Of a DNA stretch of 64,000 nucleotides, positions 1-64,000 are shown one piece after another. The position numbers and the translations under genes were made by a program. The notes beneath the pieces are model-generated. The model saw only the letters and a program-made list of their open reading frames with translations. It did not search any database and was not told the DNA's origin. The stretch's first letter is position 1; each line of letters begins with the position of its first letter. The stretch comes from Streptomyces roseoverticillatus (GTDB lineage Bacteria > Actinomycetota > Actinomycetes > Streptomycetales > Streptomycetaceae), in contig NZ_JOFL01000016.1 of the NCBI RefSeq assembly GCF_000719265.1, positions 320,991 to 384,990 of the forward strand, in the 5' to 3' direction.

Positions 1-1416
1 GCCGTACTTCTCGTCGGGCACCCCGACGACCTGCACGTCGGAGATCTTGGGGTGGGTGTAGAGGAACTCCTCGATCTCCCGCGGGTAGACGTTCTCCCCA
101 CCCCTGATGATCATGTCCTTGATGCGGCCGACGATGCGGACGTAGCCGTCCTCGTCCATCACCGCGAGGTCACCGGTGTGCATCCAGCGCTCGCCGTCGA
201 CCGCTTCGGCGGTGCGCTCCGGCTCGTCCCAGTAGCCGAGCATCACCGAATAGCCGCGCGTGCACAGCTCGCCGGGCTCGCCGCGGCCGACGGTCTCCCC
301 CGTCCCGGAGTCGACGACCTTCACCTCGATGTGCGGCAGCACCCTGCCGACGGTGCCGGTGCGGCGGGCGATGTCGTCGTCGCGCCGGGTCTGGGTGGAG
401 ACCGGCGACGTCTCGGTCATCCCGTAGCAGATGGAGACCTCGGACATGTGCATCTCGCCCATGACCCGCTTCATCACCTCCGTCGGGCACGGCGAGCCCG
501 CCATGATGCCCGTCCGCAGCGAGGAGAGGTCGTACGTGGCGAAGTCCGGCAGGTCCAGCTCGGCGATGAACATGGTGGGCACGCCGTAGAGGGAGGTGCA
601 GCGCTCGCGCTCGACGGCGTGCAGCGTGGCGGTGGGGTCGAAGGCCGGTGCCGGGATGACGGCGCAGGCGCCGTGGCTGGTGACGGCGAGGTTGCCCATG
701 ACCATGCCGAAGCAGTGGTAGAAGGGCACGGGCAGGCAGACCCGGTCGGCCTCGGTGTAGCCCAGCGTCTCCCCCACGAAGTAGCCGTTGTTGAGGATGT
801 TGTGGTGGGAGAGGGTGGCGCCCTTGGCGAAGCCCGTGGTCCCCGACGTGTACTGGATGTTGACCGGGTCGTGGCAGCTCAGCTGCGCCTCGCGGTCGGC
901 GAGCCGCTCGCGGGGCACGTCCTCGCCGTCCCCGATGAGGGCGGTCCAGGTGGGGTCGTCGATGTGGACGACGTCGCGGAGCGCCGGGCAATCGGCGCGG
1001 ACCTGTTCGACCATGCCCCGGTAGTCGCTGCTCTTGTGCGCGACGGAGGCGACGAGCAGGCCGACGCCGGCCTGGCGCAGCACGTAGCGGAGTTCGTGGA
1101 CGCGGTAGGCCGGGTTGATGTTGACCATGATCGCGCCGACGCGGGCGGTGGCGTACTGGACCATGACCCACTCGGGGCAGTTGACCGCCCAGATGCCCAC
1201 CCTGTCGCCCTTGGCCACCCCCTTGGCCAGCAGGCCGAGCGCGATCTCCTCGACGGCCCGGCCGAACTCGGCGTAGGTCCAGCGGCGGCCGCTGGGGACG
1301 TCGACGAGGGCGTCGCGGTCGCCGAAGCGCTCCACGGTGAACGCGAGATCGGCGCCGATGGTGTCGTCGATCAGCGGGACGGAGGTGCTTCCGGCCTCGT
1401 ACGAGGGTGTGGTCAC
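1..1416 (-). CDS. AMP-binding acyl-CoA synthetase (C-terminus cut by window edge)
   Basis: Adenylate-forming ligase that would activate a fatty or related carboxylic acid with ATP and load it onto CoA. The 472 visible codons show the P-loop-like motif [16 protein letters not shown], the [15 protein letters not shown] region (A5) and the hinge [20 protein letters not shown] (A8). The final 60-80 residues, including the catalytic lysine, lie beyond base 1. Start is GTG at 1416, whose GTGA overlaps the stop of the upstream ligase by 4 bp, so the two are translationally coupled. The motif set fits the medium/long-chain FadD/ACSF2-like group; the substrate cannot be read from sequence. A long open frame on the opposite strand here is a GC-codon shadow. 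Confidence 0.9.
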
Positions 1417-3131
1417 CGGTGGTCTTCCTCTCGGTACTCGTCTCCGCCGCCCGACAGCTCGCCGCGCGCGGTGCGTTCGCGCAGCTCGATGCGGCGGATC
1501 TTGCCGGACACGGTCTTGGGCAGCTCGGCGAACTCCAGGCGCCGGATGCGTTTGAAGGGCGCGAGGGCGGCCCGCGAGTGGGCGAAGAGGGCCTTCGCGG
1601 TGCCGGGGCCGGGCTCCCAGCCCTCGGCGAGGACGACGTACGCCTTGGGCACGGAGAGCCGCAGCGGGTCGGGGGCGGGGACGACGGCCGCCTCGGCCAC
1701 GGCCTCGTGTTCGAGCAGGGCGCTCTCCAGCTCGAACGGGCTCACCTTGTAGTCGCTGGATTTGAAGACGTCGTCACTTCTGCCCACATAAGTGAGGTAT
1801 CCGTCGGCGTCGCGGGAGGCGATGTCGCCGGTGCGGTAGTAGCCGCCGGCCATGGCCTCCGCCGTGCGCTCGGGGTCGCCCGCGTAGCCCGTCATCACGC
1901 CGACGGGACGGTCTGCGAGGTCGAGGGCGATCTCTCCCTCGTCGGCCGGCTCGCCCGTGACGGGGTCGAGGAGGACGACGGTGTAGCCGGGGCCGGGGCG
2001 GCCCATGGAGCCGGTCTTCACGGGCTGGCCGGGCGGGTTGGCGATCTGCACGGTGGTCTCGGTCTGCCCGAAGCCGTCGCGGATCGTCACGCCCCACGCC
2101 CGCCGGACGCTCTCGATGACCTCGGGGTTGAGCGGCTCGCCCGCGGCGACGGCCTCGCGGGGCGGGGTGCGCAGCGCGCGCAGGTCGGCCTGGATGAGCA
2201 TGCGCCACACGGTGGGCGGCGCGCAGAAGCTCGTCACGCCCGCCCGGTCCATCCCGGCCATGAGGCGGGTGGCGTCGAAGCGGGTGTAGTTGTGCACGAA
2301 GACGGTGGCCTCGGCGTTCCAGGGGGCGAAGAGGCTGGACCAGGCGTGCTTGGCCCAGCCGGGCGAGGAGATGTTGAGGTGGACGTCGCCCGGCCGGAGC
2401 CCGATCCAGTACATGGTCGTCAAATGGCCGACGGGGTACGAGGTGTGGGTGTGCTCGACGAGCTTGGGCCGGGCGGTGGTGCCGGAGGTGAAGTAGAGCA
2501 GCAGGGGGTCGTCGGCGCGGGTGGGGCCGTCGGGGGTGAAGGTGTCGCCGGCGTGGGCGGAGTCGGCGTAGTGGTACCAGCCGTCGGTGCGCTCCCCCAC
2601 CGCGATCCGCGTGTAGTCGCCCGGCACACTGCCGAACTTGCCGGTGTCCTCGGCCCGTACGACAACGTGGGCGGCCCGGCCGCGCTCCACGCGGTCGGCC
2701 AGGTCGGCCGTGCCGAGCAGCGGGGTGGCCGGGATGACCACGGCGCGCAGCTTCATCGCGGCGAGGGCGGTCTCCCACAGCTCGGCCTGGTTGCCGAGCA
2801 TGACGATGACGCGGTCCCCGGCGTGGACGCCCCGCTCGCGCAGCCAGTTGGCGACCTGGTTCGAGCGGCGGCGCAGGGCGTCGAAGGAGTACGCGGCCTC
2901 GGTGCCGTCCTCCTCGGCGATCCGCAGGGCGGTGCGGTCATTGCCCTCCGCGATGGTGTCGAACCAGTCCAGCGCCCAGTTGAACTCCGCCGGGCGCGGC
3001 CAGACGAAGCCCTCACGGGCCGCCTGCCAGTCCTCGCGGTGCGCGAGGAGGAAGTCCCGGGCCGCGCGGAATGCGGCGGCGGGGGCGGGCGTTGCACCTG
3101 TGCCTTCGGCGGCTCGCGGCTTCGATGACAT
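1413..3131 (-). CDS. AMP-binding acyl-CoA synthetase, medium-chain/benzoate type
   Basis: A 572-aa acyl- or aryl-acid CoA ligase. Motifs in order: [17 protein letters not shown] (A3), a [16 protein letters not shown] stretch typical of medium-chain (ACSM-like) ligases, DGFGQTETT (A5), [16 protein letters not shown] (A7), [20 protein letters not shown] (A8) and the C-terminal catalytic lysine in KTVSGKIRR. The frame is open upstream to 3209, but ATG 3131 is preferred because GGAGGAC stands 7-8 bp before it. It is first gene of a two-ligase operon and is divergent from the GAF-LuxR regulator at 3281, which probably controls it. Substrate unknown. Confidence 0.9.
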
Positions 3132-3280
3132 CACTTGTCCTCCAGATTGCGGGGCACGTCGCCGGCCCGCATGGTTAGCATCGTGCGACGGTGATCTGAG
3201 TCTCACCACCCCCGAACGGGGGTGGCCGCATTTCAGGGATACGGAGATTCCACCTCCGGATCCGGAACGGGGAGGCAGCG

Positions 3281-4123
3281 ATGGGAGACCCGGACGGAAC
3301 GGCCGAGGTACGGGCGGCTCTGATGCGGATGCGCAGGGGGGCCGGACTGCCGGTCGCCTTCGGCGGCCTGCTCACGGGCGCCCGGCAGTTCCGAATATCG
3401 GACATGACGGGAACGACGACGCCGGTCCTGCGCGGGCTGGCCATCCGCACGGGCAGCGGGCTGGGCGGCAAGGCGGCCGCCCTGACCAGGCCGCTGTCCG
3501 TGACCGACTACCAGTCCTCGCACGTCATCACGCACGAGTACGACGCGGCGGTGGCGGCCGAGGGCCTGCGCTCCGTGCTCGCGGTGCCCGTCGTCGTACG
3601 GGGCCGGGTGCGCGGCGTGCTCTACGGCGCCCTGCGGCGCCCGCTCACCCTCGGGGACCGCTCCCTGACCGCCGCCGTCGACGCGGCGCGCGAGCTCGAA
3701 CAGGCCCTCGCCGTCCAGGACGAGGTCCAGCGGCTGCTGTCGGTGGCCCATCAGCCGACCACCGCCGACCCGGCGATGTGGGAGGAGGTCCGCGAGGCGC
3801 ACTTCGAACTGCGCGCCCTGGCACAGCGTGTCACCGACCCCTTGCTCCGGCAGGATCTCCTCGCGGCGTGCGGGCGCCTCGCCGCCGCGTCCTCCGCGGA
3901 CCCCGCGGGCCGGCGCGCGGGCCCGGACGTCGGCCTGTCCCCGCGCGAGGTGGACGTCCTCGCGTGCGTGGCCTCCGGCGCGACGAACGCCACCGCGGCG
4001 GAACGGCTGGGCCTGCGCCCGGAAACCGTCAAGAGCTACCTCCGGTCGAGCATGCGGAAACTGGGCGTGCACACGCGCCTGGAGGCCGTGGTCGCGGCGC
4101 GGCGGGCGGGGCTGCTGCCGTGA
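3281..4123 (+). CDS. GAF domain LuxR-family transcriptional regulator
   Basis: A 280-aa regulator. Residues about 15-150 form a GAF-like sensor (LRGLAIRTGSGLGGKAA and LRSVLAVPVVVRGRVRGVLYG). The C-terminus is a LuxR/NarL helix-turn-helix: LSPREVDVLACVASGATN, then AERLGLRPETVKSYLRSSM. GGGGAGG lies 7 bp before the ATG. It is divergent from the two acyl-CoA ligases across a 149-bp gap, so a role controlling them in response to a small-molecule ligand is a reasonable inference. No phosphoacceptor receiver domain is present, so it is not a two-component response regulator. Confidence 0.85.
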   Translation: MGDPDGTAEVRAALMRMRRGAGLPVAFGGLLTGARQFRISDMTGTTTPVLRGLAIRTGSGLGGKAAALTRPLSVTDYQSSHVITHEYDAAVAAEGLRSVLAVPVVVRGRVRGVLYGALRRPLTLGDRSLTAAVDAARELEQALAVQDEVQRLLSVAHQPTTADPAMWEEVREAHFELRALAQRVTDPLLRQDLLAACGRLAAASSADPAGRRAGPDVGLSPREVDVLACVASGATNATAAERLGLRPETVKSYLRSSMRKLGVHTRLEAVVAARRAGLLP

Positions 4124-4320
4124 GGGCGGGGCCGGCGCGGTGACCACCGCGGGCCGTTCACGGGCCCGTCAACGAGGCGTCAAAGGAGTGGCACTGAGGG
4201 TCAACAGGCTGTCAAGGAGGAGCTCGGCGGGGTTCGGTGCGGGCATAGCGTGAACGGCGGCGCCACGGCGCCGTCAGCGACGCTCCCATCCGACACCTCC
4301 CGAGCTTCCTGAGGACCGTC

Positions 4321-4722
4321 ATGCACCTGAGCCGTACCCCCGCCGAAGCCGCCGCAGTCGCAGCCGTCACAGCCGCCGACGGCCCCCAGGCCGGCGACGG
4401 GGAACCCTCCGAACCAGTCCATCCCGCCGGGCGCGCCGAGGCCCTGCCGCTGTACGTCCCCGTGCGGCCCTGCGCCTGCGGCTTCGCCCTGCGGGTCTTC
4501 CGCTCGCCGCTCGGCGAGCGGACCGCCGTCGCCTTCACCACGGAGCGGCGGCTTTTCGACGTTCTGGGCCCCGGCCAGCCCTCCATCCGCCTGGCCCTCC
4601 CCGCGGTACGGGCCCTGGCCGCGCCCCTAGGCGTCGACCTCGTCTCCGTAGACCCCCGACTGACGGCTCCAGCGGTCCACCCCGACCGCGCGGACCCACC
4701 GCTGACGGCCTTGGCGGGCTGA
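4321..4722 (+). CDS. SAV_915-like small protein
   Basis: A 133-aa protein with an unstructured Ala/Glu/Pro N-terminus (about 40 residues) and a compact domain LPLYVPVRPCACGFALRVFR ... AVAFTTERRLFDVLGPGQ, the pattern of the streptomycete SAV_915 family. No catalytic motif or membrane segment is visible and the function of the family is unknown. ATG 4321 follows GAGGA by 7 bp. It is a single gene between the GAF-LuxR regulator and a repeat-filled intergenic region. Confidence 0.7.
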   Translation: MHLSRTPAEAAAVAAVTAADGPQAGDGEPSEPVHPAGRAEALPLYVPVRPCACGFALRVFRSPLGERTAVAFTTERRLFDVLGPGQPSIRLALPAVRALAAPLGVDLVSVDPRLTAPAVHPDRADPPLTALAG

Positions 4723-4779
4723 GAGGGCTGCCTTCCGGGGTGGCGGGGTGCGGGGGCGGCCGGGGCGGCCGGACGGATC

Positions 4780-4879
4780 GGGTGCGGCGGCGGCCGGGGC
4801 GGCTGGGTGCGGCGGCGGCCGGGCGGACCGGGTGCCGCGACGGACGGGCCGACCGGGTGCCGCGACGGACCGGCCGGCT
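4780..4879. repeat. 25-bp tandem repeat, four units
   Basis: Four consecutive 25-bp units begin at 4780, 4805, 4830 and 4855, each opening GGGTGC(G/C)GC. Units 1-2 share GGGTGCGGCGGCGGCCGGG and units 3-4 share GGGTGCCGCGACGGAC. A longer related unit (4746-4779) precedes them. The array lies in the 653-bp gap between the SAV_915-like gene and lysA (4723-5375), in which I see no credible gene although frames stay open because of GC content. Confidence 0.75.
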
Positions 4880-4881
4880 TC

Positions 4882-5325
4882 GGCACCGCCGGGCCGCACC
4901 GCTCCGGCTGGTCGCCGTCGCGGCGGAGGGTTCTTGCCCGGCGGCGAGAACCACCGGCCCTGGCCACCCGGCCTCCGGCTTCCTCGCCACAGGCAGGATG
5001 AACCGCCGCAACGGCGAAGGAACACTCGCCCGAGCCGCCCCGCTCACCTGCCTCCGGCAGAAGAATCCGCCGCAACGGCGACCAGCCACGACAACGCAAC
5101 CCGGCGGGGCCGGAAGCAGCCCCAGCCCCCGGCACCGCCGACCCCGGCACCGGCCCCCTTGCCGCAGGCAGGAAGAGCCCGCCGCAACAGCGAACTACCC
5201 CGCGGCGCAGCCGGCGGTGCCGCAACCAACCCGGGCCCGGCATCGCCGGCAAGCCCCCTTGCCGCAGGCAAGAAGAGCAGCCCGCCGCAACGGCAAACAA
5301 CCCCCGTGGCGCGGCCCGGCGGTGC
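4882..5325. repeat. Mosaic of dispersed palindromic intergenic repeat halves
   Basis: The stretch upstream of lysA contains one left half (GGCACCGCCGG at 4882 leading to CGTCGCGGCGGA near 4927). It also has four copies of the right-half core CCGCCGCAACGGCGA or a one-base variant (near 5003, 5067, 5180 and 5283). Two of these continue to CCGGCGGTGCC (ends near 5221 and 5324). A CCTTGCCGCAGGCA(G/A)GAAGAG block is repeated at about 5157 and 5258. The same halves occur at 55313-55410 and 59494-59738, so this is a dispersed family, here shuffled or partly duplicated. Confidence 0.7.
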
Positions 5326-5375
5326 CGAGACCCGGCGCAGCCACCCCGTACCGCAATCCCTCCGAAGGAGACCCC

Positions 5376-6719
5376 GTGGCCATGCCGACCGCCCCCGTAT
5401 CCCCACCCCGCCGGCCGGACGCACCGGCGGCGCCCGTGTGGCCCGCGTCCGCCCGGGAGGTGCCGGGCGGCGGGCTCGCCGTCGGCGGGGTGCCGCTGGC
5501 CGAGGTCGCCGACCGGTTCGGCACGCCCGTCTACGTCCTGGACGAGGACGAGGTGCGGGCCCGCGCCCGCGCCTGGCGCGCCGCCCTGCCCGGCGCCGAC
5601 GTCGCCTACGCCGGCAAGGCGTTCCTCTCCCGCGCGATGATCCGCTGGATCGAGGAGGAGGGCCTGTCCCTGGACGTCTGCTCCGCGGGCGAGCTGGAAC
5701 TCGCCGTGCACAGCGGCTTCCCCGCGGAGCGGATCGTGCTGCACGGCAACGCCAAGAGCCCCGGCGACATGCGGGCCGCGCTACGCCTGGGCGTGGGCCG
5801 GATCGTGATCGACGGCACGGGCGAGATCGCCCGGCTCGCCGCCCTCGTGCCGCCGGGCGCCCGCCAGCGGGTGCTGCTGCGGGTCGTGCCGGGGGTGACG
5901 GCGGGGGCGCACGCGGCGGTGCGGACCGGGATGGACGGCCAGAAGTTCGGCCTGTCGGTCGCGGGCGGCGAGGCGGAGGAGGCGGTAGCGCGGCTCCTCG
6001 GGCAGCCCCGGCTGGAGCTGGTGGGCCTGCACTGCCATCTCGGTTCGCAGATCGCGGGCCTCGGCCCGTACGTGACCGCGGTGCGCCGGCTCGTCCCGCT
6101 GCTGGCCCGGATCCGCGACCGGCACGGGGTGACGTTCCCCGAGCTGGACCTGGGCGGCGGCTTCGCCATCGCCTACCGCACGGGCGACCCGGCCGTGGAC
6201 CCGCGCACGTACGCCGGGCAGGTCATGGGCGAACTCACCCTGGAGTGCGGCCGCTTCGGGCTGCCGCTGCCCCGGCTGACGGTGGAGCCGGGGCGGTGGA
6301 TCGCCGGGCCGGCGGGCGTCGCGCTGTACCGGGTGCTGTCGGTGAAGTCCACCGGCGGCCGGACGTTCGTGGCCGTCGACGGCGGCATGAGCGACAACCC
6401 GCGCCCGGCGCTGTACGGGGTGCGCTACACGGTCCGCCTCGCGGGCCGCTCCGGGGCCGCGCCCGGCCGCGCCGTGACGGTGGTGGGGCGGCACTGCGAG
6501 GCGGGCGACGTGCTCGCCGAGGACGTGGAGCTGCCGGCCGACCTGCGACCGGGCGACGTACTGGCGGTGCCGGCGTCGGGCGCGTACCACCTGTCGATGG
6601 CCTCGGCCTACAACCTGGTGGGACGGCCGCCCGTGGCCGCGGTGTCCGGGGGCCGCGCGCGGCTGCTCGTCCGCCGCGAGACGCTGGCGGACCTGCGCAG
6701 CCGGGACGTCGGGGAGTGA
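5376..6719 (+). CDS. lysA: Diaminopimelate decarboxylase (group IV PLP decarboxylase)
   Basis: A 447-aa PLP enzyme that would convert meso-diaminopimelate to lysine and CO2 in the cytoplasm. The PLP lysine is in DVAYAGKAFL; other family signatures are GLHCHLGSQ, ELDLGGGFAIAY, VEPGRWIAGPAG, GGMSDNPRPALYG, GRHCEAGD and SGAYHLSMASAYN. Start is GTG 5376, 5 bp after AAGGAG; ATG 5382 is a near alternative. No threonine or lysine pathway gene is adjacent, so this may be a second, stand-alone LysA paralogue, and a related amino-acid decarboxylase is possible. Its upstream region is packed with intergenic repeats. It ends 9 bp from the convergent winged-helix gene. Confidence 0.85.
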   Translation: MAMPTAPVSPPRRPDAPAAPVWPASAREVPGGGLAVGGVPLAEVADRFGTPVYVLDEDEVRARARAWRAALPGADVAYAGKAFLSRAMIRWIEEEGLSLDVCSAGELELAVHSGFPAERIVLHGNAKSPGDMRAALRLGVGRIVIDGTGEIARLAALVPPGARQRVLLRVVPGVTAGAHAAVRTGMDGQKFGLSVAGGEAEEAVARLLGQPRLELVGLHCHLGSQIAGLGPYVTAVRRLVPLLARIRDRHGVTFPELDLGGGFAIAYRTGDPAVDPRTYAGQVMGELTLECGRFGLPLPRLTVEPGRWIAGPAGVALYRVLSVKSTGGRTFVAVDGGMSDNPRPALYGVRYTVRLAGRSGAAPGRAVTVVGRHCEAGDVLAEDVELPADLRPGDVLAVPASGAYHLSMASAYNLVGRPPVAAVSGGRARLLVRRETLADLRSRDVGE

Positions 6720-6728
6720 GGGCGCGGG

Positions 6729-7841
6729 TCAGTCGCCGGCCGGCATGACGCGTACGTCGTGCCGGTCGCCCGGCGCGGCCATCGCCAGGACGCGGGCGGC
6801 CTCCTCCTCCAGCGGGGCGCGGTCGGCCTTGCGGATCTTCTCGAACGGCTCGACCACGAGCGTCGTGGTGCCGGGGTCCCGGTCGAGGCGCCAGACGGCG
6901 CGGAGGAAGCCGTCCAGGAGGACGGTGGGTGCGGCCCGGTTGACGCGCCAGATGCGGCGCAGGTGCGCGGGGTCGACGATGCGGGCGCGGTCGGCGTGGG
7001 AGAGGGCGATGTTGTCGAACTCCGGCAGGAACCGCACCGGGGCGTCGGTGGCGGGGTCGGGCAGCGGGGCGTCCGGGAGGTCGAGGAGCTCGGTGCCGCG
7101 CTCGTCGCGGAAGGTGCGCAGGCCGGGGCGGAGGCCGTCGGCGACCGTGCGCAGCCCGGTCAGGCCGCACCACTTCTGCATGTCCTTGACGGAGGCGGGG
7201 CCGAAGGCGGCGAGGTAGCGCAGGAGGATGGCGCCGGGGTCGGGCGCGGGGCCCGGCCGGGTGCCCAGCCAGTGGTCCGCGGTGGTGTGCGCGGCGGGCC
7301 CGCTGCGGTCCCACAGCCCGCGCGGGGGCACCTGGACGAGGGGCAGCAGGGTGCGTGCGGCCATCGCGAGGTCCTGCGGGTCGTGTTCCGGCCACTCCTC
7401 GGCGAGGGCCTGGCCGAGGTGGTGGAAGGTGTACGGGCGCTCGGCGACGAGGCGCTCGGCGAGCCCGGCCACGCTCTCCAGATCGGCACCGGCGAGGCGC
7501 TTGCCGTGGTTGCCGCGGAACGAGCGCTCCAGCACGGGCCGGCACAGAGCGCGCAGGCCGTGGCAGTCGCGGGCGCTGACCAGGTGGATCGTCGAGCGCA
7601 TCACGGGGATGCGGACGGCCGCGCGCGAGGCGAGGAGGGTGGAGAGCTCCTCGGGGTCGAAGCCGTCGAGGCGGGCGGCGAGCCCGTAGTACGGATCCTT
7701 AGGCGATTGCGCCTGGAGGCCGACCAGGTGCTCCACGGCGTCGAGGACCGGCAGGGTGCTCCTGCGCAGCAGCAGCTGACGCTCAAGAAGTGCACGATTC
7801 AGGACACGGTCGGCCAGGACAGGGGAACCACCGGTTGTCAT
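6729..7841 (-). CDS. Winged-helix DNA-binding protein (HTH_42/AlkZ-like)
   Basis: A 370-aa protein of the winged-helix HTH_42 superfamily that includes the DNA glycosylases AlkZ/YcaQ. Visible family marks are LVGLQAQSPKDPYYGLAARL near the N-terminus, VRIPVMRSTIHLVSARD, and RFLPEFDNIALSHADRARI in the C-terminal part. Related streptomycete proteins are annotated only as winged-helix DNA-binding domain proteins. A glycosylase role is inferred from the superfamily rather than from catalytic residues I can point to. It converges on lysA and is divergent from corA (115-bp gap). Confidence 0.8.
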   Translation of the reverse strand: MTTGGSPVLADRVLNRALLERQLLLRRSTLPVLDAVEHLVGLQAQSPKDPYYGLAARLDGFDPEELSTLLASRAAVRIPVMRSTIHLVSARDCHGLRALCRPVLERSFRGNHGKRLAGADLESVAGLAERLVAERPYTFHHLGQALAEEWPEHDPQDLAMAARTLLPLVQVPPRGLWDRSGPAAHTTADHWLGTRPGPAPDPGAILLRYLAAFGPASVKDMQKWCGLTGLRTVADGLRPGLRTFRDERGTELLDLPDAPLPDPATDAPVRFLPEFDNIALSHADRARIVDPAHLRRIWRVNRAAPTVLLDGFLRAVWRLDRDPGTTTLVVEPFEKIRKADRAPLEEEAARVLAMAAPGDRHDVRVMPAGD

Positions 7842-7956
7842 GCGATCACGCTAGGCGGCCTTGCGGACAAGATCGGTCCTCGACTACACCTCGGGACCGA
7901 ATTTGGCGCGTATATCCTGTTCGCTGGTCCAGCGAAGAGCGAGAGGGAGTTTCCCC

Positions 7957-9135
7957 GTGTCTGAAAACCCTCCGCGCCGCCAGCGCCCCACGCCCAGGAA
8001 CACCCCCGGCGGCACCCCCCGGAAGCACTCCTGGCTCCGCCCGGCGAACGGCCGCACGGACGGTGACGCCGCCGCCCCGCCCACGCCGCCGGCGGCCGGG
8101 CCCGCGGGCGGCGCGGGCAGCATCGTGCACGCCGCGCTCTACCGCGACGGCCTGCGCGTAGCGACCCCGGACTCCCTGGCGGACACGTACCGCCGGCTGC
8201 GCGAGCAGCCAGAGGGCATGGCGTGGATCGGTCTCCAGCGCCCCAGCGAGAGCGAACTCCTCTCCCTTGCCGAGGAGTTCGGCCTGCACCAGCTCGCGGT
8301 GGAGGACGCCCTGGAGGCCCATCAGCGCCCGAAGCTGGAGCGCTACGGCGAGACGCTGTTCGTGGTTCTCCGAGCGGCCCGCTACCTGGACGCTCCGGAA
8401 GAGGTCGACTTCGGCGAGCTCCACGTCTTCGTGGGCCCCGACTTCGTGATCACCGTCCGGCACGGCGCCGCCCCCGACCTGTCGGCCGTGCGCACCCGCT
8501 TGGAGGCCGCCCCGGAGCTGCTGTCCCTGGGCCCGGAGGCGGTGCTGTACGCGATCCTCGACGCCGTGGTCGACGGCTACGCCCCCGTGGTAGCGGGCGT
8601 GCAGAACGACATCGACGAGATCGAGACCGAGGTCTTCAGCGGCGACCCCGCGGTCTCCCGCCGCATCTACGAACTCGCCCGCGAGATGGTGGAGTTCCAG
8701 CGCGCGACCCGCCCCCTGGTCGGCATGCTGCACGGCCTGATGGCCGGCTTCGCCAAGTACGGCACCGACGACGAGCTCCAGCGCTACCTGCGCGACGTCG
8801 CCGACCACGTCACCCACACCAGCGAGCGCGTAGACGGCTTCCGCTCGGCCCTCGCGGACATCCTCCAGGTCAACGCCACCCTCGTCACCCAGCAGCAGAA
8901 CGCGGAGATGCGCGCACTGGCGGAGGCGGGCTTCGAGCAGAACGAGGAGATCAAGAAGATTTCCTCCTGGGCGGCGATTCTGTTCGCACCTACGCTGGTG
9001 GGAACCATCTACGGCATGAACTTCGACAACATGCCCGAGCTGCACTGGGCCTTCGGCTACCCCTTCGCGATCCTGCTGATGGCCGTGGTGTGCGTGAGCC
9101 TGTACTTCGTGTTCAAGCGGCGCGACTGGCTCTGA
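7957..9135 (+). CDS. corA: CorA-family Mg2+/Co2+ channel
   Basis: A 392-aa divalent cation channel. After a Pro/Gly-rich N-terminal tail of about 50 residues comes the cytoplasmic funnel domain (HQLAVEDALEAHQRPKLERY), a long helix, and two C-terminal membrane helices flanking the signature YGMNFDNMPELHW. The protein ends in a short basic tail (FVFKRRDWL), as is usual. The GTG start is preceded by GAGAGGGAG with 6 bp spacing. It is followed by a strong hairpin terminator shared with the convergent MFS gene. A second magnesium locus (mgtA-mgtC) lies about 17 kb away. Confidence 0.93.
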   Translation: MSENPPRRQRPTPRNTPGGTPRKHSWLRPANGRTDGDAAAPPTPPAAGPAGGAGSIVHAALYRDGLRVATPDSLADTYRRLREQPEGMAWIGLQRPSESELLSLAEEFGLHQLAVEDALEAHQRPKLERYGETLFVVLRAARYLDAPEEVDFGELHVFVGPDFVITVRHGAAPDLSAVRTRLEAAPELLSLGPEAVLYAILDAVVDGYAPVVAGVQNDIDEIETEVFSGDPAVSRRIYELAREMVEFQRATRPLVGMLHGLMAGFAKYGTDDELQRYLRDVADHVTHTSERVDGFRSALADILQVNATLVTQQQNAEMRALAEAGFEQNEEIKKISSWAAILFAPTLVGTIYGMNFDNMPELHWAFGYPFAILLMAVVCVSLYFVFKRRDWL

Positions 9136-9140
9136 GCCGT

Positions 9141-9164
9141 GGGGTGCGGCTTTCGCCGCACCCC
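9141..9164. terminator. Bidirectional hairpin terminator
   Basis: GGGGTGCGGC, a TTTC loop, then GCCGCACCCC form a perfect 10-bp stem 5 bp after the corA stop. The hairpin is symmetrical and lies between convergent corA and the MFS gene (stop at 9172), so it can serve both. No T-tract is present, which is normal in Streptomyces. Confidence 0.8.
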
Positions 9165-9171
9165 GCCGCTC

Positions 9172-10425
9172 CTAGCGGGTGACCTGGCCGCCGCGGCCGG
9201 CGAGGGCGCCCGTGATGCCCATCGGGACCGCCAGGACCACCAGGGCGATCAGCCCCGTGGTCCAGGCGCCGGTCAGGTCGCGGGCGGCGCCGAAGGCCGT
9301 GGGGCCCAGGGCCGCCAGCAGGTAGCCCACGCACTGGGACATCGCGGACAGCAGGCCCGCGTCGTGCGTGGTGCGGGCGCACATGGACATGTACGCGATG
9401 CCCAGCGAGAGCACCGCCCCCAGGCCGAGGCCCAGGACGACGGCCCACAGCACCGCCGCCCCGGTCGGGGCCGCGATCAGGCCGGCGAAGGCGGCCATGC
9501 ACAGTACGGTGCCGATCACCGCCAGGTAGCTCTGCCGCCGGGACCGCTGCGCCCACACCGGCACCAGCAGCGAGGTGACCATGGCGGAGCCCATGCAGAC
9601 CGCCAGCAGCACGCCGGCGCCGCCCTCGCTCCAGCCGTGGTCGATGTAGAACGACGGCAGCCAGGTGGTCGCGGTGTAGTAGAGCAGCGACTGGAAGGCG
9701 TAGAAGAGGGCGACCGCCCACGCCAGGCGGCTCCGCCAGATCGAGCCGCCCGCCTGCTCACCCACCGGCCGCTGCGCACGGTCCCGGCGCAGCTTCGGTG
9801 CCCACACCAGCAGCGCCGCCAGGGCCAGGACGCCCCAGACGGCCAGGCCGCCGGCCCAGGTCAGCGACAGCGCGTCGCGCAGCGGCACGGTCGCCGCGGC
9901 CGTGACGGCGCCGCCGCCGACGAGCATGGTGGTGTGCAGGCCGGACATCAGCCCGACCTGCTGCGGGAAGTCCCGTTTGATCAGCGCGGTGATGACCACG
10001 TTGGCGATCGCCACCGCGGTGCCGACCAGGAACGTCCCGGCGAACAGGGGGAACAGCTCCGGGACGAGCCGCACCGCGCTGCCGGCGAGCAGCACCGCCA
10101 GCACCGCGACGAGGGTGCGCTCCATGCCCCAGCGGCGGGCCAGCCGGGGCGCGAGCGGGGCGAAGATGCCGAAGCAGATCAGCGGCAGCGTCGACAGCGC
10201 GCCGGCGCCGCCGTTGGACAGGCCGGTGACGTGCCGGATCTCGTCCAGCAGCGGCGAGACGGCCACGATGGCGGGCCGCATGTTGATCCCGACCAGCAGC
10301 ACCGCCAGCGCGTACCAGAGCAGGCGGCGGCTGCCCGGAGTGCCGCGGGCGGGACCGGGCCCTGGCTCGTCCGCCGTCCCGCGGGGCGGTGAAACCGTGG
10401 TTTCCGATTCAGGGGGTGGGGTCAC
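9172..10425 (-). CDS. MFS transporter, CynX/NimT family
   Basis: A 417-aa major facilitator with about 12 hydrophobic segments. The first loop LLVGINMRPAIVAVSPLLDE and GAGALSTLPLICFGIFAPLA match the CynX/NimT (cyanate or nitroimidazole) exporter family. The frame extends upstream to 10848, but GTG 10425 with GGAAGGA 6 bp before it gives a normal N-terminus. It is the last of three same-strand genes (katA, MBL hydrolase, MFS) with gaps of 28 and 41 bp, so co-transcription is possible. Substrate unknown. Confidence 0.85.
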   Translation of the reverse strand: MTPPPESETTVSPPRGTADEPGPGPARGTPGSRRLLWYALAVLLVGINMRPAIVAVSPLLDEIRHVTGLSNGGAGALSTLPLICFGIFAPLAPRLARRWGMERTLVAVLAVLLAGSAVRLVPELFPLFAGTFLVGTAVAIANVVITALIKRDFPQQVGLMSGLHTTMLVGGGAVTAAATVPLRDALSLTWAGGLAVWGVLALAALLVWAPKLRRDRAQRPVGEQAGGSIWRSRLAWAVALFYAFQSLLYYTATTWLPSFYIDHGWSEGGAGVLLAVCMGSAMVTSLLVPVWAQRSRRQSYLAVIGTVLCMAAFAGLIAAPTGAAVLWAVVLGLGLGAVLSLGIAYMSMCARTTHDAGLLSAMSQCVGYLLAALGPTAFGAARDLTGAWTTGLIALVVLAVPMGITGALAGRGGQVTR

Positions 10426-10466
10426 GAACCATCCTTCCGGTTCTGGTCGGGCAGCGGTGTCCGCGG

Positions 10467-11252
10467 TCAGGCAGCGGCGGCCGCGAGCGGTACGGGCTTG
10501 CCGTCGCCGGGTGCGACGCCGTGGATGCCCCGGGCCCGGGCGGCCCGCAGGAACCTTCCGCGCACGTCGTGCTGCTCGGTGTAGTAGGGCGGGTTGTTGA
10601 AGAGGTCGTAGTGGATCGCGCAGGCGGTCGACGCCTCCAGCACGACCGCCGCCTCGACGGCCTGCTCCGGGGTGAGCGTGGCGGGCTGATTGGTCGGGGT
10701 GATGCCTTCGCGGCGGGCCATCACCCCGGCGATGGGCAGGAAGGCTACGTCGAAGGGGCCGTACTCGCGTGCGATCTCCCACCACTTGCCGTGCCAGATG
10801 GTGTCGCCGAAGTGGATGACGCGCAGCCCGGGGGCCTCCACGATCCACGCGACCTGGTCGTCGCCGCGCCAGTCGTGGGAGGGCACGGGGATGGTGGTGA
10901 AGGGCCCGATCTGGCGCCGCTCGCCCATGTCCTGCGCGACGGCGGTCACCCCCATCTTCCCCAGGACGTCCACGATCGGGGTGTGGCAGCCCACGGTGCA
11001 GCCCTCGGTGGCGGCGAACTCCGTGAGCAGCAGCCGGTCGCAGTGGTCGGGGTGGAGGTGGGTGACGAAGGCGTGGGTCCGTACGCCCGGGGGCGCCTCG
11101 ATGCTGGGCAGGGGACGCCGGGGCATGCCCTGGAACCCCGCGAGGTCCGCGGGGTTCTTGAGGGCGTCGATGACGATCCGGTCGTCTCCGCAGGCCACTT
11201 CGACGCCGGCCCAGGCGAGACGCCGCAGGGTGACGGTCTCGGCCGAACTCAT
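10467..11252 (-). CDS. MBL-fold metallo-hydrolase (UlaG-like)
   Basis: A 261-aa zinc-dependent hydrolase of the metallo-beta-lactamase superfamily. It has the metal-binding motif THLHPDHCDR, later ligands in VPSHDW and HFGDTIWHGKWW, and a C-terminal CAIHYDLFNNPPYY. The layout resembles UlaG/YycJ-type lactonases or phosphodiesterases. Substrate cannot be assigned. The gene lies between catalase and an MFS exporter on the same strand. The start has AGGAGCACACC upstream. Confidence 0.82.
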   Translation of the reverse strand: MSSAETVTLRRLAWAGVEVACGDDRIVIDALKNPADLAGFQGMPRRPLPSIEAPPGVRTHAFVTHLHPDHCDRLLLTEFAATEGCTVGCHTPIVDVLGKMGVTAVAQDMGERRQIGPFTTIPVPSHDWRGDDQVAWIVEAPGLRVIHFGDTIWHGKWWEIAREYGPFDVAFLPIAGVMARREGITPTNQPATLTPEQAVEAAVVLEASTACAIHYDLFNNPPYYTEQHDVRGRFLRAARARGIHGVAPGDGKPVPLAAAAA

Positions 11253-11280
11253 GGTGTGCTCCTCGTGCCGCTGTCGGTGA

Positions 11281-12738
11281 TCACTGGCCGGTGACGCCGA
11301 GGCCCCGGGAGACCCGGTCGCCCAGGTCCTTGTGGACGCTGCGCCAGTAGTCGACGACGCGCTCCTTGGTTTCCGTGCGCACCTCGGGCGCCGAGGCGTG
11401 CGCGACGATGTTGGCCACCAGGTGGTCGCGGTCGGTGTCGGTCATGACCTTCTCCCACAGGGCGCGGGCCTGGCCGAAGTCGTCGTCCTCCGCGTGCAGC
11501 CGGTGGGCGCTGCGCACGATCTCACCGGTGACCTCGTAGTGCTCGCCGGCGAGCAGGAGCGGGTCGGCGACCGGTCCGGCGAAGCTGTTGGGCGCGTAGA
11601 CGGGGTCGCCGGGGTTGTCGTACCGCATGGAGCCGTCGCGGTTGTACGAGTGGACCGCGTTCTTGGGCCGGTTGACCGGCAGCTGCAGGTAGTTGGCGCC
11701 GATGCGGTACCGGTGGGTGTCGGGGTAGCTGAACAGCCGCCCCTGCAGCATCTTGTCCGGGGAGGCCCCGACCCCCGGGACCAGGTTCGACGGCTCGAAG
11801 GCGGCCTGCTCGACCTCGGCGAAGTAGTTCTCCGGGTTGCGGCTGAGGGTGAGGGTGCCGATGTCGAGGGGCGGGTAGTCCTCGTGCGGCCAGACCTTGG
11901 TCAGGTCGAACGGGTTGAAGCGGTAGTCCGCGGCGTCCTCGAAGGGCATGACCTGCACCTGGAGGGTCCAGGTCGGGTGGTCGCCCTTCCTGATCGCCTC
12001 GTGGAGGTCGCGGATGTGGAAGTCAGGGTCCTCGGCGCCTGCGGCCGCGGCCTCGGTGCCGGTGAAGTTCCTGATGCCCTGGTCGGTCTTGAAGTGGTAC
12101 TTCACCCAGAACTTCTCGCGGGCGGCGTTGTACCACAGGAACGTGTGGCTGCCGTAGCCGTTCATGTGCCGCCAGGAGTACGGGGTGCCGCGGTCCGACA
12201 TCAGGAGCGTGACCTGGTGCGCCGACTCGGGCGAGAGCGTCCAGAAGTCCCACTGCATGTTGTTGTCGTGCAGGTGGTTGTCGGCGCGCCGCTTCTGCGA
12301 GTGGATGAAGTCGGGGAACTTCTGCGGGTCGCGGATGAAGAAGATCGGGGTGTTGTTCCCGACGATGTCGTAGTTGCCCTCTTCGGTGTAGAGCTTGACC
12401 GCGAACCCGCGCGGGTCGCGGGCGGTGTCCGCGAAGCCGAGCTCGCCGGCGACCGTGGAGAAGCGCAGGAACAGCTCGGTGCGCTTGCCGCGCCGGAAGA
12501 CGTCGGCCTTGGTGAACTGGCTGACGTCCTCGGTGATTTCCAGGGTTCCGTAGGCGCCGCCGCCCTTGGCGTGCACGACCCGCTCGGGCACGCGCTCGCG
12601 GTCGAAGTGCGCGAGCTTCTGGATGAGGTAGTGGTCCTGCAGCAGCAGCGGGCCGTCGGCCCCTACGGACTGGGAGAACTCGTCGCTCGGTACCGGGATA
12701 CCGCTGTCCGTGGTCGTCAGCGGACGACTCTCGGTCAT
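11281..12738 (-). CDS. katA: Monofunctional heme catalase
   Basis: A 485-aa small-subunit catalase that disproportionates H2O2. The catalytic histidine lies in ERVVHAKGGGAYGTLE, the distal asparagine in DIVGNNTPIFFIRD, and the proximal heme tyrosine in GRLFSYPDTHRYRIG. ATG 12738 follows GAAGGGA by 7 bp. Only about 56 bp separate it from the terminator of the upstream operon, so its promoter must lie in 12739-12794. No regulator of the Fur or OxyR type is adjacent. Confidence 0.95.
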   Translation of the reverse strand: MTESRPLTTTDSGIPVPSDEFSQSVGADGPLLLQDHYLIQKLAHFDRERVPERVVHAKGGGAYGTLEITEDVSQFTKADVFRRGKRTELFLRFSTVAGELGFADTARDPRGFAVKLYTEEGNYDIVGNNTPIFFIRDPQKFPDFIHSQKRRADNHLHDNNMQWDFWTLSPESAHQVTLLMSDRGTPYSWRHMNGYGSHTFLWYNAAREKFWVKYHFKTDQGIRNFTGTEAAAAGAEDPDFHIRDLHEAIRKGDHPTWTLQVQVMPFEDAADYRFNPFDLTKVWPHEDYPPLDIGTLTLSRNPENYFAEVEQAAFEPSNLVPGVGASPDKMLQGRLFSYPDTHRYRIGANYLQLPVNRPKNAVHSYNRDGSMRYDNPGDPVYAPNSFAGPVADPLLLAGEHYEVTGEIVRSAHRLHAEDDDFGQARALWEKVMTDTDRDHLVANIVAHASAPEVRTETKERVVDYWRSVHKDLGDRVSRGLGVTGQ

Positions 12739-12794
12739 GGCACGTTCCCTTCGCTTGACGGGTGATCTGGACGACGGGGATCCAGCGCAACGCC

Positions 12795-12832
12795 GCGGAG
12801 CGGCACGGCCCGCGGGGGCCGTGCCGCTCCGC
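12795..12832 (-). terminator. Hairpin terminator of the oxygenase-ACP operon
   Basis: A perfect 16-bp stem (12795-12810 with 12817-12832, left arm GCGGAGCGGCACGGCC) with a 6-nt loop begins 9 bp after the methyltransferase stop. It separates the biosynthetic operon from katA. Confidence 0.85.
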
Positions 12833-12841
12833 TCGTCGCGA

Positions 12842-13660
12842 CTAGGCGAGTTCCGCGCGGAGCAGCCAGTTGCGCGCCGCTCCCCTGACCTCGCGGGGCT
12901 GGACGGCGTACGGCCAGCGGCCCTCGCCGGCGCCGGGCTCGCCCGGCTCCTTGAGCTCGCGTACGGTCCAGCCGGTGCCGGCCATGAACTCCTCGGGCTC
13001 GTCGGTCCCGAAGAGCCAGGGGATCCCGTCCTCGTTGAGGGAGGACAGGAAGATCTGGGTGGCCGGGCTGCGCAGGAGCGCCTTGCTGAGGATGTCCACC
13101 GCGACCTGGCTGCCGGGGACCGAGTTGGCCGCGAAGGTGCGCATCAGCGTGGCGGACTGCTCCTCGGTCAGGAAGAACAGCAGGGCCTCGGGGATCCAGA
13201 GGGTGGGCTGCGCGGGGTCGAAGTCGGTGGCGCGCAGCGCCGCGGACCAGTCCCCGGCCAGGTCGGCCCCGACCCGCTGCAGGTTCACGGTCGGCGCCGG
13301 GGAGCCCAGCTGGGCCAGGCGCTTCTCCTTCTCGTCGATCAGGGCCTGGTGGTCGACCTCGTACACCCGGACGTCGTCGGGGAGGGACAGCCGGTAGGCG
13401 CGGGTGTCCATGCCGGCCGCGATCAGCACGACCTGCCGGATCCCCTTCTTCACCGCGTCGCCGATGGCGTCGTCGAGGTAGCGGGTGCGGACGGCCACGA
13501 ACTCGACGAGTCCGCCGCCGCCGTAGTGGTCGAGCAGCTCGAACCCCTTGGGCTCGGCGAGCGCGCGGGCCAGCGGGTCGACGAAGAGGGCGTCGCTCCG
13601 CTCGCTCTCCAGGGCGCGGGCGGCCGCGGTCCACTGCGACGTGTAGGACACGGTCTCCAT
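12842..13660 (-). CDS. SAM-dependent methyltransferase, LCMT/PPM1 family
   Basis: A 272-aa class I methyltransferase of the leucine-carboxyl-methyltransferase type (the TIGR00027-like bacterial group). The SAM site is QVVLIAAGMDTRAYRL (residues about 76-91), followed by VYEVDHQALIDEKEKRL. Family members methylate carboxylates or hydroxyls of small molecules. The open frame continues upstream, but ATG 13660 with GGAG 6 bp before it is the natural start. It is the last gene of the operon starting at 16612, 35 bp after the MaoC gene, and is followed by a strong terminator. It is inferred to perform a late O-methylation on the operon product. Confidence 0.85.
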   Translation of the reverse strand: METVSYTSQWTAAARALESERSDALFVDPLARALAEPKGFELLDHYGGGGLVEFVAVRTRYLDDAIGDAVKKGIRQVVLIAAGMDTRAYRLSLPDDVRVYEVDHQALIDEKEKRLAQLGSPAPTVNLQRVGADLAGDWSAALRATDFDPAQPTLWIPEALLFFLTEEQSATLMRTFAANSVPGSQVAVDILSKALLRSPATQIFLSSLNEDGIPWLFGTDEPEEFMAGTGWTVRELKEPGEPGAGEGRWPYAVQPREVRGAARNWLLRAELA

Positions 13661-13695
13661 GACGGGCTCCGTTCTCGGGATCGGGAAGGGTCTGG

Positions 13696-14166
13696 TCAGG
13701 CGTGCTTGGGCCGGCACCGGAAGCGGGCGTTGAGGATCAGCGTCAGGACCTCGTCCCCGTCCGCGTTCACCAGGCGTCCGCGGTTGCGGACGATGCGGAA
13801 GTCGGGCGCGGAGAGGGAGGGGAGGACGGCGGCGATCTCGCACGTGCCGGTGAGCACGTCGCCCGGGCGGACCGGCTGCAGGAAGCGCACCTCGTCGACG
13901 CCGGGCGAGCCCTCGACCGTGCCCTCGGCCGCGGCGTCGGGCAGCAGCGTCGTCACGTACAGGCGCATCCAGATCGCGGCGGTGTTCCACCCGCTGGCGA
14001 TGAGGCCGCCGAAGGCGGAGGCGCGCCCCGCCTCCTCGTCGAGGTGGTACGGCTGCGGGTCGTAGGTGCGGCCGAAGGCGGTGATCTCCTCGGCCGTCAC
14101 CTTGTGCGACCCGAGGTCGAAGCTGCTGCCGATCGTGTAGTCCTCGGCGTGGACCAGACGGCCCAT
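13696..14166 (-). CDS. MaoC-like hot-dog dehydratase/hydratase
   Basis: A 156-aa single hot-dog protein. The catalytic pair sits in RTYDPQPYHLDEE (Asp36 and His41), followed by FGGLIASGWNTAAIWMRL, the usual MaoC arrangement. MaoC proteins hydrate or dehydrate enoyl thioesters, so in this operon it probably acts on the acyl group held by the neighbouring carrier protein. Its ATG overlaps the ACP stop by one base (TGATG), indicating coupled translation. Confidence 0.87.
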   Translation of the reverse strand: MGRLVHAEDYTIGSSFDLGSHKVTAEEITAFGRTYDPQPYHLDEEAGRASAFGGLIASGWNTAAIWMRLYVTTLLPDAAAEGTVEGSPGVDEVRFLQPVRPGDVLTGTCEIAAVLPSLSAPDFRIVRNRGRLVNADGDEVLTLILNARFRCRPKHA

Positions 14167-14405
14167 CAGAAGTACTTCCGCTCGATGGCTTCCAGGGTGC
14201 GGAAGTCCTCGAGGTCGATGGCCTCGTGGTCGATCTCCACGCCGCTGGCCTCCTCGACCGTCAGGACGAACTCGACGAAGGAGAGCGAGTCGACGAGACG
14301 GGCCTTGATGAGGTCCTCGTCCGCGGCGATGGAGGTGCGCTCGGGGTGCTTGGCCAGCAGCCAGTTCCGCACGGTGTCAAGGTTGGACGAGGTGGTGCTG
14401 GGCAT
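14166..14405 (-). CDS. Acyl carrier protein
   Basis: A 79-aa free-standing carrier protein. The phosphopantetheine serine is Ser40 in LVDSLSFVEFVLTVEE, and the total length and acidic helix III are normal. It lies directly between its likely modifying enzyme (AcpS-like, upstream) and its likely loading ligase two genes upstream. It overlaps the AcpS reading frame by 29 bp at its start and MaoC by one base at its end. It is not near fatty-acid or polyketide synthase genes, so it is a dedicated carrier for this operon. Confidence 0.9.
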   Translation of the reverse strand: MPSTTSSNLDTVRNWLLAKHPERTSIAADEDLIKARLVDSLSFVEFVLTVEEASGVEIDHEAIDLEDFRTLEAIERKYF

Positions 14406-14865
14406 GGGTTTCCTCCTTGTGCGGGTGCATGTGCGGGTACGTGTGCGTGTGCGTGGGCATGTGCGTGTGCCCGGGGCGTGCCGCCGCCGTGGCTGCGACG
14501 GCGACGGCGAACAGTTCTTCGTGGGAGATGCTGACGTCGACGGCCTCGATGCCGGCGTCGGCGGCCCAGCGGTGCGCGGGTCCGGTGAGCCGGACGCAGG
14601 GCCACTCGCCGGGGCTCTTGAGGATCTCGATGGACTGCCAGGGAAGCGGCCGGCCGGGGACGTGGAGCAGCTTGAACACCGCTTCCTTCGCCGCGAGGCG
14701 GCCGGCGACTCCGTGGAGGTCCCAGCCGGTGGGGAACCGGCTCAGGGCGATCTCCGCGGGGGTGAGCATGCGGTGCAGCCGGGCGTCGTCGCCGGCGTCC
14801 GTCATGGCCTGCACCCGGGTCAGGGGGACGAGGTCCACGCCGACCCGGATCGCGGTCCCGCTCAC
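14377..14865 (-). CDS. AcpS-type 4'-phosphopantetheinyl transferase with His-rich tail
   Basis: A 162-aa transferase that would convert apo- to holo-carrier protein. The metal-binding Asp is in IRVGVDLVPL and the Glu/Lys pair in GRLAAKEAVFKLLHVPG; VDVSISHEE is the usual C-terminal core strand. Start GTG 14865 overlaps the upstream ligase stop by 4 bp (GTGA). After the core the frame continues for about 30 residues of His-rich sequence (HTHMPTHTHTYPHMHPHK, then two more His clusters, ten His in 26 residues). That tail is encoded by a GTGTGC-rich tract which also holds the ribosome site and first 29 bp of the ACP gene. The tail is absent from ordinary AcpS proteins. Confidence 0.85.
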   Translation of the reverse strand: MSGTAIRVGVDLVPLTRVQAMTDAGDDARLHRMLTPAEIALSRFPTGWDLHGVAGRLAAKEAVFKLLHVPGRPLPWQSIEILKSPGEWPCVRLTGPAHRWAADAGIEAVDVSISHEELFAVAVAATAAARPGHTHMPTHTHTYPHMHPHKEETHAQHHLVQP

Positions 14866-15695
14866 GCGGCGGCGGCGTTGACGGCGGCGCGGGCCTCCTG
14901 CAGGTCGCCGCCGAACCGGTCGCCCAGGACCGCCAGCCACCGTTCGAGGCCGAAGGCGACACACCCGGTGAAGGCGTGCTCGCCGGTGCCGTCGACGGTG
15001 ATGGCGCACCGTTCGCCGAAGAAGTTGCGGTGGGTGTTGACGGAGGCGATGGCCAGTCCGTCGGCCTGGAACTCGTACTTGACGGGGCTGAGCCGCTGGA
15101 GGAGGGCCCGGCCGCTGTCCCGTTCGAAGAACGGGTCGGAGGCCGGCTCCTTCTGCAGCTCCAGGCCGAGTTCCTTGGCGAACCGCTCGATCCGGTCGGT
15201 GAAGCGGGCGATGACGTCCTGGGTGTGCTCGAAACTTCCGATGGCCACGATCTCGCGCATCTGGAAGCTGAGCAGCCGCCTCAGCCCTTCGTACTTCTGC
15301 TCGTTGCGGAAACACCGGTTGATGAGGGTGATGGTGGTGTCGGGGGCCACCGACTGCTGCTCGAAGTAGAGGTAGGCGCCGTAGCAGCTGGAGTGCGGCA
15401 GCCCGAGGAACGGGGGGTCGACGTCGCGGCTGGCGAAGGCGCCTCCCACCGGGGCCGGCGGGGCTCCGGTGACGTCCAGCGGGCCGCCGACGAACTGCAG
15501 GTGCGGGAAGTTGGCGTAGACGTCGAACTTCTCCAGGTCGCGCAGCGGGTAGACGGGCGGCGGCATGATCTCCCGCGCGCCGGCCCCGGCGGCCCAGCCG
15601 GTGATGGTGCGGTCCAGGTCGCGCAGCAGGTCGGTCTGGTCGGGGCCGAGGATGGTGAGCGCACCGTCCTGGGCCGTCGAGAGCGTCGCGGTCAC
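14862..15695 (-). CDS. Class II aminoacyl-tRNA-synthetase-like amino acid:[carrier protein] ligase
   Basis: A 277-aa protein with a class II synthetase catalytic core but no tRNA-binding domain. Motif 2 is INRCFRNEQKYEGLRRLLSF with QMREI, and motif 3 is GCVAFGLERWLAVLG. Cys104 (HSSCYG), Glu148 (MREI) and Cys245 (TGCVAF) sit where the zinc ligands of the atypical SerRS-like amino acid:[carrier protein] ligases are expected. Such ligases activate small amino acids and load them onto a carrier protein; this is established for Bradyrhizobium homologues. The adjacent ACP and AcpS support the same job here. GTG 15695 overlaps the oxygenase stop by 4 bp. Amino-acid specificity is unknown. Confidence 0.8.
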   Translation of the reverse strand: MTATLSTAQDGALTILGPDQTDLLRDLDRTITGWAAGAGAREIMPPPVYPLRDLEKFDVYANFPHLQFVGGPLDVTGAPPAPVGGAFASRDVDPPFLGLPHSSCYGAYLYFEQQSVAPDTTITLINRCFRNEQKYEGLRRLLSFQMREIVAIGSFEHTQDVIARFTDRIERFAKELGLELQKEPASDPFFERDSGRALLQRLSPVKYEFQADGLAIASVNTHRNFFGERCAITVDGTGEHAFTGCVAFGLERWLAVLGDRFGGDLQEARAAVNAAAA

Positions 15696-16612
15696 GCCTG
15701 CCCCCGTCCTACGGGCGTCTTGGCGAAGCCGAGGTCCCGGTCGGGCAGGATCCCGGTCTTGACGAGGTAGTTGAGCGGCTTGCGGAAGACCTGCTGCTGG
15801 AACTCCGCGCTGCGCGGGGAGGCCAGCAGGCGCCGCCGGACGGCGAACGGTTCGGGAATGCCGGCGTCCCGGTAGACGTGCGGGTTGAACAGGGACTCGA
15901 AGCTGTAGTTCAGGTAGCGCCTGATGTACGCCCGGACCCGGTCGAGCTCCTCCTCCGAGGCGTTCGCCGTCAGGTCCTTGAAGAGCAGGGAGACCAGTTC
16001 GCGGCCGAAGGCGATGTGCCGGGACTCGTCCTGGTGGTGAATCCGGTTGACCGCCCGGATGGTGTCGTGGAGCCGTTCGTCGGCCGCCATCGTGCTGTTG
16101 AAGTGGTCGACCAGTTCCTCGAAGAGGAGGATGCGGAGGAACACCAGGAAGCTGGCGGCCTCGTCGGACCACGCCTCCCCTTCCCCGGCCGGCTCCAGCT
16201 GGCGGTAGATCTTGTTGCCGTACCGCAGGCAGAATTCGGCGAAGAACCACATGTGCTCGTTCTCCTCACCGATGAAGTGGTGGAAGAACTCGGACGGTAT
16301 CTCGAAGCCCCGCGTGTGAATGCGCCTGGTCACTTCGACAATGAGCTCGCGAATGCCGTCCACATTCAGGCTGTAGAAGTTGATGCTCTCGAACCGGGAC
16401 AGCCGGTGCAGCTGTTCCTCGCTCAGTTCGGAGGCGATCTCGGTGCCAAAGGTGGTTGTGAGCTCGGGGCTCATCCACCACCGGTGTTCCGGCAGGGAAT
16501 CCGGCCAGTCGAACATCCGGTAAGGGTTGTAGTAGTCCTCGACCGACTTGCGGTTGAGGCGCTCCAGGATCTCCTGGAATCGATCGTCCTTGCTGATCAG
16601 CTCGCTGATCAT
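15692..16612 (-). CDS. AurF-like diiron oxygenase
   Basis: A 306-aa ferritin-like helical protein matching the p-aminobenzoate N-oxygenase (AurF/CmlI) family. Likely iron ligands are Glu75 (SRFESINFY), Glu117 and His120 (GEENEHMWFF), Glu165/166 (LFEELVDH), and His192, Glu196 and His199 (IHHQDESRHIAFG). The H-x3-E-x2-H spacing equals that of AurF. Enzymes of this family oxidise amines to hydroxylamine, nitroso or nitro groups, and some relatives act on carrier-bound substrates. It is first gene of the six-gene operon, so its substrate is probably the aminoacyl-ACP made by the next gene's product. GGAGG stands 5 bp before the ATG. Confidence 0.85.
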   Translation of the reverse strand: MISELISKDDRFQEILERLNRKSVEDYYNPYRMFDWPDSLPEHRWWMSPELTTTFGTEIASELSEEQLHRLSRFESINFYSLNVDGIRELIVEVTRRIHTRGFEIPSEFFHHFIGEENEHMWFFAEFCLRYGNKIYRQLEPAGEGEAWSDEAASFLVFLRILLFEELVDHFNSTMAADERLHDTIRAVNRIHHQDESRHIAFGRELVSLLFKDLTANASEEELDRVRAYIRRYLNYSFESLFNPHVYRDAGIPEPFAVRRRLLASPRSAEFQQQVFRKPLNYLVKTGILPDRDLGFAKTPVGRGQA

Positions 16613-16796
16613 CCTACCTCCTGCATCCGAGGGGGGTCACTCCGGGGGCGACTGGACGGACAGGACGGCTCAGAGTCCGGACACAAAGGAAGTACTGCTC
16701 TCATCGAATTCGGCCGGCATTCGCCCGCCGGTTTTTCGATGCCCGTTTGCGACAGCGACGTTTCCATGCACCGCCCCGGCAGTCCAATAAAGTTGA

Positions 16797-16812
16797 TCTA
16801 TGGATGCATAGA
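16797..16812. promoter_or_regulatory. Candidate LysR operator dyad
   Basis: TCTATG-GATG-CATAGA is a perfect 6+6 inverted repeat in the AT-richer gap. It lies about 185 bp upstream of the oxygenase start and 230 bp upstream of the LysR start. LysR regulators usually bind imperfect T-N11-A dyads in such divergent regions; assignment to this regulator is inference. Confidence 0.45.
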
Positions 16813-16949
16813 CGTTCGCTAACACCGCAGGTCAAACGGCCCCCGCACCACCTTTCAAGTGGCGCGGATCACAAACCGGATGGCCCGCCTTTTATTTGAC
16901 GCCCCGTCGGGCGAGCGGCCCGTCGGCGGACGAAGTGCCTGCTGAGGCG

Positions 16950-16980
16950 TTGACCGGGCTTCGCCTTACGTTGCTACACT
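16950..16980 (+). promoter_or_regulatory. Candidate vegetative promoter for the LysR gene
   Basis: TTGACC (16950-16955) and TACACT (16975-16980) with a 19-bp spacer resemble HrdB-type -35 and -10 boxes, 60 bp upstream of the LysR start. The spacer is slightly long. Confidence 0.4.
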
Positions 16981-17039
16981 CGCGAAGCACCCGGAAAGTA
17001 AACTTTCGTAATGGGAATAACCCTGGCGGGAGGTCGCAC

Positions 17040-18005
17040 GTGCGGGGAGACCAGGAGCCTTTACTCAGCCTCTCCGGTCTATTGCGCCGCCTGGAGTACT
17101 TCGTCGTCGTGGCCGACGAACTCCATCTGGGAAGAGCGGCACAGCGCTGCGGGGTGAGCCAGCCCACCCTCTCGCATCAGCTGAAGGTGCTGGAAAAGGA
17201 ACTGGGGGCCCAGCTGCTGAGCCGCGACAGCCGCCGGATGTCGCTGACCCCGCCGGGCCGGGCCCTGCAGGAGGAGGCGCCGCAGCTACTGCAGCGCACG
17301 TACTCGATCAAGGCCCGGATCAGGGAGGCGGCCGCGGGGCCCGGCCGGCCGGTGCGGGTCGCCTTCAGCCGCTCCGGACACGCCCTGCGCCAGCGGGAGA
17401 TGGTCGCGGAGTTCCGGGCGCGCGACGCCCTCCCGGTCTCCGTGGAGTCCGGCTGGTCGGCACGGAACATCGAGCAAGTGCGCGCCGGGCGGGTCGACTT
17501 CGCGTTCGTCAGACCGCCCATCGAGGCGGACGATTTGCGGATGGCCGTCGTGGGAGAGGTGGAGCTGGTCGAACTCCTCCCGGGCGAGGGCGCGTCCGGC
17601 CGTACGGAGGAGGACCGGGCCGCCGGCGACCTCCCGCTCATTATGTGGCCGCGCTCGCTCGCCCCAGGGCTCCACGACAAGATCCTCACCATCGTCGGGC
17701 AGGAGCGGTCTCCGCGGGGGCTGCCCCCGTACGTCGCGTGGGAGGAGCCCGACTACATCAACGTGGCGGCGGCCGTGGCCTCCGGCGCGGGCATGTCGTA
17801 CATGGACCGCGACATCGCCGAATGGATGAGCCTCAGCCTGGACCTGCGCATGCGCCCGCTGGGTGCGCCCGGGCCGCGGACGGACGTCGCCGTGGTCTGG
17901 CGCGAGGACCAGGACCCCGGCCTGGCGTCACGGTTCGTCGCGGCGTGCTGCGGGGTCGGCCAACCCGGCGGCACGGAAGCGGAATGCGGCTGTCTGGTGC
18001 AGTAG
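17040..18005 (+). CDS. LysR-family transcriptional regulator
   Basis: A 321-aa LysR protein. The N-terminal winged helix reads LEYFVVVADELHLGRAAQRC, then GVSQPTLSHQLKVLEKELGA and LSRDSRRMSLTPPGR. The substrate-binding half follows (VRVAFSRSGHALRQREMVAEF, VASGAGMSYMDRDIAEW). The frame is open from 16896, but GTG 17040 with GGGAGG 7 bp upstream gives the canonical N-terminal length. It is divergent from the oxygenase operon and is its most likely regulator, responding to an unknown small molecule. The C-terminal tail is short and Cys-containing (ECGCLVQ). Confidence 0.88.
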   Translation: MRGDQEPLLSLSGLLRRLEYFVVVADELHLGRAAQRCGVSQPTLSHQLKVLEKELGAQLLSRDSRRMSLTPPGRALQEEAPQLLQRTYSIKARIREAAAGPGRPVRVAFSRSGHALRQREMVAEFRARDALPVSVESGWSARNIEQVRAGRVDFAFVRPPIEADDLRMAVVGEVELVELLPGEGASGRTEEDRAAGDLPLIMWPRSLAPGLHDKILTIVGQERSPRGLPPYVAWEEPDYINVAAAVASGAGMSYMDRDIAEWMSLSLDLRMRPLGAPGPRTDVAVVWREDQDPGLASRFVAACCGVGQPGGTEAECGCLVQ

Positions 18006-18088
18006 CCCGCTTCTGACGCAGTAGCCCGCTCGTCCGTGCAGCAGCCCGCCACACCCCGGCCCGGAACCCGACTCGAAGGGGAACTTGT

Positions 18089-18367
18089 ATGAACTGCTAC
18101 GACTGCTACGCCTCGGAGGGCGCCGACACCGCCGCGGTCGCCGTGTGCCACGGCTGCAACTCCGGCCTGTGCCCCGGCCACCTCCGCATCACCCGCCCGG
18201 TGGTCCACCGGGTGAACGGCACGGGCGTCTCCCACAGCCCCGCCCCGGCCCGGCAAGTGCTGTGCGCCACCTGCCACGCCGCTGCCCAGGGCGTCACCCT
18301 GCCCGCCCCGTCGGCGGAGCGAGCGGACCGGGCGGACCGGGCCGCGAAGCGCAGCCCCGTCACCTGA
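18089..18367 (+). CDS. DUF2180-family small zinc-binding protein
   Basis: A 92-aa Cys/His-rich protein: MNCYDCYASEG, AVCHGCNSGLCPGHLRI and QVLCATCHAAAQG give CxxC pairs suited to one or two zinc ions. This matches the actinobacterial DUF2180 family, whose function is unknown. AAGGGG lies 8 bp before the ATG. It follows the LysR gene by 83 bp on the same strand. Its last 8 bp overlap the end of the convergent NHLM ABC gene. Confidence 0.8.
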   Translation: MNCYDCYASEGADTAAVAVCHGCNSGLCPGHLRITRPVVHRVNGTGVSHSPAPARQVLCATCHAAAQGVTLPAPSAERADRADRAAKRSPVT

Positions 18368-21233
18368 GCTGGCGGCGGACCAGGTCGTGGAAGAGCCCGC
18401 CCGTGCCGGCGAGCAACGCGGCGGGCGGGCCCTGCTGGACGACCCGCCCCTCCGCCATGACGATCACCCGGTCGGCGTCCATGACCGTGGACAGCCGGTG
18501 GGCGATCACGATGCGGGTGGCGCGCAGGGCGCGGGTGGACTCGATGACCACGCGCTGGGCCTCGTTGTCCAGCGCGCTGGTGGCCTCGTCCAGGAAGAGG
18601 ACGCGCGGCTTGCGGACGAGGGCCTGGGCGATCATCAGCCGCTGGCGCTGGCCGCCGGAGACGGTGCCTCCGCCGTCCGACAGCATGGTGTGCATGCCCA
18701 TGGGCATGGCCTTGATGTCCTCGGCGAGGCCCGCCATGGCGGCGGCCTCCCACGCCTCCTCCAGGGTGAAGGTCCCGGCGCCGCAGATGCAGTCGAGGAT
18801 CGAGCCGGAGAACGGCTGGGCGTTCTGCAGGACGACGCCGCACTGGTGGCGGACGGCCGCCTGGTCGAGCGCCGCGAGGTCCTGCCCGTCGTAGAGCACG
18901 CTGCCGGAGGCCGGCTTGTCGAAGCCGATGAGCAGGCGCAGCAGGGTCGACTTGCCGCAGCCGCTGGCCCCGACGACCGCGACGAACTCCCCCGGCCGCA
19001 CGGCGAACGACACGTCGTCCAGGACGAGCGGCCCGTCGTCGGCGTACCGGTAGGACAGGCCCACGGCCTCGACGGCGCCGCTGAGTTCGCCCGGCTGGAC
19101 GTCGGAGCCGCGCACCTCCGGGGCGGCCTCCAGGACCGGCTTGATCTGTTCGAACATCGGCTGCACGGCGGCGGCCGAGAGGAGCGCGCCGGTGAGCTGG
19201 GTGACGGAGGACAGCAGCATCGTCACGGCGGTGCTGAAGGTGAGGAAGTCCCCGGCGGACATGCTGCCCCGGGCGGGCCCGGCCAGCAGCATGAACATCA
19301 CGAGCGTGCACAGCGGCAGGGCGACGGCGTTGAGCACGGTGACGACGTTCTTGATGCGGCCGATGCGCTGCTGCAGCTCGCGCGTGCGGGCGAACTCCCG
19401 GGCCCAGGCGGCGTAGGCGAAGCTCTCGGCCGCCGCCACGCGCAGCTTGGGCAGCCCGCGCAGGGTCTGGAAGGCCTGGTTGTCGAGCTTGTTGCCGAGC
19501 CTGACGAGCTGCCGCTGGTAGCGCAGCTGCCACAGGCCGAGGCCCAGGAAGGCCGCGGCGATGCCGAGCAGCAGGGCGAGCGCGGCCATGGCGAGCGGCA
19601 CGCTGTAGACGAGCAGCAGGGCCAGGTTCACCGTGCCGACGGTGCCCGCCTGCAGCACGACGGGCGCGGTGCCGGACAGGACGCGGCGGATCGCGCTGAC
19701 GCCCATGGCCGCGCCCGCCAGTTCGCCCGTGGAGCGGCCGGTGAAGAACTTCGCCGGCAGCCGCAGCAGCCGGTCCCACACCGCGGGCTGCAGGGTGGCC
19801 TCGATGCGGCCCTCCATGCGCAGGATCGCGATGTTCTGCAGCAGCACGAAGACGGCGGAGACGATGCTCGTGGCCACGAGCGCCACGGCCGTCTGCACGA
19901 TGAGGCCGCTCTCGGCCTCGGGCACGTACCGGCCGAGCACCTTGCCGGTGGCGACGGGCACGAGCGCGCCCAGGGCGACCGTGACGAGCCCGCCCAGGGC
20001 GAGGCCGCGCAGTTCCTGGCCGGTGCCGCGCAGGGTGAAGCGCAGGAGGGGCAGCAGGCGCGGCTTCCCGGGGGGCAGAGGGCGGTAGAGCATGACGGCG
20101 CGCGGTTCGTACGCGTCCTCGCTGTCCTTGCCGAGTCGCTCGCGCCTGCCGGTGGCGGGGTCGACGGCCTCGTACCGCCCGCGCCGCCACAGGAGCGCGA
20201 CGGGTGCCCCGTCCTCCGCGCGCCGGCCGACCAGGGGGCCGCTGTTGTCGCGCCACCAGCGGCCGCTGAGCCCGACGGTGCGGGTGCGGATGCGCGAGGC
20301 GAGCGCGATGCGTTCGACGGGGTCCGTCCGGGCGTCGGCCGCGCCCGCTCCGGCCGGCTCGGTCAGGGCGATGCGGGCCTCGTCGGCGACCAGGCGGCAC
20401 GCGGCGAACGTCGCGTCGTCGTCCCGCGCGCCGCGGCGCGGTGACCGGCCGGAGCGGCCGATGGAGGCCAGGAGCGCCTGGTCCGCGCGGGTGCGGGCGG
20501 CCTCGCCGGCCTCGATGCCGGCGGCCGTGCGGTCCTCGTGGGCGCGCTCGGCCTGCTCGATCCAGCGGTCGAGGGCGTACAGCAGCCGGTACTGCTGGTC
20601 GACCATGCCCTGCCACATCGCCGGGTCGACGAGCAGGCTCCCGGCCGTGCAGCCTTCGTAGGGGGCGCCGTACTGCACGCTGCCGGGGGTGATCTGCATC
20701 CACAGGACGTCCTCGTCGGCGCCGCCCGGGCCCTGGGCCGCGCGGTTCTCCAAGGGCGCCTGGTAGAGGACGCGCAGTCCGCGGCCGATGCCGAGGGCGA
20801 AGGCGTTCTCCAGGGGGCCGAGCGTCCCGCCGGGAGCGCCGTCCTGCCACGCTTCGCCGTTCTGCCAGGGGTCGCCGTACTGCCAGGAGTCGCCGTGCCA
20901 GGCGCCCGCGTGCTCCTGCCGGTGCAGCTCGTGGAGGTCGATGCGGCGCAGTGCGCAGCCCTGCAGGGGCCGGCCGAGCAGGGTGTGCTCGGGGCCGTCG
21001 GCCGGGCCCAGGAGCAGCGTGCCCGGGGCCAGCCGGCCCAGGAAGTGCCAGTGCCCGGCGCGGGCGGCGTCGACGGCGAACAGGTCCAGTTCGCCGTCCA
21101 CGACGAGCCACAGGACGAGCGGGCCCTCCAGGTCCAGGCTGCGCAGGCCCGTGCAGTCGACGGGCGTGCCGAGCGCGCCGAGGGCCGCCACGACCGGGTC
21201 GGTGACGGTGGAAACGGGGTACGGGGTGGTCAC
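18360..21233 (-). CDS. NHLM-type ABC transporter permease/ATPase without peptidase domain
   Basis: A 957-aa export protein of the NHLM bacteriocin system (second ABC subunit). The first about 400 residues are a soluble region lacking a C39 protease. Then come the membrane domain (from LRFTLRGTGQELRGLALGGL) and the ATPase, with Walker A VVGASGCGKSTLLRLL, signature TVSGGQRQRLMIAQAL and Walker B VLFLDEATSALD. Start is GTG 21233, one base after the stop of the peptidase-ABC gene. Residues about 113-130 contain three six-residue repeats (GDSWQY, GDPWQN, GEAWQD) encoded by 18-bp DNA repeats. It works with the neighbouring C39 transporter and HlyD adaptor to export the adjacent precursor peptide. 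Confidence 0.9.
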   Translation of the reverse strand: MTTPYPVSTVTDPVVAALGALGTPVDCTGLRSLDLEGPLVLWLVVDGELDLFAVDAARAGHWHFLGRLAPGTLLLGPADGPEHTLLGRPLQGCALRRIDLHELHRQEHAGAWHGDSWQYGDPWQNGEAWQDGAPGGTLGPLENAFALGIGRGLRVLYQAPLENRAAQGPGGADEDVLWMQITPGSVQYGAPYEGCTAGSLLVDPAMWQGMVDQQYRLLYALDRWIEQAERAHEDRTAAGIEAGEAARTRADQALLASIGRSGRSPRRGARDDDATFAACRLVADEARIALTEPAGAGAADARTDPVERIALASRIRTRTVGLSGRWWRDNSGPLVGRRAEDGAPVALLWRRGRYEAVDPATGRRERLGKDSEDAYEPRAVMLYRPLPPGKPRLLPLLRFTLRGTGQELRGLALGGLVTVALGALVPVATGKVLGRYVPEAESGLIVQTAVALVATSIVSAVFVLLQNIAILRMEGRIEATLQPAVWDRLLRLPAKFFTGRSTGELAGAAMGVSAIRRVLSGTAPVVLQAGTVGTVNLALLLVYSVPLAMAALALLLGIAAAFLGLGLWQLRYQRQLVRLGNKLDNQAFQTLRGLPKLRVAAAESFAYAAWAREFARTRELQQRIGRIKNVVTVLNAVALPLCTLVMFMLLAGPARGSMSAGDFLTFSTAVTMLLSSVTQLTGALLSAAAVQPMFEQIKPVLEAAPEVRGSDVQPGELSGAVEAVGLSYRYADDGPLVLDDVSFAVRPGEFVAVVGASGCGKSTLLRLLIGFDKPASGSVLYDGQDLAALDQAAVRHQCGVVLQNAQPFSGSILDCICGAGTFTLEEAWEAAAMAGLAEDIKAMPMGMHTMLSDGGGTVSGGQRQRLMIAQALVRKPRVLFLDEATSALDNEAQRVVIESTRALRATRIVIAHRLSTVMDADRVIVMAEGRVVQQGPPAALLAGTGGLFHDLVRRQLR
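20844..20897. repeat. 18-bp in-frame tandem repeat, three units
   Basis: Units at 20844, 20862 and 20880 share CTGCCA-N4-TCGCCGT and encode the Trp-Gln hexapeptide repeats in the soluble N-terminal region of the second ABC protein. Confidence 0.8.
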
Positions 21234-21234
21234 G

Positions 21235-23472
21235 TCAGTGCTCCCTGACCAGTTCGGCGTACGGGCCCCCGGCCGCGGCCAGGTGCTCGTGGCGCCCGCG
21301 TTCGACGACCGTGCCGCGGTCGAGGACGAGGATCTCGTCGCTGTCGCGCACGGTGCTCAGCCGGTGGGCGATGACGACGCAAGCGCAGCCGCGGCGGCGC
21401 AGGTTGTCCATGACGGTCTGCTCGGTGACCGCGTCGAGGGCGCTGGTCACCTCGTCCAGGACCAGGACGCTGGGGCGGCGCACGAGCGCGCGGGCGATCT
21501 CCAGGCGCTGGCGCTGGCCGCCGGAGAAGTTGCGGCCGTCCTGCTCGACGCGGCTGTGGATGCCGCCGGGGCGGCGGGCGACGACGTCGTACACGGCGGC
21601 GTCCTGCAGGGCGGCGACCACGGCGTCGTCGGGAACGGAGGGGTCCCACAGGGCGACGTTGTCGCGGACGGTGCCCTCGAAGAGGAAGACGTCCTGGTCG
21701 ACGAAGGAGACGGAGGCGGCGAGCGCGCCGCGCGGGATGTCCTCCAGGCGCATCCCGTCGATGCGGACGGTGCCCTCCCAGGGCGCGTAGAGGCCGGATA
21801 TCAGCCGGGAGACGGTGGACTTGCCGCTGCCGGAGCCGCCGACGAGGGCGATCTGCTGCCCGGGGCCGGCGGAGAGCGAGAAGTCCTTCAGCAGCGGGGC
21901 GTCGAGGGGGCTGTAGCCGAAGGTGATGCCGTCCAGCTCCACGTGGCCCTTGAGGCGGCGGGTGGCGGCGGGTGGCTCGCGGCGCGCGTGGACCGGGTCG
22001 ACGGGGAAGTTCTCGACGTCCTTGAGGCGGGCGACGTCGGCGGCGAAGTCCTGGATGCGGCCGGCCACGCCGTTGAGCCGGGTGATCGGCGCGGTGAAGC
22101 CGGTCACGAGGGCCTGGAAGGCGACGAGGAGGCCGACGGAGAGGTGTCCCTCGACGGCTCGCAGGCCGCCGATGGCGAGGATCAGCGCGCTGTTGAGGGC
22201 GGCGAGGGTGGGCGCGGCGACCGCCAGCCAGGCGCTGGGCACGCCGAGCTGCTGCTGGACGTCGAGGGTGACGGCGTGCCGGCCCGCCCAGCGGCGGAAG
22301 AAGCCGTTCTCGCCGCCGGTCGCCTTCATCGTTTCGATGAGCTGCAGGCCGCTGTAGGAGGTGTTGGTGAGCCGTGCGCTCTCGGCGCGCAGCTTCTGGG
22401 TGCCGGTGGCCCGCACGCGGACCACGATGCGCAGGGCGAGGACGTTGAGGAGCGCGATGCCGATGCCTACGACGGTGAGCTGCGGGTCGTACGTCCACAG
22501 CAGCACGGCGTAGAGGACGACGACCACCGCGTCGACCCCGGCCGCGGCGAGGTCCCGTGCGAGGGTCTCGGCGACCGCGTCGTTGGATCGCAGGCGCTGG
22601 ACGAGGTCGGCCGGGTTGCGCTGGGCGTAGAAGGTGACCGGGAGCCTGAGCAGGTGGCGCAGGAAGCGGGCGCTGCCCAGGGTGGAGGAGATGATGCGGC
22701 CGCGCAGCAGGTTGGCCTGCTGCAGCGCGGTGAGCGTGGCGGTGAGCACGAGGGCGGTCGCCATGGACGCGAAGAGCACGCCCAGCAGGGAGGTCCGGCC
22801 ACTGATCAGGAACGTGTCGATGTACGTGCGGCTCAGCGCGGGCACCGCCGCGCCGACGGCCACCAGCAGGAGGCTGGAGAGGACGGCGGCGATCATGGTG
22901 CCGGACGTGCCGCGCAGCCGGGCGGGCATCGCGCCCATGACGCCGGGGCGGCGGCCGGCGCGGCGGAAGTCCGGGCCGGGTTCGAAGGTGAGCACGACGC
23001 CGGTGAAGGCGGAGTCGAACTCCTCCATCGGGACGAACCGGCGGCCCTTGGCGGGGTCGTTGACGTAGACGCCCCGGCGGCCGAACCGGCGGCCCGTGCC
23101 GTCGTAGACGACGTAGTGGTTGAACTCCCAGAACAGGACGGCCGGGGCGCGCACCCCGGCGAGGGCGGCCAGGTCCATCTGCATGCCCTTGGCCGTCAGC
23201 CCGTAGCTGCGGGCGGCCTTGAGGAGGTTGCTGGCGCGGGAGCCGTCGCGGGAGACGCCGCAGGCGATGCGGAGCTCTTCGAGGGGGACGAAGCGGCCGT
23301 GGTGGCCGAGCACCATGGCGAGCGCGGCGGCGCCGCACTCGACGGCCTCCATCTGCAGGACGGTGGGGGTGCGTACGGTCTTGGGCGTACGCGTGGTCTT
23401 GGAAGTGCGTACGGACTTCTGCCGGCCGGCGGAGGGCGCGGGCGCGGTCCGGCGGCGGCGCGCGGCGGTCAC
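21235..23472 (-). CDS. NHLM-type C39 peptidase-containing ABC exporter
   Basis: A 745-aa bifunctional exporter that would cut the leader after the double glycine and export the core. The N-terminal C39 protease has its catalytic Cys46 in MEAVECGAAALAMVLGHHG, His119 in WEFNHYVVYDG and Asp139 in YVNDPAKGRR. Six membrane helices follow, then the ATPase (Walker A ALVGGSGSGKSTVSRLI, signature FSGGQRQRLEIARAL, VLVLDEVTSALD). The first 35 residues are a Lys/Arg/Thr-rich tail. Its start overlaps the HlyD stop by 4 bp. The intact catalytic triad shows that leader removal is part of this system. Confidence 0.92.
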   Translation of the reverse strand: MTAARRRRTAPAPSAGRQKSVRTSKTTRTPKTVRTPTVLQMEAVECGAAALAMVLGHHGRFVPLEELRIACGVSRDGSRASNLLKAARSYGLTAKGMQMDLAALAGVRAPAVLFWEFNHYVVYDGTGRRFGRRGVYVNDPAKGRRFVPMEEFDSAFTGVVLTFEPGPDFRRAGRRPGVMGAMPARLRGTSGTMIAAVLSSLLLVAVGAAVPALSRTYIDTFLISGRTSLLGVLFASMATALVLTATLTALQQANLLRGRIISSTLGSARFLRHLLRLPVTFYAQRNPADLVQRLRSNDAVAETLARDLAAAGVDAVVVVLYAVLLWTYDPQLTVVGIGIALLNVLALRIVVRVRATGTQKLRAESARLTNTSYSGLQLIETMKATGGENGFFRRWAGRHAVTLDVQQQLGVPSAWLAVAAPTLAALNSALILAIGGLRAVEGHLSVGLLVAFQALVTGFTAPITRLNGVAGRIQDFAADVARLKDVENFPVDPVHARREPPAATRRLKGHVELDGITFGYSPLDAPLLKDFSLSAGPGQQIALVGGSGSGKSTVSRLISGLYAPWEGTVRIDGMRLEDIPRGALAASVSFVDQDVFLFEGTVRDNVALWDPSVPDDAVVAALQDAAVYDVVARRPGGIHSRVEQDGRNFSGGQRQRLEIARALVRRPSVLVLDEVTSALDAVTEQTVMDNLRRRGCACVVIAHRLSTVRDSDEILVLDRGTVVERGRHEHLAAAGGPYAELVREH

Positions 23473-24275
23473 GGCAGCAGCCAGTCGACGGGCCGCTGGT
23501 CGGCGAGGCGGACGGCGCCGGTGACCGGCGTGGTGGAGTCGACGGCGTACGGGGGCCCGCTCGCGACGGACCAGCGGTAGCCGGACGTCGTGGCGGACGA
23601 GCGCTCCAGGCGTACGAGCACGGCCACGGGGTTGCCCTGCCGGGTGAACCGGTCGGCGAGCCGGTTGTCGCCGAGGAAACCGGCGATCTGCGCCGTGCTC
23701 TGGGGTGCCCGGCCGACGGCCTGGACGCGGCCGCGCAGCACGCCGAACTTCTCGCGGGGGACGGACTCGACGCTCAGGTCGACGGAGGCACCCACGGGGA
23801 TCGCGCCGCCGCTCCCGCCCGGCACGTACAGCATGGCCACCAGCGGGTCGTCCGGGTTCGTCACCCGTTCCACGGTCGCCACGTCCGCTCCGGTCGTCAC
23901 GACCGCGCCCGTCCTGGCGACCAGGGACGTCACCCGTCCCCCGGCCACGACGCTCACGGTCCGCTCTCCGCGGTCCGTGCTGACCCGCAGCAGGGGTGCG
24001 CCCGGGGCCAGCAACTGGCCCTCCCGGGCGAGGACTCCGGTGACCTGGCCCGCGTACGGGCTCTGCAGCAGATAACTGCCCTCGGCGCGCGTGAGAATGC
24101 CCGGCGCGCTCAACCTGGACGTAACGGACCCGGTGAACGCCCAGAAAGCGGCGGCGGCGACAACGGCGAGCGTGACAGCCAGCACGAGCCGCCCCTGCGG
24201 GCGCGCGAACCGTACGGGCAGATCGAGTTCTTCGGGCGATTGCAGCTTGGAAAGCGCCTGCTGGCGGAACTGCAC
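23469..24275 (-). CDS. HlyD-family adaptor of the NHLM exporter
   Basis: A 268-aa membrane-fusion protein. A short cytoplasmic start (ELDLPVRFARPQGR) is followed by one membrane helix (about residues 28-48, LVLAVTLAVVAAAAFWAFTG). An extracytoplasmic part then has lipoyl/barrel-sandwich hybrid halves (YLLQSPYAGQVTGVLAREGQ and VVAGGRVTSLVARTGAVV). GTG 24275 is preceded by GAAGGA with 7 bp spacing. It overlaps the peptidase-ABC gene by 4 bp and lies 145 bp after the precursor gene, separated by a hairpin. Confidence 0.88.
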   Translation of the reverse strand: MQFRQQALSKLQSPEELDLPVRFARPQGRLVLAVTLAVVAAAAFWAFTGSVTSRLSAPGILTRAEGSYLLQSPYAGQVTGVLAREGQLLAPGAPLLRVSTDRGERTVSVVAGGRVTSLVARTGAVVTTGADVATVERVTNPDDPLVAMLYVPGGSGGAIPVGASVDLSVESVPREKFGVLRGRVQAVGRAPQSTAQIAGFLGDNRLADRFTRQGNPVAVLVRLERSSATTSGYRWSVASGPPYAVDSTTPVTGAVRLADQRPVDWLLP

Positions 24276-24340
24276 GGACTATTCCTTCGACTGCATTCGT
24301 GACACGGGTACTGAAATGTACGACGGAAATGCGGGCAGCC

Positions 24341-24377
24341 GTGAACCCCGGAACAGGGGAGGAGTTCCGGGATTCAC
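24341..24377 (-). terminator. Hairpin between precursor and exporter genes
   Basis: GTGAACCCCGGAAC (24341-24354) pairs with GTTCCGGGATTCAC (24364-24377): a 14-bp stem with one mismatch and a 9-nt loop. It lies between the precursor stop and the HlyD start on the same strand, so it could be a partial terminator or RNA-processing site that keeps precursor mRNA more abundant than exporter mRNA. Confidence 0.55.
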
Positions 24378-24387
24378 AGGCGGCGTA

Positions 24388-24427
24388 TTCTCAGAGGTTC
24401 TCGGAGATTCTCAGAGGATCTCAGAGA
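24388..24427. repeat. 10-bp tandem repeat, four units, at precursor 3' end
   Basis: TTCTCAGAGG, TTCTCGGAGA, TTCTCAGAGG and ATCTCAGAGA follow one another. The last unit contains the precursor stop codon. Ten-bp spacing equals one helical turn. Confidence 0.75.
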
Positions 24428-24639
24428 CCGGCGATGCCGGCGTGCACGCCGACGATGCCCTCGACCTGACCGGCCACGCCCGGGACGGCCTGGACGGTGT
24501 TGAGCGAGGTCACGGTGCCGAGGACGTTGTGAACGTCGCCGGTCACGGCGCCGAGCAGGCCACCGGAAATGCTCACACCGCCGGAGACGGCGTCCAGCTC
24601 GGCGTCGGCGATCTCACGGGTCTCGAGGTTGTCACGCAT
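24421..24639 (-). CDS. Double-glycine-leader precursor peptide of the NHLM system
   Basis: A 72-aa peptide. The leader contains LETREIADAELDAVSGG with the Gly-Gly at residues 20-21, the classic C39 cleavage site. The predicted 51-residue core begins VSISGGLLGAVTG and ends VHAGIAGL. It is rich in Gly and Val, has no Cys, Trp or Tyr, and looks amphipathic. No lanthionine synthetase, radical SAM or cyclodehydratase gene is nearby, so the product may be an unmodified bacteriocin-like or signalling peptide. AAGGGTG stands 7 bp before ATG 24639. It is first in the order precursor, adaptor, C39-ABC, ABC. Confidence 0.82.
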   Translation of the reverse strand: MRDNLETREIADAELDAVSGGVSISGGLLGAVTGDVHNVLGTVTSLNTVQAVPGVAGQVEGIVGVHAGIAGL

Positions 24640-25143
24640 GATTGCGCACCCTTCGTTCGTCTGAATGTTTCCTAATTGCCACGTCGGCATTGCCACGCCG
24701 GCATTGCCACGTTGACATTCCGCATCGGCCCGGCCGGATCGGCCACCGTTCAAAGAGCCGGTTGCGGTGCCGCAGATATAAGCATGCGAACGGGTGGCAC
24801 GGCCAACCGTGTTGCCGCTCCGACGCCTTTCCCGAGGACGTGCTTTCGGATTCCTTCGCGGGATCATCACAAGTCCTTCACAAGATCGAGTAACAGATAC
24901 AAGGGGACCAAGATCCTCGCGGAACATAAATGGACACACGCCCACCAAGCGCGTCGGGCATAACCGGCATATTGCGGCGCGGGATGGAGGGGCTACCGCG
25001 GGTACCCGGAGGATGTGGAGATTTGCCGAAACGACGGTGGGTGACGCGCCGGGCACCGACCGCGATGACCTGCAGGTAACCACGCACTTCCACGTGCGTA
25101 CTTGAGGACTCCCCGGATCAGCGCCCGGTGACCCGGCCCGGGC
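24640..25143 (-). promoter_or_regulatory. Upstream region of the precursor gene
   Basis: A 504-bp gap, lower in GC than the rest, with no convincing gene. It holds the 14-bp tandem repeat at 24675-24716. A weak promoter-like pair on the minus strand (TTGGCC at 24801-24806 and TTATAT at 24776-24781, 19-bp spacer) lies about 137 bp upstream of the precursor start. A short dyad ACGCAC/GTGCGT at 25082-25099 lies 45 bp after the mgtC stop and might help end mgtC transcription. Confidence 0.4.
24675..24716. repeat. 14-bp tandem repeat, three units, upstream of precursor
   Basis: Units at 24675, 24689 and 24703 share ATTGCCACG(T/C), followed by a decayed fourth. They sit 36-77 bp before the precursor start, inside its probable 5' leader or promoter, so they could be an iterated operator. 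Confidence 0.75.
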
Positions 25144-25938
25144 TCACCGCCCCGTGAAGAAGTCCCGGACCCGGCGACGGCCGCGGCGCTCGGCCGTGTA
25201 GTCGTCGTCGGAGTCGTCGTCGGGGCCCTGCAGGACGGTCCAGCTGACGGCGGAGACGGCGGGTTCGAGGGAGAGACGGCTGACGGCCTCCTCCAGGAGG
25301 CTGTCGTCGCGGCGTTCCGTGGTGAGGTCGGCCGAGACGGTGACCTTGCCGGGGGCCTCGGCGTCCGCGCTGTAGACCGAGCGCAGGCGGAAGCCGGGGC
25401 GGGCGACGGCCTGGACGACGAGGGTGCGGACGTGGGCCTCCTCCGGCTCGGTGCACACGACCTCGAAGTGGTAGTCGGTGGCCACTTCCGCGCCGCCGTG
25501 CGGACCCCGGTCGAGCCCGCGGGCCAGCGGCCGCAGCAGGGTGTTGGCGCCGACGACGCCCACCGTGCCGAGCGCGGCCACCACGTACAGCCCGGTCCCG
25601 GCGAGGGCTCCGACGGCGGCCGAGCACCACAGGGTGGCCGCGGTGTTGAGGCCGCGCACGCTCAGCCCGTCCCGCATGATGACGCCCGCGCCGAGGAAGC
25701 CGATGCCGGAGACGATCTGCGCGGCGACGCGGGAGCCGTCGTAGCCCGTGGTGCTCGTCGCGGCGGCGAAGCCGTACTGCGAGAGCAGGACGAAGAGGGC
25801 GGATCCGGCCGCGACCAGCGCGTTGGTGCGCAGGCCCGCCATCCGGGCCCGCCACTGGCGCTCCAGTCCGATGATCGCACCGAAGCCCAGGCCGGCCGCG
25901 ATGTTGGCCGCCATGTGCCATTCGTTGACCACAACCAT
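25144..25938 (-). CDS. mgtC: MgtC/SapB-family membrane protein
   Basis: A 264-aa protein. Four to five N-terminal membrane helices carry the family signature FGAIIGLERQWRARMAGLRT and the segment IVSGIGFLGAGVIMR. A soluble ACT-like C-terminal domain follows (YHFEVVCTEPEEAHVRTLV). MgtC proteins are induced by low Mg2+ and modulate P-type ATPases or F-type ATP synthase. It follows mgtA by 35 bp on the same strand, the classic arrangement. The last 25 residues are very acidic then basic (DDDSDDDY, RRGRRRVRDFF). Confidence 0.9.
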   Translation of the reverse strand: MVVVNEWHMAANIAAGLGFGAIIGLERQWRARMAGLRTNALVAAGSALFVLLSQYGFAAATSTTGYDGSRVAAQIVSGIGFLGAGVIMRDGLSVRGLNTAATLWCSAAVGALAGTGLYVVAALGTVGVVGANTLLRPLARGLDRGPHGGAEVATDYHFEVVCTEPEEAHVRTLVVQAVARPGFRLRSVYSADAEAPGKVTVSADLTTERRDDSLLEEAVSRLSLEPAVSAVSWTVLQGPDDDSDDDYTAERRGRRRVRDFFTGR

Positions 25939-25973
25939 GATCCACCTTCCTCGTCGGTATCCCTATCGGCCGG

Positions 25974-28772
25974 TCACAGCCAGGTGTTGAATCGCCGGAT
26001 GTACCAGGTTTTGACCGCCTGCGTCAGGGCGCAGTACGCGAGCAGGATCGCGATCAGCCACGGGAAGTAGCCCATCGGCAGCGCCTCCATCGACAGCGCC
26101 GGGGCCAGCGGCGAGAACGGCAGGAGGAGGCCGAACGCCATCACCACGGCGGTCATCACCATCACCGGCGCCGAGGCCCGGGAGCCGAGGAACGGCACCT
26201 TGCGGGTGCGGATCATGTGGACGATGAGGGTCTGGGACAGCAGCCCCTCGACGAACCACCCGGACTGGAACAGCGTCTGGCCCGCCTCGCTGTCCGCCCC
26301 GAACACGTTCCACAGCACCAGGAAGGTGGTGATGTCGAAGACCGAGCTGATCGGCCCGATGAAGAGCATGAACCGGGCGATGCCCTTGGCGTCCCACGTG
26401 CGCGGCCTGCGCAGGTACTCCGGGTCCATCCGGTCCCAGGGCGTGGCGAGCTGCGAGATGTCGTAGGCGAGGTTCTGCACCAGCAGGTGGATCGCCAGCA
26501 TCGGCTGGAAGGGGATGAAGGCGCTGGCCACCAGGACCGAGAAGACGTTCCCGAAGTTCGAGCTCGCCGTCATCTTGATGTACTTGATGGTGTTGCCGAA
26601 GGTGGTGCGGCCCTGCTCGACGCCCTGCTCCAGGACCATCAGGTCCTTCTCCAGCAGGATGATGTCGGCCGACTCCTTGGCGATGTCGACGGCCGTGTCG
26701 ACGGAGATGCCGACGTCGGCGTCGCGCAGCGCGGCGGCGTCGTTGATGCCGTCACCCAGGAAGCCGACCGTGTGCCCCTCGGCCTGGAGCGCCCGGACGA
26801 TGCGGGCCTTCTGGACCGGGTTGGTCTTGGCGAAGACCGTCGTGGCGCGGACCAGGGTGCGCAGCTCCGCGTCGTCCAGGGCGTCGGCCTCCGCCCCGGT
26901 GACGACGGCGCCCACGTCGATGCCGACGCCGGCGCAGACGCGCGCCGCGACGAGCTCGTTGTCGCCGGTGACGACCTTGACGGCCACGCCCTTGCCGGCG
27001 AGGGCCCGCAGGGCCGCCGCGGCGTCGGCCTTCGGCGGGTCGAGGAAGGCGAGGAAGCCGACGAGGGTCAGGCCGTCCTCGTCCGCGACCGTGTAGGCGT
27101 CGCGGCCGGCGGGGAAGGTGCGGGTCGCGACGGCCAGCACGCGCAGGCCCTGCCGGTTGTTGTCCTCGGCGGTACGGGTCACGCGGCGGCGCAGCGCGGC
27201 GTCGAGCGCGGTGCGGCGGCCGCCGTCGGTCATGTGGGTGCACAGCGCGAGGACTTCCTCGACGGCGCCCTTGGTGATGAGGATGTGCTCGGCGGCGTCT
27301 CCGGGGCTGTCGAGGTCGTTGCGGCTCACGTCGTTGCGGCTCACGTCCTTGCGAGTGACCTCGCTGCGAGTGACCTCGTTGCGGCTCAGGACCACCGACA
27401 TCCGGCGGCGGGCGAAGTCGAAGGGGATCTCGTCGACCTTGGTGAAGCGGGCGTCGACGACAACCTCCTCGGCCTCGAGCACGCGGTCGATGACCGCCCG
27501 GTCCATGAGGTTGCGCAGCCCGGTCTGGAAGTGGCTGTTGAGGTAGGCGTGTTCGAGGACCTCGGTGTCCTCCCGGCCGTGCGCGTCGAGGTAGCGGTCG
27601 AGGACGATGCGGTCCTCGGTGAGCGTGCCGGTCTTGTCCGTGCACAGCACGTCCATGGCGCCCAGGTTCTGGATGGCGTTGAGCCGCTTGACGACGACCT
27701 TGCGCTTCGACATGGCGACGGCGCCGCGCGCGAGGTTCGTGGTGACGACCATCGGCAGCATCTCGGGCGTGAGGCCGACGGCCACGGCGACGGCGAACAT
27801 GAACGCCTCGTCCCAGTCACCCTTGGTGAAGCCGTTGACGGCGAACACGAGCGGCACCATGACGAGCATGAACCGGATCAGCAGGAAGCTGACCTTCTTC
27901 ACGCCGGCGTCGAAGGTGGTCTCGGGGCGCTCGCCGACGAGCGAGCCGGCCATCGACCCGAAGTAGGTGTCCGCGCCCGTGGCCACGACGACGCCGGTGG
28001 CGGTGCCGGAGGTCACCGAGGTGCCCATGAGGCAGAGGTTGTCGGCCTCTACGGGGTCGGTGGTCGTGGACTGGCCGTAGTCGTGGGTGCGGGTGTCGGC
28101 CTTGGCGACCGGCAGCGACTCGCCCGACAGCGCCGCCTGGCTGACCATCAGGTCCTTGGCGGTGAGCAGGCGCAGGTCCGCCGGGACGAGGTCGCCCGCG
28201 GCGAGGCGGACGACGTCGCCGACGACGACCTGGTCCATCGGGATCTCGGCGGTGGCCGGGGCCGTGTTGCGGTCGGCGCGGCGCCGGACGGCGGTGGTCG
28301 TGGTGACGAGGGCGCGCAGGGCGGCCGCGGCGCCCGCCGAGCGGTGCTCCTGCCAGAACCGCAGCAGGCCGCTGACCAGCACCATCGCGCCGATGATGGG
28401 GATCTTGGGGTCGAACGGCTCCTCGTCGGCGACCTGCAGCCACTGCACATACATGACCGCCAGGAGGACGACCAGGATCATGATGAACGGGTTCCAGAAG
28501 GCCTTCGCGAGCTGCGCGTACCAGCGGGGGCCGGTGTCGTGCGCGACGACGTTCGCCCCGCCGCGGGCGAGTCGCAGCTCGGCGTCGTCCTGGCGCAGGC
28601 CGTGCGGGGTGGCGCGGGAGTCCTGCAGGACCTGCGCGGCCGGCCAGCCGCTGAGCCGGGCCAGCCGGTCGCCGGCGGCACGGGTACGGGCCTCCAGCTC
28701 GGCGGCCTTGCGCTCACGGCGGGTGCGGCCCGGCGGGGCGAGCTTGCGGGGGGCGAGGGTGGTGTTGGTCAT
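25974..28772 (-). CDS. mgtA: Magnesium-translocating P-type ATPase
   Basis: A 932-aa P3B-type ATPase importing Mg2+. The phosphorylated Asp lies in CTDKTGTLTEDRI (around residue 379). The actuator motif LSGESLPVAKAD, the hinge VGFLGDGINDAAALRDADVG and about ten membrane helices are present. Residues about 462-486 of the nucleotide-binding domain hold a five-unit pentapeptide repeat ((S/T)R(N/S/K)(E/D)V) that looks like an expansion between VVLSRNEV and AEHILITKG. ATG 28772 is chosen over upstream codons because GAGAGG precedes it. It is preceded by a 475-bp leader with a small ORF and followed by mgtC. Confidence 0.93.
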   Translation of the reverse strand: MTNTTLAPRKLAPPGRTRRERKAAELEARTRAAGDRLARLSGWPAAQVLQDSRATPHGLRQDDAELRLARGGANVVAHDTGPRWYAQLAKAFWNPFIMILVVLLAVMYVQWLQVADEEPFDPKIPIIGAMVLVSGLLRFWQEHRSAGAAAALRALVTTTTAVRRRADRNTAPATAEIPMDQVVVGDVVRLAAGDLVPADLRLLTAKDLMVSQAALSGESLPVAKADTRTHDYGQSTTTDPVEADNLCLMGTSVTSGTATGVVVATGADTYFGSMAGSLVGERPETTFDAGVKKVSFLLIRFMLVMVPLVFAVNGFTKGDWDEAFMFAVAVAVGLTPEMLPMVVTTNLARGAVAMSKRKVVVKRLNAIQNLGAMDVLCTDKTGTLTEDRIVLDRYLDAHGREDTEVLEHAYLNSHFQTGLRNLMDRAVIDRVLEAEEVVVDARFTKVDEIPFDFARRRMSVVLSRNEVTRSEVTRKDVSRNDVSRNDLDSPGDAAEHILITKGAVEEVLALCTHMTDGGRRTALDAALRRRVTRTAEDNNRQGLRVLAVATRTFPAGRDAYTVADEDGLTLVGFLAFLDPPKADAAAALRALAGKGVAVKVVTGDNELVAARVCAGVGIDVGAVVTGAEADALDDAELRTLVRATTVFAKTNPVQKARIVRALQAEGHTVGFLGDGINDAAALRDADVGISVDTAVDIAKESADIILLEKDLMVLEQGVEQGRTTFGNTIKYIKMTASSNFGNVFSVLVASAFIPFQPMLAIHLLVQNLAYDISQLATPWDRMDPEYLRRPRTWDAKGIARFMLFIGPISSVFDITTFLVLWNVFGADSEAGQTLFQSGWFVEGLLSQTLIVHMIRTRKVPFLGSRASAPVMVMTAVVMAFGLLLPFSPLAPALSMEALPMGYFPWLIAILLAYCALTQAVKTWYIRRFNTWL
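27315..27389. repeat. 15-bp in-frame tandem repeat, five units, within mgtA
   Basis: Five 15-bp units start at 27315, 27330, 27345, 27360 and 27375. The first two are identical (GTCGTTGCGGCTCAC) and the others differ by two to four bases. They encode the pentapeptide repeat in the MgtA nucleotide-binding domain. Confidence 0.85.
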
Positions 28773-28790
28773 GGCGGAACCTCTCTCCCG

Positions 28791-28831
28791 GGCACGACGG
28801 CATGGCGGCACGACGGCATGGCGGCACGACG
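28791..28831. repeat. 16-bp tandem repeat just upstream of mgtA
   Basis: GGCACGACGGCATGGC occurs at 28791 and 28807 without mismatch, with a 9-bp third part-copy at 28823. It ends 19 bp from the mgtA start, next to the ribosome site, so it will shape the local mRNA fold. Confidence 0.8.
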
Positions 28832-29047
28832 TGGCCGCGCCGTGGCACGGAGGGGTGAAGGAATTGGTGCAGGGCAGCGCGAGGCGCCCCGGGCACGGAA
28901 AAGGAACGTCAGCGAACGTCAGAGGCCACGAAGGCCGGAATCACGACATCACTGAGCACGAAAAGGGAAAATCCACCGCCGTAGCGGGATACTCACAGAA
29001 AACGGCGCGGCCGACTCAACAGGCCCGACCACAGGCCCGGCAACCGG

Positions 29048-29101
29048 TCAGCTCAGCGCAGCGTACTGGCAAGGACTTCCCTCGGGACTCCGACTGGTCA
29101 T
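29048..29101 (-). CDS. Putative mgtA leader peptide (17 aa)
   Basis: The ORF reads MTSRSPEGSPCQYAALS. AGGAGGTGATC ends 4 bp before its ATG, one of the strongest ribosome sites in the window. It stops 275 nt before mgtA. By analogy with MgtL and other leader peptides of mgtA, its translation may control transcription or translation of mgtA. It lacks the Pro-rich run of MgtL, so the mechanism would differ. Translation is unproven. Confidence 0.5.
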   Translation of the reverse strand: MTSRSPEGSPCQYAALS

Positions 29102-29246
29102 CCCGATCACCTCCTCGCTCGTACGTACACGATGCGGCACCGCGCGAAATACACGCCAAATGCGGCCGGAGCGGCACCTTCAGCGTCTAGCTTGCCATAT
29201 GACGTCAAGCCGTCCGCAATCAGAAGGTAATACCAAGGTCAAAACC

Positions 29247-30245
29247 ATGGAGGGGACCGTCCCGGCACCGCCCGGCCCGGAAGGACCGCCCCCGCGCGTG
29301 CGCCGGAAGGCCGCCCGCTGGGCCGCGGGCCTGCTTCTGGCGCTGGTCAGCGGGCCGCTGCTGTGCCGGGCCTGCGACGTGGACGGCGTCACGCCGGTGC
29401 CTCAACTGCTCGCGTTCCTGCCCTGGTTGCTCGCACCCGCGGGGGCCGCGCTGGTGCTCGCGGCGGGCACGCGGTGGGCGGTGGGCTGCGCGTGGGGCCT
29501 GGCGGCGGTGCTCGGGACGCTGCACTTCCTGTCCCCGTACGAGGCCGGAGGCGCGGCGGCGTCCGGCCCGGAGGTGGCCCGGCTGCGCGTCCTGACCGCG
29601 AACCTGGAGTTCGGCGCGGCCACGCCGGGCCTGCTGGAGGCCTTGCGGCGCGAGCGGCCGGACCTGGTCTCGGTGCAGGAGTGCTCCCCGGAGGAGTGCG
29701 CACCGGCCCTGAACGGCGCGCAGGTGCGGGCCGCGTACCCGTACCGGATCGTGGTGGGCGGGGGCAGGGCGCAGGGCTCGGCGCTCCTCAGCCGGTTCCC
29801 GCTGGAGCCGGACGGGTCCGTGCGCGGGACGCTGGCGATGCCGCGGGCGCTGGTGCGGGTGGCGGGGACGCGGCTGCTGTTCCAGGTGGCGCACCCGATG
29901 CCGCCGGTGGCGGGCGGGGTGGAGCTGTGGCGCACGGAGCTGGGCCGCGTCCGCGCCATGGCCGCGGCGCGCGGCGAGGCCCCCGCCGTCATCGCCGGCG
30001 ACTTCAACGCCTCGCAGGACCATGCGGTCTTCCGCGCCGTCCTGGACACGGGCGTCCGCGACAGCGCGGCCCTCCTGGGCCGCTCCCGCACCCCCACCTG
30101 GCCGTCCCTGACCGCTCCCCCGCTGGGCGCCCAGATCGACCACGTCCTCCTCAGCCCGGCCCTCGAACCCCGCCGCGCCCGCTTCCTGGACCTGGCGGGC
30201 ACGGACCACCGGGGGCTGGTGGTGGATGCGGTGCTGCACGGGTGA
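29247..30245 (+). CDS. Endonuclease/exonuclease/phosphatase family membrane protein
   Basis: A 332-aa protein with two to three N-terminal hydrophobic segments (about residues 20-100, including LLLALVSGPLLCRACDVDGV). A DNase I-like fold follows: VLTANLEFGAATPGLLEAL, DLVSVQECSPEE, AVIAGDFNASQDHAVF, IDHVLLSP and AGTDHRGLVVD. These carry the metal and catalytic residues (Asn, Glu, Asp/Asn, His). The domain is probably outside the cell, acting as a nuclease or phosphodiesterase. ATG 29247 follows AAGGTC; ATG 29199 is an alternative. Single gene, ending at a palindromic terminator. Confidence 0.82.
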   Translation: MEGTVPAPPGPEGPPPRVRRKAARWAAGLLLALVSGPLLCRACDVDGVTPVPQLLAFLPWLLAPAGAALVLAAGTRWAVGCAWGLAAVLGTLHFLSPYEAGGAAASGPEVARLRVLTANLEFGAATPGLLEALRRERPDLVSVQECSPEECAPALNGAQVRAAYPYRIVVGGGRAQGSALLSRFPLEPDGSVRGTLAMPRALVRVAGTRLLFQVAHPMPPVAGGVELWRTELGRVRAMAAARGEAPAVIAGDFNASQDHAVFRAVLDTGVRDSAALLGRSRTPTWPSLTAPPLGAQIDHVLLSPALEPRRARFLDLAGTDHRGLVVDAVLHG

Positions 30246-30267
30246 GCCGGGAGTTCGGGCAGTGAAC

Positions 30268-30303
30268 GCTGACGGCGCCCCGGCCGGCCGGGGCGCCGTC
30301 AGC
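30268..30303. terminator. Perfect 36-bp palindrome, bidirectional terminator
   Basis: Two 18-bp arms (left arm GCTGACGGCGCCCCGGCC) meet without a spacer between convergent genes: 22 bp after the nuclease stop and 19 bp after the protease stop. It is symmetrical, so it can end transcription from both sides. Confidence 0.85.
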
Positions 30304-30322
30304 TGCCGTTGGGGGTGTCGCC

Positions 30323-32176
30323 TCAGCCGTTGTTCACCAGCGGCGTCCACGCCCCTGGTCCGTCGCCGCCCACCCCGTCGTACAGGGACGTCTCGCCGTC
30401 GGACCAGCGGACGACGAGGTCGTCCGGGCGGCCCGAGCCGTTGAGGTCGCCCGTGGTCATGGCGGTGTCCGTCCAGGACGGGTTGGGGGCCTGGAGGCGG
30501 GTGCCCTTGCCGAGGTCGGTGCCGGTGGTGGCGTACGAGCCGAGGGAGCCGTCGGACCAGCGGACGAGGAGCGTGCTGCGGTCCTGGCCCGCCGGGCGGG
30601 GGCTGCTGAGGGCGGTGGCGTACTTCCAGTACGAGCCGGCGTCCATCAGGCGGCGCTCCGTGCCGGGGCCGGAGGGGCCGGCACCCGCGTACACGCTCAG
30701 GCTGCCGTCGACCCAGCGGACGGCCAGGTCTGCGGACCGGTCCGTCGAGTTGTAGCGGCCGGCGGTGATCTGGGAGGCGTACTTCCAGAAGGAGCCGCCC
30801 GCGCCGAGGGTGTACTCCGGGCCGGAGCCGGTGGCCTGGAAGTCCTCGTAGTACGAGAGCTTGCCGGTGTCCCAGCGGACCATGAGGTCGGGCTTGCCGG
30901 TGCCGCTGAGCTCGCCCGCCGTGACGGTCACGGCGCGCTTCCAGAAGCTGTCGGACCGCGCGAGCTGCTGTTCGGCGCCGAAGCCGCCGCGGCCGTCGCC
31001 CGGGTAGAGGCTGACCTCGCCGTCGCTCCAGATCGTCAGCAGGTCGTCCCGCCCGTCGCCGGTGAGGTCGGCGGAGACCAGGTGCTTGGCGTGTGCCCAG
31101 GTGGAGGCGGCGCCGGGAAGGCGGGCGCTGTCGGAGGGGCGCTGGTAGGCCGTGCGGACGGGCGTCCGGTCGGCGATCGCGTCCTGGTAGAGGGCCTGGA
31201 CCTCGCTGCCGAAGACGGGCGCGTAGCTGATCCAGTCCTCGCCGGTGAGGGTGCCGCCGCCGTTCCAGCCGCCGAGGCTGCCGACGATGTCGCCGGTGCG
31301 GGCCGAGGCGTCGTAGTTCGTGATCCAGGGGCTGCCGGACGTGCCGCCGTAGAAGCCGCCGCACTGCATCCGGAGCTGGTGCTGGCCGGACAGGCGCGAT
31401 GTCGGCACGGTGCAGCTGAGCGCCCGCTGGTCGGTGTTATGCGAGCCGGGATAGCCCACGACGGTGACGGTGCTGGTCCAGCGGGGCGTGGGCGTCAGCC
31501 GGAGCCCGCCGGTGCGGGTCTCGGCCTGCTCGCCGCGGGAGTTGGGGCCGAGGCGGGCGAAGCCGACGTCCAGGTCGGAGTCGGGGCCGGTGCTGTTGCG
31601 GGTGTACCGCGGGTCGCTGAAGACCCGTTCCACGGGGAAGACGCCGTACGGCTGGTGGGCCGCGTCCAGGCCCTTGCGGTACTGCGGCACGAAGATCTGC
31701 TGGGTGCTCCCGGCGAGGCCCTGGGCGCAGTGCCCGGCGGTGAGGACCAGGTTGCGGCCCGGGCTCTGCACGACGCTCGCGGTGCAGTACGTGGTCCCGG
31801 TCGGGTCGCTGCTGAAGAACGTGCCGACCATGGGTATGCCGTCGCCGTACGTGCCCTGGGGCGTGCCTGCGGGCGGCGCCGCGGCGACCGACGTGAGGGG
31901 CGCGGCCAGGGCCGGCCCCGAGGCGGGGGCCTTCCCGGCGGCCGGGGTCTTCCCCGCGTCGACCGGGGCCTTGCCCGCGTCGAGGGGCTTCGCGCCCGCC
32001 ATGCGCTCGGCCGTCCAGTACGTCTCGGCGGAGCGGGCCGCCGCGGCCGCGGAGGGGGCGGGGGACGGGCCGGCCGGGGAGGGGGCGGCGGCCGCCGTGG
32101 CGGCCGTGCCGCAGGTGGTCAGACCCACGGCTATGGCGAGGGTCCAGATCCGTCTGGGGGGAGACGAGGGGGACAA
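30323..32176 (-). CDS. Secreted trypsin-like serine protease with FG-GAP/VCBS propeller
   Basis: A 617-aa exported enzyme. The signal peptide is WTLAIAVGLTTCGTAATAAAA. An Ala/Pro/Lys linker with GKAP/GKTP repeats precedes a V8/trypsin-type domain with His in LVLTAGHCAQG, Asp in DSDLDVGFARLG and Ser in GGTSGSPWITNY. From about residue 365 come five to six FG-GAP-like propeller blades (SADLTGDGRDDLLTIWSDG, GTGKPDLMVRWDTG, TGDLNGSGRPDDLVVRW). The propeller may bind a surface ligand or substrate. Start is TTG 32176. The upstream 100 bp is unusually AT-rich with direct repeats. Confidence 0.9.
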   Translation of the reverse strand: MSPSSPPRRIWTLAIAVGLTTCGTAATAAAAPSPAGPSPAPSAAAAARSAETYWTAERMAGAKPLDAGKAPVDAGKTPAAGKAPASGPALAAPLTSVAAAPPAGTPQGTYGDGIPMVGTFFSSDPTGTTYCTASVVQSPGRNLVLTAGHCAQGLAGSTQQIFVPQYRKGLDAAHQPYGVFPVERVFSDPRYTRNSTGPDSDLDVGFARLGPNSRGEQAETRTGGLRLTPTPRWTSTVTVVGYPGSHNTDQRALSCTVPTSRLSGQHQLRMQCGGFYGGTSGSPWITNYDASARTGDIVGSLGGWNGGGTLTGEDWISYAPVFGSEVQALYQDAIADRTPVRTAYQRPSDSARLPGAASTWAHAKHLVSADLTGDGRDDLLTIWSDGEVSLYPGDGRGGFGAEQQLARSDSFWKRAVTVTAGELSGTGKPDLMVRWDTGKLSYYEDFQATGSGPEYTLGAGGSFWKYASQITAGRYNSTDRSADLAVRWVDGSLSVYAGAGPSGPGTERRLMDAGSYWKYATALSSPRPAGQDRSTLLVRWSDGSLGSYATTGTDLGKGTRLQAPNPSWTDTAMTTGDLNGSGRPDDLVVRWSDGETSLYDGVGGDGPGAWTPLVNNG

Positions 32177-32213
32177 AGGGCCTCATCGTGCTGGCGGGAC
32201 AGGAACATGAAGA

Positions 32214-32245
32214 ACATGAACGGCTCAAAATGAACAGCTCAAAAA
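32214..32245 (-). promoter_or_regulatory. AT-rich direct repeat upstream of protease gene
   Basis: On the minus strand TTTTGAGC(T/C)GTTCAT occurs twice in tandem within an AT-rich stretch about 40-70 bp before the protease start. This is placed like a promoter or an operator. No regulator family is identified. Confidence 0.35.
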
Positions 32246-32266
32246 TGCGACTCATGTTCTATCAGA

Positions 32267-32292
32267 GGCCCCTGACACAGAGGCGTCAGGCC
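32267..32292 (-). terminator. Hairpin at the end of xdhC
   Basis: CCTGAC (32271-32276) and GTCAGG (32285-32290), flanked by GGCC/CC, form a stem around the xdhC stop codon. It probably ends the purine operon before the protease promoter. Confidence 0.4.
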
Positions 32293-33467
32293 ACCGACCC
32301 CAGCCCCCGCCGCGGCTCGTGGTGGATCGGCGTGCCCGCGCCCGTCAGCGGGGCACCCGTCCCCCCGTGCCGGACGGCGACGATCTCCGCCGCGATGGAC
32401 AGGGCCGTCTCCTCCGGGGTCCGCGCCCCCAGGTCGAGGCCGATCGGCGAGCGCAGCCGGCGAAGCGCGCGCTCGCCGACGCCCGCCTCGCGCAGCCGCG
32501 CCAGCCGGGCCTCGTGCGTGCGGCGCGAGCCCATCGCGCCGACGTAGGCGACGGGCAGCCGCAGGGCGCGTTCCAGCAGCGGCACGTCGAACTTCGCGTC
32601 GTGGGTCAGCACGCACAGGACGGTCCGGGCGTCGAGCGCCCCTGCCGCCTCCTGGGCGTCGAGGTAGCGGTGCGGCCAGTCGACGGCGACCTCGTCCGCC
32701 TCGGGGAAGCGCCGCGCCGTCGCGAACACGGGCCGCGCGTCGCACACCGTCACGTGGTGGCCGAGGAACTTGCCCGCGCGGACGAGCGCCGCGGCGAAGT
32801 CCACCGCCCCGAAGACGATCATGCGTGGGGGCGGCAGGCACGACTCCACGAGGAGCGTCACCGGGTCGCCGCAGCGCGCCCCGTACAGGCCGGCCGTCAC
32901 GGTACCGGTCCGGCCGGCGGCCAGCAGCGCGGCGGCTTCGGCCGCGACGGTACGCTCCAGCGCCCCGGGCCCTGTGTCCGGTCCGACGCCCCTCCCGGAT
33001 CCGGCGAGACCCCCCGCGTACGTGCCGTCCGGCCGTACGAGCAGCGCCCGGCCCAGCGTCCCGTCCGGACTGTCCACCACGCGGGCCAGCGCCACCGGCT
33101 CGCCCGCCGTCGCCGCCGCCAGCGCCTCGGCCAGCACCTCCCGCCCGGGGCCGTCCGGCAGGACCGGGACGACGAGGACGTCGAGGACTCCCCCGCAGGT
33201 CAGGCCCACGGCGAAGGCGTCCTCGTCCGAGTAGCCGAATCGTTCTCGCACGCTCTCGCCGCTCTCCAGCGCGGCGCGGCACAGCTCGTACACCGCGCCC
33301 TCCACGCACCCGCCCGAGACCGAACCGACCGCCGTGCCCCCGGCGTCGACGGCGAGGGCCGCGCCCGGCTGCCGGGGTGCGCTGCCCTCCACGGCGACCA
33401 CCGTGGCGACGGCGAACGCCCGCCCTTCCCCGCACCAGCGGTGCAGCTCCTCGGCGATGTCCAGCAT
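32286..33467 (-). CDS. xdhC: XdhC-family molybdenum cofactor insertion/maturation protein
   Basis: A 393-aa protein needed to sulfurate and insert the molybdenum cofactor into xanthine dehydrogenase. The N-terminal XdhC/CoxI domain shows VVAVEGSAPRQPGAALAV and GSVSGGCVEGAVYELCR. The C-terminal Rossmann-like domain (XdhC_C) shows MIVFGAVDFAAALVRAGKFL, CVLTHDAKFDVPLLERAL and YVGAMGSRRTHEARL. It is the last gene of the purine operon, 50 bp after the purine permease. The first glycine motif is GAVDFAA rather than the common GxGHVxxAL, a small deviation in the cofactor pocket. Confidence 0.92.
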   Translation of the reverse strand: MLDIAEELHRWCGEGRAFAVATVVAVEGSAPRQPGAALAVDAGGTAVGSVSGGCVEGAVYELCRAALESGESVRERFGYSDEDAFAVGLTCGGVLDVLVVPVLPDGPGREVLAEALAAATAGEPVALARVVDSPDGTLGRALLVRPDGTYAGGLAGSGRGVGPDTGPGALERTVAAEAAALLAAGRTGTVTAGLYGARCGDPVTLLVESCLPPPRMIVFGAVDFAAALVRAGKFLGHHVTVCDARPVFATARRFPEADEVAVDWPHRYLDAQEAAGALDARTVLCVLTHDAKFDVPLLERALRLPVAYVGAMGSRRTHEARLARLREAGVGERALRRLRSPIGLDLGARTPEETALSIAAEIVAVRHGGTGAPLTGAGTPIHHEPRRGLGSVA

Positions 33468-33517
33468 GACGGCCCACTCCTCACCTGACTTACGCGGTGT
33501 ACATGCACGTATGCGAT

Positions 33518-34978
33518 CTATTTGACGCCCAGCCAGCTCTCAATCGGATGCAGCGCGAAGTACGCCGTGAACACCGCCGTCAGCACCCACATGAACACGC
33601 CCGGCTCGCGCCACTTCCCCTGGGCCGCCTTGATCGCCGTGAAGGCGATGACGCCCGCGCCGACGCCCGCCGTGATGGAGTACGTGAACGGCATGAGCAC
33701 CACGGTCAGGAACGCCGGGACGGCGACGGCCCGGTCGCCCCACTCGACGTGCCGGGCGTTGCTCATCATCATCGCGCCGATGACGACGAGCGCGGCGGCG
33801 GCGACCTCGCCGGGCACGATGCGGGTGAGCGGGGTGAAGAACAGGCAGGCGGCGAAGAGCAGCCCGGTCACGACGGACGACAGCCCCGTACGGGCGCCCT
33901 CGCCGACCCCGGTCGCGGACTCGATGAAGACGGTCTGGCCCGACGCCCCGGCGACCCCGCCGATCGCGCCGCCCGCGCCGTCGACGAACAGCGCCGTGCT
34001 GAGGCCGGGCAGCCGGCCGCGGTCGTCCGTCAGCCGCGCCTCCGTCGCGACGCCGATGATCGTGGCCATCGCGTCGAAGAAGCCGGCCAGGACCAGCGTG
34101 AAGACGATCATCCCGACGCTCATGACGCCCAGCGATCCCCAGCCGCCGAACTCCACGTGCCCGAAGAGCGAGAAGTCCGGCATGGAGACGGCGCTGCCCT
34201 TGAGTTCGGGCGCGCCGTTCTGCCAGGCGGACGGCCGGAGCCCGGCGGCGGAGTTGACGGCGACGGCCAGCACCGTGCCGACGACGATGCCGATGAGGAT
34301 CGCGCCGGGGACGTCGCGGGCCTGCAGCATGAAGACGGCCAGCAGGGTGACGCAGAAGATCAGTACGGGCCAGCCGGCGAGCTCGCCCGCCGGGCCGAGC
34401 GTGACCGGCCCGCCACCCTTGGAGGCGTGCACGAAACCGGCCTTGACCAGCCCTATCAGGGCGATGAACATGCCGATGCCCATGGTGATGGCGTGCTTGA
34501 GGGCGAGCGGCAGCGCATTCATGATCAGCTCGCGGAGTCCGGTCACGGCCAGCAGCACGATCACCCCGCCGTACAGCACGCACATCCCCATCGCCTGGGG
34601 CCAGGTCATGTGGGGGGCCACCTGGGTGGAGAGCACCCCGGAGACGCCCAGCCCGGCGGCCAGGGCGAGCGGGACCCTGCCGAGGAAGCCCATCGCCAGG
34701 GTGCAGACCGCCGCGGCGAGCGCGGTGGCGGTGATCAGCCCGGTGTGGCCGAGCCGCTGCCCGGAGGCGTCCGGGCCGGAGAGGATCAGGGGGTTGAGCA
34801 GGAGGATGTACGACATCGCCATGAAGGTGGTGATGCCGCCGCGCACCTCCCGGCCGGCGGTGGATCCGCGCGCGCTGATGTGGAAGTAGCGGTCGGGCCA
34901 GGACCTTCCGGCGGCCGGCCGCGGGCCCGCGCCCGCGTTCGGCGCCGTGGAGGCCGGCTCCACGGATGGCTGGGTCAT
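33518..34978 (-). CDS. NCS2-family purine permease (AzgA-like)
   Basis: A 486-aa permease with about 13 membrane segments, most like the AzgA adenine/guanine/hypoxanthine group. Family marks are RGSTAGREVRGGITTFMAMS at the start, ALAAGLGVSGVLS, FFDAMATIIGVATEA and FIESATGVGEGARTGLSSVV. The start ATG 34978 is preceded by GGAGAAGG. It lies between the xanthine dehydrogenase genes and xdhC, so it probably supplies purine bases for oxidation. A large open frame running through the whole operon in another register is a shadow. Confidence 0.9.
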   Translation of the reverse strand: MTQPSVEPASTAPNAGAGPRPAAGRSWPDRYFHISARGSTAGREVRGGITTFMAMSYILLLNPLILSGPDASGQRLGHTGLITATALAAAVCTLAMGFLGRVPLALAAGLGVSGVLSTQVAPHMTWPQAMGMCVLYGGVIVLLAVTGLRELIMNALPLALKHAITMGIGMFIALIGLVKAGFVHASKGGGPVTLGPAGELAGWPVLIFCVTLLAVFMLQARDVPGAILIGIVVGTVLAVAVNSAAGLRPSAWQNGAPELKGSAVSMPDFSLFGHVEFGGWGSLGVMSVGMIVFTLVLAGFFDAMATIIGVATEARLTDDRGRLPGLSTALFVDGAGGAIGGVAGASGQTVFIESATGVGEGARTGLSSVVTGLLFAACLFFTPLTRIVPGEVAAAALVVIGAMMMSNARHVEWGDRAVAVPAFLTVVLMPFTYSITAGVGAGVIAFTAIKAAQGKWREPGVFMWVLTAVFTAYFALHPIESWLGVK

Positions 34979-35055
34979 GAGCTGCCTTCTCCGGGGTGTG
35001 GGTGGGTAGCGGCGTGCACGACCCGGGGGACGGCCCGAGACGAAGGGCGGCACGT

Positions 35056-35085
35056 CACCGGCCGCTGGGGGGCGCGCGGCCGGTG
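35056..35085 (-). terminator. Hairpin between xanthine dehydrogenase and permease genes
   Basis: CACCGGCCGC and GCGGCCGGTG form a perfect 10-bp stem with a 10-nt loop, 18 bp after the stop of the molybdenum subunit gene. It may lower read-through into the permease and xdhC. Confidence 0.6.
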
Positions 35086-35103
35086 GTGCCCTGCGAGGGA
35101 CTC

Positions 35104-37476
35104 TCAGGTTCCGGTGAGGTGTTCGGGCCGCACCGGCACCCTGCCGAGCGGCAGCCCGGTCGCGGCCCGGATCGCCGCGACGACCGCCGGGGTGGCGGAC
35201 AGCGTGGGCGCCTCGCCCGCGCCGCGCAGCCCGTACGGGGCGTGCTCGTCGGCGAGTTCGAGGATGTCCACGGGTATGGCGGGGGTGTCGAGGATGGTGG
35301 GGATCAGGTAGTCCGTGAAGGACGGGTTGCGCACCAGCCCGTCCGCGGAGACGACGATCTCCTCCATGACCGCGAGGCCCAGGCCCTGGGTGGTGCCGCC
35401 CTGTATCTGGCCGGTGACGGCCAGCGGGTTCATGGCCTTGCCGACGTCCTGCGCGCAGGCCAGCTCGACGACCTTGACGAGCCCGAGTTCGGTGTCGACG
35501 TCGACGACGGCGCGGTGGGCCGCGAAGGAGTACTGGACGTGGCCGTTGCCCCGGCCGGTCCGCAGGTCGAAGGGCTCGGTGGGCCGGTGCCGCCACTCGC
35601 ACTCGACGTCGACGGCCTCGTCCTCCAGGACTTCGGCCAGACCGGCGAGGACCTCGCCCGCGTCGGTGGTCACCTTGCCGCCCTCCAGCAGGAGTCCGGC
35701 GTGCGCCCAGGCGGGGTGGTACGCCCCGAACCGGGCGCGGCCGAGGGCGAGGACCTTCTCCCGTACGGCCCGGCAGGCGTGGCGGACGGCGCCGCCGGTC
35801 ACGTACGTCTGGCGGGAGGCGGAGGTGGAGCCGGCCGAGCCGACGCGGGTGTCGGCGGGCTGCAGGACGACGCGGGTGACGCCGAGTTCGGTGCGCGCGA
35901 TCTGGGCGTGGACGGTCACGCCGCCCTGGCCGACCTCGGCCATCGCGGTGTGCACGGTGGCCACCGGCTGCCCGGCGGTCACTTCGAGCCGCACCCGGGC
36001 CGTCGAGTAGTCGTCGAAGCCCTCCGAGAAGCCGACGTTCTTTATCCCGACCGCGTAGCCCACGCCGCGGACGACGCCCTCGCCGTGGGTGGTGTTGGAC
36101 AGCCCGCCCGGCAGCGCGCGGATGTCGGGGCCGCCCCCGGCGGTCTCCCACGGCCGCTCGGGCGGCAGCGGCCGGGCCTTGACCCGGCGCAGCAGCTCCG
36201 CGACGGGCGCGGGCGCGTCGACGACCTGCCCCGTGGGCATGACGGCGCCCTGCGCCATGGCGTTGCGCTGCCGGAACTCCACGGGGTCCAGGCCCAGCCG
36301 GTCCGCGAGCCGGTCCATCTGGGCCTCGTACGCGAAGCAGGCCTGGACGGCGCCGAAGCCGCGCATCGCGCCGCACGGCGGGTTGTTGGTGTAGAGGGCG
36401 AGGGCCTCGACGTCGACGTGATCGACCACGTACGGGCCCACGGCCAGGGACGCCGCGTTGCCGACGACGGCCGGGGAGGAGGAGGCGTAGGCGCCGCCGT
36501 CGAGGAGGATGCGGGCCTTGACGTAGAGCAGCCGGCCGTCGCTGCTCGCACCATGCTCGTAGTGGAGCCGGGCGGGGTGGCGGTGCACGTGGCCGAAGAA
36601 GGACTCGAAGCGGTTGTAGACCATCTTCACGGGCTTGCCGGTGCGCAGCGCGAGCAGGCAGGCGTGGGCCTGCATGGACAGGTCCTCGCGCCCGCCGAAG
36701 GCGCCGCCGACGCCGGAGAGCGTCATGCGGACCTTGTCCTCGGGGAGGCCGAGGACGGGGGCGATCTGGCGCAGGTCGGCGTGGAGCCACTGGGTGGCGA
36801 TGTAGAGGTCGACGCCGCCGTCCTCGGCGGGCACGGCGAGCCCGGACTCCGGGCCGAGGAACGCCTGGTCCTGCATGCCCACTTCGTAGTCGCCGGTGAC
36901 GACGGCGGCGGCGCGGGCCCGGGCGGCGGCGACGTCGCCGCGGACGACGGGCTGGCGGTGGACGACGTTGGGGTGCGGGACGTGGGCGGCGTGCGAGTCG
37001 TCGCGGGCGGGGTGCAGGAGGGGTGCGCCGGGGGCGGTGGCGCTCTCCTCGTCGTGGACGACGGGGAGTTCCTCGTAGGCGATGCGGATCCGGGCCGCGG
37101 CGCGGCGGGCGGTCTCGGGGTGGTCCGCGGCGACGAGGGCGACGGGCTCGCCGTGGTAGCGGACGACGCCGTCGGCGAGGACGGGGGTGTCCTGGATCTC
37201 CAGCCCGTAGCGGGTGGCGGCGGGCAGGTCGTCGTGGGTCAGCACCGCGTACACGCCGGGGGTGGCGAGCGCCGCGGACACGTCGGCGGAGAGGATGCGG
37301 GCGTGGGCGTGGGGGCTGCGGAGTGTGAAGCCCCACAGCATGTCCTCGTGCCACAGGTCGGAGGCGTAGGCGAACTCGCCGGTGACCTTGAGCGTGCCGT
37401 CGGGGCGCAGGACGGACTCGCCGATGCCGCCGCGGGTGCCGGCGGTCAGGTCGGCGGGGGTGCGTGCGGTGGCCAT
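35104..37476 (-). CDS. Xanthine dehydrogenase, molybdopterin-binding subunit
   Basis: A 790-aa large subunit that oxidises hypoxanthine and xanthine. Seen in order: KVTGEFAYASDLWHEDMLWG, the first cofactor motif SGVGGAFGGREDLSMQ, NPPCGAMRGFGAVQACFAYE, EVGQGGVTVHAQ, GSAGSTSASRQTYVTGGAV, QGGTTQGLGLAVMEE and the catalytic glutamate region GLRGAGEAPTLSATPAVV. ATG 37476 lies 2 bp after the stop of the iron-sulfur subunit gene. It is part of the operon FAD subunit, 2Fe-2S subunit, Mo subunit, permease, xdhC. Confidence 0.95.
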   Translation of the reverse strand: MATARTPADLTAGTRGGIGESVLRPDGTLKVTGEFAYASDLWHEDMLWGFTLRSPHAHARILSADVSAALATPGVYAVLTHDDLPAATRYGLEIQDTPVLADGVVRYHGEPVALVAADHPETARRAAARIRIAYEELPVVHDEESATAPGAPLLHPARDDSHAAHVPHPNVVHRQPVVRGDVAAARARAAAVVTGDYEVGMQDQAFLGPESGLAVPAEDGGVDLYIATQWLHADLRQIAPVLGLPEDKVRMTLSGVGGAFGGREDLSMQAHACLLALRTGKPVKMVYNRFESFFGHVHRHPARLHYEHGASSDGRLLYVKARILLDGGAYASSSPAVVGNAASLAVGPYVVDHVDVEALALYTNNPPCGAMRGFGAVQACFAYEAQMDRLADRLGLDPVEFRQRNAMAQGAVMPTGQVVDAPAPVAELLRRVKARPLPPERPWETAGGGPDIRALPGGLSNTTHGEGVVRGVGYAVGIKNVGFSEGFDDYSTARVRLEVTAGQPVATVHTAMAEVGQGGVTVHAQIARTELGVTRVVLQPADTRVGSAGSTSASRQTYVTGGAVRHACRAVREKVLALGRARFGAYHPAWAHAGLLLEGGKVTTDAGEVLAGLAEVLEDEAVDVECEWRHRPTEPFDLRTGRGNGHVQYSFAAHRAVVDVDTELGLVKVVELACAQDVGKAMNPLAVTGQIQGGTTQGLGLAVMEEIVVSADGLVRNPSFTDYLIPTILDTPAIPVDILELADEHAPYGLRGAGEAPTLSATPAVVAAIRAATGLPLGRVPVRPEHLTGT

Positions 37477-37478
37477 GG

Positions 37479-37961
37479 TCAGCCCGCCTCTCCGGCGCGG
37501 GCGGCCGCGAGGCGGACCGCGTCGAGGATCATCTCGTAGCCGGTACAGCGGCACAGGTTGCCCGAGAGGGCCTCGCGGATGTCCGCGTCGGAGGGGCCGG
37601 GGTTGCGCCGGATGAGCTCGTCGGCGGCGACGAGCAGGCCCGGGGTGCAGAAGCCGCACTGGACGGCGCCGGCGTCGGTGAACGCCTGCTGGACGACGGA
37701 GAGTTCCGTGCCGTCGCCGCCCGTGGCGAGCCCCTCGACCGTGACGACCTCGCGGCCCTCGGCCTGCCCGGCGGCCACCAGGCAGGCGCACACCGGCACT
37801 CCGTCGAGCCGGACCGTGCACGAGCCGCACTCGCCCTGCTCGCAGGCGTTCTTCGAGCCCGGCAGGCCGAGCCGCTCCCGCAGGACGTAGAGCAGGCTCT
37901 CGCCCTCCCAGACGTCGTCGGCCTGCCGCGGCCGGCCGTTGACCGTGAGGTTCACGCGCAT
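37479..37961 (-). CDS. Xanthine dehydrogenase, 2Fe-2S subunit
   Basis: A 160-aa small subunit carrying two 2Fe-2S clusters: the plant-ferredoxin cluster (NACEQGECGSCTVRLDG, then VCAC) and the helical cluster (QCGFCTPG and GNLCRCTGYE). It passes electrons from the molybdenum site to FAD. It overlaps the FAD subunit gene by 10 bp and is followed after 2 bp by the Mo subunit. Confidence 0.95.
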   Translation of the reverse strand: MRVNLTVNGRPRQADDVWEGESLLYVLRERLGLPGSKNACEQGECGSCTVRLDGVPVCACLVAAGQAEGREVVTVEGLATGGDGTELSVVQQAFTDAGAVQCGFCTPGLLVAADELIRRNPGPSDADIREALSGNLCRCTGYEMILDAVRLAAARAGEAG

Positions 37962-38839
37962 CGTTCGCCCCTCTCCCCGCCGCGGTAGGCGTCCCACGTC
38001 CAGCCGAGCGTGCGGCGGGCCATGACGGCGACCGCGTGCCGGCGGTAGCGGGCGCTGCCGCGGACGTCGTCGATCGGGTTGCACGCTCCGGCGGCGAGCT
38101 CGGCGAACTGCCGTGCCGCGGAGGGCGGCAGGGGCCGGCCGGACTCCCAGCACCCGCCCTCGTCCAGGGCCGCGGTGAGGAAGTCCTCCGCGGCGCGGGC
38201 CCGCACCGGGGTGGGGGCCGCGGAGCCGATGCCCGTGCGGACCGTGCGGGTGCGCGGGTGCAGCGCGAGGGAGAACGCGCACACGGCGATGACCATGGCG
38301 TTGCGCGTGCCGACCTTGGAGAACTGCTGGGGCCCGTCGGCCCGCGCGATGCGCACGGCCCGGATCAGCTCGTCCGGCGCGAGGGCGTTGCGCTTGACGC
38401 CCGTGTAGAACTCCTCGGCGGGGATCAGCCGCGTGCCCCGCACGGACGCGGCCTCCACCTGTGCGCCCGCCGCCAGCAGGGGCGGGTGGGAGTCCCCGGC
38501 GGGCGAGGCGGCGCCGAGATTGCCGCCGACGCCGCCCCGGTTGCGGATCTGCGGCGAGCCGACGGTGTGCGCCGCGAGCGCGAGGCCGGGAAGCTCCGCC
38601 CGCAGCTCCTCCATGATCCGCGTGTACGGGACGGAGGCGCCCAGCCGGATCTCGTCCCCCTCGGTCTCCCATTCGTACAAATCGCCGATGCGGTTCAGGT
38701 CCAGCAGGTGCTCCGGCCGGCGCTGATCGAAGTTGATCTCGACCATCACGTCCGTGCCGCCCGCGATGGGGACGGCGGCCGGGTGCTCGGCCTTGGCGGC
38801 CAGAGCCTCCTCCCAGCTGCCGGGGCGCAGGAACTCCAT
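37952..38839 (-). CDS. Xanthine dehydrogenase, FAD-binding subunit
   Basis: A 295-aa medium subunit. FAD motifs are PIAGGTDVMVEIN and IRNRGGVGGNLGAASPAGD; the C-terminal CO_deh_flav_C domain follows (PQQFSKVGTRNAMVIAVCAF). It is first gene of the purine operon. ATG 38839 is chosen because it gives the standard N-terminus MEFLRPGSWEEAL; the frame is open further upstream. It is divergent from the PucR regulator. Confidence 0.93.
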   Translation of the reverse strand: MEFLRPGSWEEALAAKAEHPAAVPIAGGTDVMVEINFDQRRPEHLLDLNRIGDLYEWETEGDEIRLGASVPYTRIMEELRAELPGLALAAHTVGSPQIRNRGGVGGNLGAASPAGDSHPPLLAAGAQVEAASVRGTRLIPAEEFYTGVKRNALAPDELIRAVRIARADGPQQFSKVGTRNAMVIAVCAFSLALHPRTRTVRTGIGSAAPTPVRARAAEDFLTAALDEGGCWESGRPLPPSAARQFAELAAGACNPIDDVRGSARYRRHAVAVMARRTLGWTWDAYRGGERGERCA

Positions 38840-39102
38840 GGGGGTTCTCTTCTCGATCGGTCTCACAGGGTCGTCCGAGGGGGTGCGCATGCGGCGGACC
38901 GCCGCCGTACCGGCGCCGTGCGCGGCCGTGCGGCACGCCGTGGGCCCAGTACAGCGAGGGGCCGGCGGGGCGGTGCAGTCACCGAAACCATGAAGCGGTT
39001 GGCTGGCCGGAGCGCACATCTTGTAGATTCGAACGAAAGACGGGGTTGGGAAACCTCACTGCATTCCACTGGTAACAACAAGACAGATCGGCGGCGACCA
39101 CG
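38840..39102. promoter_or_regulatory. Divergent control region of the purine operon and pucR-like gene
   Basis: A 263-bp gap holding no gene. The 110 bp next to the regulator is AT-richer (GTAGATTCGAACGAAAGAC, GGTAACAACAAGACAG) and must hold both promoters. I could not single out an operator beyond the TTCGAACGAA stretch. Confidence 0.45.
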
Positions 39103-40794
39103 ATGCGGCTGCGCGCACTCCTGGAGACCGAAGTGCTGGGCCTCCGACTGCTCGGCGGCGAGGACGAGCTGGACCGCACGGTGCGCGGCGTGATGACGAC
39201 CGACCTGCGCGACCCGAGCCGCTACCTCTCCGGCGGCGAACTCGTGCTCACCGGCCTCGCCTGGCGGCGGGAGCCGGAGGACTCCGAGCGGTTCGTGCGG
39301 ATCCTCACGGGGGCGGGCGTGGCGGGGCTCGCGGCGGGCGAGGCCGAGATGGCCTCCATCCCTGACGACCTCATCCGGGCGTGCGCCCGGCACCGCCTGC
39401 CACTGTTCTCGGTCAACGAGAACGTCTCGTTCGCCTCCATCACCGAGCACGTCGTGCGGCAGGTGTCGAGCGAGCGCGCCGGGGACCTGGCGGCGGTCGT
39501 GGACCGGCACCGCCGGCTGATGACGTCCGGCCCGGCCGGCGGGGGCCCCGAGGTCGTCCTCGACCTGCTGGGCTCCGACCTGGACCTGCGGGCGTGGGTG
39601 CTGTCCCCGACCGGCCGCCCCATCGCGGGCTCCTCGCTCGCGGGCGCGGGTCCCGAGCTGCCCGCCGCGGTCAGCGCGACCCTGGCCGGCGAGCACCTGG
39701 CCGCCGCCCGCACGGGCCGGCGCGGGCCGCACCGCGTGACCGCCGGCGGCGACACGTACTCGCTGTTCCCCATCAGCCACAGCGGCCGCGCACTGGCCGC
39801 CCGTGACGTCCGCGAGACCGTCCTGTCCGACTGGTTCCTCGCCGTCGAGGCCGACGCCGGCGACTGGTCGCCCGAGCGGCTGGACCTGCTCGACGGCGTC
39901 ACCCAACTGATCGCGGTCGAGCGGGACCGGCGCGACGCCGCCCGCACGGTCCGCCGCCGGCTCGCCCAGGAGGTGCTCGAACTCGTCCAGACGGGCGCGG
40001 CCCCCGCCGAGATCGCCGCCCGCCTGCGCGTCGCGGCCCCCGTCCTGCTGCCCGGCCTCGGCACCGCGCCGCACTGGCAGGTCGTCGTCGCCCGCGTCGA
40101 GTGGGAGGACGGCGACATCCCCGGCGGGCCGGTCGCCCAGGCCCTCCTGGAGGAGATGCTGGCCGCCCCCGAAGCCTCCGGGCCCGAGCCGTCCGACCGG
40201 ATCGCCGTCGCCCACATGGGCGACGAGGCGGTGGCGCTCGTACCGCTGCCCGCGGTGCCGGCGGGGACCGAGGGCGACGAGGCGGCGGGCCAGGCGCCCG
40301 GACTGCACGCGGACCGCATCCTCGCCGCCCTCCGCGAACCGCTCTCCCGCGGCCTCGACGACGACGGCCGCCTCACCCTCGGCGTCAGTGCCGCCGTGCA
40401 CTCGGCGGAGGGCCTGCGCGGGGCCCTGGAGGAGGCCCGGCACGCCCGCCGGGTCGCCGCCGCCCGCCCGGGCCGCGTGTGCGCGGCGGGCCACCAGGAG
40501 CTGGCCTCGCACGTCCTGCTGCTGCCGTTCGTCCCCGACGACGTCCGCCGCGCCTTCACCGCCCGGCTCCTGGACCCGCTGCGCGACTACGACCGCCGCC
40601 ACCGCGCCGAGCTCATCCCGACGCTGGAGGCGTTCCTGGACTGCGACGGCTCCTGGACCCGGTGCGCGACGCGGCTGCATCTGCATGTCAACACCCTGCG
40701 CTACCGCGTGGGCAGGATCGAGCAACTGACGGGCCGGGACCTGTCGCGCCTGGAGGACAAGCTGGACTTCTTCCTGGCCCTGCGCATGAGCTGA
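39103..40794 (+). CDS. PucR-family transcriptional regulator of purine catabolism
   Basis: A 563-aa regulator. The N-terminal PucR domain (about residues 5-125) shows LRALLETEVLGLRLLGGEDE and RYLSGGELVLTGLAW. The C-terminal helix-turn-helix (HTH_30) is CDGSWTRCATRLHLHVNTLR then YRVGRIEQLTGRDLSRLED. PucR activates ure/puc/xdh genes in Bacillus. The divergent position next to the xanthine dehydrogenase operon makes control of it the natural inference. Followed by a strong terminator. Confidence 0.92.
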   Translation: MRLRALLETEVLGLRLLGGEDELDRTVRGVMTTDLRDPSRYLSGGELVLTGLAWRREPEDSERFVRILTGAGVAGLAAGEAEMASIPDDLIRACARHRLPLFSVNENVSFASITEHVVRQVSSERAGDLAAVVDRHRRLMTSGPAGGGPEVVLDLLGSDLDLRAWVLSPTGRPIAGSSLAGAGPELPAAVSATLAGEHLAAARTGRRGPHRVTAGGDTYSLFPISHSGRALAARDVRETVLSDWFLAVEADAGDWSPERLDLLDGVTQLIAVERDRRDAARTVRRRLAQEVLELVQTGAAPAEIAARLRVAAPVLLPGLGTAPHWQVVVARVEWEDGDIPGGPVAQALLEEMLAAPEASGPEPSDRIAVAHMGDEAVALVPLPAVPAGTEGDEAAGQAPGLHADRILAALREPLSRGLDDDGRLTLGVSAAVHSAEGLRGALEEARHARRVAAARPGRVCAAGHQELASHVLLLPFVPDDVRRAFTARLLDPLRDYDRRHRAELIPTLEAFLDCDGSWTRCATRLHLHVNTLRYRVGRIEQLTGRDLSRLEDKLDFFLALRMS

Positions 40795-40804
40795 CCGGTG
40801 CAGG

Positions 40805-40842
40805 CGGACCCGCCGGACCGGCCTGCCGGCCCGGCGGGTCCG
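40805..40842 (+). terminator. Hairpin terminator of the PucR-type gene
   Basis: A 12-bp stem (CGGACCCGCCGG with its complement at 40831-40842) encloses a second small hairpin CCGG-CCTG-CCGG. It begins 10 bp after the stop codon. Confidence 0.75.
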
Positions 40843-40936
40843 GGACGTACGACAAAAGACCGGTGCCGTACGCAGAAAGGAGGAGTCGCGCCCAAGTGGC
40901 GTACGGCTCCTGCGGCAGGCGCGCATCATCACGGAT

Positions 40937-41182
40937 ATGAGTGATCCTGACGAGGCGTGCCCCGGCCCGCACGCCTTCTGCAAGGGCTGCAGAGGGAGCG
41001 GCGACTACCACGCGGCCGTGCTCTACCTCGACCAGTCCGGCGAGGGCGGCAACATGACGGGCGCTCACCTCTGCCCCTACTGCACGGGCCGGGGGTTCTT
41101 CTGCAAGCACCACCCCCCGTGCCGGGTCCTGCACGAGGACGACACGGCCGTCATCGGCCCGGACGCGCTGCCGCCGGTGTGA
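40937..41182 (+). CDS. Small zinc-knuckle protein with DnaJ-like CxxCxGxG motifs
   Basis: An 81-aa protein. FCKGCRGSGDYH and CPYCTGRGFFCKHHPPC resemble the DnaJ-type zinc fingers (CxxCxGxG), giving enough Cys/His for one zinc ion. Family unnamed; function unknown. It sits alone between the PucR-type gene and the convergent Tet-like GTPase, whose stop is only 3 bp away. Confidence 0.7.
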   Translation: MSDPDEACPGPHAFCKGCRGSGDYHAAVLYLDQSGEGGNMTGAHLCPYCTGRGFFCKHHPPCRVLHEDDTAVIGPDALPPV

Positions 41183-41185
41183 GGG

Positions 41186-43204
41186 TCAGGCCCGCACCGC
41201 CGTCAGCCGGCGCAGGTACGCCGCACGGTTGAGGGGGTCGCCGTCCGTGCGCGGGCGCCGCGGGGGACGGCCCCGGTGGGGCCGGTCCTCGGCGGGGTGG
41301 GTCCACCAGAGGGCCTCGCCGCGGGTGAGGGCGGGCAGGCGGCGTTCGGCGTCCGGGGCGTGGCGGGCCGGGATGGTGCCCTTGAGGACGCACACCTCCG
41401 GGCCCGTCTCCGTGTCGTGGATCTCGGCTTCCAGTGCCGCCAGCGCTCCCGCGACGGCGCTCAGGGTGTCGGCGGGAGCCTCCAGTTCGTAGGCGTGGCA
41501 GGGTTCGTACACCGTGGTGCCCGCCCGTGCCAGGGCCGCCATGAGGACGAGCGGGGTCAGGCGGCGGAAGTCGGCGGCGGTGCTGACGGGGGCGGCGTAG
41601 CCGGAGCGGGTCAGGGTGACGGTGCAGTCGGTGACCGGCCAGCCGTACAGGCCCTGGGCGAGGGTGCGGTGGACGGTCTCCTCGATGGCGCGGTCGAAGG
41701 CGAGGGGCAGCGCCCCGAGTTCGGTGTCGCGCCGGAAGACCGTGCCCGAGCCGGGGGCGCCCGGTTCGGTGCGCAGGCCGATGGTGGCCCAGAAGACGTG
41801 GCCGCCGTGCCGGTCGATCTCCTCGTACGCCTCGCCCGTGCCGGTGAGCCGCTCGCGGTGGACGGTGCTGCTCGGCTCGAAGACGGCCTCGACGCCGAAC
41901 TCCCCGGCGAGCGTCGCCGCGATGATCTCCTTCTGCACCTCGCCGTAGAGGAGGACGGACGTGCCGCCGCCCGCCGGCAGGGTGCGGGTGCCGATGAGCG
42001 GGTCCTGGTCGGCGAGCGCGGCGAGGGCGCCGTGCAGCCGGGCGGCGTCCTCGGGGCGTACGGGCCTGACGACGGTTTCCAGGCTCGGCGCGGCGAAGTG
42101 CCGGTGGTGCGCGCCGTCGCGGACGGGGCCGAGGCGGTCGCCCACCCTGACCTCGGGCAGGCCCCGGATCCGGGCGATGTCGCCTGCCGTGGCGCGGCGG
42201 CGGACCGCGCCGGGCTCCCCGGCCTCGACCGCCGTGAGGGAGGTGACGCGCCCGGCGTGCTCCGTGCGGACGCCGTCGGCGTGCTGCCGGTGGAGGGTGA
42301 TCCGGTCGCGCTCGGAGACCGCGCCGGAGAAGAGGCGCAGGTAGGCGGTCTTCTCCCCGGAGGGGCCGCGGTCGACGGCGAAGACCGTGCCGGTGGCCTC
42401 CCGGCCGGTGCGGCGCGCGGGCGGCAGGTAGCGGACGATGCCGTCGACGAGACCGGCCACGCCCTGGCCGGAGAGGGCCGAGCCGAAGTACACGGGGTGG
42501 ACGCGTCCGAGCGCGGTCTGCCGTGCGAGCGTCCGCCGCAGTTCCCAGGGCGTCACGGGCCGGTCCTCGACCAGCTTCGCGAGCAGCGCGTCGTCGTGCT
42601 CGGCCAGGGTCTCGGCCATGGCCTCGCGGAAGGCGGGGTCCTCGTACGAGCCGGGCACGGTGCGGGCGCCGGGCGCGCCGATGCCATGGACGGTGCCCAT
42701 GGGCACGATGTGCGGGGTGAGCCGGCGGCGGACGGCGGCGAGGGTCTCCGCCTCGCGGGCCCCCGCGCGGTCGGTCTTGTTGACGAACAGGAGGGTGGGC
42801 AGGCGGAGCCGGCGCAGCGTCTTCATCAGCACGCGCGTTTGCGCCTGCACACCTTCGACGGCGGACAGGACGAGCACGGCGCCGTCGAGGACGCCCAGGG
42901 CGCGCTCGACCTCGGCGATGAAGTCGCTGTGGCCGGGGGTGTCGACGAGGTTGACGCGCAGGCCTCCGACGCGGAAGGGAGCGACGGCGGTGCGGATGGT
43001 GATGCCGCGACGGCGTTCGATCTCGCCACTGTCGGTACGGGTGCTGCCGGCGTCGACGCTGCCGAGCCGGTCGATGGCGCCGGCGTCGAAGAGCAGGCGC
43101 TCGGTGAGGCTGGTCTTACCCGCGTCGACGTGCGCGAGGACGCCGATGTTCAGGACGGGCCGCGCGGGCAGGGAGAGCCCGGAGAGCAGGGTGTGCGTAC
43201 GCAA
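41186..43204 (-). CDS. Ribosomal-protection-type translation GTPase (Tet(M)/OtrA-like)
   Basis: A 672-aa EF-G-like GTPase. G1 is VLAHVDAGKTSLTERLLFDA, G2/switch I lies around DSGEIERRRGITIRTAV, G3 is LVDTPGHSDFIAEVERALG and G4 is LLFVNKTDRAG. Domains II-V are complete (KEIIAATLAGEFGVEAVFEP, and EPCHAYELEAPADTL in domain V). OtrA/Tet(M) proteins dislodge tetracycline from the ribosome. Many streptomycetes carry chromosomal homologues without making tetracycline, so its true ligand is uncertain. Start is TTG 43204 after GAGGA. A 15-codon leader ORF stops 18 nt before it. Confidence 0.87.
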   Translation of the reverse strand: MRTHTLLSGLSLPARPVLNIGVLAHVDAGKTSLTERLLFDAGAIDRLGSVDAGSTRTDSGEIERRRGITIRTAVAPFRVGGLRVNLVDTPGHSDFIAEVERALGVLDGAVLVLSAVEGVQAQTRVLMKTLRRLRLPTLLFVNKTDRAGAREAETLAAVRRRLTPHIVPMGTVHGIGAPGARTVPGSYEDPAFREAMAETLAEHDDALLAKLVEDRPVTPWELRRTLARQTALGRVHPVYFGSALSGQGVAGLVDGIVRYLPPARRTGREATGTVFAVDRGPSGEKTAYLRLFSGAVSERDRITLHRQHADGVRTEHAGRVTSLTAVEAGEPGAVRRRATAGDIARIRGLPEVRVGDRLGPVRDGAHHRHFAAPSLETVVRPVRPEDAARLHGALAALADQDPLIGTRTLPAGGGTSVLLYGEVQKEIIAATLAGEFGVEAVFEPSSTVHRERLTGTGEAYEEIDRHGGHVFWATIGLRTEPGAPGSGTVFRRDTELGALPLAFDRAIEETVHRTLAQGLYGWPVTDCTVTLTRSGYAAPVSTAADFRRLTPLVLMAALARAGTTVYEPCHAYELEAPADTLSAVAGALAALEAEIHDTETGPEVCVLKGTIPARHAPDAERRLPALTRGEALWWTHPAEDRPHRGRPPRRPRTDGDPLNRAAYLRRLTAVRA

Positions 43205-43222
43205 AGGAGTCCTCGGGAGAAG

Positions 43223-43270
43223 TCATCCGGTCAGGGCGCTGGAGGGTTCCGAGGCGCTGGCGCATGGCAT
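43223..43270 (-). CDS. Putative leader peptide of the Tet-like GTPase (15 aa)
   Basis: The ORF MPCASASEPSSALTG starts 2 bp after GGGAG and stops 18 nt before the TTG of the GTPase. Short leader ORFs that sense ribosome stalling are common before resistance genes. The ribosome-site spacing is short, and a second ATG 5 bp downstream in another frame would give a longer overlapping ORF, so this is tentative. Confidence 0.35.
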   Translation of the reverse strand: MPCASASEPSSALTG

Positions 43271-43467
43271 GTCTCCCGACGTGTCCCGAGGTGCATGGGT
43301 TTCGCTGCGCGCACGAGGCGCGCGCCGCCATCCTGGCAGCCGCGCGGCACGGAGATCCAGCGATTTTCCGGCGCGCCCAACGAGCACAGATGAGCACCTC
43401 CGCGCTCAATGTCCGCACATTCATGCTCACTCTTGGTAATCTGCCGCTACCGCTGGGAGAGAGCCTT

Positions 43468-43483
43468 TGTGAATTGCTTCACA
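43468..43483. promoter_or_regulatory. Crp-like palindrome
   Basis: TGTGAATTGCTTCACA fits TGTGA-N6-TCACA exactly, and the GTG-N8-CAC spacing known for streptomycete Crp sites is similar. It lies 86 bp before the TPR gene and 264 bp before the GTPase start. Binding is inferred from consensus only. Confidence 0.45.
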
Positions 43484-43568
43484 CCTGACCCTTGGCCGGG
43501 CCCGCTTCTTCGTGCTGAGATGCGGTCACGGCTGCTTCCAGCTCGACGGCGCGCTTGGGGAGGGCACT

Positions 43569-44384
43569 GTGGCGGACACCGCCATGCGTAATGCGGGGTT
43601 GCCGGAGCCGCGGGGACCGCAGGGGGCGGATCCGCGGGGGGACGATCCGCTGGAACGGGCCGTGTGGCGGCTGCGGTCCCGCGCCTGCTGGGACGACGCC
43701 GCGGCCCTGCTCGCGCCGCGCGCCGACGCCGAGCCGGGCCCGGCCCTGCAGCGGACGGCGGTCCTGACCGAGCGCTGCATGTTCACCGGGGAGGGCTGGG
43801 GCGCCGCCGAGGACGCCCTGCGCGCGGCGGAAGCACTGGCCGCGGACGACGAAGAGCGGGGGGCGGCGGCCTGCGAGCGCGGCCATCTCGCCTACGCGTC
43901 CACCCTCTTGGGCGTCCGCGACCGGGCGGACGAGGCCCGTTCGGCCCTGGGCAGGGCCGCGGCCCTGCTCGCGCCGGGGTCACCGACGCGCCCCTTGCTG
44001 CACTTCCGGCGCGGCCTGATCGCCCAGCACCTGTCGGACAACCCCTCCGACGCGACGGCCGCCTTCGAGCGCGCCCACGCGGGGGCGACGACCCAGGGGC
44101 AGCGCCTGCTGCTCTCCTTCACCTGGCGGCACGTGGCGGCCATGGCCGAGCACGAGGGCAGGTTCGCGGAGGCGCGGTACGGCTTCGGGGAGTCGCTGCG
44201 CATCCGGGAGGAGCTGGGCTATCTCGTCGGCATCGCCCCGGCGCTGGTCTCGCTCGCCGCCGTCCTCGACGACCCCGGCGAGGCAGCCCGGCTGCGCGAG
44301 GAGGCCGCCCGGCTGGTCCGCCTGCTCGGCGGCGTCCCGGGCTGGCTGGCGGAACAGCTGGCGGCGGCACCGACCCCGGACTGA
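43569..44384 (+). CDS. TPR-like helical repeat protein, function unknown
   Basis: A 271-aa protein built of tetratricopeptide-like helical pairs (for example GAAEDALRAAEALAADDEER, ACERGHLAYASTLLGVRDRA, and EARYGFGESLRIREELGYLV). No catalytic motif or membrane segment is present. GTG 43569 is preceded by GGGGAGGG with 4 bp spacing; the frame also opens at 43512. Similar streptomycete proteins are annotated only as TPR repeat proteins. The stop codon lies within an 18-bp sequence repeated 34 bp downstream, at the edge of a 90-bp tandem duplication. Confidence 0.72.
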   Translation: MADTAMRNAGLPEPRGPQGADPRGDDPLERAVWRLRSRACWDDAAALLAPRADAEPGPALQRTAVLTERCMFTGEGWGAAEDALRAAEALAADDEERGAAACERGHLAYASTLLGVRDRADEARSALGRAAALLAPGSPTRPLLHFRRGLIAQHLSDNPSDATAAFERAHAGATTQGQRLLLSFTWRHVAAMAEHEGRFAEARYGFGESLRIREELGYLVGIAPALVSLAAVLDDPGEAARLREEAARLVRLLGGVPGWLAEQLAAAPTPD

Positions 44385-44390
44385 ACCGGC

Positions 44391-44570
44391 CGGATCGATC
44401 AGCTCCACCCCGGACTGAACCGGCCCTACGCGACCGACTCAGCCGCACCCGGCATCAACCCGGCCCCGGACCGGCCCTGCCGGATCGATCAACTCCACCC
44501 CGGACCGACCCGGCCGTACGCGACCGACTCAGCCGCACCCGGCATCAACCCGGACCCGGACCGGCCCGGC
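44391..44570. repeat. 90-bp tandem duplication
   Basis: 44391-44480 and 44481-44570 are the same length without gaps and differ at only 6 of 90 positions by eye; both begin CGGATCGATCA. An 18-bp block CCCCGGACTGAACCGGCC also occurs at 44374 (over the TPR stop codon) and 44408. It fills most of the 227-bp gap between convergent TPR and GntR genes. Confidence 0.9.
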
Positions 44571-44611
44571 GCGCCCCAGTCCGCCGCGCGGGCCCCCGCC
44601 CGCAGCAGCTC

Positions 44612-45457
44612 TCACTCCGCTCCCGCGAAGTGTCCTCTCACCAGGGCCTCGGCCCGTTCCACGTCGTGCGCGGCCAGCGCCTCCAGCAGCGCCACGTGCT
44701 CGGCCGCGTCGGCGACGAGGTCGGCCGTACAGTGCGGCCCGCCGTGCGCCGCGGGCCACTGCGCGCGCCGGTGGAGCTCGTCGGCGACGGCGACGAGCCG
44801 GCGGTTGCCCGCGAGGCCGAGGAGCGCGCGGTGGAAGGCCCGGTCGGCCTCGGCGTAGAGGACGCGGTCGCCGGTGGCCGCCGCGGCGCAGGCGGTCTCG
44901 GCGAGCGGGCGGAGCCCGTCCCAGCCGGCGGCCGGGACCGTACGGGCGAGCCGCAGCAGGACCGGGACCTCCAGCAGGGCGCGCACCTCGGCGAGCTCGG
45001 CCAGATCGCGCGCGGTGCGCGTGGCGACGCGGAAGCCCCGGTTGGGGACGACCTCGACGGCGCCCTCCAGGGCGAGCTGCTGCATCGCCTCCCGTACGGG
45101 CGTGGCCGACACGCCGAAGCGCTCGCCGAGCGCGGGGCCCGAGTAGACCTCGCCCGGTATCAGCTCGCCGCTGACGAGGGCCTTGCGCAGGGCGTCCAGG
45201 ATCTGGCCGCGCACGGAGTGGCGCTGCGGCATCCTGCGTGCGGGAGCGTGCGCGGGGGCGGCACACGGGACCCCGTACTCCTGCTCGCCGTGAACGTGCT
45301 CACCCCGGGCACCCTCGCCGTGCACCTCGGCGGGGCCGCCGCCGCGGCTGCCGGCGGGAGCGCCGCCACGGACGGCCGCGCCGCGCGCGACCTGCGCCGG
45401 CATCTCGGCGAAGAGCCTCGCGGCCGGCGGCGCGGCGTGGGATCTTCCCTGCTCCAT
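44612..45457 (-). CDS. GntR-family (FCD) transcriptional regulator
   Basis: A 281-aa regulator. A Gly/Ala/Glu/His-rich extension of about 75 residues precedes the winged helix (RGQILDALRKALVSGELIPG, then ALGERFGVSATPVREAMQQL). The all-helical FCD effector domain follows (AELAEVRALLEVPVLLRLAR, ADRAFHRALLGLAGNRRLVA, VADAAEHVALLEALAAHDVE). Start ATG 45457 with AGGAGGA 5 bp upstream. FCD regulators usually sense organic acids or sugars. It is divergent from the FhuF-like gene across a gap containing an iron box, but whether it takes part in iron control is unknown. Confidence 0.85.
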   Translation of the reverse strand: MEQGRSHAAPPAARLFAEMPAQVARGAAVRGGAPAGSRGGGPAEVHGEGARGEHVHGEQEYGVPCAAPAHAPARRMPQRHSVRGQILDALRKALVSGELIPGEVYSGPALGERFGVSATPVREAMQQLALEGAVEVVPNRGFRVATRTARDLAELAEVRALLEVPVLLRLARTVPAAGWDGLRPLAETACAAAATGDRVLYAEADRAFHRALLGLAGNRRLVAVADELHRRAQWPAAHGGPHCTADLVADAAEHVALLEALAAHDVERAEALVRGHFAGAE

Positions 45458-45527
45458 TGGGGTCCTCCTGATGTCCTTTCTGAACCATAGGCGGCCCCGC
45501 GGACAGTTCAAACCCCGATCAACCGGG

Positions 45528-45546
45528 GTAAGGTAAGCCTAACCTG
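45528..45546. promoter_or_regulatory. Iron box (DmdR/IdeR operator)
   Basis: GTAAGGTAAGCCTAACCTG is close to the 19-bp actinobacterial iron-box consensus (TTAGGTTAGGCTAACCTAA-like), with both halves preserved. It lies 29 bp before the FhuF-like start, so that gene should be repressed by DmdR1/IdeR when iron is plentiful. Confidence 0.85.
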
Positions 45547-45574
45547 CAGAACGATCGCGATTCGGTGGTCCCGC

Positions 45575-46405
45575 ATGGCCCCTGCCTCCAGCGCCCCGGT
45601 TGCTCCGCCCCCGCTCACGGACGCCTACGCCCGCCTCGCCGAGGTCTACTCGGGCCTGACCCTGACGGCCGGACCGCCGCGCAGCGGCGAGGGCTGGCTG
45701 ACCGCCGCCGGGCTCGCGGAGGGCGGCGCCGGGCTGGACGCCTTCCTCGCGTGGGACGACCAGCAGATCCTGCGGGAGTACGGGGAGCGGGCCCGCCCGG
45801 ACGTCGTCGCGAGCTTCGGCCTGCACCGCTACGCGTGGGCGTCCTGCCTGCTCGTCACCGTCCCCTGGTTCCTGCACCGCAGGGTGCCGCGGCTTCCTCC
45901 CGAGGCCGTTTCCTTCCACCGCGCCCAGGGCCTGCTGACGGCCCTTGCACCGGAATTCGCCTGTCTGCCCGGCGACCCCGCAGCGGAACTGCCGGGCGCC
46001 CGGACAGTTCCCTGCGAAGAGGCGCTGCGCGCGGAACTGCGGGCCGCGGTCGCCGCGCATTTCGCGCCCGTCCTGGAGGGCTTCCGGCCACGGATGCGGC
46101 GCGGTCCGCGCGCCCTGTGGGGAATGGTGACGGACGAACTGGCCGAATCCTTGTGGTATGTGGGGCAGCTGCTCGGCGAGGAGGAGCGCGCCCGCCGCGA
46201 ACTGCAGTTGCTGCTCCCGGGGGTGACGCCGCCGTACGTCGGCGGCGCGGCCTTCCGGATGCTTACCGGCCGCATGGGAGAGCCGATCCCGACCCGCGAC
46301 CGGGCGAGCTGCTGCCTCTTCTACACCTTGCGTCCGCAGGACACCTGTACGACCTGCCCGCGTACATGCGACACGGACCGGGTGCATCGGCTGTCCGTAA
46401 GCTGA
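45575..46405 (+). CDS. FhuF-like ferric siderophore reductase
   Basis: A 276-aa protein whose C-terminus carries the FhuF 2Fe-2S motif SCCLFYTLRPQDTCTTCPRT (CC-x10-C-x2-C). The preceding domain (SFGLHRYAWASCLLVTVPWF, GMVTDELAESLWYVGQLLGE) matches FhuF/IucA-associated reductases. It would release iron from an imported ferric siderophore in the cytoplasm. The iron box 29 bp upstream supports this. No siderophore transport or synthesis gene is next to it. Confidence 0.85.
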   Translation: MAPASSAPVAPPPLTDAYARLAEVYSGLTLTAGPPRSGEGWLTAAGLAEGGAGLDAFLAWDDQQILREYGERARPDVVASFGLHRYAWASCLLVTVPWFLHRRVPRLPPEAVSFHRAQGLLTALAPEFACLPGDPAAELPGARTVPCEEALRAELRAAVAAHFAPVLEGFRPRMRRGPRALWGMVTDELAESLWYVGQLLGEEERARRELQLLLPGVTPPYVGGAAFRMLTGRMGEPIPTRDRASCCLFYTLRPQDTCTTCPRTCDTDRVHRLSVS

Positions 46406-46603
46406 CCGGCCTCACACCACTCGATCGGGTGAGGTGAAGGGAACGCAATTCCCGCTTTGCTTAACGGCGTTCGAATTTCTTCGCACCTATCCGTATGCCG
46501 TTGCCCTCCATTGGCAGGCAGTTGGCGCGAAACCCCTTGGCGAACGGACCGATTCCGACAGGATGGCGCGCGAAAGGCCGTACAGCTATGCAAGGGACGC
46601 AAG

Positions 46604-47647
46604 ATGAGAGTGACCGATATACCGCTGAATTGGATGCTCCCCTGTGTCGTGGCGCTCGCCGGGGTCGTGGTGGCGGTGACGGTGCTCGCACGCGGCCGGC
46701 ACGGCGCGGACGACTCGGGGGGCGGCTCGGACTCCTGGGAGCGCAACGAGGAGCGCAGACGCCGCAAGGAGGCCATCTACGGGAGCGCCTCGTACGTCCT
46801 CCTGTTCTGCTGCGCCGCGGTAGCCGCCGCCCTCTCCTTCCACGGTCTCGTGGGCTTCGGGCGGCAGAACCTGGGGCTCACGGGCGGCTGGGAGTACCTG
46901 GTGCCGTTCGGCCTCGACGGGGCGGCCATGTTCTGCTCGGTGCTGGCGGTGCGCGAGGCGAGCCACGGCGACGCCGCGCTCGGTTCCCGGATGCTCGTGT
47001 GGACCTTCGCCAGCGCGGCCGCCTGGTTCAACTGGGTGCACGCGCCGCGGGGCCTCGACCACGCGGGCGCGCCGCAGTTCTTCGCCGGCATGTCGCTGTC
47101 GGCGGCGGTCCTCTTCGACCGCGCGCTCAAGCAGACCCGCCGGGCCGCACTGCGCGAACAGGGCCTGGTGCCCAGGCCGTTGCCGCAGATCCGGATAGTC
47201 CGCTGGCTGCGGGCCCCGCGCGAGACCTTCGGCGCCTGGTCGCTGATGCTCCTGGAGGGCGTCCGCTCGCTGGACGAGGCCGTGGAGGAGGTCCGCGAGG
47301 ACAAGCGGCAGCGGGCGCAGGCCAGGGCCCGCAGGAGGGAGGCGGGCAAGCTGGAGCGCGCCCGGCTCAAGGCGTACAACCGCCAGAACCGGGTGTGGGG
47401 GCGGGTCCGCGGTGGCCGGCAGGTGGAGGTCGGCGGGACCGCGGTGCCCGGCCCCGCGCAGCCGGCGCAGATCGGTTCGGACCCCTCCATAGTCGACCAG
47501 GGACAGCTTCCCGTCCGCGCGCGGCCGCTGCAGGCGGTCGGCGGCCCTGACCCGATCGACCTCACCGCGGAGGACGACACCCAGGCGATTCCCCGCCTGG
47601 ACTCGCTCGAGGCGAAGCTCGCCCAGATCGAGCGGCAGTTCGGCTGA
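46604..47647 (+). CDS. DUF2637 membrane protein (Spd-like)
   Basis: A 347-aa protein. One N-terminal helix (LPCVVALAGVVVAVTVLARG) is followed by three more (SYVLLFCCAAVAAALSFHGL; YLVPFGLDGAAMFCSVLAVR; WTFASAAAWFNWVHAPRGL), then a long Arg/Glu-rich cytoplasmic tail ending in a possible coiled coil (LDSLEAKLAQIERQFG). The helix set with FGLDGAAM matches DUF2637, a family that includes plasmid-spread (Spd) proteins and chromosomal copies of unknown role. ATG 46604 follows AAGGGA. Confidence 0.75.
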   Translation: MRVTDIPLNWMLPCVVALAGVVVAVTVLARGRHGADDSGGGSDSWERNEERRRRKEAIYGSASYVLLFCCAAVAAALSFHGLVGFGRQNLGLTGGWEYLVPFGLDGAAMFCSVLAVREASHGDAALGSRMLVWTFASAAAWFNWVHAPRGLDHAGAPQFFAGMSLSAAVLFDRALKQTRRAALREQGLVPRPLPQIRIVRWLRAPRETFGAWSLMLLEGVRSLDEAVEEVREDKRQRAQARARRREAGKLERARLKAYNRQNRVWGRVRGGRQVEVGGTAVPGPAQPAQIGSDPSIVDQGQLPVRARPLQAVGGPDPIDLTAEDDTQAIPRLDSLEAKLAQIERQFG

Positions 47648-47682
47648 CGCCCCCGGGCCCTGGGTCGTCGCACGGCGACGGT

Positions 47683-48321
47683 TCAGGGCTCCTGGGCGGC
47701 CAGCTCGAACCAGACCGACTTGCCGACGCCGTGGGCGCGAACGCCCCAGCCGTCCGCGAGGGCGTGGACCAGCAGCAGCCCCCGCCCCGACGTGGCGGCC
47801 TTCTCGATGTCGTTCATATCCGGAACGGCGTCCCGGGCGACGTCCCTGACGGCGTCCCGCTCCCTGCAGCCGGGGCGGCCGTCACCGACCGCTCCCCCCG
47901 GGCCCACGACCGGCCCGATGTCCGTTCCCGGACCGCGCAGCGCTGGATGGCCCGCCACGAAATCCCGGACCTCCACCCGCAGCCGCCCCCGCGCCTGGCC
48001 GAACGCACCGGTGAGCACCGCCTTGACCACGGCGCCCCCGTCGGTGTGCACGAGGGCATTGGTGACGAGTTCGCTCGTGAGTAGTTCCGCGGTCTCCGCC
48101 CGGCCCGGCGCGCCCCAGTGGGCCAGCAAGCGGCGCAACTCGGCCCGGACTTCCCGGACACCGGTGAGATCCCGGCGGCGGAGCCTCCTTTCGAAACGCG
48201 GCCCGGAATGCGCCGCGTCGTCACCGTGCCCGCTCCCGTGGTCCGTACGGCCCTCCCGGTCCCCCGCGTGGCCCTCCGCGTAACCTTCAGCGCTCATCCG
48301 GCCTACTGCCTGCCGTTTCAT
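47683..48321 (-). CDS. RsbW-like ATP-binding regulatory protein (HATPase_c_2)
   Basis: A 212-aa protein of the anti-sigma-factor kinase family. The N box is TSELVTNALVHTDGG and the G1/G2 region is TSGRGLLLVHALADGWGV, separated by a long insert rich in Asp/Arg. Streptomycetes carry dozens of these; most are thought to regulate sigma factors or phosphatase partners. The first about 45 residues are low-complexity His/Gly/Asp. The start is uncertain: ATG 48321 lies directly after GAGGAGG with no spacing, and ATG 48297 is an alternative. A PP2C-type phosphatase gene follows upstream on the same strand. Confidence 0.82.
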   Translation of the reverse strand: MKRQAVGRMSAEGYAEGHAGDREGRTDHGSGHGDDAAHSGPRFERRLRRRDLTGVREVRAELRRLLAHWGAPGRAETAELLTSELVTNALVHTDGGAVVKAVLTGAFGQARGRLRVEVRDFVAGHPALRGPGTDIGPVVGPGGAVGDGRPGCRERDAVRDVARDAVPDMNDIEKAATSGRGLLLVHALADGWGVRAHGVGKSVWFELAAQEP

Positions 48322-48550
48322 CCTCCTCGCCCCGACCCCTCCCCGGCGCCCCGGCCTCGAACGCGCTCGCGCTCACTCACCGCAATGCATGCCCCGGCCC
48401 GCCCGGAACGACTCCTGTTGAGCCATCAACATGGTGATATGACCAAAATCCCGGGGCCTCTTGCGCGGGCCGCGAATATGCCATTGGCGCGCGGCCGGTG
48501 AGAAAGTCCGTACGGAACTGCAAGGAATAGCGAAGTACCGGGAAACAGCC

Positions 48551-48583
48551 GGGCGAGGCGGTGACAACGCCACCGCCCCGCCC
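48551..48583 (-). terminator. Hairpin terminator of the PP2C gene
   Basis: A 13-bp stem with one mismatch (GGGCGAGGCGGTG with CACCGCCCCGCCC) and a 7-nt loop, 15 bp after the phosphatase stop codon. Confidence 0.75.
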
Positions 48584-48597
48584 CGGAATCGGCCCGG

Positions 48598-51500
48598 CTA
48601 CGCCTCCCAGAGCGCGCACGCCGTGCGGTCGTCCGCGTAACCCTTCACCCGCAGCTGGGTGTCCGCGAGGAACGCCGCGAGCCCCGGCGGCCGTTCGCCC
48701 GCCCAGCGCTCGGCCAGCCTGCCGCCCAGCTCCGGCTCGCCGCGCATCGGCTCGGCCAGGCCCGTCGTGCACAGCATCAGCGTGTCCCCCGGCCGCGCGA
48801 CGGACGCCCGGAAGCGGAACGGCTCGCCGGGCGCCGCCGGTTCTTCCGGCTCGACGGGCGGGGCGAGGCCCGGTGTGGGAATGCCGAGGTCCACCGTCAT
48901 CATGTCGGCGGGCGCCGAGCCGTAGCCGACGACGGGGTCGCCCGTGCCCTCCGGCGGGGCCTCCGGCTCCAGGTCCTGCCACACGCCCTCGCGGAGGCGG
49001 AACAGGCCGCCCGCGCCCACGCCGAAGAACACCCGCGTACGGCACTGCGGGTCGGCCGTCAGCAGCAGGCAGCGGACCGTCGCCGTGTACTCCTCGGGCC
49101 GCAGGCCCAGCTCGGCGGCGCGGGCGCGCAGCCGGCCGTAGGAGCGGTCGGTGAGCCGGTGCAGGCCCGACTTGAGCTCGCCGCGACGGCCGCCGCGGAT
49201 GTCGTCGGCCAGCCGGGCGTGGCTGCGGCCGACGGCGCCCGCCAGCCACCTGCAGGCGTCCCGCGCCGCACGGGGCGCCACGTCCGTGCCGCGCAGGCCG
49301 CTGGCCATCGCCACGAGCAGCAGTGCGCCGTCCCCGTCCCCGAAGCGCGCCGTCAGCAGGGAGTCCCGCCGGGGCTCGCCGCGGTAGCGCGCGGAGTCGC
49401 CGCGCAGCGACAGGGCGCGCAGCGTGACGGCGCCGTACTGCGCCCCGTCCAGGACCGTGTCCGGCACGAGGCCGTCCAGGTCCTGCGGGTCCGCGGCGGG
49501 CCAGGCGGTGGGCTCCGCGTCGTACGTCGGCGGCCGCTCCCCCACGAACTCCGCGCCGCGGGCCGCCGGGCGCGCCGGCTGCGGGGGCGCCGCGAGGGGG
49601 TGCCGCCGGGGCGGCGTCGACTCGTGGGAGACGACGGGCGGGCGCGAGGCCGGCTCCAGGGACGCCGCCCGGGCGGCGGGCTCCAGGGGGTCGGCGTGGT
49701 CGCCGCCGGGCGGGGCGGTACGGGCCGGCTGGGCGCTCCGGGCCCGAGCGGGGCTCGCCCCGGAGGCCGGCTTCTCCGGCACGGCCGGGAGGGACTGCCC
49801 GGGGAGCCCGGGCCGCTCGGTGCGCTCGTACGTGTCGGACGGCGCGGGCGGCTCCAGCGGCTGCGGGGGCTCCGGCCTGGGGGGCCTCGGCGGGCGTACG
49901 GGACGCTCGGCCCGTACGGGCCTGGTCGGCCGCTCCAGCCGCCCGGTACGCCTGATGCGCTCCGGCCGCTCCGGCAACGCCGGCCGGCCCGGCGCCGGGC
50001 TGAGGGAATTCCCGGGCCCGTCACGGCCGGGGGCGCCGGACCGGCCGTGGCCGTCCACGCGCCGGGCCTCACGCGGGCTCACCGGCCGCTCGACGGCCTC
50101 CACGCCGTCGGACGACTCCGCCGGTTCGTCACCGCCCGCGTATCCGGCCCCGCCAGGGCCTGCGAGGCGCTCCGGGGAGCCGTCGCCGTCCGGAGCAAGG
50201 CGGGCCTCGTCAGGAGTTGCAAGCCGGTCCGGGGGATCGATGCCTTTCGGGCCGCTGGAACGATTCGGACGACCGGCAAACTCCGTGCTTCCGTAAGCCT
50301 CCGCCGGTTCCTCGTCGCCCGCGTATCCGGCCCCCTCGGGGCCCGCGAGGCGCTCCGGGGAGCCGTCGCCGTGCGGACCCCCGGAACGATTCCGGCGACC
50401 GGCAGGCTTCGCGCTGCCGTAAGCCTCCGCCGGACCGTCACCCCCCGCATCACCGGCCTCCTCAGGAGCTGCAAGGCGGTCCGGGGAGCCGTCGTCCTCC
50501 GAGCCCCGGCGACCTGCAAGCTCCGTACCGTCCGAGCCCTCCGCCGCGCCGTACCCGATGCCTTTCCGGTCTTCCGTGCGATCCGCGCTGCCGGCCGCTT
50601 CCGTGGCGTCGAAGTTCTCCGCGCGGTCGTCACCGCCCGCGTACCGGGGCCCGTTCCGGCCCGCGGGGCGGGCCACGCGACCGGGGACCCGGCCCCCGGC
50701 GCGATCCTCGGGGCGGTCGGGGCGGTCGGGGCGGTCGGGGCGCTCGGGGCGCTCGGGGCGCTCGGGGCGCTCGGCCCCGCCGGAGCGGTCCGCGCGTTCG
50801 GCCGGTTCGGGGCGGGGCGGGCGCGGGGTGCGGCCGCCGAAGAAGAGGTCCGCGCCTTCGCAGCGGTCCGTGCGTTCGGAGCGGGGCGGGCGTTCGGAGC
50901 GGCCCGTGGTCTCGGGACGGGCCTGGCGCGGGGGGCGGGCGGGGGTCTCCGGGCCCGCGCCGTCCGGCGCCGACCTTGTCCGCCGGGCGGGGGCCGACGG
51001 GGCGGACGCGGTCATGGATCCCGGCGGCTGGGCCGCCCCGGTCCGCCGGTCCGGGCGGTCCGAACGATCAAGCCGGTCCAGACGATCAGGACGGTCCGGA
51101 CGATCAGGCCGCTCCCGCGGATCCCTCCGCGTCGGCGGAGCAGAATCCTCCGGTTGCCGCGGCACTTCGGAAGGCCTGCGCGGATCCGCCTTCCGCCACT
51201 TCTGCGGTTTCTCCAGCAGCTCCGGCAGGAGCCCCGCACCGTGCAGATCCGGCGGTTTGGGGATCCTCGGCAGGGGCACACGCGCCGCACGGCCCGGGAC
51301 CGGCCCGTCGGAGAGGCGCTCCGCACCCGAAGGCGGTGGCGGCGGCGTGAATTCCGAGCGCCCCGGAACGCCCCGCGCATGCGGTGCTCCGTATCCCTTC
51401 GGCAGGGAGGGAAGCCCGCTCGGGGGTACGGCGACCGGATCCGGGGGCCTCGGTGGATCGGGAGGCTCTGCTCTGGGCGCCCTGACCGTCCTCTGCGTGC

Positions 51501-51675
51501 GTTTCGGCCGTTCACCGCGGGACTCCGCCCTCACCACCGCCGAGGCCGAGGTGAACCGCTCGTCGAGGCTGCTGTCGTCCCCGGCGGCGGATCCGATGTC
51601 CGGTGCATTCTTGTCGTACAACTCGCCCCACCAGGCGTCCTCTTGGCCGGTGCGCGGGTCCCCCTGCTGGCTCAT
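48598..51675 (-). CDS. PP2C-type Ser/Thr phosphatase with very long disordered N-terminus
   Basis: About 1,025 aa. Only the last about 260 residues form a PP2C-like domain (GAQYGAVTLRALSLRGDSAR, LLVAMASGLRGTDVAPRAAR, VRPGDTLMLCTTGLAEPMRG-like end with CALWEA). The metal-binding Asp of the usual RGDSARYRGEPRRD region is visible. Everything before is low complexity: Pro/Arg/Asp runs (RPDRPDRPDRLDRLDRSDRP) and about four 40-residue repeats with SP(D/E)RLA(A/G)PE and EPAEAYGS. Start ATG 51675 (MSQQGDPRTGQEDAWWGELY) is the likely conserved N-terminus; ATG 51690 is possible. It is divergent from a LuxR regulator. Confidence 0.82.
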   Translation of the reverse strand: MSQQGDPRTGQEDAWWGELYDKNAPDIGSAAGDDSSLDERFTSASAVVRAESRGERPKRTQRTVRAPRAEPPDPPRPPDPVAVPPSGLPSLPKGYGAPHARGVPGRSEFTPPPPPSGAERLSDGPVPGRAARVPLPRIPKPPDLHGAGLLPELLEKPQKWRKADPRRPSEVPRQPEDSAPPTRRDPRERPDRPDRPDRLDRLDRSDRPDRRTGAAQPPGSMTASAPSAPARRTRSAPDGAGPETPARPPRQARPETTGRSERPPRSERTDRCEGADLFFGGRTPRPPRPEPAERADRSGGAERPERPERPERPDRPDRPDRPEDRAGGRVPGRVARPAGRNGPRYAGGDDRAENFDATEAAGSADRTEDRKGIGYGAAEGSDGTELAGRRGSEDDGSPDRLAAPEEAGDAGGDGPAEAYGSAKPAGRRNRSGGPHGDGSPERLAGPEGAGYAGDEEPAEAYGSTEFAGRPNRSSGPKGIDPPDRLATPDEARLAPDGDGSPERLAGPGGAGYAGGDEPAESSDGVEAVERPVSPREARRVDGHGRSGAPGRDGPGNSLSPAPGRPALPERPERIRRTGRLERPTRPVRAERPVRPPRPPRPEPPQPLEPPAPSDTYERTERPGLPGQSLPAVPEKPASGASPARARSAQPARTAPPGGDHADPLEPAARAASLEPASRPPVVSHESTPPRRHPLAAPPQPARPAARGAEFVGERPPTYDAEPTAWPAADPQDLDGLVPDTVLDGAQYGAVTLRALSLRGDSARYRGEPRRDSLLTARFGDGDGALLLVAMASGLRGTDVAPRAARDACRWLAGAVGRSHARLADDIRGGRRGELKSGLHRLTDRSYGRLRARAAELGLRPEEYTATVRCLLLTADPQCRTRVFFGVGAGGLFRLREGVWQDLEPEAPPEGTGDPVVGYGSAPADMMTVDLGIPTPGLAPPVEPEEPAAPGEPFRFRASVARPGDTLMLCTTGLAEPMRGEPELGGRLAERWAGERPPGLAAFLADTQLRVKGYADDRTACALWEA

Positions 51676-51777
51676 GCCCTTATTGTCCATACTCTGGGGC
51701 ATACGGGAAGAGTGCACGGCGGACCTCACCCGGGGATGATGACCGAGTCGAAAAGCGGTCGCGGGGAGGGATGTCGT

Positions 51778-52548
51778 GTGCTTGGCGCCATTGGGCTGGA
51801 CATTGAACCGGAAGCGCCTTCTGCAGTCCGGGAGATGAGCCGCTGCGGGGGGACGGAAAAGGAACGGCGGCAGTCCGCGGGACACAGTGGTGTGGAACTG
51901 GTGACGGGAGCACGCGCTGTTGACGAACGGCTCCTGCGCATATGCCGCGGGGCGACCGTGGAAATATGCGCGCTGCTCGCGGGAAGTCCATCCGCTTCGT
52001 CTGACACAGGCTCCGGCATACCCCGCCGCACGGTCGTCGAACGTACGGGGCTCGCCGCCCTGCCGGATGCCGGGGATCCCACCCTGATACGTGTTGCGGA
52101 CCGCATTCCGGCCGAACTGGTGATTGCCGATCGGGCAGTTGCGCTACTCCCCTTCACGCCCCGTACCGCCGGTCCGGCCGCGCTCCGCGAGGGGCCCGAG
52201 CCGGCGGCGCTGGTCGTCCACCGGGGTCCGCTGCTCTCGACGCTGGTGAACCTGTTCGAGGACATCTGGAACGAGGCCCTCCCGGCCCGGGTCTGCGCGG
52301 ACGCCGCCCGGCGGCGGGCGGTGGACGGCCTTCCCGCCGGGCCCGACGCGCTCGACCTGGAGGTGCTCTCGCTGCTGATGGGCGGGCTGACCGACACGAG
52401 CGTCGCCAAGCAGCTCGGGCTGGGGCTGCGGACGGTGCAGCGCCGGGTGAAGCGGCTGATGGAGCTGGCCGGGGTGACGACCCGGCTGCAGCTGGGGTGG
52501 CACGCGGCGGCGCACGGCTGGACGACCGTCCGCGGGCCGCAGGGCTGA
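51778..52548 (+). CDS. LuxR-type helix-turn-helix regulator
   Basis: A 256-aa protein with a C-terminal LuxR/NarL helix-turn-helix (LDLEVLSLLMGGLTDTSVAK, QLGLGLRTVQRRVKRLMELA, GVTTRLQLGWHAAAHGW). The N-terminal part resembles the TrmB-like or unknown sensor found in streptomycete orphan LuxR proteins (RVADRIPAELVIADRAVALL). GTG 51778 has GGGGAGGG with 7 bp spacing; ATG 51736 is in frame without a good ribosome site. It is divergent from the PP2C gene. Confidence 0.8.
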   Translation: MLGAIGLDIEPEAPSAVREMSRCGGTEKERRQSAGHSGVELVTGARAVDERLLRICRGATVEICALLAGSPSASSDTGSGIPRRTVVERTGLAALPDAGDPTLIRVADRIPAELVIADRAVALLPFTPRTAGPAALREGPEPAALVVHRGPLLSTLVNLFEDIWNEALPARVCADAARRRAVDGLPAGPDALDLEVLSLLMGGLTDTSVAKQLGLGLRTVQRRVKRLMELAGVTTRLQLGWHAAAHGWTTVRGPQG

Positions 52549-52686
52549 ACGACCGGCACCGGCCGGGACGCCCGGAGACGGCTGAGGACGGCCGGGACGG
52601 CCGGGGACGAGCCGGGGGCGCGTGTCGGCCAAAGTGGCCGCAATCGTCCGGGAGCGCCGCCGCCCGCCTTCCGGCAACCTTGGTGC

Positions 52687-53169
52687 ATGGGGACGTGGCA
52701 GCTGCTCCTCGTCGGCCTCGTGATGCTGCTCGGCCTGCTCGGCGTCGTCACCCCGGGGGTGCCGGGGCCGCCGATCGTCTGGGCCGGCGTGCTGTGGTGG
52801 GCGATGACCGACCAGTCCGCCCTGGCCTGGGGGGTGCTCGCGGGGGCGACGGGGGTGCTGCTGCTGGAGCAGGCCGTCAGCTGGCTGCTGCCGCCCCGCC
52901 GGCTCAGGGGCGCGGGCATCACGCGCCGCGCCTTCCTGGTGGCGGGGGTCGCCGGGATCGCCGGCTTCTTCGTGCTCCCGGTGCTGGGTGCGCTGCCCGG
53001 CTTCGTCGGCGGGCTCTACGGGGTGGAGCGGCAGCGGCTGGGCGGGCACGGCGCGGCGTGGGCGTCCACGCGGAACGTGATGCGGGCGCTGGGCACGAGT
53101 GTCCTGGTGGAGCTGTTCGCGTGCCTGCTGGTGGTGGGCGGGTGGATCGGCGCGGTCGCGTGGGGCTGA
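52687..53169 (+). CDS. DUF456 membrane protein
   Basis: A 160-aa protein with about five hydrophobic segments: LLLVGLVMLLGLLGVVTPGV, GPPIVWAGVLWWAMTD, VLAGATGVLLLEQAVSWLLP, AFLVAGVAGIAGFFVLPVLG and VLVELFACLLVVGGWIGAVA. The GVVTPGVPGP and GFVGGLYGVE stretches are typical of DUF456. Function unknown. Confidence 0.82.
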   Translation: MGTWQLLLVGLVMLLGLLGVVTPGVPGPPIVWAGVLWWAMTDQSALAWGVLAGATGVLLLEQAVSWLLPPRRLRGAGITRRAFLVAGVAGIAGFFVLPVLGALPGFVGGLYGVERQRLGGHGAAWASTRNVMRALGTSVLVELFACLLVVGGWIGAVAWG

Positions 53170-53197
53170 TGGGGGCGGGCCGGGGCCCGGGCGCCGT

Positions 53198-53713
53198 TCA
53201 GGCCGTCGCCGGCTCTCCCACGCCCTCGAGTGCCAGCAGCACGCGCTTGCGGTCCAGGCCGCCCGCGTAGCCGGTGAGCGAGCCGTCCGCGCCGATCACC
53301 CGGTGGCAGGGGCGCAGCACGAGCAGCGGGTTGGCGCCGACGGCCCCGCCGACCGCGCGGACCGCGGCGCGGGAGGCGCCGATCCGGGCGGCGAGCTCGC
53401 CGTAGGTGGTGGTGGCGCCGTAGGGGATGGCGTCGAGGGCGTCCCAGACGCGGCGGCGGAATTCCGTGCCCTCCACGGCGAATTCGAGGTCGAAGCCCTC
53501 GGCCTCGCCGGCGAAGTAGGCGGTGAGCTGCCGCTCGGCCTCGGCGAACGCGGCGTGGTCGCGGAGCCGGTCCGGTGCCGGGGCGGGGGCGTTCTTCCGG
53601 CCCGGTACGGACAGGGAGGCGATGGCGGTGCCTCCGGGGGCGGTCGCGGAGGGCCGGCCGGTGACGAGGAGCAGGCCGAGGGGGCTGGCGATCTCGGTGT
53701 AGAGCGTGGTCAT
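53198..53713 (-). CDS. ogt: Methylated-DNA--[protein]-cysteine S-methyltransferase
   Basis: A 171-aa suicide repair protein that removes alkyl groups from O6-alkylguanine. The acceptor cysteine is in VLRPCHRVIGADGSLTGYAG; the DNA-binding wing is TTTYGELAARIGASRAAVRA and GGAVGANPLLV. It is co-transcribed with the Ada-AlkA gene upstream (3-bp gap), giving a two-gene alkylation-repair operon. Confidence 0.95.
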   Translation of the reverse strand: MTTLYTEIASPLGLLLVTGRPSATAPGGTAIASLSVPGRKNAPAPAPDRLRDHAAFAEAERQLTAYFAGEAEGFDLEFAVEGTEFRRRVWDALDAIPYGATTTYGELAARIGASRAAVRAVGGAVGANPLLVLRPCHRVIGADGSLTGYAGGLDRKRVLLALEGVGEPATA

Positions 53714-53716
53714 GGT

Positions 53717-55210
53717 TCAGGAGTCCTTGCTGTTCGGGGTGGCGGCAGCGGGCCCGGGGGCCGGGTCGGCGGCCGCCTGCCAGAGGTGGTGGAGGGCGTA
53801 CGAGCGCCAGGGGCGCCAGGCTTCGGCGGCGCCGGGCTCCGCGCCGAGGGCGGCGAGGCCGTGGCGGGCGCCGGCGTCGCCGGGCAGGAAGACGTCGGGG
53901 TCGCCGAGGGCCCGCATGCGGACGTAGCCGGCGGTCCACGGGCCGATGCCGGGGAGCTGCAGGAGGGCCTGCGTCGCCTGGTCGCGGTCGGCGCCGGGGT
54001 CGAGGCGGACGGCGCCGTCGGCGAGGGCCGTGGCGGTGGCGCGCAGGGCGCGCTTGCGGGTGTCCGGCATGCCGAGGCCGTCGAGGGCGGCGTCGGCGAG
54101 GGTGGCGGGGTCGGGGAAGAGGTGGGTGAGGCCGCCGTCGGGGGCGGGCAGCGGCTTGCCGTAGGCGGCGACGAGGTTCGCGCCGAGGCGTACCGCGGCG
54201 GCGACGCTGACCTGCTGGCCGAGGACGGCCCGTACGGCCAGTTCGTCGCCGTCGACGGCGCCGGGCGAGCGCAGCCCGAGCCGGGCGGCGACGAGCGGGC
54301 GCAGCAGCGGGTCGGCGCCGAGGCGCTCGGCGACGGCGTAGGGGTCGGCGTCGAGGTCGAAGAGGCGGCGGACGCGCTGGACGGCGGTGGCCAGGTCGCG
54401 GGGGTCGGTGAGGTGGAGCCGGCAGTCGAGCCAGGCGCCGTGCCGGCCGCCCGCGGGGCGGGGTTCGCGGACCTCGGCGACGCCGGTGCCGTAGGGCAGC
54501 CGCAGGGTGCGGCGGTAGAGCCGGGCGCCGGGGCCACCGAGGACCTCCTCGACGCCGGGTACGGCACGCCGCTGCAGGTAGCCGAAGATCTCGGGGGCGG
54601 CGTACGGGCCGCGGTGAGCCAGGCGCAGCGGGATGCCGGCGCCGGTCTGCCGGGGGCCCTTGCGGACGCGCAGGCCGCTGGGGGTGGCCGCGTAGATCTC
54701 GCGGATCGTGTCGTTGAACTGGCGGACGCTCGCGAAGCCCGCGGCGAAGGCGATGCCGGTGACGGACATGTCCGTGGTCTGCAGGAGGACGCGGGCGGTG
54801 TGGGCGCGCTGGGCGCGGGCGAGGGCGATGGGGCCGGCGCCGAGCTCCTGGGTGAGCTGGCGGTGCACCTGGCGGGAGCTGTAACCGAGGCGGCAGGCGA
54901 GGCCCGCGACGCCTTCGCGGTCGACGACGCCGTCGCCGATGAGCCGCATGGCGCGGCCGACGAGGTCGGCGCGGACGTTCCAGTCGGCGGAGCCGGGGGC
55001 GGCGTCGGGCCGGCAGCGGCGGCAGGCGCGGAAGCCGGCGCCCTGGGCGGCGGCGGCCGAGGGGTAGAAGCGGACGTTCTGGCGCTTGGGGGTCACGGCG
55101 GGGCAGCTGGGACGGCAGTAGATGCCGGTCGTCTTCACGGCGAGGAAGAACTCGCCGTCGAAGCGGGCGTCTCTGCTGTGTACCGCCTGGTAGCGGGACT
55201 CGTCGTCCAT
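53717..55210 (-). CDS. Ada regulator-AlkA DNA-3-methyladenine glycosylase fusion
   Basis: A 497-aa fusion. Residues about 10-80 are the Ada methyl-phosphotriester domain with its zinc cysteines (YCRPSCPAVTPKRQNVRF and CRRCRPDAAP). Residues about 90-185 are an AraC-type helix-turn-helix (VAGLACRLGYSSRQVHRQLT; VTGIAFAAGFASVRQFNDTI). The rest is the AlkA glycosylase with the helix-hairpin-helix LPGIGPWTAGYVRMRALGDP and the catalytic Asp in DVFLPGDAG. It senses alkyl phosphotriesters, activates repair genes and excises alkylated bases. ATG 55210 has GGAG upstream; a further 40 codons in frame look non-coding. Confidence 0.93.
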   Translation of the reverse strand: MDDESRYQAVHSRDARFDGEFFLAVKTTGIYCRPSCPAVTPKRQNVRFYPSAAAAQGAGFRACRRCRPDAAPGSADWNVRADLVGRAMRLIGDGVVDREGVAGLACRLGYSSRQVHRQLTQELGAGPIALARAQRAHTARVLLQTTDMSVTGIAFAAGFASVRQFNDTIREIYAATPSGLRVRKGPRQTGAGIPLRLAHRGPYAAPEIFGYLQRRAVPGVEEVLGGPGARLYRRTLRLPYGTGVAEVREPRPAGGRHGAWLDCRLHLTDPRDLATAVQRVRRLFDLDADPYAVAERLGADPLLRPLVAARLGLRSPGAVDGDELAVRAVLGQQVSVAAAVRLGANLVAAYGKPLPAPDGGLTHLFPDPATLADAALDGLGMPDTRKRALRATATALADGAVRLDPGADRDQATQALLQLPGIGPWTAGYVRMRALGDPDVFLPGDAGARHGLAALGAEPGAAEAWRPWRSYALHHLWQAAADPAPGPAAATPNSKDS

Positions 55211-55312
55211 GGCTCCAGTCTGCGGTATCGCTGCGCTTGCGACTGGCGGAAATCGGACGGCGGCCTTCGGCCCGCGGGGCGCGTCATGGACCTCCCGGGC
55301 CGGGGTGAGTCC

Positions 55313-55410
55313 GGCACCGCCGGAGCGCATCGTCGTGGCTGGGCGCCGTTGCGGCGGGACATATTCTCCGCCGCAACGGCGAGACGCCCCACGGTGGCTT
55401 CCGGCGGTGC
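55313..55410. repeat. Complete copy of dispersed palindromic intergenic element
   Basis: The 98-bp element has inverted ends GGCACCGCCGG (55313) and CCGGCGGTGCC (ends 55410). Its inner inverted repeat is CGCCGTTGCGGCGG and CCGCCGCAACGGCG around an AT-rich 9-10 nt centre (GACATATTCT). Another GGCACCGCCGG follows at about 55458. It sits in the 279-bp gap between ada-alkA and rsgA, which holds no gene. Related halves are at 4882-5325 and 59494-59738. Confidence 0.8.
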
Positions 55411-55489
55411 CGAACCTGTGGGCGGACGGTGCTGCTCCGCGGGCCGGGGCAGGTCAGGCACCGCCGGAACCCGCCCCCGGCTGTACGGG

Positions 55490-56584
55490 CTACCGCCCGC
55501 CGCGCTTCCGCGCAGCGGACTCGCGGCCCTCCGCCGTCTTCCGTTTCCAGTCGCGGCGGATCTCCGCGCGGAGCCGGGCGTCCGTGCGGGCGGCGATCCA
55601 CGCGTTCTCGCGCAGGAGCTTGCGGTAGCTGTCGAGGCGGCGCTGGGCGAGCGCGCCGTCGGCGACGGCGGCCAGCACCGCGCAGCCGGGTTCCCCGGCG
55701 TGCCCGCAGTCGTGGAAGCGGCAGCGGGCGGCGTACTCCTCGACTTCGGCGAAGGCCTGCGCGACGCCGCCCTCGGCGTCCCACAGGCCGACGCCGCGCA
55801 GGCCCGGGGTGTCGATCAGGACGCCGCCGAAGGGCAACCGGAGCATGTTGCGCGTGGTGGTGGTGTGGCGGCCCTTGCCGTCGCGGTCGCGGGCGGCGTT
55901 GACGTCCTGGACGTCCTCGCCGGCGAGGGCGTTGGCCAGGGTGGACTTGCCGGCGCCGGACTGGCCGAGGAGCACGGTGGTGCCGCCGGCCAGGGAGGCG
56001 GCGAGGACGTCGAGGCCCTCGCCGGTCTCGGAGCTGACGGCGAGCACCTGGGCGCCCGGCGCCGCTGCGGCGGTGTCGGCGACGAGGTGGCCCAGGGTGA
56101 CGGGGTCGGGCACGAAGTCGGCCTTGGTGAGGACGACCAGCGGCTCGGCGCCGCTCTCCCAGGCGAGGGCGAGGAACCGCTCGACGCGGCCCAGGTCCAG
56201 CTCGACGGCGAGGGAGACCGCGACGACGGCGTGGTCGACGTTGGCGGCGAGGACCTGGCCCTCGGAGCGCTTCGACGACGTGGACCGCACGAAGGCGGTG
56301 CGGCGGGGCAGCAGGGCGAGGACGTAACCGCGGCCGGTGTCGACGGCGGCCCAGTCGCCGGTGCACATGACGGCCAGCGGGTCGCCGGTGGTGACGAGCG
56401 CGGCGTCGGCCTGCACGGTGCGGACGCCGGAGCGGTCCGGTGCGGGGACGACGACGTCGCAGCGGCCGCGGTCGACGCGGACGATCCGGCCGGGGACGAC
56501 GCCCTCGGCGGCGTGCGGGGCGTAGCTGTCAGCGAACCCTTCGTCCCAGCCGTAGGGGGCGAGAGGGTGGGAGAGCGAACTCAA
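55490..56584 (-). CDS. rsgA: Ribosome small-subunit-dependent GTPase A
   Basis: A 364-aa circularly permuted GTPase that assists late 30S assembly. An OB-fold (GRIVRVDRGRCDVVVPAPD) is followed by G4 (VVLTKADFV), G1 (TVLLGQSGAGKSTLANALAG), G3 (LIDTPGLRGVGLWDAEGG) and the zinc knuckle CRFHDCGHAGEPGCAV. The C-terminal 25 residues are basic (RRDWKRKTAEGRESAARKRG). Start is TTG 56584 with GAAGGA 8 bp upstream. A small out-of-frame ORF with a better ribosome site overlaps its first 56 bases. Confidence 0.93.
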   Translation of the reverse strand: MSSLSHPLAPYGWDEGFADSYAPHAAEGVVPGRIVRVDRGRCDVVVPAPDRSGVRTVQADAALVTTGDPLAVMCTGDWAAVDTGRGYVLALLPRRTAFVRSTSSKRSEGQVLAANVDHAVVAVSLAVELDLGRVERFLALAWESGAEPLVVLTKADFVPDPVTLGHLVADTAAAAPGAQVLAVSSETGEGLDVLAASLAGGTTVLLGQSGAGKSTLANALAGEDVQDVNAARDRDGKGRHTTTTRNMLRLPFGGVLIDTPGLRGVGLWDAEGGVAQAFAEVEEYAARCRFHDCGHAGEPGCAVLAAVADGALAQRRLDSYRKLLRENAWIAARTDARLRAEIRRDWKRKTAEGRESAARKRGGR

Positions 56585-56651
56585 GACGGTGTTCCTTCAC
56601 GGAGGAGGAGCGGGAGGTGATCGACGTCCGGGTGCGGGCCGTGGCAGTCAT
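56529..56651 (-). CDS. Possible upstream ORF overlapping rsgA (40 aa)
   Basis: ATG 56651 follows GAGAGGAGG-rich sequence with about 9 bp spacing and encodes MTATARTRTSITSRSSSVKE and 20 more basic residues. It ends inside rsgA in another frame. If translated it would couple or compete with the weak TTG start of rsgA. Composition alone does not prove it is a gene. Confidence 0.3.
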   Translation of the reverse strand: MTATARTRTSITSRSSSVKEHRLEFALPPSRPLRLGRRVR

Positions 56652-56718
56652 CGGTCCTCGCCTCCTCTCCGTAAGTCCTTGCGGACACGCGTCTTTCGCG
56701 TCGGGGTGAGCTTAGGCA

Positions 56719-56766
56719 GAGCGATCGGGCGGGCGCGAAAGGTTTTTCGCGCCCGCCCGATCGCTC
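56719..56766 (-). terminator. Perfect 22-bp hairpin terminator of the YihY gene
   Basis: 56719-56740 pairs without mismatch with 56745-56766 around a 4-nt loop; the right arm is rich in TTTCGCGCCCGCC. It begins 4 bp after the YihY stop on the minus strand and lies upstream of rsgA, isolating the two. Confidence 0.9.
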
Positions 56767-56770
56767 GCCC

Positions 56771-57946
56771 TCAGTCCCGCCGTTTGGCGTGCTTGGGGTG
56801 GTGGGTCTCCTTCTGGATCCGGGAGCGGACGTCGTCCGGGGGCAGGAACTGCGCCCACCGCTCGGGGAACTCCGAGGGCGGCTCGCGGTCCTGGCCGATC
56901 ACGCCCTCGTCCGGGCCGTCCTCGTCGAGGTCGTCGGCGAGGCTCGCCTCCAGCGCGCGGGCCGCCCGCTCGGCCGCCTCCTGCGCCGCGGCCGCGGCCC
57001 GCAGCCGGTCGACGTCGGCGCGCGCGGCAGCGGTGGCGACCGACGGCCACACGCGGTCCAGCGCGGCGTTGACGGCCGCGCCGACGAGCACCGCGAAGGC
57101 CGAGACGCCGATCCACAGGAGGACGGCGACGGGCGCGGCGAGGGACCCGTAGATGGTCAGGCCCTCGACCGTGTGGGTGAGGTAGATGCGCAGCACGAAG
57201 CTGCCGAGCACCCACATCGTCAGGGCGACGAGCGCCCCGGGGATGTCCTCCTGCCAGGGCGAACGGACCGGCACGGAGACGTGGTAGAGCGTGGTGAGGA
57301 AGACGATGGACAGCAGGATGACGACGGGCCAGTAGAGGAACCGCACCACGTCGCCGCTCCAGGGAACGACGTCCTCGACGGCCTCGGGCCCCGCGACCAT
57401 CAGCGGCAGGGCCACCGCGCCGATCAGGAGGGCGACGACGTAGAGGAGGAAGGCGAGCAGGCGGGTCCGGACGATGCCGCGCTTGCCCTCCAGCCCGTAC
57501 ATGATCGTGATGGTGTCGACGAAGACGTTGACGGCGCGCGAGCCGGACCACAGGGCGATGGCGAAGCCGACGGAGATGACGTCGGGGCGGCCCTTGGTGA
57601 CGTCCCGCAGCAGGGGCCTGGCGATCTCGTTGACGCCCTTGTCGCTGAGGACGGTCGCGGACGCCTTGAGGATGTTCTCCTGGATGGAGCCGATGGTGTT
57701 GGTGCCGGTCCATGCGTCCAGGTAGCCGAGCAGGCCGAGGAGACCGAGCAGCAACGGCGGCAGGGAGAGCAGCGTGAAGAACGCGGCCTCCGCCGCGAGC
57801 CCGGTCACGCGGTATTCGACGCAGGAGTTGACGGTGTCCTTCAGGAGGAGCCACGCCATCCTGCGTTTCGAGACATTTCGGTACAGGACGCGAGCCCTGT
57901 GCAGCCGGCCGGCCCGACGCCCCGGTGATTCATTTGCTGCCTGCAC
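56771..57946 (-). CDS. YihY/BrkB-family membrane protein
   Basis: A 391-aa integral membrane protein with six to seven helices (AEAAFFTLLSLPPLLLGLLG, VGFAIALWSGSRAVNVFVD, LLAFLLYVVALLIGAVALPL, VVILLSIVFLTTLYHVSV, GALVALTMWVLGSFVLRIYL and APVAVLLWIGVSAFAVLVGA). The WSGSRAVNVF and IYGSLAAPVAVLLW motifs are typical of YihY. The C-terminus is a soluble Ala/Glu/Asp-rich tail ending KHAKRRD. These proteins were once called ribonuclease BN but are not nucleases; function unsettled. It ends at a very strong terminator. Confidence 0.9.
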   Translation of the reverse strand: MQAANESPGRRAGRLHRARVLYRNVSKRRMAWLLLKDTVNSCVEYRVTGLAAEAAFFTLLSLPPLLLGLLGLLGYLDAWTGTNTIGSIQENILKASATVLSDKGVNEIARPLLRDVTKGRPDVISVGFAIALWSGSRAVNVFVDTITIMYGLEGKRGIVRTRLLAFLLYVVALLIGAVALPLMVAGPEAVEDVVPWSGDVVRFLYWPVVILLSIVFLTTLYHVSVPVRSPWQEDIPGALVALTMWVLGSFVLRIYLTHTVEGLTIYGSLAAPVAVLLWIGVSAFAVLVGAAVNAALDRVWPSVATAAARADVDRLRAAAAAQEAAERAARALEASLADDLDEDGPDEGVIGQDREPPSEFPERWAQFLPPDDVRSRIQKETHHPKHAKRRD

Positions 57947-58175
57947 GGTCTAACCGTATCCGCCCTGGCCACGTGGAATCGCACAGCAGCCGAACAGGCG
58001 GGCGACGGGGGCGGGAAAAGCGTCCGGTGGAGGGTGATGCTGCGCCGACTCGGCACCACCCTCCGGCCGCTCACCCTCACCATCCGCCCGCGGCGCGGCC
58101 CCGCGCAACGGTTGCATGGAGTTGCAATCCTGTGGATGCCCCGCGGGCGGGCCCGCGGGACGGCACCATGGCAGC

Positions 58176-59423
58176 GTGAACCGCGGAACCACCGACGAAG
58201 CCCTGCTGCCGGCCGTCCGGGAGGCCTGCCTGGGGGACGCGCGTCCCCCGGCCCCTCCGCGCCCGCTGATCGGGCAGTCCTGGCACCGCGTCCGGCTGCG
58301 GGGCGTCGATCCGGAGAAGGGCGGTTCGTCCCCGCGGCTGGCGGCGGACGAGGTCGAGGAGCGGCGGCAGGGCTCCCGGCTCGGGGGCCTGCTCGCCCAC
58401 CTGCGCGAGGGCCTGGGGTCGGTGGTGGACGTCGAGCGGCACCTGATGGCCGTCACGGACGCCGAGGGCCTGGTGCTGTGGCGGCAGGGGAACCGCGGCG
58501 TGCTGCGCAGCGCCGACCGGCTGGGTTTCGACGTGGGCGCGTCCTGGGCCGAGGAGCTGGTGGGCACGAACGGCATCGGCACGTCCTTGGTGGAGCGGCG
58601 CCCGGTGCAGGTGCGGTCGGCCGAGCACTTCGTCCGCACGCACCACGCGTGGTCCTGCGCGGCCGCCCCGCTGCACGATCCGCGCGACGGGCGGCTGCTG
58701 GGCGTGCTGAACGTGAGCGGTCCGGCCCCGGTCTTCAACCCGGCCACGCTGCCGCTGGTCACGGCGGTCGCGAAGGTCGGCGAGGGGGAGCTGCGGGTCC
58801 GGCACTGGGAGTCGGTGGAACGGCTGCGGGCAGTCGCGGCGCCGATGCTGGCCCGGGTGGGCGGCCGGGCGCTGGTGGTGGACCGCGACGGCTGGGCGGC
58901 GGCGGTGACGGGCATGGGGCCGGTCGGCCGGGTCGCGCTGCCCAAGTCCGTCCAGGCGGGGCGGGCGTGGCTGCCGTCGCTGGGGCTGTGCACGCTCGCG
59001 CCCCTGCCGGACGGCTGGCTGGTGCGGGTGGAGGAGGCGCCCCGGGCCGAGCTCGTGCCCAGCCGCGTGGTGCTGGACGTGCGGGGGCCGCGGCGCTGGA
59101 CGGTCACGGTCGCCGGCGCCGCGGGCGAGTGGTCTCAGGAGCTCAGCCCCCGCCACGCCGAGCTGCTGTACGTGCTGGCCCGGCACCCCGGGGGGCGGTC
59201 CGCCGCGGAGCTCGCGGCGGATCTGTTCGGGGACGCGTCCCGGACGGTGACGGTACGGGCGGAGATGTCGCGGATGCGGCGCACGCTCGCGGGCGTGCTG
59301 AGCCACCGCCCGTACCGCTTCGCGGAGAACGTCGACGTCCGCCTGCTCGTGCCGTCCCGTCCGGCGGACCTCCTGCCGTCCTCGACGGCCCCGGTGGTCC
59401 TGGCGGACCGGGCCGGGCCCTGA
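58176..59423 (+). CDS. GAF-domain transcriptional regulator with C-terminal winged helix
   Basis: A 415-aa regulator resembling the sensory half of AcoR. Residues about 15-75 form the region RPLIGQSWHRVRLRGVDPEK. A GAF domain follows (LMAVTDAEGLVLWRQGNRGV, FDVGASWAEELVGTNGIGTS, HHAWSCAAAPLHDPRDGRLL). The C-terminal winged helix is ELSPRHAELLYVLARHPGGR with VRAEMSRMRRTLAG. It lacks the sigma-54 AAA+ domain of AcoR, as usual for actinobacteria. Start GTG 58176 is chosen for protein fit; its ribosome site is weak and ATG 58116 is in frame. The usual target, an aldehyde or alcohol dehydrogenase gene, is not adjacent. Confidence 0.82.
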   Translation: MNRGTTDEALLPAVREACLGDARPPAPPRPLIGQSWHRVRLRGVDPEKGGSSPRLAADEVEERRQGSRLGGLLAHLREGLGSVVDVERHLMAVTDAEGLVLWRQGNRGVLRSADRLGFDVGASWAEELVGTNGIGTSLVERRPVQVRSAEHFVRTHHAWSCAAAPLHDPRDGRLLGVLNVSGPAPVFNPATLPLVTAVAKVGEGELRVRHWESVERLRAVAAPMLARVGGRALVVDRDGWAAAVTGMGPVGRVALPKSVQAGRAWLPSLGLCTLAPLPDGWLVRVEEAPRAELVPSRVVLDVRGPRRWTVTVAGAAGEWSQELSPRHAELLYVLARHPGGRSAAELAADLFGDASRTVTVRAEMSRMRRTLAGVLSHRPYRFAENVDVRLLVPSRPADLLPSSTAPVVLADRAGP

Positions 59424-59493
59424 CGGGCGGGTCCCGAGGCGGCCTCTCCGCGGCGACGCCTCCGGCGACGCTGCAGCCGCCCGAGGCCTGCCC

Positions 59494-59641
59494 GGCACCG
59501 CCGGGCACCACCGCGGCGGCTGAGCGCCGCTGCGGCGGAACGAAAGCCGCCGGCGGTCCACCCGAGCCGCACCGGCACCGGCACCGGCACCACCCTCCGC
59601 CGCAGCCGCGATCAGCCGACTGCGACCCCTCCGGCGGTGCC
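59494..59641. repeat. Dispersed palindromic intergenic element, copy with extended centre
   Basis: The left half GGCACCGCCGG ... GCTGCGGCGGAA (59494-59540) and right half CCGCCGCAGCCGCG ... CCGGCGGTGCC (59597-59641) enclose a longer centre than the copy at 55313. It lies in the 373-bp gap between the GAF regulator and GNAT genes (59424-59796), which holds no gene. Confidence 0.75.
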
Positions 59642-59661
59642 TGACCAACCTGAGGCCGTAC

Positions 59662-59738
59662 GGCACCGCCGGGCACCACCGCGGCAGCTGGGCGCCGCTG
59701 CGGCGGAACAAAATCCCGCGGCGGTCCGCCCGAGCCGC
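59662..59738. repeat. Second left-half copy of the dispersed element
   Basis: 77 bp matching 59494-59570 at about 70 of 77 positions by eye, 168 bp downstream in the same orientation, and without its own right half. Confidence 0.8.
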
Positions 59739-59796
59739 CCCGCGCCGCGGGACGCGCCCGGCACCCCGCGCGCAGCAGGCGTGATTGGCTGGGCGT

Positions 59797-60378
59797 ATGA
59801 GCAACCGTACGACCACCGTGACCACCTGGTCGCTGGAGCAGACCTCGCCGGGCGACCTCGCACCCGTCCAGGAACCGGACAGCACGTCCGGCATCCGGAT
59901 CGTCCGCGCCGAGGTGCCCTCGCCCGAGTTCAGCCGCTTCCTCTACACGGCCGTCGGCGGCGACGTGACGTGGCTCGACCGGCTGCCGTGGAGCTACGAG
60001 ACGTGGCGCGCGCACCTGGAGCGGCCCGGGGTCGAGACCTGGGTGGCGTACGAGCACGGGACGCCGGCCGGCTACATCGAACTGGAGGCGCAGGACGAAG
60101 GCGCGGTCGAGATCGTCTACTTCGGTCTGATACCGGCGTTCCGGGGCCGCCGCATCGGCGGGCACCTGCTCTCCTACGGCACCGCACGCGCGTGGGACCT
60201 GGCCGGCCGGTGGCCGGACCTGGCGCCGACGAAGCGGGTCTGGGTGCACACCTGCAGCCTGGACGGCGAGCACGCGGTCGCCAACTACGAGCGCCGCGGC
60301 TTCCGCGTGTTCAGGACGGAGTCCGAGGAGCAGCCGGAGGCCGCGCCTCCGGGCCCGTGGCCGGGCGCCCACGCCTGA
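59797..60378 (+). CDS. GNAT-family N-acetyltransferase
   Basis: A 193-aa acetyltransferase. The acetyl-CoA loop is LIPAFRGRRIGGHLLSYGTA, preceded by VEIVYFGL and followed by KRVWVHTCSLDGEHAVANYE and RRGFRVFRTE. It would acetylate an amine on a small molecule or protein; the substrate is unknown. The N-terminus carries about 35 extra residues before the fold. It ends 20 bp before a hairpin terminator. Confidence 0.88.
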   Translation: MSNRTTTVTTWSLEQTSPGDLAPVQEPDSTSGIRIVRAEVPSPEFSRFLYTAVGGDVTWLDRLPWSYETWRAHLERPGVETWVAYEHGTPAGYIELEAQDEGAVEIVYFGLIPAFRGRRIGGHLLSYGTARAWDLAGRWPDLAPTKRVWVHTCSLDGEHAVANYERRGFRVFRTESEEQPEAAPPGPWPGAHA

Positions 60379-60397
60379 CCGAACACCACCCCCACCA

Positions 60398-60430
60398 ACG
60401 AACCCGTCCCGCCATCCGGGACGGGTTCGT
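60398..60430 (+). terminator. Hairpin terminator of the GNAT gene
   Basis: A perfect 14-bp stem (CGAACCCGTCCCG with its complement) and a 5-nt loop, 20 bp after the stop codon and 55 bp before the sulfur leader peptide. Confidence 0.85.
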
Positions 60431-60484
60431 CCACATTACGGACAATGGTGGACTGGCCGGATCCCGCCGTGCCACGCTGCCGTC

Positions 60485-60568
60485 ATGTCCGGAGCTGGAA
60501 TCGTCTTGGTGAGTCGGCGTCACGTCGACCTCGTCCGCGTGTCCAGCGCCATCTGTCCGGCGGGCTGA
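60485..60568 (+). CDS. Sulfur-assimilation operon leader peptide (27 aa)
   Basis: MSGAGIVLV is followed by SRRHVDLVRVSSAICPAG. The SRRHVDL block with a C-terminal Cys is the mark of the actinobacterial putative leader peptides found before sulfite/sulfate assimilation genes. These are thought to sense cysteine supply, because stalling at the Cys codon would alter folding of the following mRNA. It stops 184 bp before sirA. No clear ribosome site precedes the ATG, so it may be on a nearly leaderless mRNA. Confidence 0.75.
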   Translation: MSGAGIVLVSRRHVDLVRVSSAICPAG

Positions 60569-60752
60569 GGTCTCAGCACCACTTCGCACCAGCACCGCCG
60601 TTTCCTGACATTCGCCCGCTCCGCCGCCGTCCCCGATGCCGCGGACGAGCGTCCCCCTCGCGCACCCACGCAGCTCCGCCGCAGCCCGCCGCCCCGCACC
60701 CGCCGGGCCGGGCTCCGCGGGCTACCCGCAGGCCACCGAAGGACACACCGCC

Positions 60753-62453
60753 ATGGCTGCCACCTCGCACACACCGCCGGCCGCCGCCCCGACCCGCCGC
60801 AAGGCCGGCCGCCACCGCGGCGAGGGCCAGTGGGCCGTGGGCCACTTCACCCCGCTGAACGGCAACGAGCAGTTCAAAAAGGACGATGACGGTCTCAATG
60901 TGCGGACACGCATCGAGACGATCTACTCGAAGGCCGGCTTCGCCTCCATCGACCCCGCCGACCTCCGCGGCCGGATGCGCTGGTGGGGGCTGTACACCCA
61001 GCGCAAGCCGGGGATCGACGGCGGCAAGACGGCGGTCCTGGAGCCGGAGGAGCTGGACGACGAGTACTTCATGATGCGGGTCCGCATCGACGGCGGCCGT
61101 CTCTCCGTCGCCCAGTTGCGCGCGATCGGCGAGGTCTCGCAGACGTACGCCCGCGGCACCGCCGACATCACGGACCGGCAGAACATCCAGCTGCACTGGG
61201 TCCGCATCGAGGACGTGCCCGCCATCTGGGAGAAGCTGGAGGCCGTCGGGCTGTCGACGACGGAAGCGTGCGGCGACTGCCCGCGGGTCGTCATCGGCTC
61301 GCCGGTCGCCGGGATCGCCGCGGACGAGATCGTCGACGGCACGCCGGCGATCGAGGAGATCGAGCGCCGCTACATCGGCAGCAAGGAATTCTCCAACCTG
61401 CCGCGGAAGTTCAAGTCCGCGGTCTCCGGTTCGCCGGCGCAGGACGTCGTCCACGAGATCAACGACATCGCCTTCGTCGGCGTCGTCCACCCCGAGCACG
61501 GGCCCGGCTTCGACGTCTGGGTGGGCGGCGGGCTGTCGACGAGCCCCCGGCTCGGCGAGCGGCTGGGCGCCTGGGTGCCGCTGGAGGACGTCCCGGACGT
61601 GTGGGCCGGGGTGGTCGGCATCTTCCGCGACTACGGATACCGCCGGCTGCGCACCCGCGCCCGGCTGAAGTTCCTGATGGCCGACTGGGGCCCGGAGCGG
61701 TTCCGCGACGTCCTGGAGAACGAGTACCTGAAGCGGAAGCTCACCGACGGGCCGCCGCCGGCCGAGCCGAGCAACCGCTGGCGCGACCACATGGGCGTCC
61801 ACGAGCAGAAGGACGGCCGCTTCTACGTGGGCTTCGCCCCGCGCGTCGGCCGGGTGGACGGCAGCACCCTCGCCGAGCTCGCCGAGCTCGCGGCGGCGCA
61901 CGGCTCGGACCGGCTCAACACCACTGTCGAGCAGAAGATGGTCATCCTGGACGTGGCGCGCGAGCGGGTGGCCCCCCTCGTCGCCGGGCTGGAGGCGCTC
62001 GGCTTCCAGGTCAATCCCTCCCCCTTCCGGCGCGGCACGATGGCCTGCACGGGCATCGAGTACTGCAAGCTCGCGATCGTGGAGACGAAGGCCCGCGGAG
62101 CCTCGCTGATCGACGAACTGGAGCGCCGGATGCCGGACTTCGCGGAGCCGGTCACCATCAACATCAACGGCTGCCCCAACGCCTGCGCCCGGATCCAGAC
62201 CGCCGACATCGGCCTCAAAGGCCAGCTCGTGCTGGACGCGGACGGCCGCCAGGTCGAGGGCTTCCAGGTACATCTGGGCGGCGCGCTGGGCCTGCAGGCC
62301 GGCTTCGGCCGCAAGGTCCGCGGCCTGAAGGTCACCTCCGGCGAACTCGCGGACTACGTCGAGCGGGTGCTCACCCGCTTCAGCGAACAGCGCGAGGACG
62401 GCGAGCGGTTCGCGGCCTGGGCCGCGCGTGCCACGGAGGCGGACCTGTCATGA
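60753..62453 (+). CDS. sirA: Ferredoxin-dependent assimilatory sulfite reductase
   Basis: A 566-aa siroheme/4Fe-4S enzyme reducing sulfite to sulfide in the cytoplasm. The cluster cysteines are in MACTGIEYCKLA (around residues 431-437) and INGCPNACARIQ (around 472-478). Substrate-site arginines lie in RQNIQLHWVRIED and TEACGDCPRVV. Mycobacterial SirA has a Tyr-Cys crosslink; GLYTQRKPG and the STTEACGD cysteine are placed for one. GAAGGA precedes ATG 60753. It is first enzyme gene of the operon sirA, zinc ribbon, cysH, cysC, cysD, all with 4-bp overlaps. Confidence 0.95.
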   Translation: MAATSHTPPAAAPTRRKAGRHRGEGQWAVGHFTPLNGNEQFKKDDDGLNVRTRIETIYSKAGFASIDPADLRGRMRWWGLYTQRKPGIDGGKTAVLEPEELDDEYFMMRVRIDGGRLSVAQLRAIGEVSQTYARGTADITDRQNIQLHWVRIEDVPAIWEKLEAVGLSTTEACGDCPRVVIGSPVAGIAADEIVDGTPAIEEIERRYIGSKEFSNLPRKFKSAVSGSPAQDVVHEINDIAFVGVVHPEHGPGFDVWVGGGLSTSPRLGERLGAWVPLEDVPDVWAGVVGIFRDYGYRRLRTRARLKFLMADWGPERFRDVLENEYLKRKLTDGPPPAEPSNRWRDHMGVHEQKDGRFYVGFAPRVGRVDGSTLAELAELAAAHGSDRLNTTVEQKMVILDVARERVAPLVAGLEALGFQVNPSPFRRGTMACTGIEYCKLAIVETKARGASLIDELERRMPDFAEPVTININGCPNACARIQTADIGLKGQLVLDADGRQVEGFQVHLGGALGLQAGFGRKVRGLKVTSGELADYVERVLTRFSEQREDGERFAAWAARATEADLS

Positions 62454-62641
62454 GCGGACGCGCCGCCCCCTTCTACTGCCCCTACTGCGGCGACGAGGAC
62501 CTGCGCCCCTCCGAGGAGGGGCACGGGGTCTGGGAATGCACCGCGTGCAGCCGCGCGTTCCGGCTGTCGTTCCTCGGGCTGCTGGCCCCGCGCGGCCGGG
62601 GCCCCGCGCCCGTACCCGGCGAAGGGGACATCACGTCATGA
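62450..62641 (+). CDS. Small zinc-ribbon protein of the sulfur operon
   Basis: A 63-aa protein: [15 protein letters not shown] and [16 protein letters not shown] give two CxxC pairs, a classic zinc ribbon. ATGA overlaps join it to sirA upstream and cysH downstream, so it is made with the reductases. Databases often label such proteins as insertion-element proteins, which this is not. A role as a small regulator or electron-transfer/assembly partner is open. Confidence 0.8.
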
Positions 62642-63327
62642 CCGTTACCGATCTGCAAGCGCTCGCCGAACGGGCGGGCCGCGAGCTGGAGGACGCCCCG
62701 GCGCCCGACATCCTTCGCTGGGCCGCCGAGACCTTCGGGAAACGGTTCTGCGTCACCTCCTCCATGGAGGACGCGGTCGTCGCCCACCTCGCCTCGCGCG
62801 CCCTGCCCGGCGTGGACGTCGTCTTCCTCGACACCGGCTACCACTTCCCCGAGACGATCGGCACCCGCGACGCGGTCGCGGCCGTGATGGACGTCAACGT
62901 CATCACGCTCACGCCGCGGGCGACCGTCGCCGAGCAGGACGCCGCCCACGGGCCCCGGCTGCACGACCGCGACCCCGACCTGTGCTGCGCGCTGCGCAAG
63001 GTCGAGCCGCTGGAGCGCGGGCTCGCCGCGTACGACGCCTGGGCGACCGGGCTGCGCCGCGACGAGTCGCCGACCCGCGCGGGCACGCCCGTCGTCGGCT
63101 GGGACGCGCGGCGGCGGAAGGTGAAGGTGTCGCCCATCGCCCGCTGGACCCAGGACGACGTAGAAACGTACATATCCGAACACGGCGTGCTCACCAACCC
63201 GTTGCTCATGGACGGCTACGCCTCCGTCGGCTGTGCGCCTTGCACACGCCGGATCGCGGCGGGCGAGGACGCGCGCGCCGGTCGCTGGTCGGGGCTCGCC
63301 AAGACCGAGTGCGGGCTGCACGGATGA
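62638..63327 (+). CDS. cysH: Adenylyl-sulfate (APS/PAPS) reductase
   Basis: A 229-aa reductase making sulfite from activated sulfate with thioredoxin. P-loop-like [13 protein letters not shown], substrate-binding DTGYHFPET, and the two cysteine pairs [11 protein letters not shown] and GCAPCTRRI that bind a 4Fe-4S cluster are present, so it is of the bacterial APS-reductase type. The nucleophilic C-terminal cysteine is in KTECGLHG. Overlaps both neighbours by 4 bp. Confidence 0.95.
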
Positions 63328-63881
63328 CACAGGAGCGGGAGCAGAGGATGAGCGGAGCCACGATCTGGCTCACCGGCCTGCCGAGCGCGGGCAAGACGAC
63401 CATCGCCCGGGCGCTGGCCGCACGGCTGAGCGACGAGGGGCACCGGGTGGAGGTGCTCGACGGCGACGAGGTCAGGGAGTTCCTCTCGGCCGGTCTGGGC
63501 TTCTCGCGCGAGGACCGGGACACCAACGTGCGGCGCATCGGCTTCGTCGCGCAGCTGCTCGCCGCGCACGGCGTGAAGGTGCTCGTCCCGGTGATCGCCC
63601 CCTACGCGGACTCCCGCGAGGCGGTGCGGGGGCACCACCAGCGGCGGGGCACCGGCTATCTGGAGGTGCACGTGGCCACGCCCGTCGAGGTGTGCTCAGC
63701 GCGGGACGTCAAGGGCCTGTACGCGAAGCAGGCCGCGGGCGAGCTGTCCGGGCTGACGGGCGTGGACGATCCGTACGAGGCGCCGGCCGACCCGGACCTG
63801 CGGATCGAGGCGCACGCGCAGACCGTCGCGGAATCGGCCGGGGCGCTGCACGCGCTGCTGGCGGGAAGGGGGCTGGCATGA
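63324..63881 (+). CDS. cysC: Adenylyl-sulfate kinase
   Basis: A 185-aa kinase phosphorylating APS to PAPS. Walker A is [18 protein letters not shown], the APS-binding region is [20 protein letters not shown] with [13 protein letters not shown], and [20 protein letters not shown] follows. ATG 63324 gives the ATGA overlap seen throughout the operon; ATG 63348 is an alternative. A PAPS-forming kinase beside an APS-type reductase suggests PAPS is wanted for sulfotransfer or storage. Confidence 0.94.
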
Positions 63882-64000
63882 GCGTTCCGGACAGTCCGTA
63901 CGCGTTGTCGCATCTGGATGTGCTGGAGTCGGAGGCGGTGCACGTCTTCCGGGAGGTGGCGGGGGAGTTCGAGCGGCCGGTGCTGCTGTTCTCCGGCGGC
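63878..64000 (+). CDS. cysD: Sulfate adenylyltransferase subunit 2 (N-terminal part)
   Basis: The first 41 codons are visible: [41 protein letters not shown]. The PP-loop LFSGG(KDS) is just starting at the window edge. CysD with CysN makes APS from sulfate and ATP. ATG 63878 overlaps the cysC stop by 4 bp. Confidence 0.93.

Follow-up and report, generated by a model that had tools for sequence, protein, structure and literature searches.

The window analysed here, a stretch of 64,000 nt from Streptomyces roseoverticillatus (positions 320,991–384,990 of NZ_JOFL01000016.1, assembly GCF_000719265.1), carries a compact operon of six genes on the reverse strand. From 5' to 3', these encode an AurF-family diiron N-oxygenase (15692..16612, 306 aa; PF11583, 114.9 bits against a cut-off of 29.6), a SerRS-like amino acid:[carrier protein] ligase (14862..15695, 277 aa, GTG start; PF00587, 29.5 bits against 29.3), an AcpS-type 4'-phosphopantetheinyl transferase (14377..14865, 162 aa, GTG start; PF01648, E = 5.5e-11), a free-standing acyl/aminoacyl carrier protein or ACP (14166..14405, 79 aa; PF00550, E = 3.4e-4, 21.2 bits against 20.8), a MaoC-type (de)hydratase (13696..14166, 156 aa; PF01575, E = 2.4e-15), and an LCM/TIGR00027-type SAM methyltransferase (12842..13660, 272 aa; PF04072, E = 4e-47; TIGR00027, E = 8e-64). 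A LysR-type regulator is encoded divergently on the forward strand (17040..18005, 321 aa, GTG start; PF00126 and PF03466). Coordinates and family profile scans place the six genes and the regulator where an earlier note on this DNA had put them; the overlaps of 4, 4, 29, and 1 bp that it gave were reproduced from the coordinates, and the family assignments show no NRPS or PKS among the operon genes, in line with its view that none is needed. The MaoC and methyltransferase genes are separated by 35 bp. All genes have dN/dS values below 1 against those relatives in which each was found (the LysR gene was not found in L037).

The same note had proposed a strong terminator behind the operon. A perfect 17-bp hairpin with a 4-base loop is indeed present 3' of the methyltransferase gene (12795..12832, reverse strand), in a 103-bp gap that folds as a whole at −65.6 kcal/mol, but it lacks a T run and was not listed by the terminator scan. 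Beyond the gap follow, on the same strand, genes for a catalase (11281..12738, 485 aa; PF00199), a metallo-beta-lactamase-fold (MBL) hydrolase (10467..11252, 261 aa; PF12706, E = 1e-19), and a CynX/NimT-family MFS transporter (9172..10425, 417 aa; PF07690; TIGR00896, E = 2.5e-100, 336 bits against a cut-off of 406).

Predicted functions of the encoded proteins

The ligase has its best NCBIfam match in PRK07080 (amino acid--[ACP] ligase, E = 2.2e-28), of which it is a relative and not an equivalog (99.1 bits against an equivalog cut-off of 357). It aligns over 231 of 277 residues with the Bradyrhizobium ligase of PDB entry 3mey (E = 1.9e-22), and its C104, E148, and C245 fall on a Cys, a Glu, and a Cys that we take to be the zinc ligands of the SerRS-like core. 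Ser40 of the ACP lies in a DSL motif, as read from the sequence, and the best NCBIfam match of this protein is weak (cispentacin ACP AmcB, 31.6 bits, cut-off 80). The AcpS has a His/Thr-rich C-terminal tail that is variable among relatives, being present in L033 and L034 and absent in L035 and L036.

The candidate diiron ligands of the oxygenase are invariant in 15 sequences, and its best structural matches are AurF and CmlI, with 12–14% identity over the structural alignments. PvfB-type oxygenases of this kind act on carrier-bound amino acids. AurF relatives also yield nitroso, azoxy, and diazo groups; among the family names assigned to the operon genes and their neighbours, there is neither a VlmO-type hydrazine-forming enzyme nor a seryl transferase of an aliphatic azoxy pathway. 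In the MaoC protein, D36 and H41, presumably the catalytic dyad, are invariant in 17 homologues, and the AF2 model (mean pLDDT 95.5) best matches the MaoC-like dehydratase 3exz in the PDB (TM 0.84/0.89). Hot-dog fold and Asp/His dyad were both found, in model and alignment respectively. At E ≤ 1e-10, this genome holds no second match to the methyltransferase.

Conservation and locus types

Among 394 genomes of the family, an oxygenase relative (E ≤ 1e-60) was found in 77, with 41–100% identity, the more distant ones being checked only for an adjoining ligase. A ligase relative lies within 2.5 kb of 85 of the 88 oxygenase matches; since the rough chance of such proximity is 0.0006 per match, assuming uniform placing, the pairing is more than chance, and the homologues do not occur only singly, in agreement with the co-occurrence for which the earlier note had suggested searching. 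Exceptions include one genome with an oxygenase match but no ligase match anywhere (G034) and a second oxygenase copy in another genome with no ligase match listed nearby (G314). Across the 80 named loci, matches were found for the ligase and the ACP in 79 each, for AcpS in 74, and for the methyltransferase in 76 (none in L051, L067, or L112, and no ligase in L067). The gene set of the operon is a conserved pathway core.

The 80 loci divide into 37 that bear MaoC, namely six of type A (the window's clade; five complete, and L064 on a short contig) and 31 of types C and D, which form a larger, SAM-recycling and mycothiol-linked clade, and 43 B-type loci without MaoC. The MaoC gene stands directly 5' of the methyltransferase gene in every one of the 37. 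A condensing-enzyme panel gave no match in any MaoC-bearing locus, against 36 of the 43 loci without MaoC, a comparison biased by the panel having been drawn from the latter. Seven condensing or amide-forming probe families (E ≤ 1e-20) likewise gave no match in the six type-A relatives, the short L064 included, and no such family was seen among the genes scanned around the window operon. In the oxygenase tree, drawn from its midpoint, the window's clade joins the enteromycin-type sequences at a fork of 89/82, below the starred level, and stands apart from clade C.

The three downstream genes belong to the type-A arrangement: in all five complete type-A loci, the operon is followed by genes for catalase, MBL-fold hydrolase, and CynX/NimT-type transporter, the catalase gene lying directly 3', and no catalase match was found in the 31 C/D loci or the 43 B loci. 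At E ≤ 1e-60, the MBL-fold hydrolase has a match in six of 199 genomes of the genus, its own included; the single other close copy (96%) sits in the same cluster, whereas around the four copies at 56–57% the 13–18 kb fetched hold no further gene of the cluster. The LysR protein has a match in four of the six type-A loci, with none in L037 and a short contig in L064.

Proposed pathway

According to papers that cite He & Ryan 2021 (Nat Chem 13:599), enteromycin carboxamide arises from carrier-bound glycine, which a diiron oxygenase converts to a nitronate that is then O-methylated. PMC9967187 derives akazaoxime and A-76356 of Micromonospora from labelled glycine and describes a cluster with an A-PCP protein (_56660), a PKS (_56670), a free ACP (_56710), and a methyltransferase (_56720). 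This order, as published there, fits loci of the type of L063, which runs AMP-ligase, PKS, serine-hydrolase-like protein, oxygenase, SerRS-like ligase, AcpS, ACP, and methyltransferase. The earlier note knew of no named pathway with the operon's set, a view that finds no support, since the reactions leading from glycine on a carrier to an O-methyl nitronate have already been published and five of the six genes, all except MaoC, form the core of enteromycin- and akazaoxime-like loci. The N-oxygenation and methylation core is already known; what is new is the variant with MaoC.

Since the akazaoxime order fits the published enteromycin carboxamide series, analogy points to glycine as the likely substrate and to an O-methyl nitronate on the carrier as the likely intermediate. 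We consider it probable that the window holds a stand-alone glycine-nitronate operon, in which carrier-bound glycine would be N-oxidised and O-methylated, with MaoC in place of condensing enzymes. AcpS would arm the small ACP, and the ligase would adenylate an alpha-amino acid, for which glycine is the most likely candidate, and load it. The oxygenase would then convert the glycine amine to a nitronate or nitroacetyl thioester and the methyltransferase would O-methylate the nitronate, two steps suggested by the enteromycin carboxamide reaction and the common gene order. Loading of the ACP by the ligase, AurF-type N-oxygenation, and O-methylation, as claimed in the earlier note, thus find support in homology, synteny, and published chemistry. 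That note had proposed an N-oxygenated amino-acid derivative as the product; it named neither glycine nor nitronate, its account of MaoC went no further than general enoyl-thioester chemistry, and it omitted the three linked downstream genes. The LysR protein probably controls the operon.

The ligase, far below its curated cut-off, could load another amino acid, such as alanine, serine, or a non-protein one. Its SerRS-like fold (PF00587; type-2 SerRS among the PDB matches) fits this, and thioester-bound serine would be a beta-hydroxyacyl thioester of the kind used by MaoC enzymes, so that MaoC could act on seryl-ACP as an ordinary dehydratase giving dehydroalanyl-ACP. However, the B-type loci, with the enteromycin and akazaoxime look-alikes among them, share with the window the oxygenase at 58–71% identity (43 loci; 69% for L044 and L045, 68% for L063), the ligase at 40–66%, and the methyltransferase at 52–65% (39 of 43 loci with a match), and we regard non-glycine loading as quite unlikely.

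In enteromycin- and akazaoxime-type clusters, the acyl group would then pass to condensing enzymes, of which none was found in the window operon. MaoC, with its dyad intact and its gene coupled to that of the methyltransferase, may instead act on the N-oxygenated acyl group while this is bound to the carrier, or on an intermediate close to it. We know of no MaoC role in the published enteromycin carboxamide scheme and of no earlier MaoC acting at an N–O bond. Because nitrogen occupies the beta position in N-oxidised glycyl thioesters, MaoC could strip the alpha-hydrogen and the N-bound oxygen substituent; as such an aza-dehydratase, a role to which we give a low probability, it would eliminate methanol or water, the nitronate oxygen having become a leaving group through O-methylation, and a nitrile oxide or cyanoformyl thioester would remain on the carrier. 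For the window operon, hydrolysis or release of this reactive acyl group would follow, and then export. The sister MaoC clade encodes a mycothiol-dependent enzyme (MDMPI), a PLP enzyme of the C-S lyase superfamily, SAM-recycling enzymes, and, in some loci, a PIG-L amidase, which could add and process a thiol after MaoC; by analogy, these steps could parallel the thiohydroximate step on the plant route to glucosinolates.

The position of the nitrogen, where a MaoC dehydratase normally works, and the intact dyad would also suit an oxime route, in which oxidation would end at the oxime or the pathway fall back to it: glycyl-ACP becomes N-hydroxyglycyl- and then oximinoacetyl-ACP, to be dehydrated by MaoC to a cyanoformyl (nitrile) thioester or O-methylated as the oxime. 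Akazaoxime, whose cluster agrees with this core order, bears an aldoxime, for which its authors cite an althiomycin-type route (PMC9967187). We nevertheless think the oxime route unlikely, as the intermediate in the enteromycin carboxamide precedent, as described in citing papers, is a nitronate, and the four akazaoxime-like PKS loci (L057, L063, L066, and L075) have no MaoC match.

In the glycine-nitronate reading, the downstream genes might serve the product: the MBL-fold hydrolase, a possible thioester hydrolase, perhaps releases it, the CynX/NimT-type transporter perhaps exports it, and the catalase may handle oxygenase-derived peroxide. The catalase would also suit the peroxide-forming chemistry of an oxidative denitrification cassette, in which the nitronate would be broken down to nitrite and a glyoxylyl thioester and not built into a product; cassettes with this second fate, via nitronate monooxygenase, are reported from the same work (He & Ryan 2021, through citing papers). 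A family scan found no nitronate monooxygenase among the operon, LysR, catalase, MBL, MFS, ABC, CorA-like, AlkZ-like, and DUF2180 genes, and the methyltransferase is retained in all six type-A loci, so that we hold this fate to be very unlikely.

If the glycine-nitronate reading is true, a chemistry known from few antibiotics may be common and largely unread in the family (77/394 genomes) and need not depend on NRPS loading, which is conceivable because a small SerRS-like ligase almost always adjoins the oxygenase. It also suggests a fresh look at the identity of the glycine-loading enzyme in the akazaoxime pathway. The MaoC-bearing branches (37/80 loci) offer a handle on other fates of carrier-bound nitronate, which might include nitrile-oxide or thiohydroximate chemistry, and a MaoC aza-dehydratase, if real, would mean a new way of making nitrile oxides and nitriles.

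Comparison with known systems

The oxygenase shares the PF11583 family and the candidate diiron ligands with the arylamine N-oxygenases AurF and CmlI, whereas its own substrate is predicted to be aliphatic and carrier-bound. The biochemistry of the ligase family has been published (Mocibob 2010, via PMC2922099), and the Bradyrhizobium enzyme (3mey) has the same class II SerRS-like core; an ACP gene in the operon is a further shared feature. The window ligase, however, is coupled to an N-oxygenase and a methyltransferase, while the Bradyrhizobium family has other partners according to a note in PMC2922099.

The akazaoxime cluster likewise has a diiron oxygenase, and its free ACP is encoded directly 5' of what is named a nitronate O-methyltransferase (PMC9967187); the look-alike L063 shares the window's order of oxygenase, ligase, AcpS, ACP, and methyltransferase. 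The akazaoxime cluster adds NRPS and PKS modules, and L063 has no MaoC match. L063 has a SerRS-like ligase besides its AMP-ligase, whereas the authors give glycine loading to the NRPS A-PCP protein (PMC9967187).

The enteromycin look-alike L045 is S. achromogenes NRRL B-2120; enteromycin carboxamide was studied in this species, though in a different strain. It has the same five-gene core, with 52–69% identity per gene to the window (oxygenase 69%, ligase 65%, methyltransferase 65%), and shares with L044 (S. albireticuli) this core and largely the same downstream block. Both also carry genes for a PLP decarboxylase, a second ACP, and acyl-CoA-dehydrogenase-like proteins, where the window has the catalase, MBL-fold hydrolase, and CynX/NimT-type transporter instead; in the type-A relatives, MaoC is present and the KASIII-like and ATP-grasp probes, which derive from enteromycin-like loci, gave no match. 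With no condensing or amide-forming match, the window operon is not an enteromycin cluster, but, judged from the look-alike loci, it may share its core chemistry with the enteromycin class.

Organization of the operon and its proteins

The six genes occupy 16612–12842 of the minus strand in the order AurF-like oxygenase, SerRS-like amino acid:[carrier protein] ligase (LIG), AcpS, ACP, MaoC and LCM-type methyltransferase (MT). Successive overlaps of 4, 4, 29 and 1 bp join the first five, and 35 bp separate MaoC from MT. A LysR gene (17040–18005) diverges from them at a distance of 427 bp, which confirms the genes, overlaps and divergent regulator that the earlier note had described. Every member exceeded the curated Pfam cut-offs, LIG (29.5 against 29.3) and ACP (21.2 against 20.8) only just. 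Estimates of dN/dS ranged from 0.0 to 0.61 over the genes and those relatives in which each gene was found, and the closest named operon relatives among the matches listed, outside the 7.2-Mb host genome, were Streptomyces klenkii and Streptosporangium nondiastaticum (named as in its record). A perfect 17-bp hairpin without a T run, absent from the terminator-scan output, is located 3′ of the MT gene and suggests that the transcript is separate from, or attenuated before, the catalase gene that follows.

The likeness of the oxygenase to AurF/CmlI came from the structure model only: PDB sequence searches with the protein and with its profile gave no match, nor did Foldseek with the model at E ≤ 0.001. 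The same genome encodes a second, distant AurF-like protein (G000:C8:251397-252179) with 28% identity inside an 820-aa open frame. MaoC is, by its predicted structure and dyad, a sound hot-dog dehydratase. The C-terminal His/Thr-rich tail of AcpS, encoded by a CAC-rich repeat at 14377–14480, is present in the relatives L033 and L034 and missing from two close ones (L035 and L036), and we therefore took it as a repeat expansion and dropped it as a meaningful feature. A link to cispentacin was discarded as well, as AmcB, the best NCBIfam match of the ACP, scored far below its cut-off. Links to azoxy (valanimycin) and diazo (azaserine) chemistry were also considered and seem unlikely: judged by the families assigned to the operon and its neighbours, none of the enzymes named for those pathways in the sources was seen here.

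Conservation of the core gene set

At E ≤ 1e-60, 88 relatives of the oxygenase were detected in 77 of 394 family genomes, and 85 of these have a ligase within 2.5 kb when tested against the best 113 ligase matches. Among the remaining three, the ligase is present next door in two pieces in G372, the genome G034 gave no ligase match, and in G314, where two ligase matches were counted and one of them is among the matches listed, the second oxygenase copy may also have a ligase beside it. In named genomes, a ligase match was found in 79 of the best 80 of 199 loci encoding a relative (not in L067), an ACP match in 79 (not in L039, at a contig end), an AcpS match in 74 (not in L048, L068, L075, L086, L098 and L112) and a methyltransferase match in 76 (not in L039, L051, L067 and L112). 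One of these loci, L112, is a distant cluster with a different gene order, and no LysR match was found in L037. The refuting case named in the earlier note, that the homologues occur only singly and never as a set, is contradicted by the oxygenase–ligase pairs and by a core present in most of these 80 loci. Two loci from Pseudonocardiales MAGs (L051 and L067), both without an MT match, carry upstream two tandem genes of one family that look glycosyltransferase-like by eye, L051 also having a gene that by eye resembles a HAD-type phosphatase, and their product perhaps has a different fate.

Locus types with and without MaoC

Based on the best 80 of 199 loci, the relatives fall into types that differ in the presence and position of MaoC. 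Type A, with the order AurF-LIG-AcpS-ACP-MaoC-MT, comprises the window, L033–L037 and the short contig L064, and no type-A cluster was detected above 69% identity in 65 Actinomadura genomes. Type B (43 loci) has the core without MaoC, and 36 of these contain at least one of seven condensing or ligating probe families, seven containing none. Besides type A, 31 loci carry MaoC (types C and D). In 28 of them the matches extend to a PLP enzyme (PF01053) and a further methyltransferase, in the type-C order PLP enzyme-MaoC-MT-second MT-AurF-LIG-AcpS-ACP; L086 and L098 have the compact order AurF-LIG-ACP-MDMPI-MaoC-MT-PIG-L, and L104 is intermediate. MaoC stands immediately ahead of a methyltransferase gene in all 37 MaoC loci, and none of the 37 gave a probe match in the fetched flanks, a result that is biased because the probe panel was taken from B-type clusters and only those flanks were covered. 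L054 was scored as type B, its MaoC match being part of L103, a C-type copy next to it in that genome; the two share flanks, and therefore some matches of one fall in the other.

A branch of the oxygenase tree (81 sequences) splits off the 31 C/D sequences (100/85); the window clade of six stands apart (100/98), and L064 is placed next to type B (91/60). The type labels require 3 changes on this tree, against a shuffled mean of 30.9.

Genes for a large part of a methyl cycle (MetK, MetH, MetF, AhcY and a PfkB kinase) lie beside the core in L081–L111, extended in L151–L155. Of six extended downstream stretches of type C, three contain MetK, PfkB kinase, MetH, MetF, AhcY and an MDMPI-type enzyme that depends on mycothiol; another two have the same MetK-to-MDMPI row with one gene not called, and the last is compact. 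For the 31 C/D loci, the 10-kb flanks gave matches to MetK in 27, MetH in 21, MDMPI in 15, AhcY in 14 and PIG-L in four. Together with the PLP enzyme, these genes lead us to suspect heavy methyl use and thiol chemistry in the type-C relatives. Some C-type clusters are followed by an AsnB-type amide synthetase, and one by a 1273-aa protein with 27% identity to the AMP-ligase probe. There are hints of further MaoC-bearing clusters in metagenomes, outside all counts given here, and no description of this operon with MaoC was found in the available text of the CC-licensed PMC literature.

Genes flanking the operon

Genes for a catalase, an MBL-fold hydrolase and a CynX/NimT-type MFS transporter lie 3′ of the operon on the same strand, and they come after it in all five complete type-A loci, the L064 contig being too short to show them. 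Copies of the MBL-fold gene are few: at E ≤ 1e-60, six of 199 genus genomes have a match, its own included. The other close copy (G444, 96%) is in the same cluster, and four copies at 56–57% had no operon, catalase or MFS match within the fetched stretches; the three genes thus go together with type A, at any rate among these close relatives. Two genes past the MFS gene, an AlkZ-like DNA glycosylase (6729–7841; PF06224, 276 bits) is encoded. Glycosylases of this kind shield some bacteria that make DNA-damaging compounds.

On the other side, a small Cys-rich DUF2180 protein (18089–18367) is encoded beside LysR, and a similar gene adjoins LysR in four type-A loci. An NHLM-type peptide export set (18360–24690) also adjoins LysR, with two ABC transporters (TIGR03797 and TIGR03796) and a HlyD-like protein (TIGR03794, 153.8 bits against a cut-off of 156.2). 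No modifying enzyme was identified for this set; it includes a small ORF (24421–24690) that has no family match and whose DAVSGG stretch is a candidate RiPP precursor leader. Farther along, 41186–43204 encodes a protein close to Otr(A), a ribosomal protection protein for tetracycline resistance, its 893.9 bits falling just short of the cut-off (900).

Proposed chemistry and comparison with known systems

The domains, likely ligands, gene order, synteny and selection of the window operon are observed. Going by its protein families, the ACP would be phosphopantetheinylated and loaded with an aminoacyl group; going by published precedent, this would be glycine, converted to a nitronate and then O-methylated. 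MaoC occurs in loci that lack the condensing enzymes of the probe panel, which suggests that it leads the N-oxygenated acyl-ACP to another fate. That MaoC would act, by analogy, as an aza-dehydratase on the N-oxygenated acyl group, with loss of methanol or water from the carrier-bound nitronate to give a nitrile oxide or cyanoformyl thioester, seems to us improbable.

B-type blocks occur in S. albireticuli (L044), which we take to be an enteromycin source, and in S. achromogenes (L045), a strain other than that of the enteromycin work. The nitronate of S. achromogenes var. streptozoticus NRRL 3125 is described as either O-methylated and built into enteromycin or denitrified (PMC11035981), and nitronate is listed among the products of ferritin-like diiron N-oxygenases in a paper citing He & Ryan 2021 (PMC12154687). 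For akazaoxime, labelling gave glycine, leucine and propionate as precursors, and the cluster is described with an A-PCP protein (_56660), a KS-AT-KR-ACP protein (_56670), a free ACP (_56710) and a methyltransferase (_56720) (PMC9967187). Loci of the L063 type agree with this order, with AurF, LIG and AcpS occupying the gap, an arrangement that points to LIG as the glycine loader there without proving it. In the akazaoxime-like PKS loci of Micromonospora, Microbispora, Amycolatopsis and Actinomadura (L063, L057, L066 and L075), the SerRS-like ligase adjoins the oxygenase, which is in tension with the published assignment of glycine loading to the A-PCP protein. In its broad lines the interpretation in the earlier note was right, although the core is not nameless and belongs to an already known kind; what is new, measured against these systems, is an architecture that bears MaoC and in which no condensing enzyme was detected.
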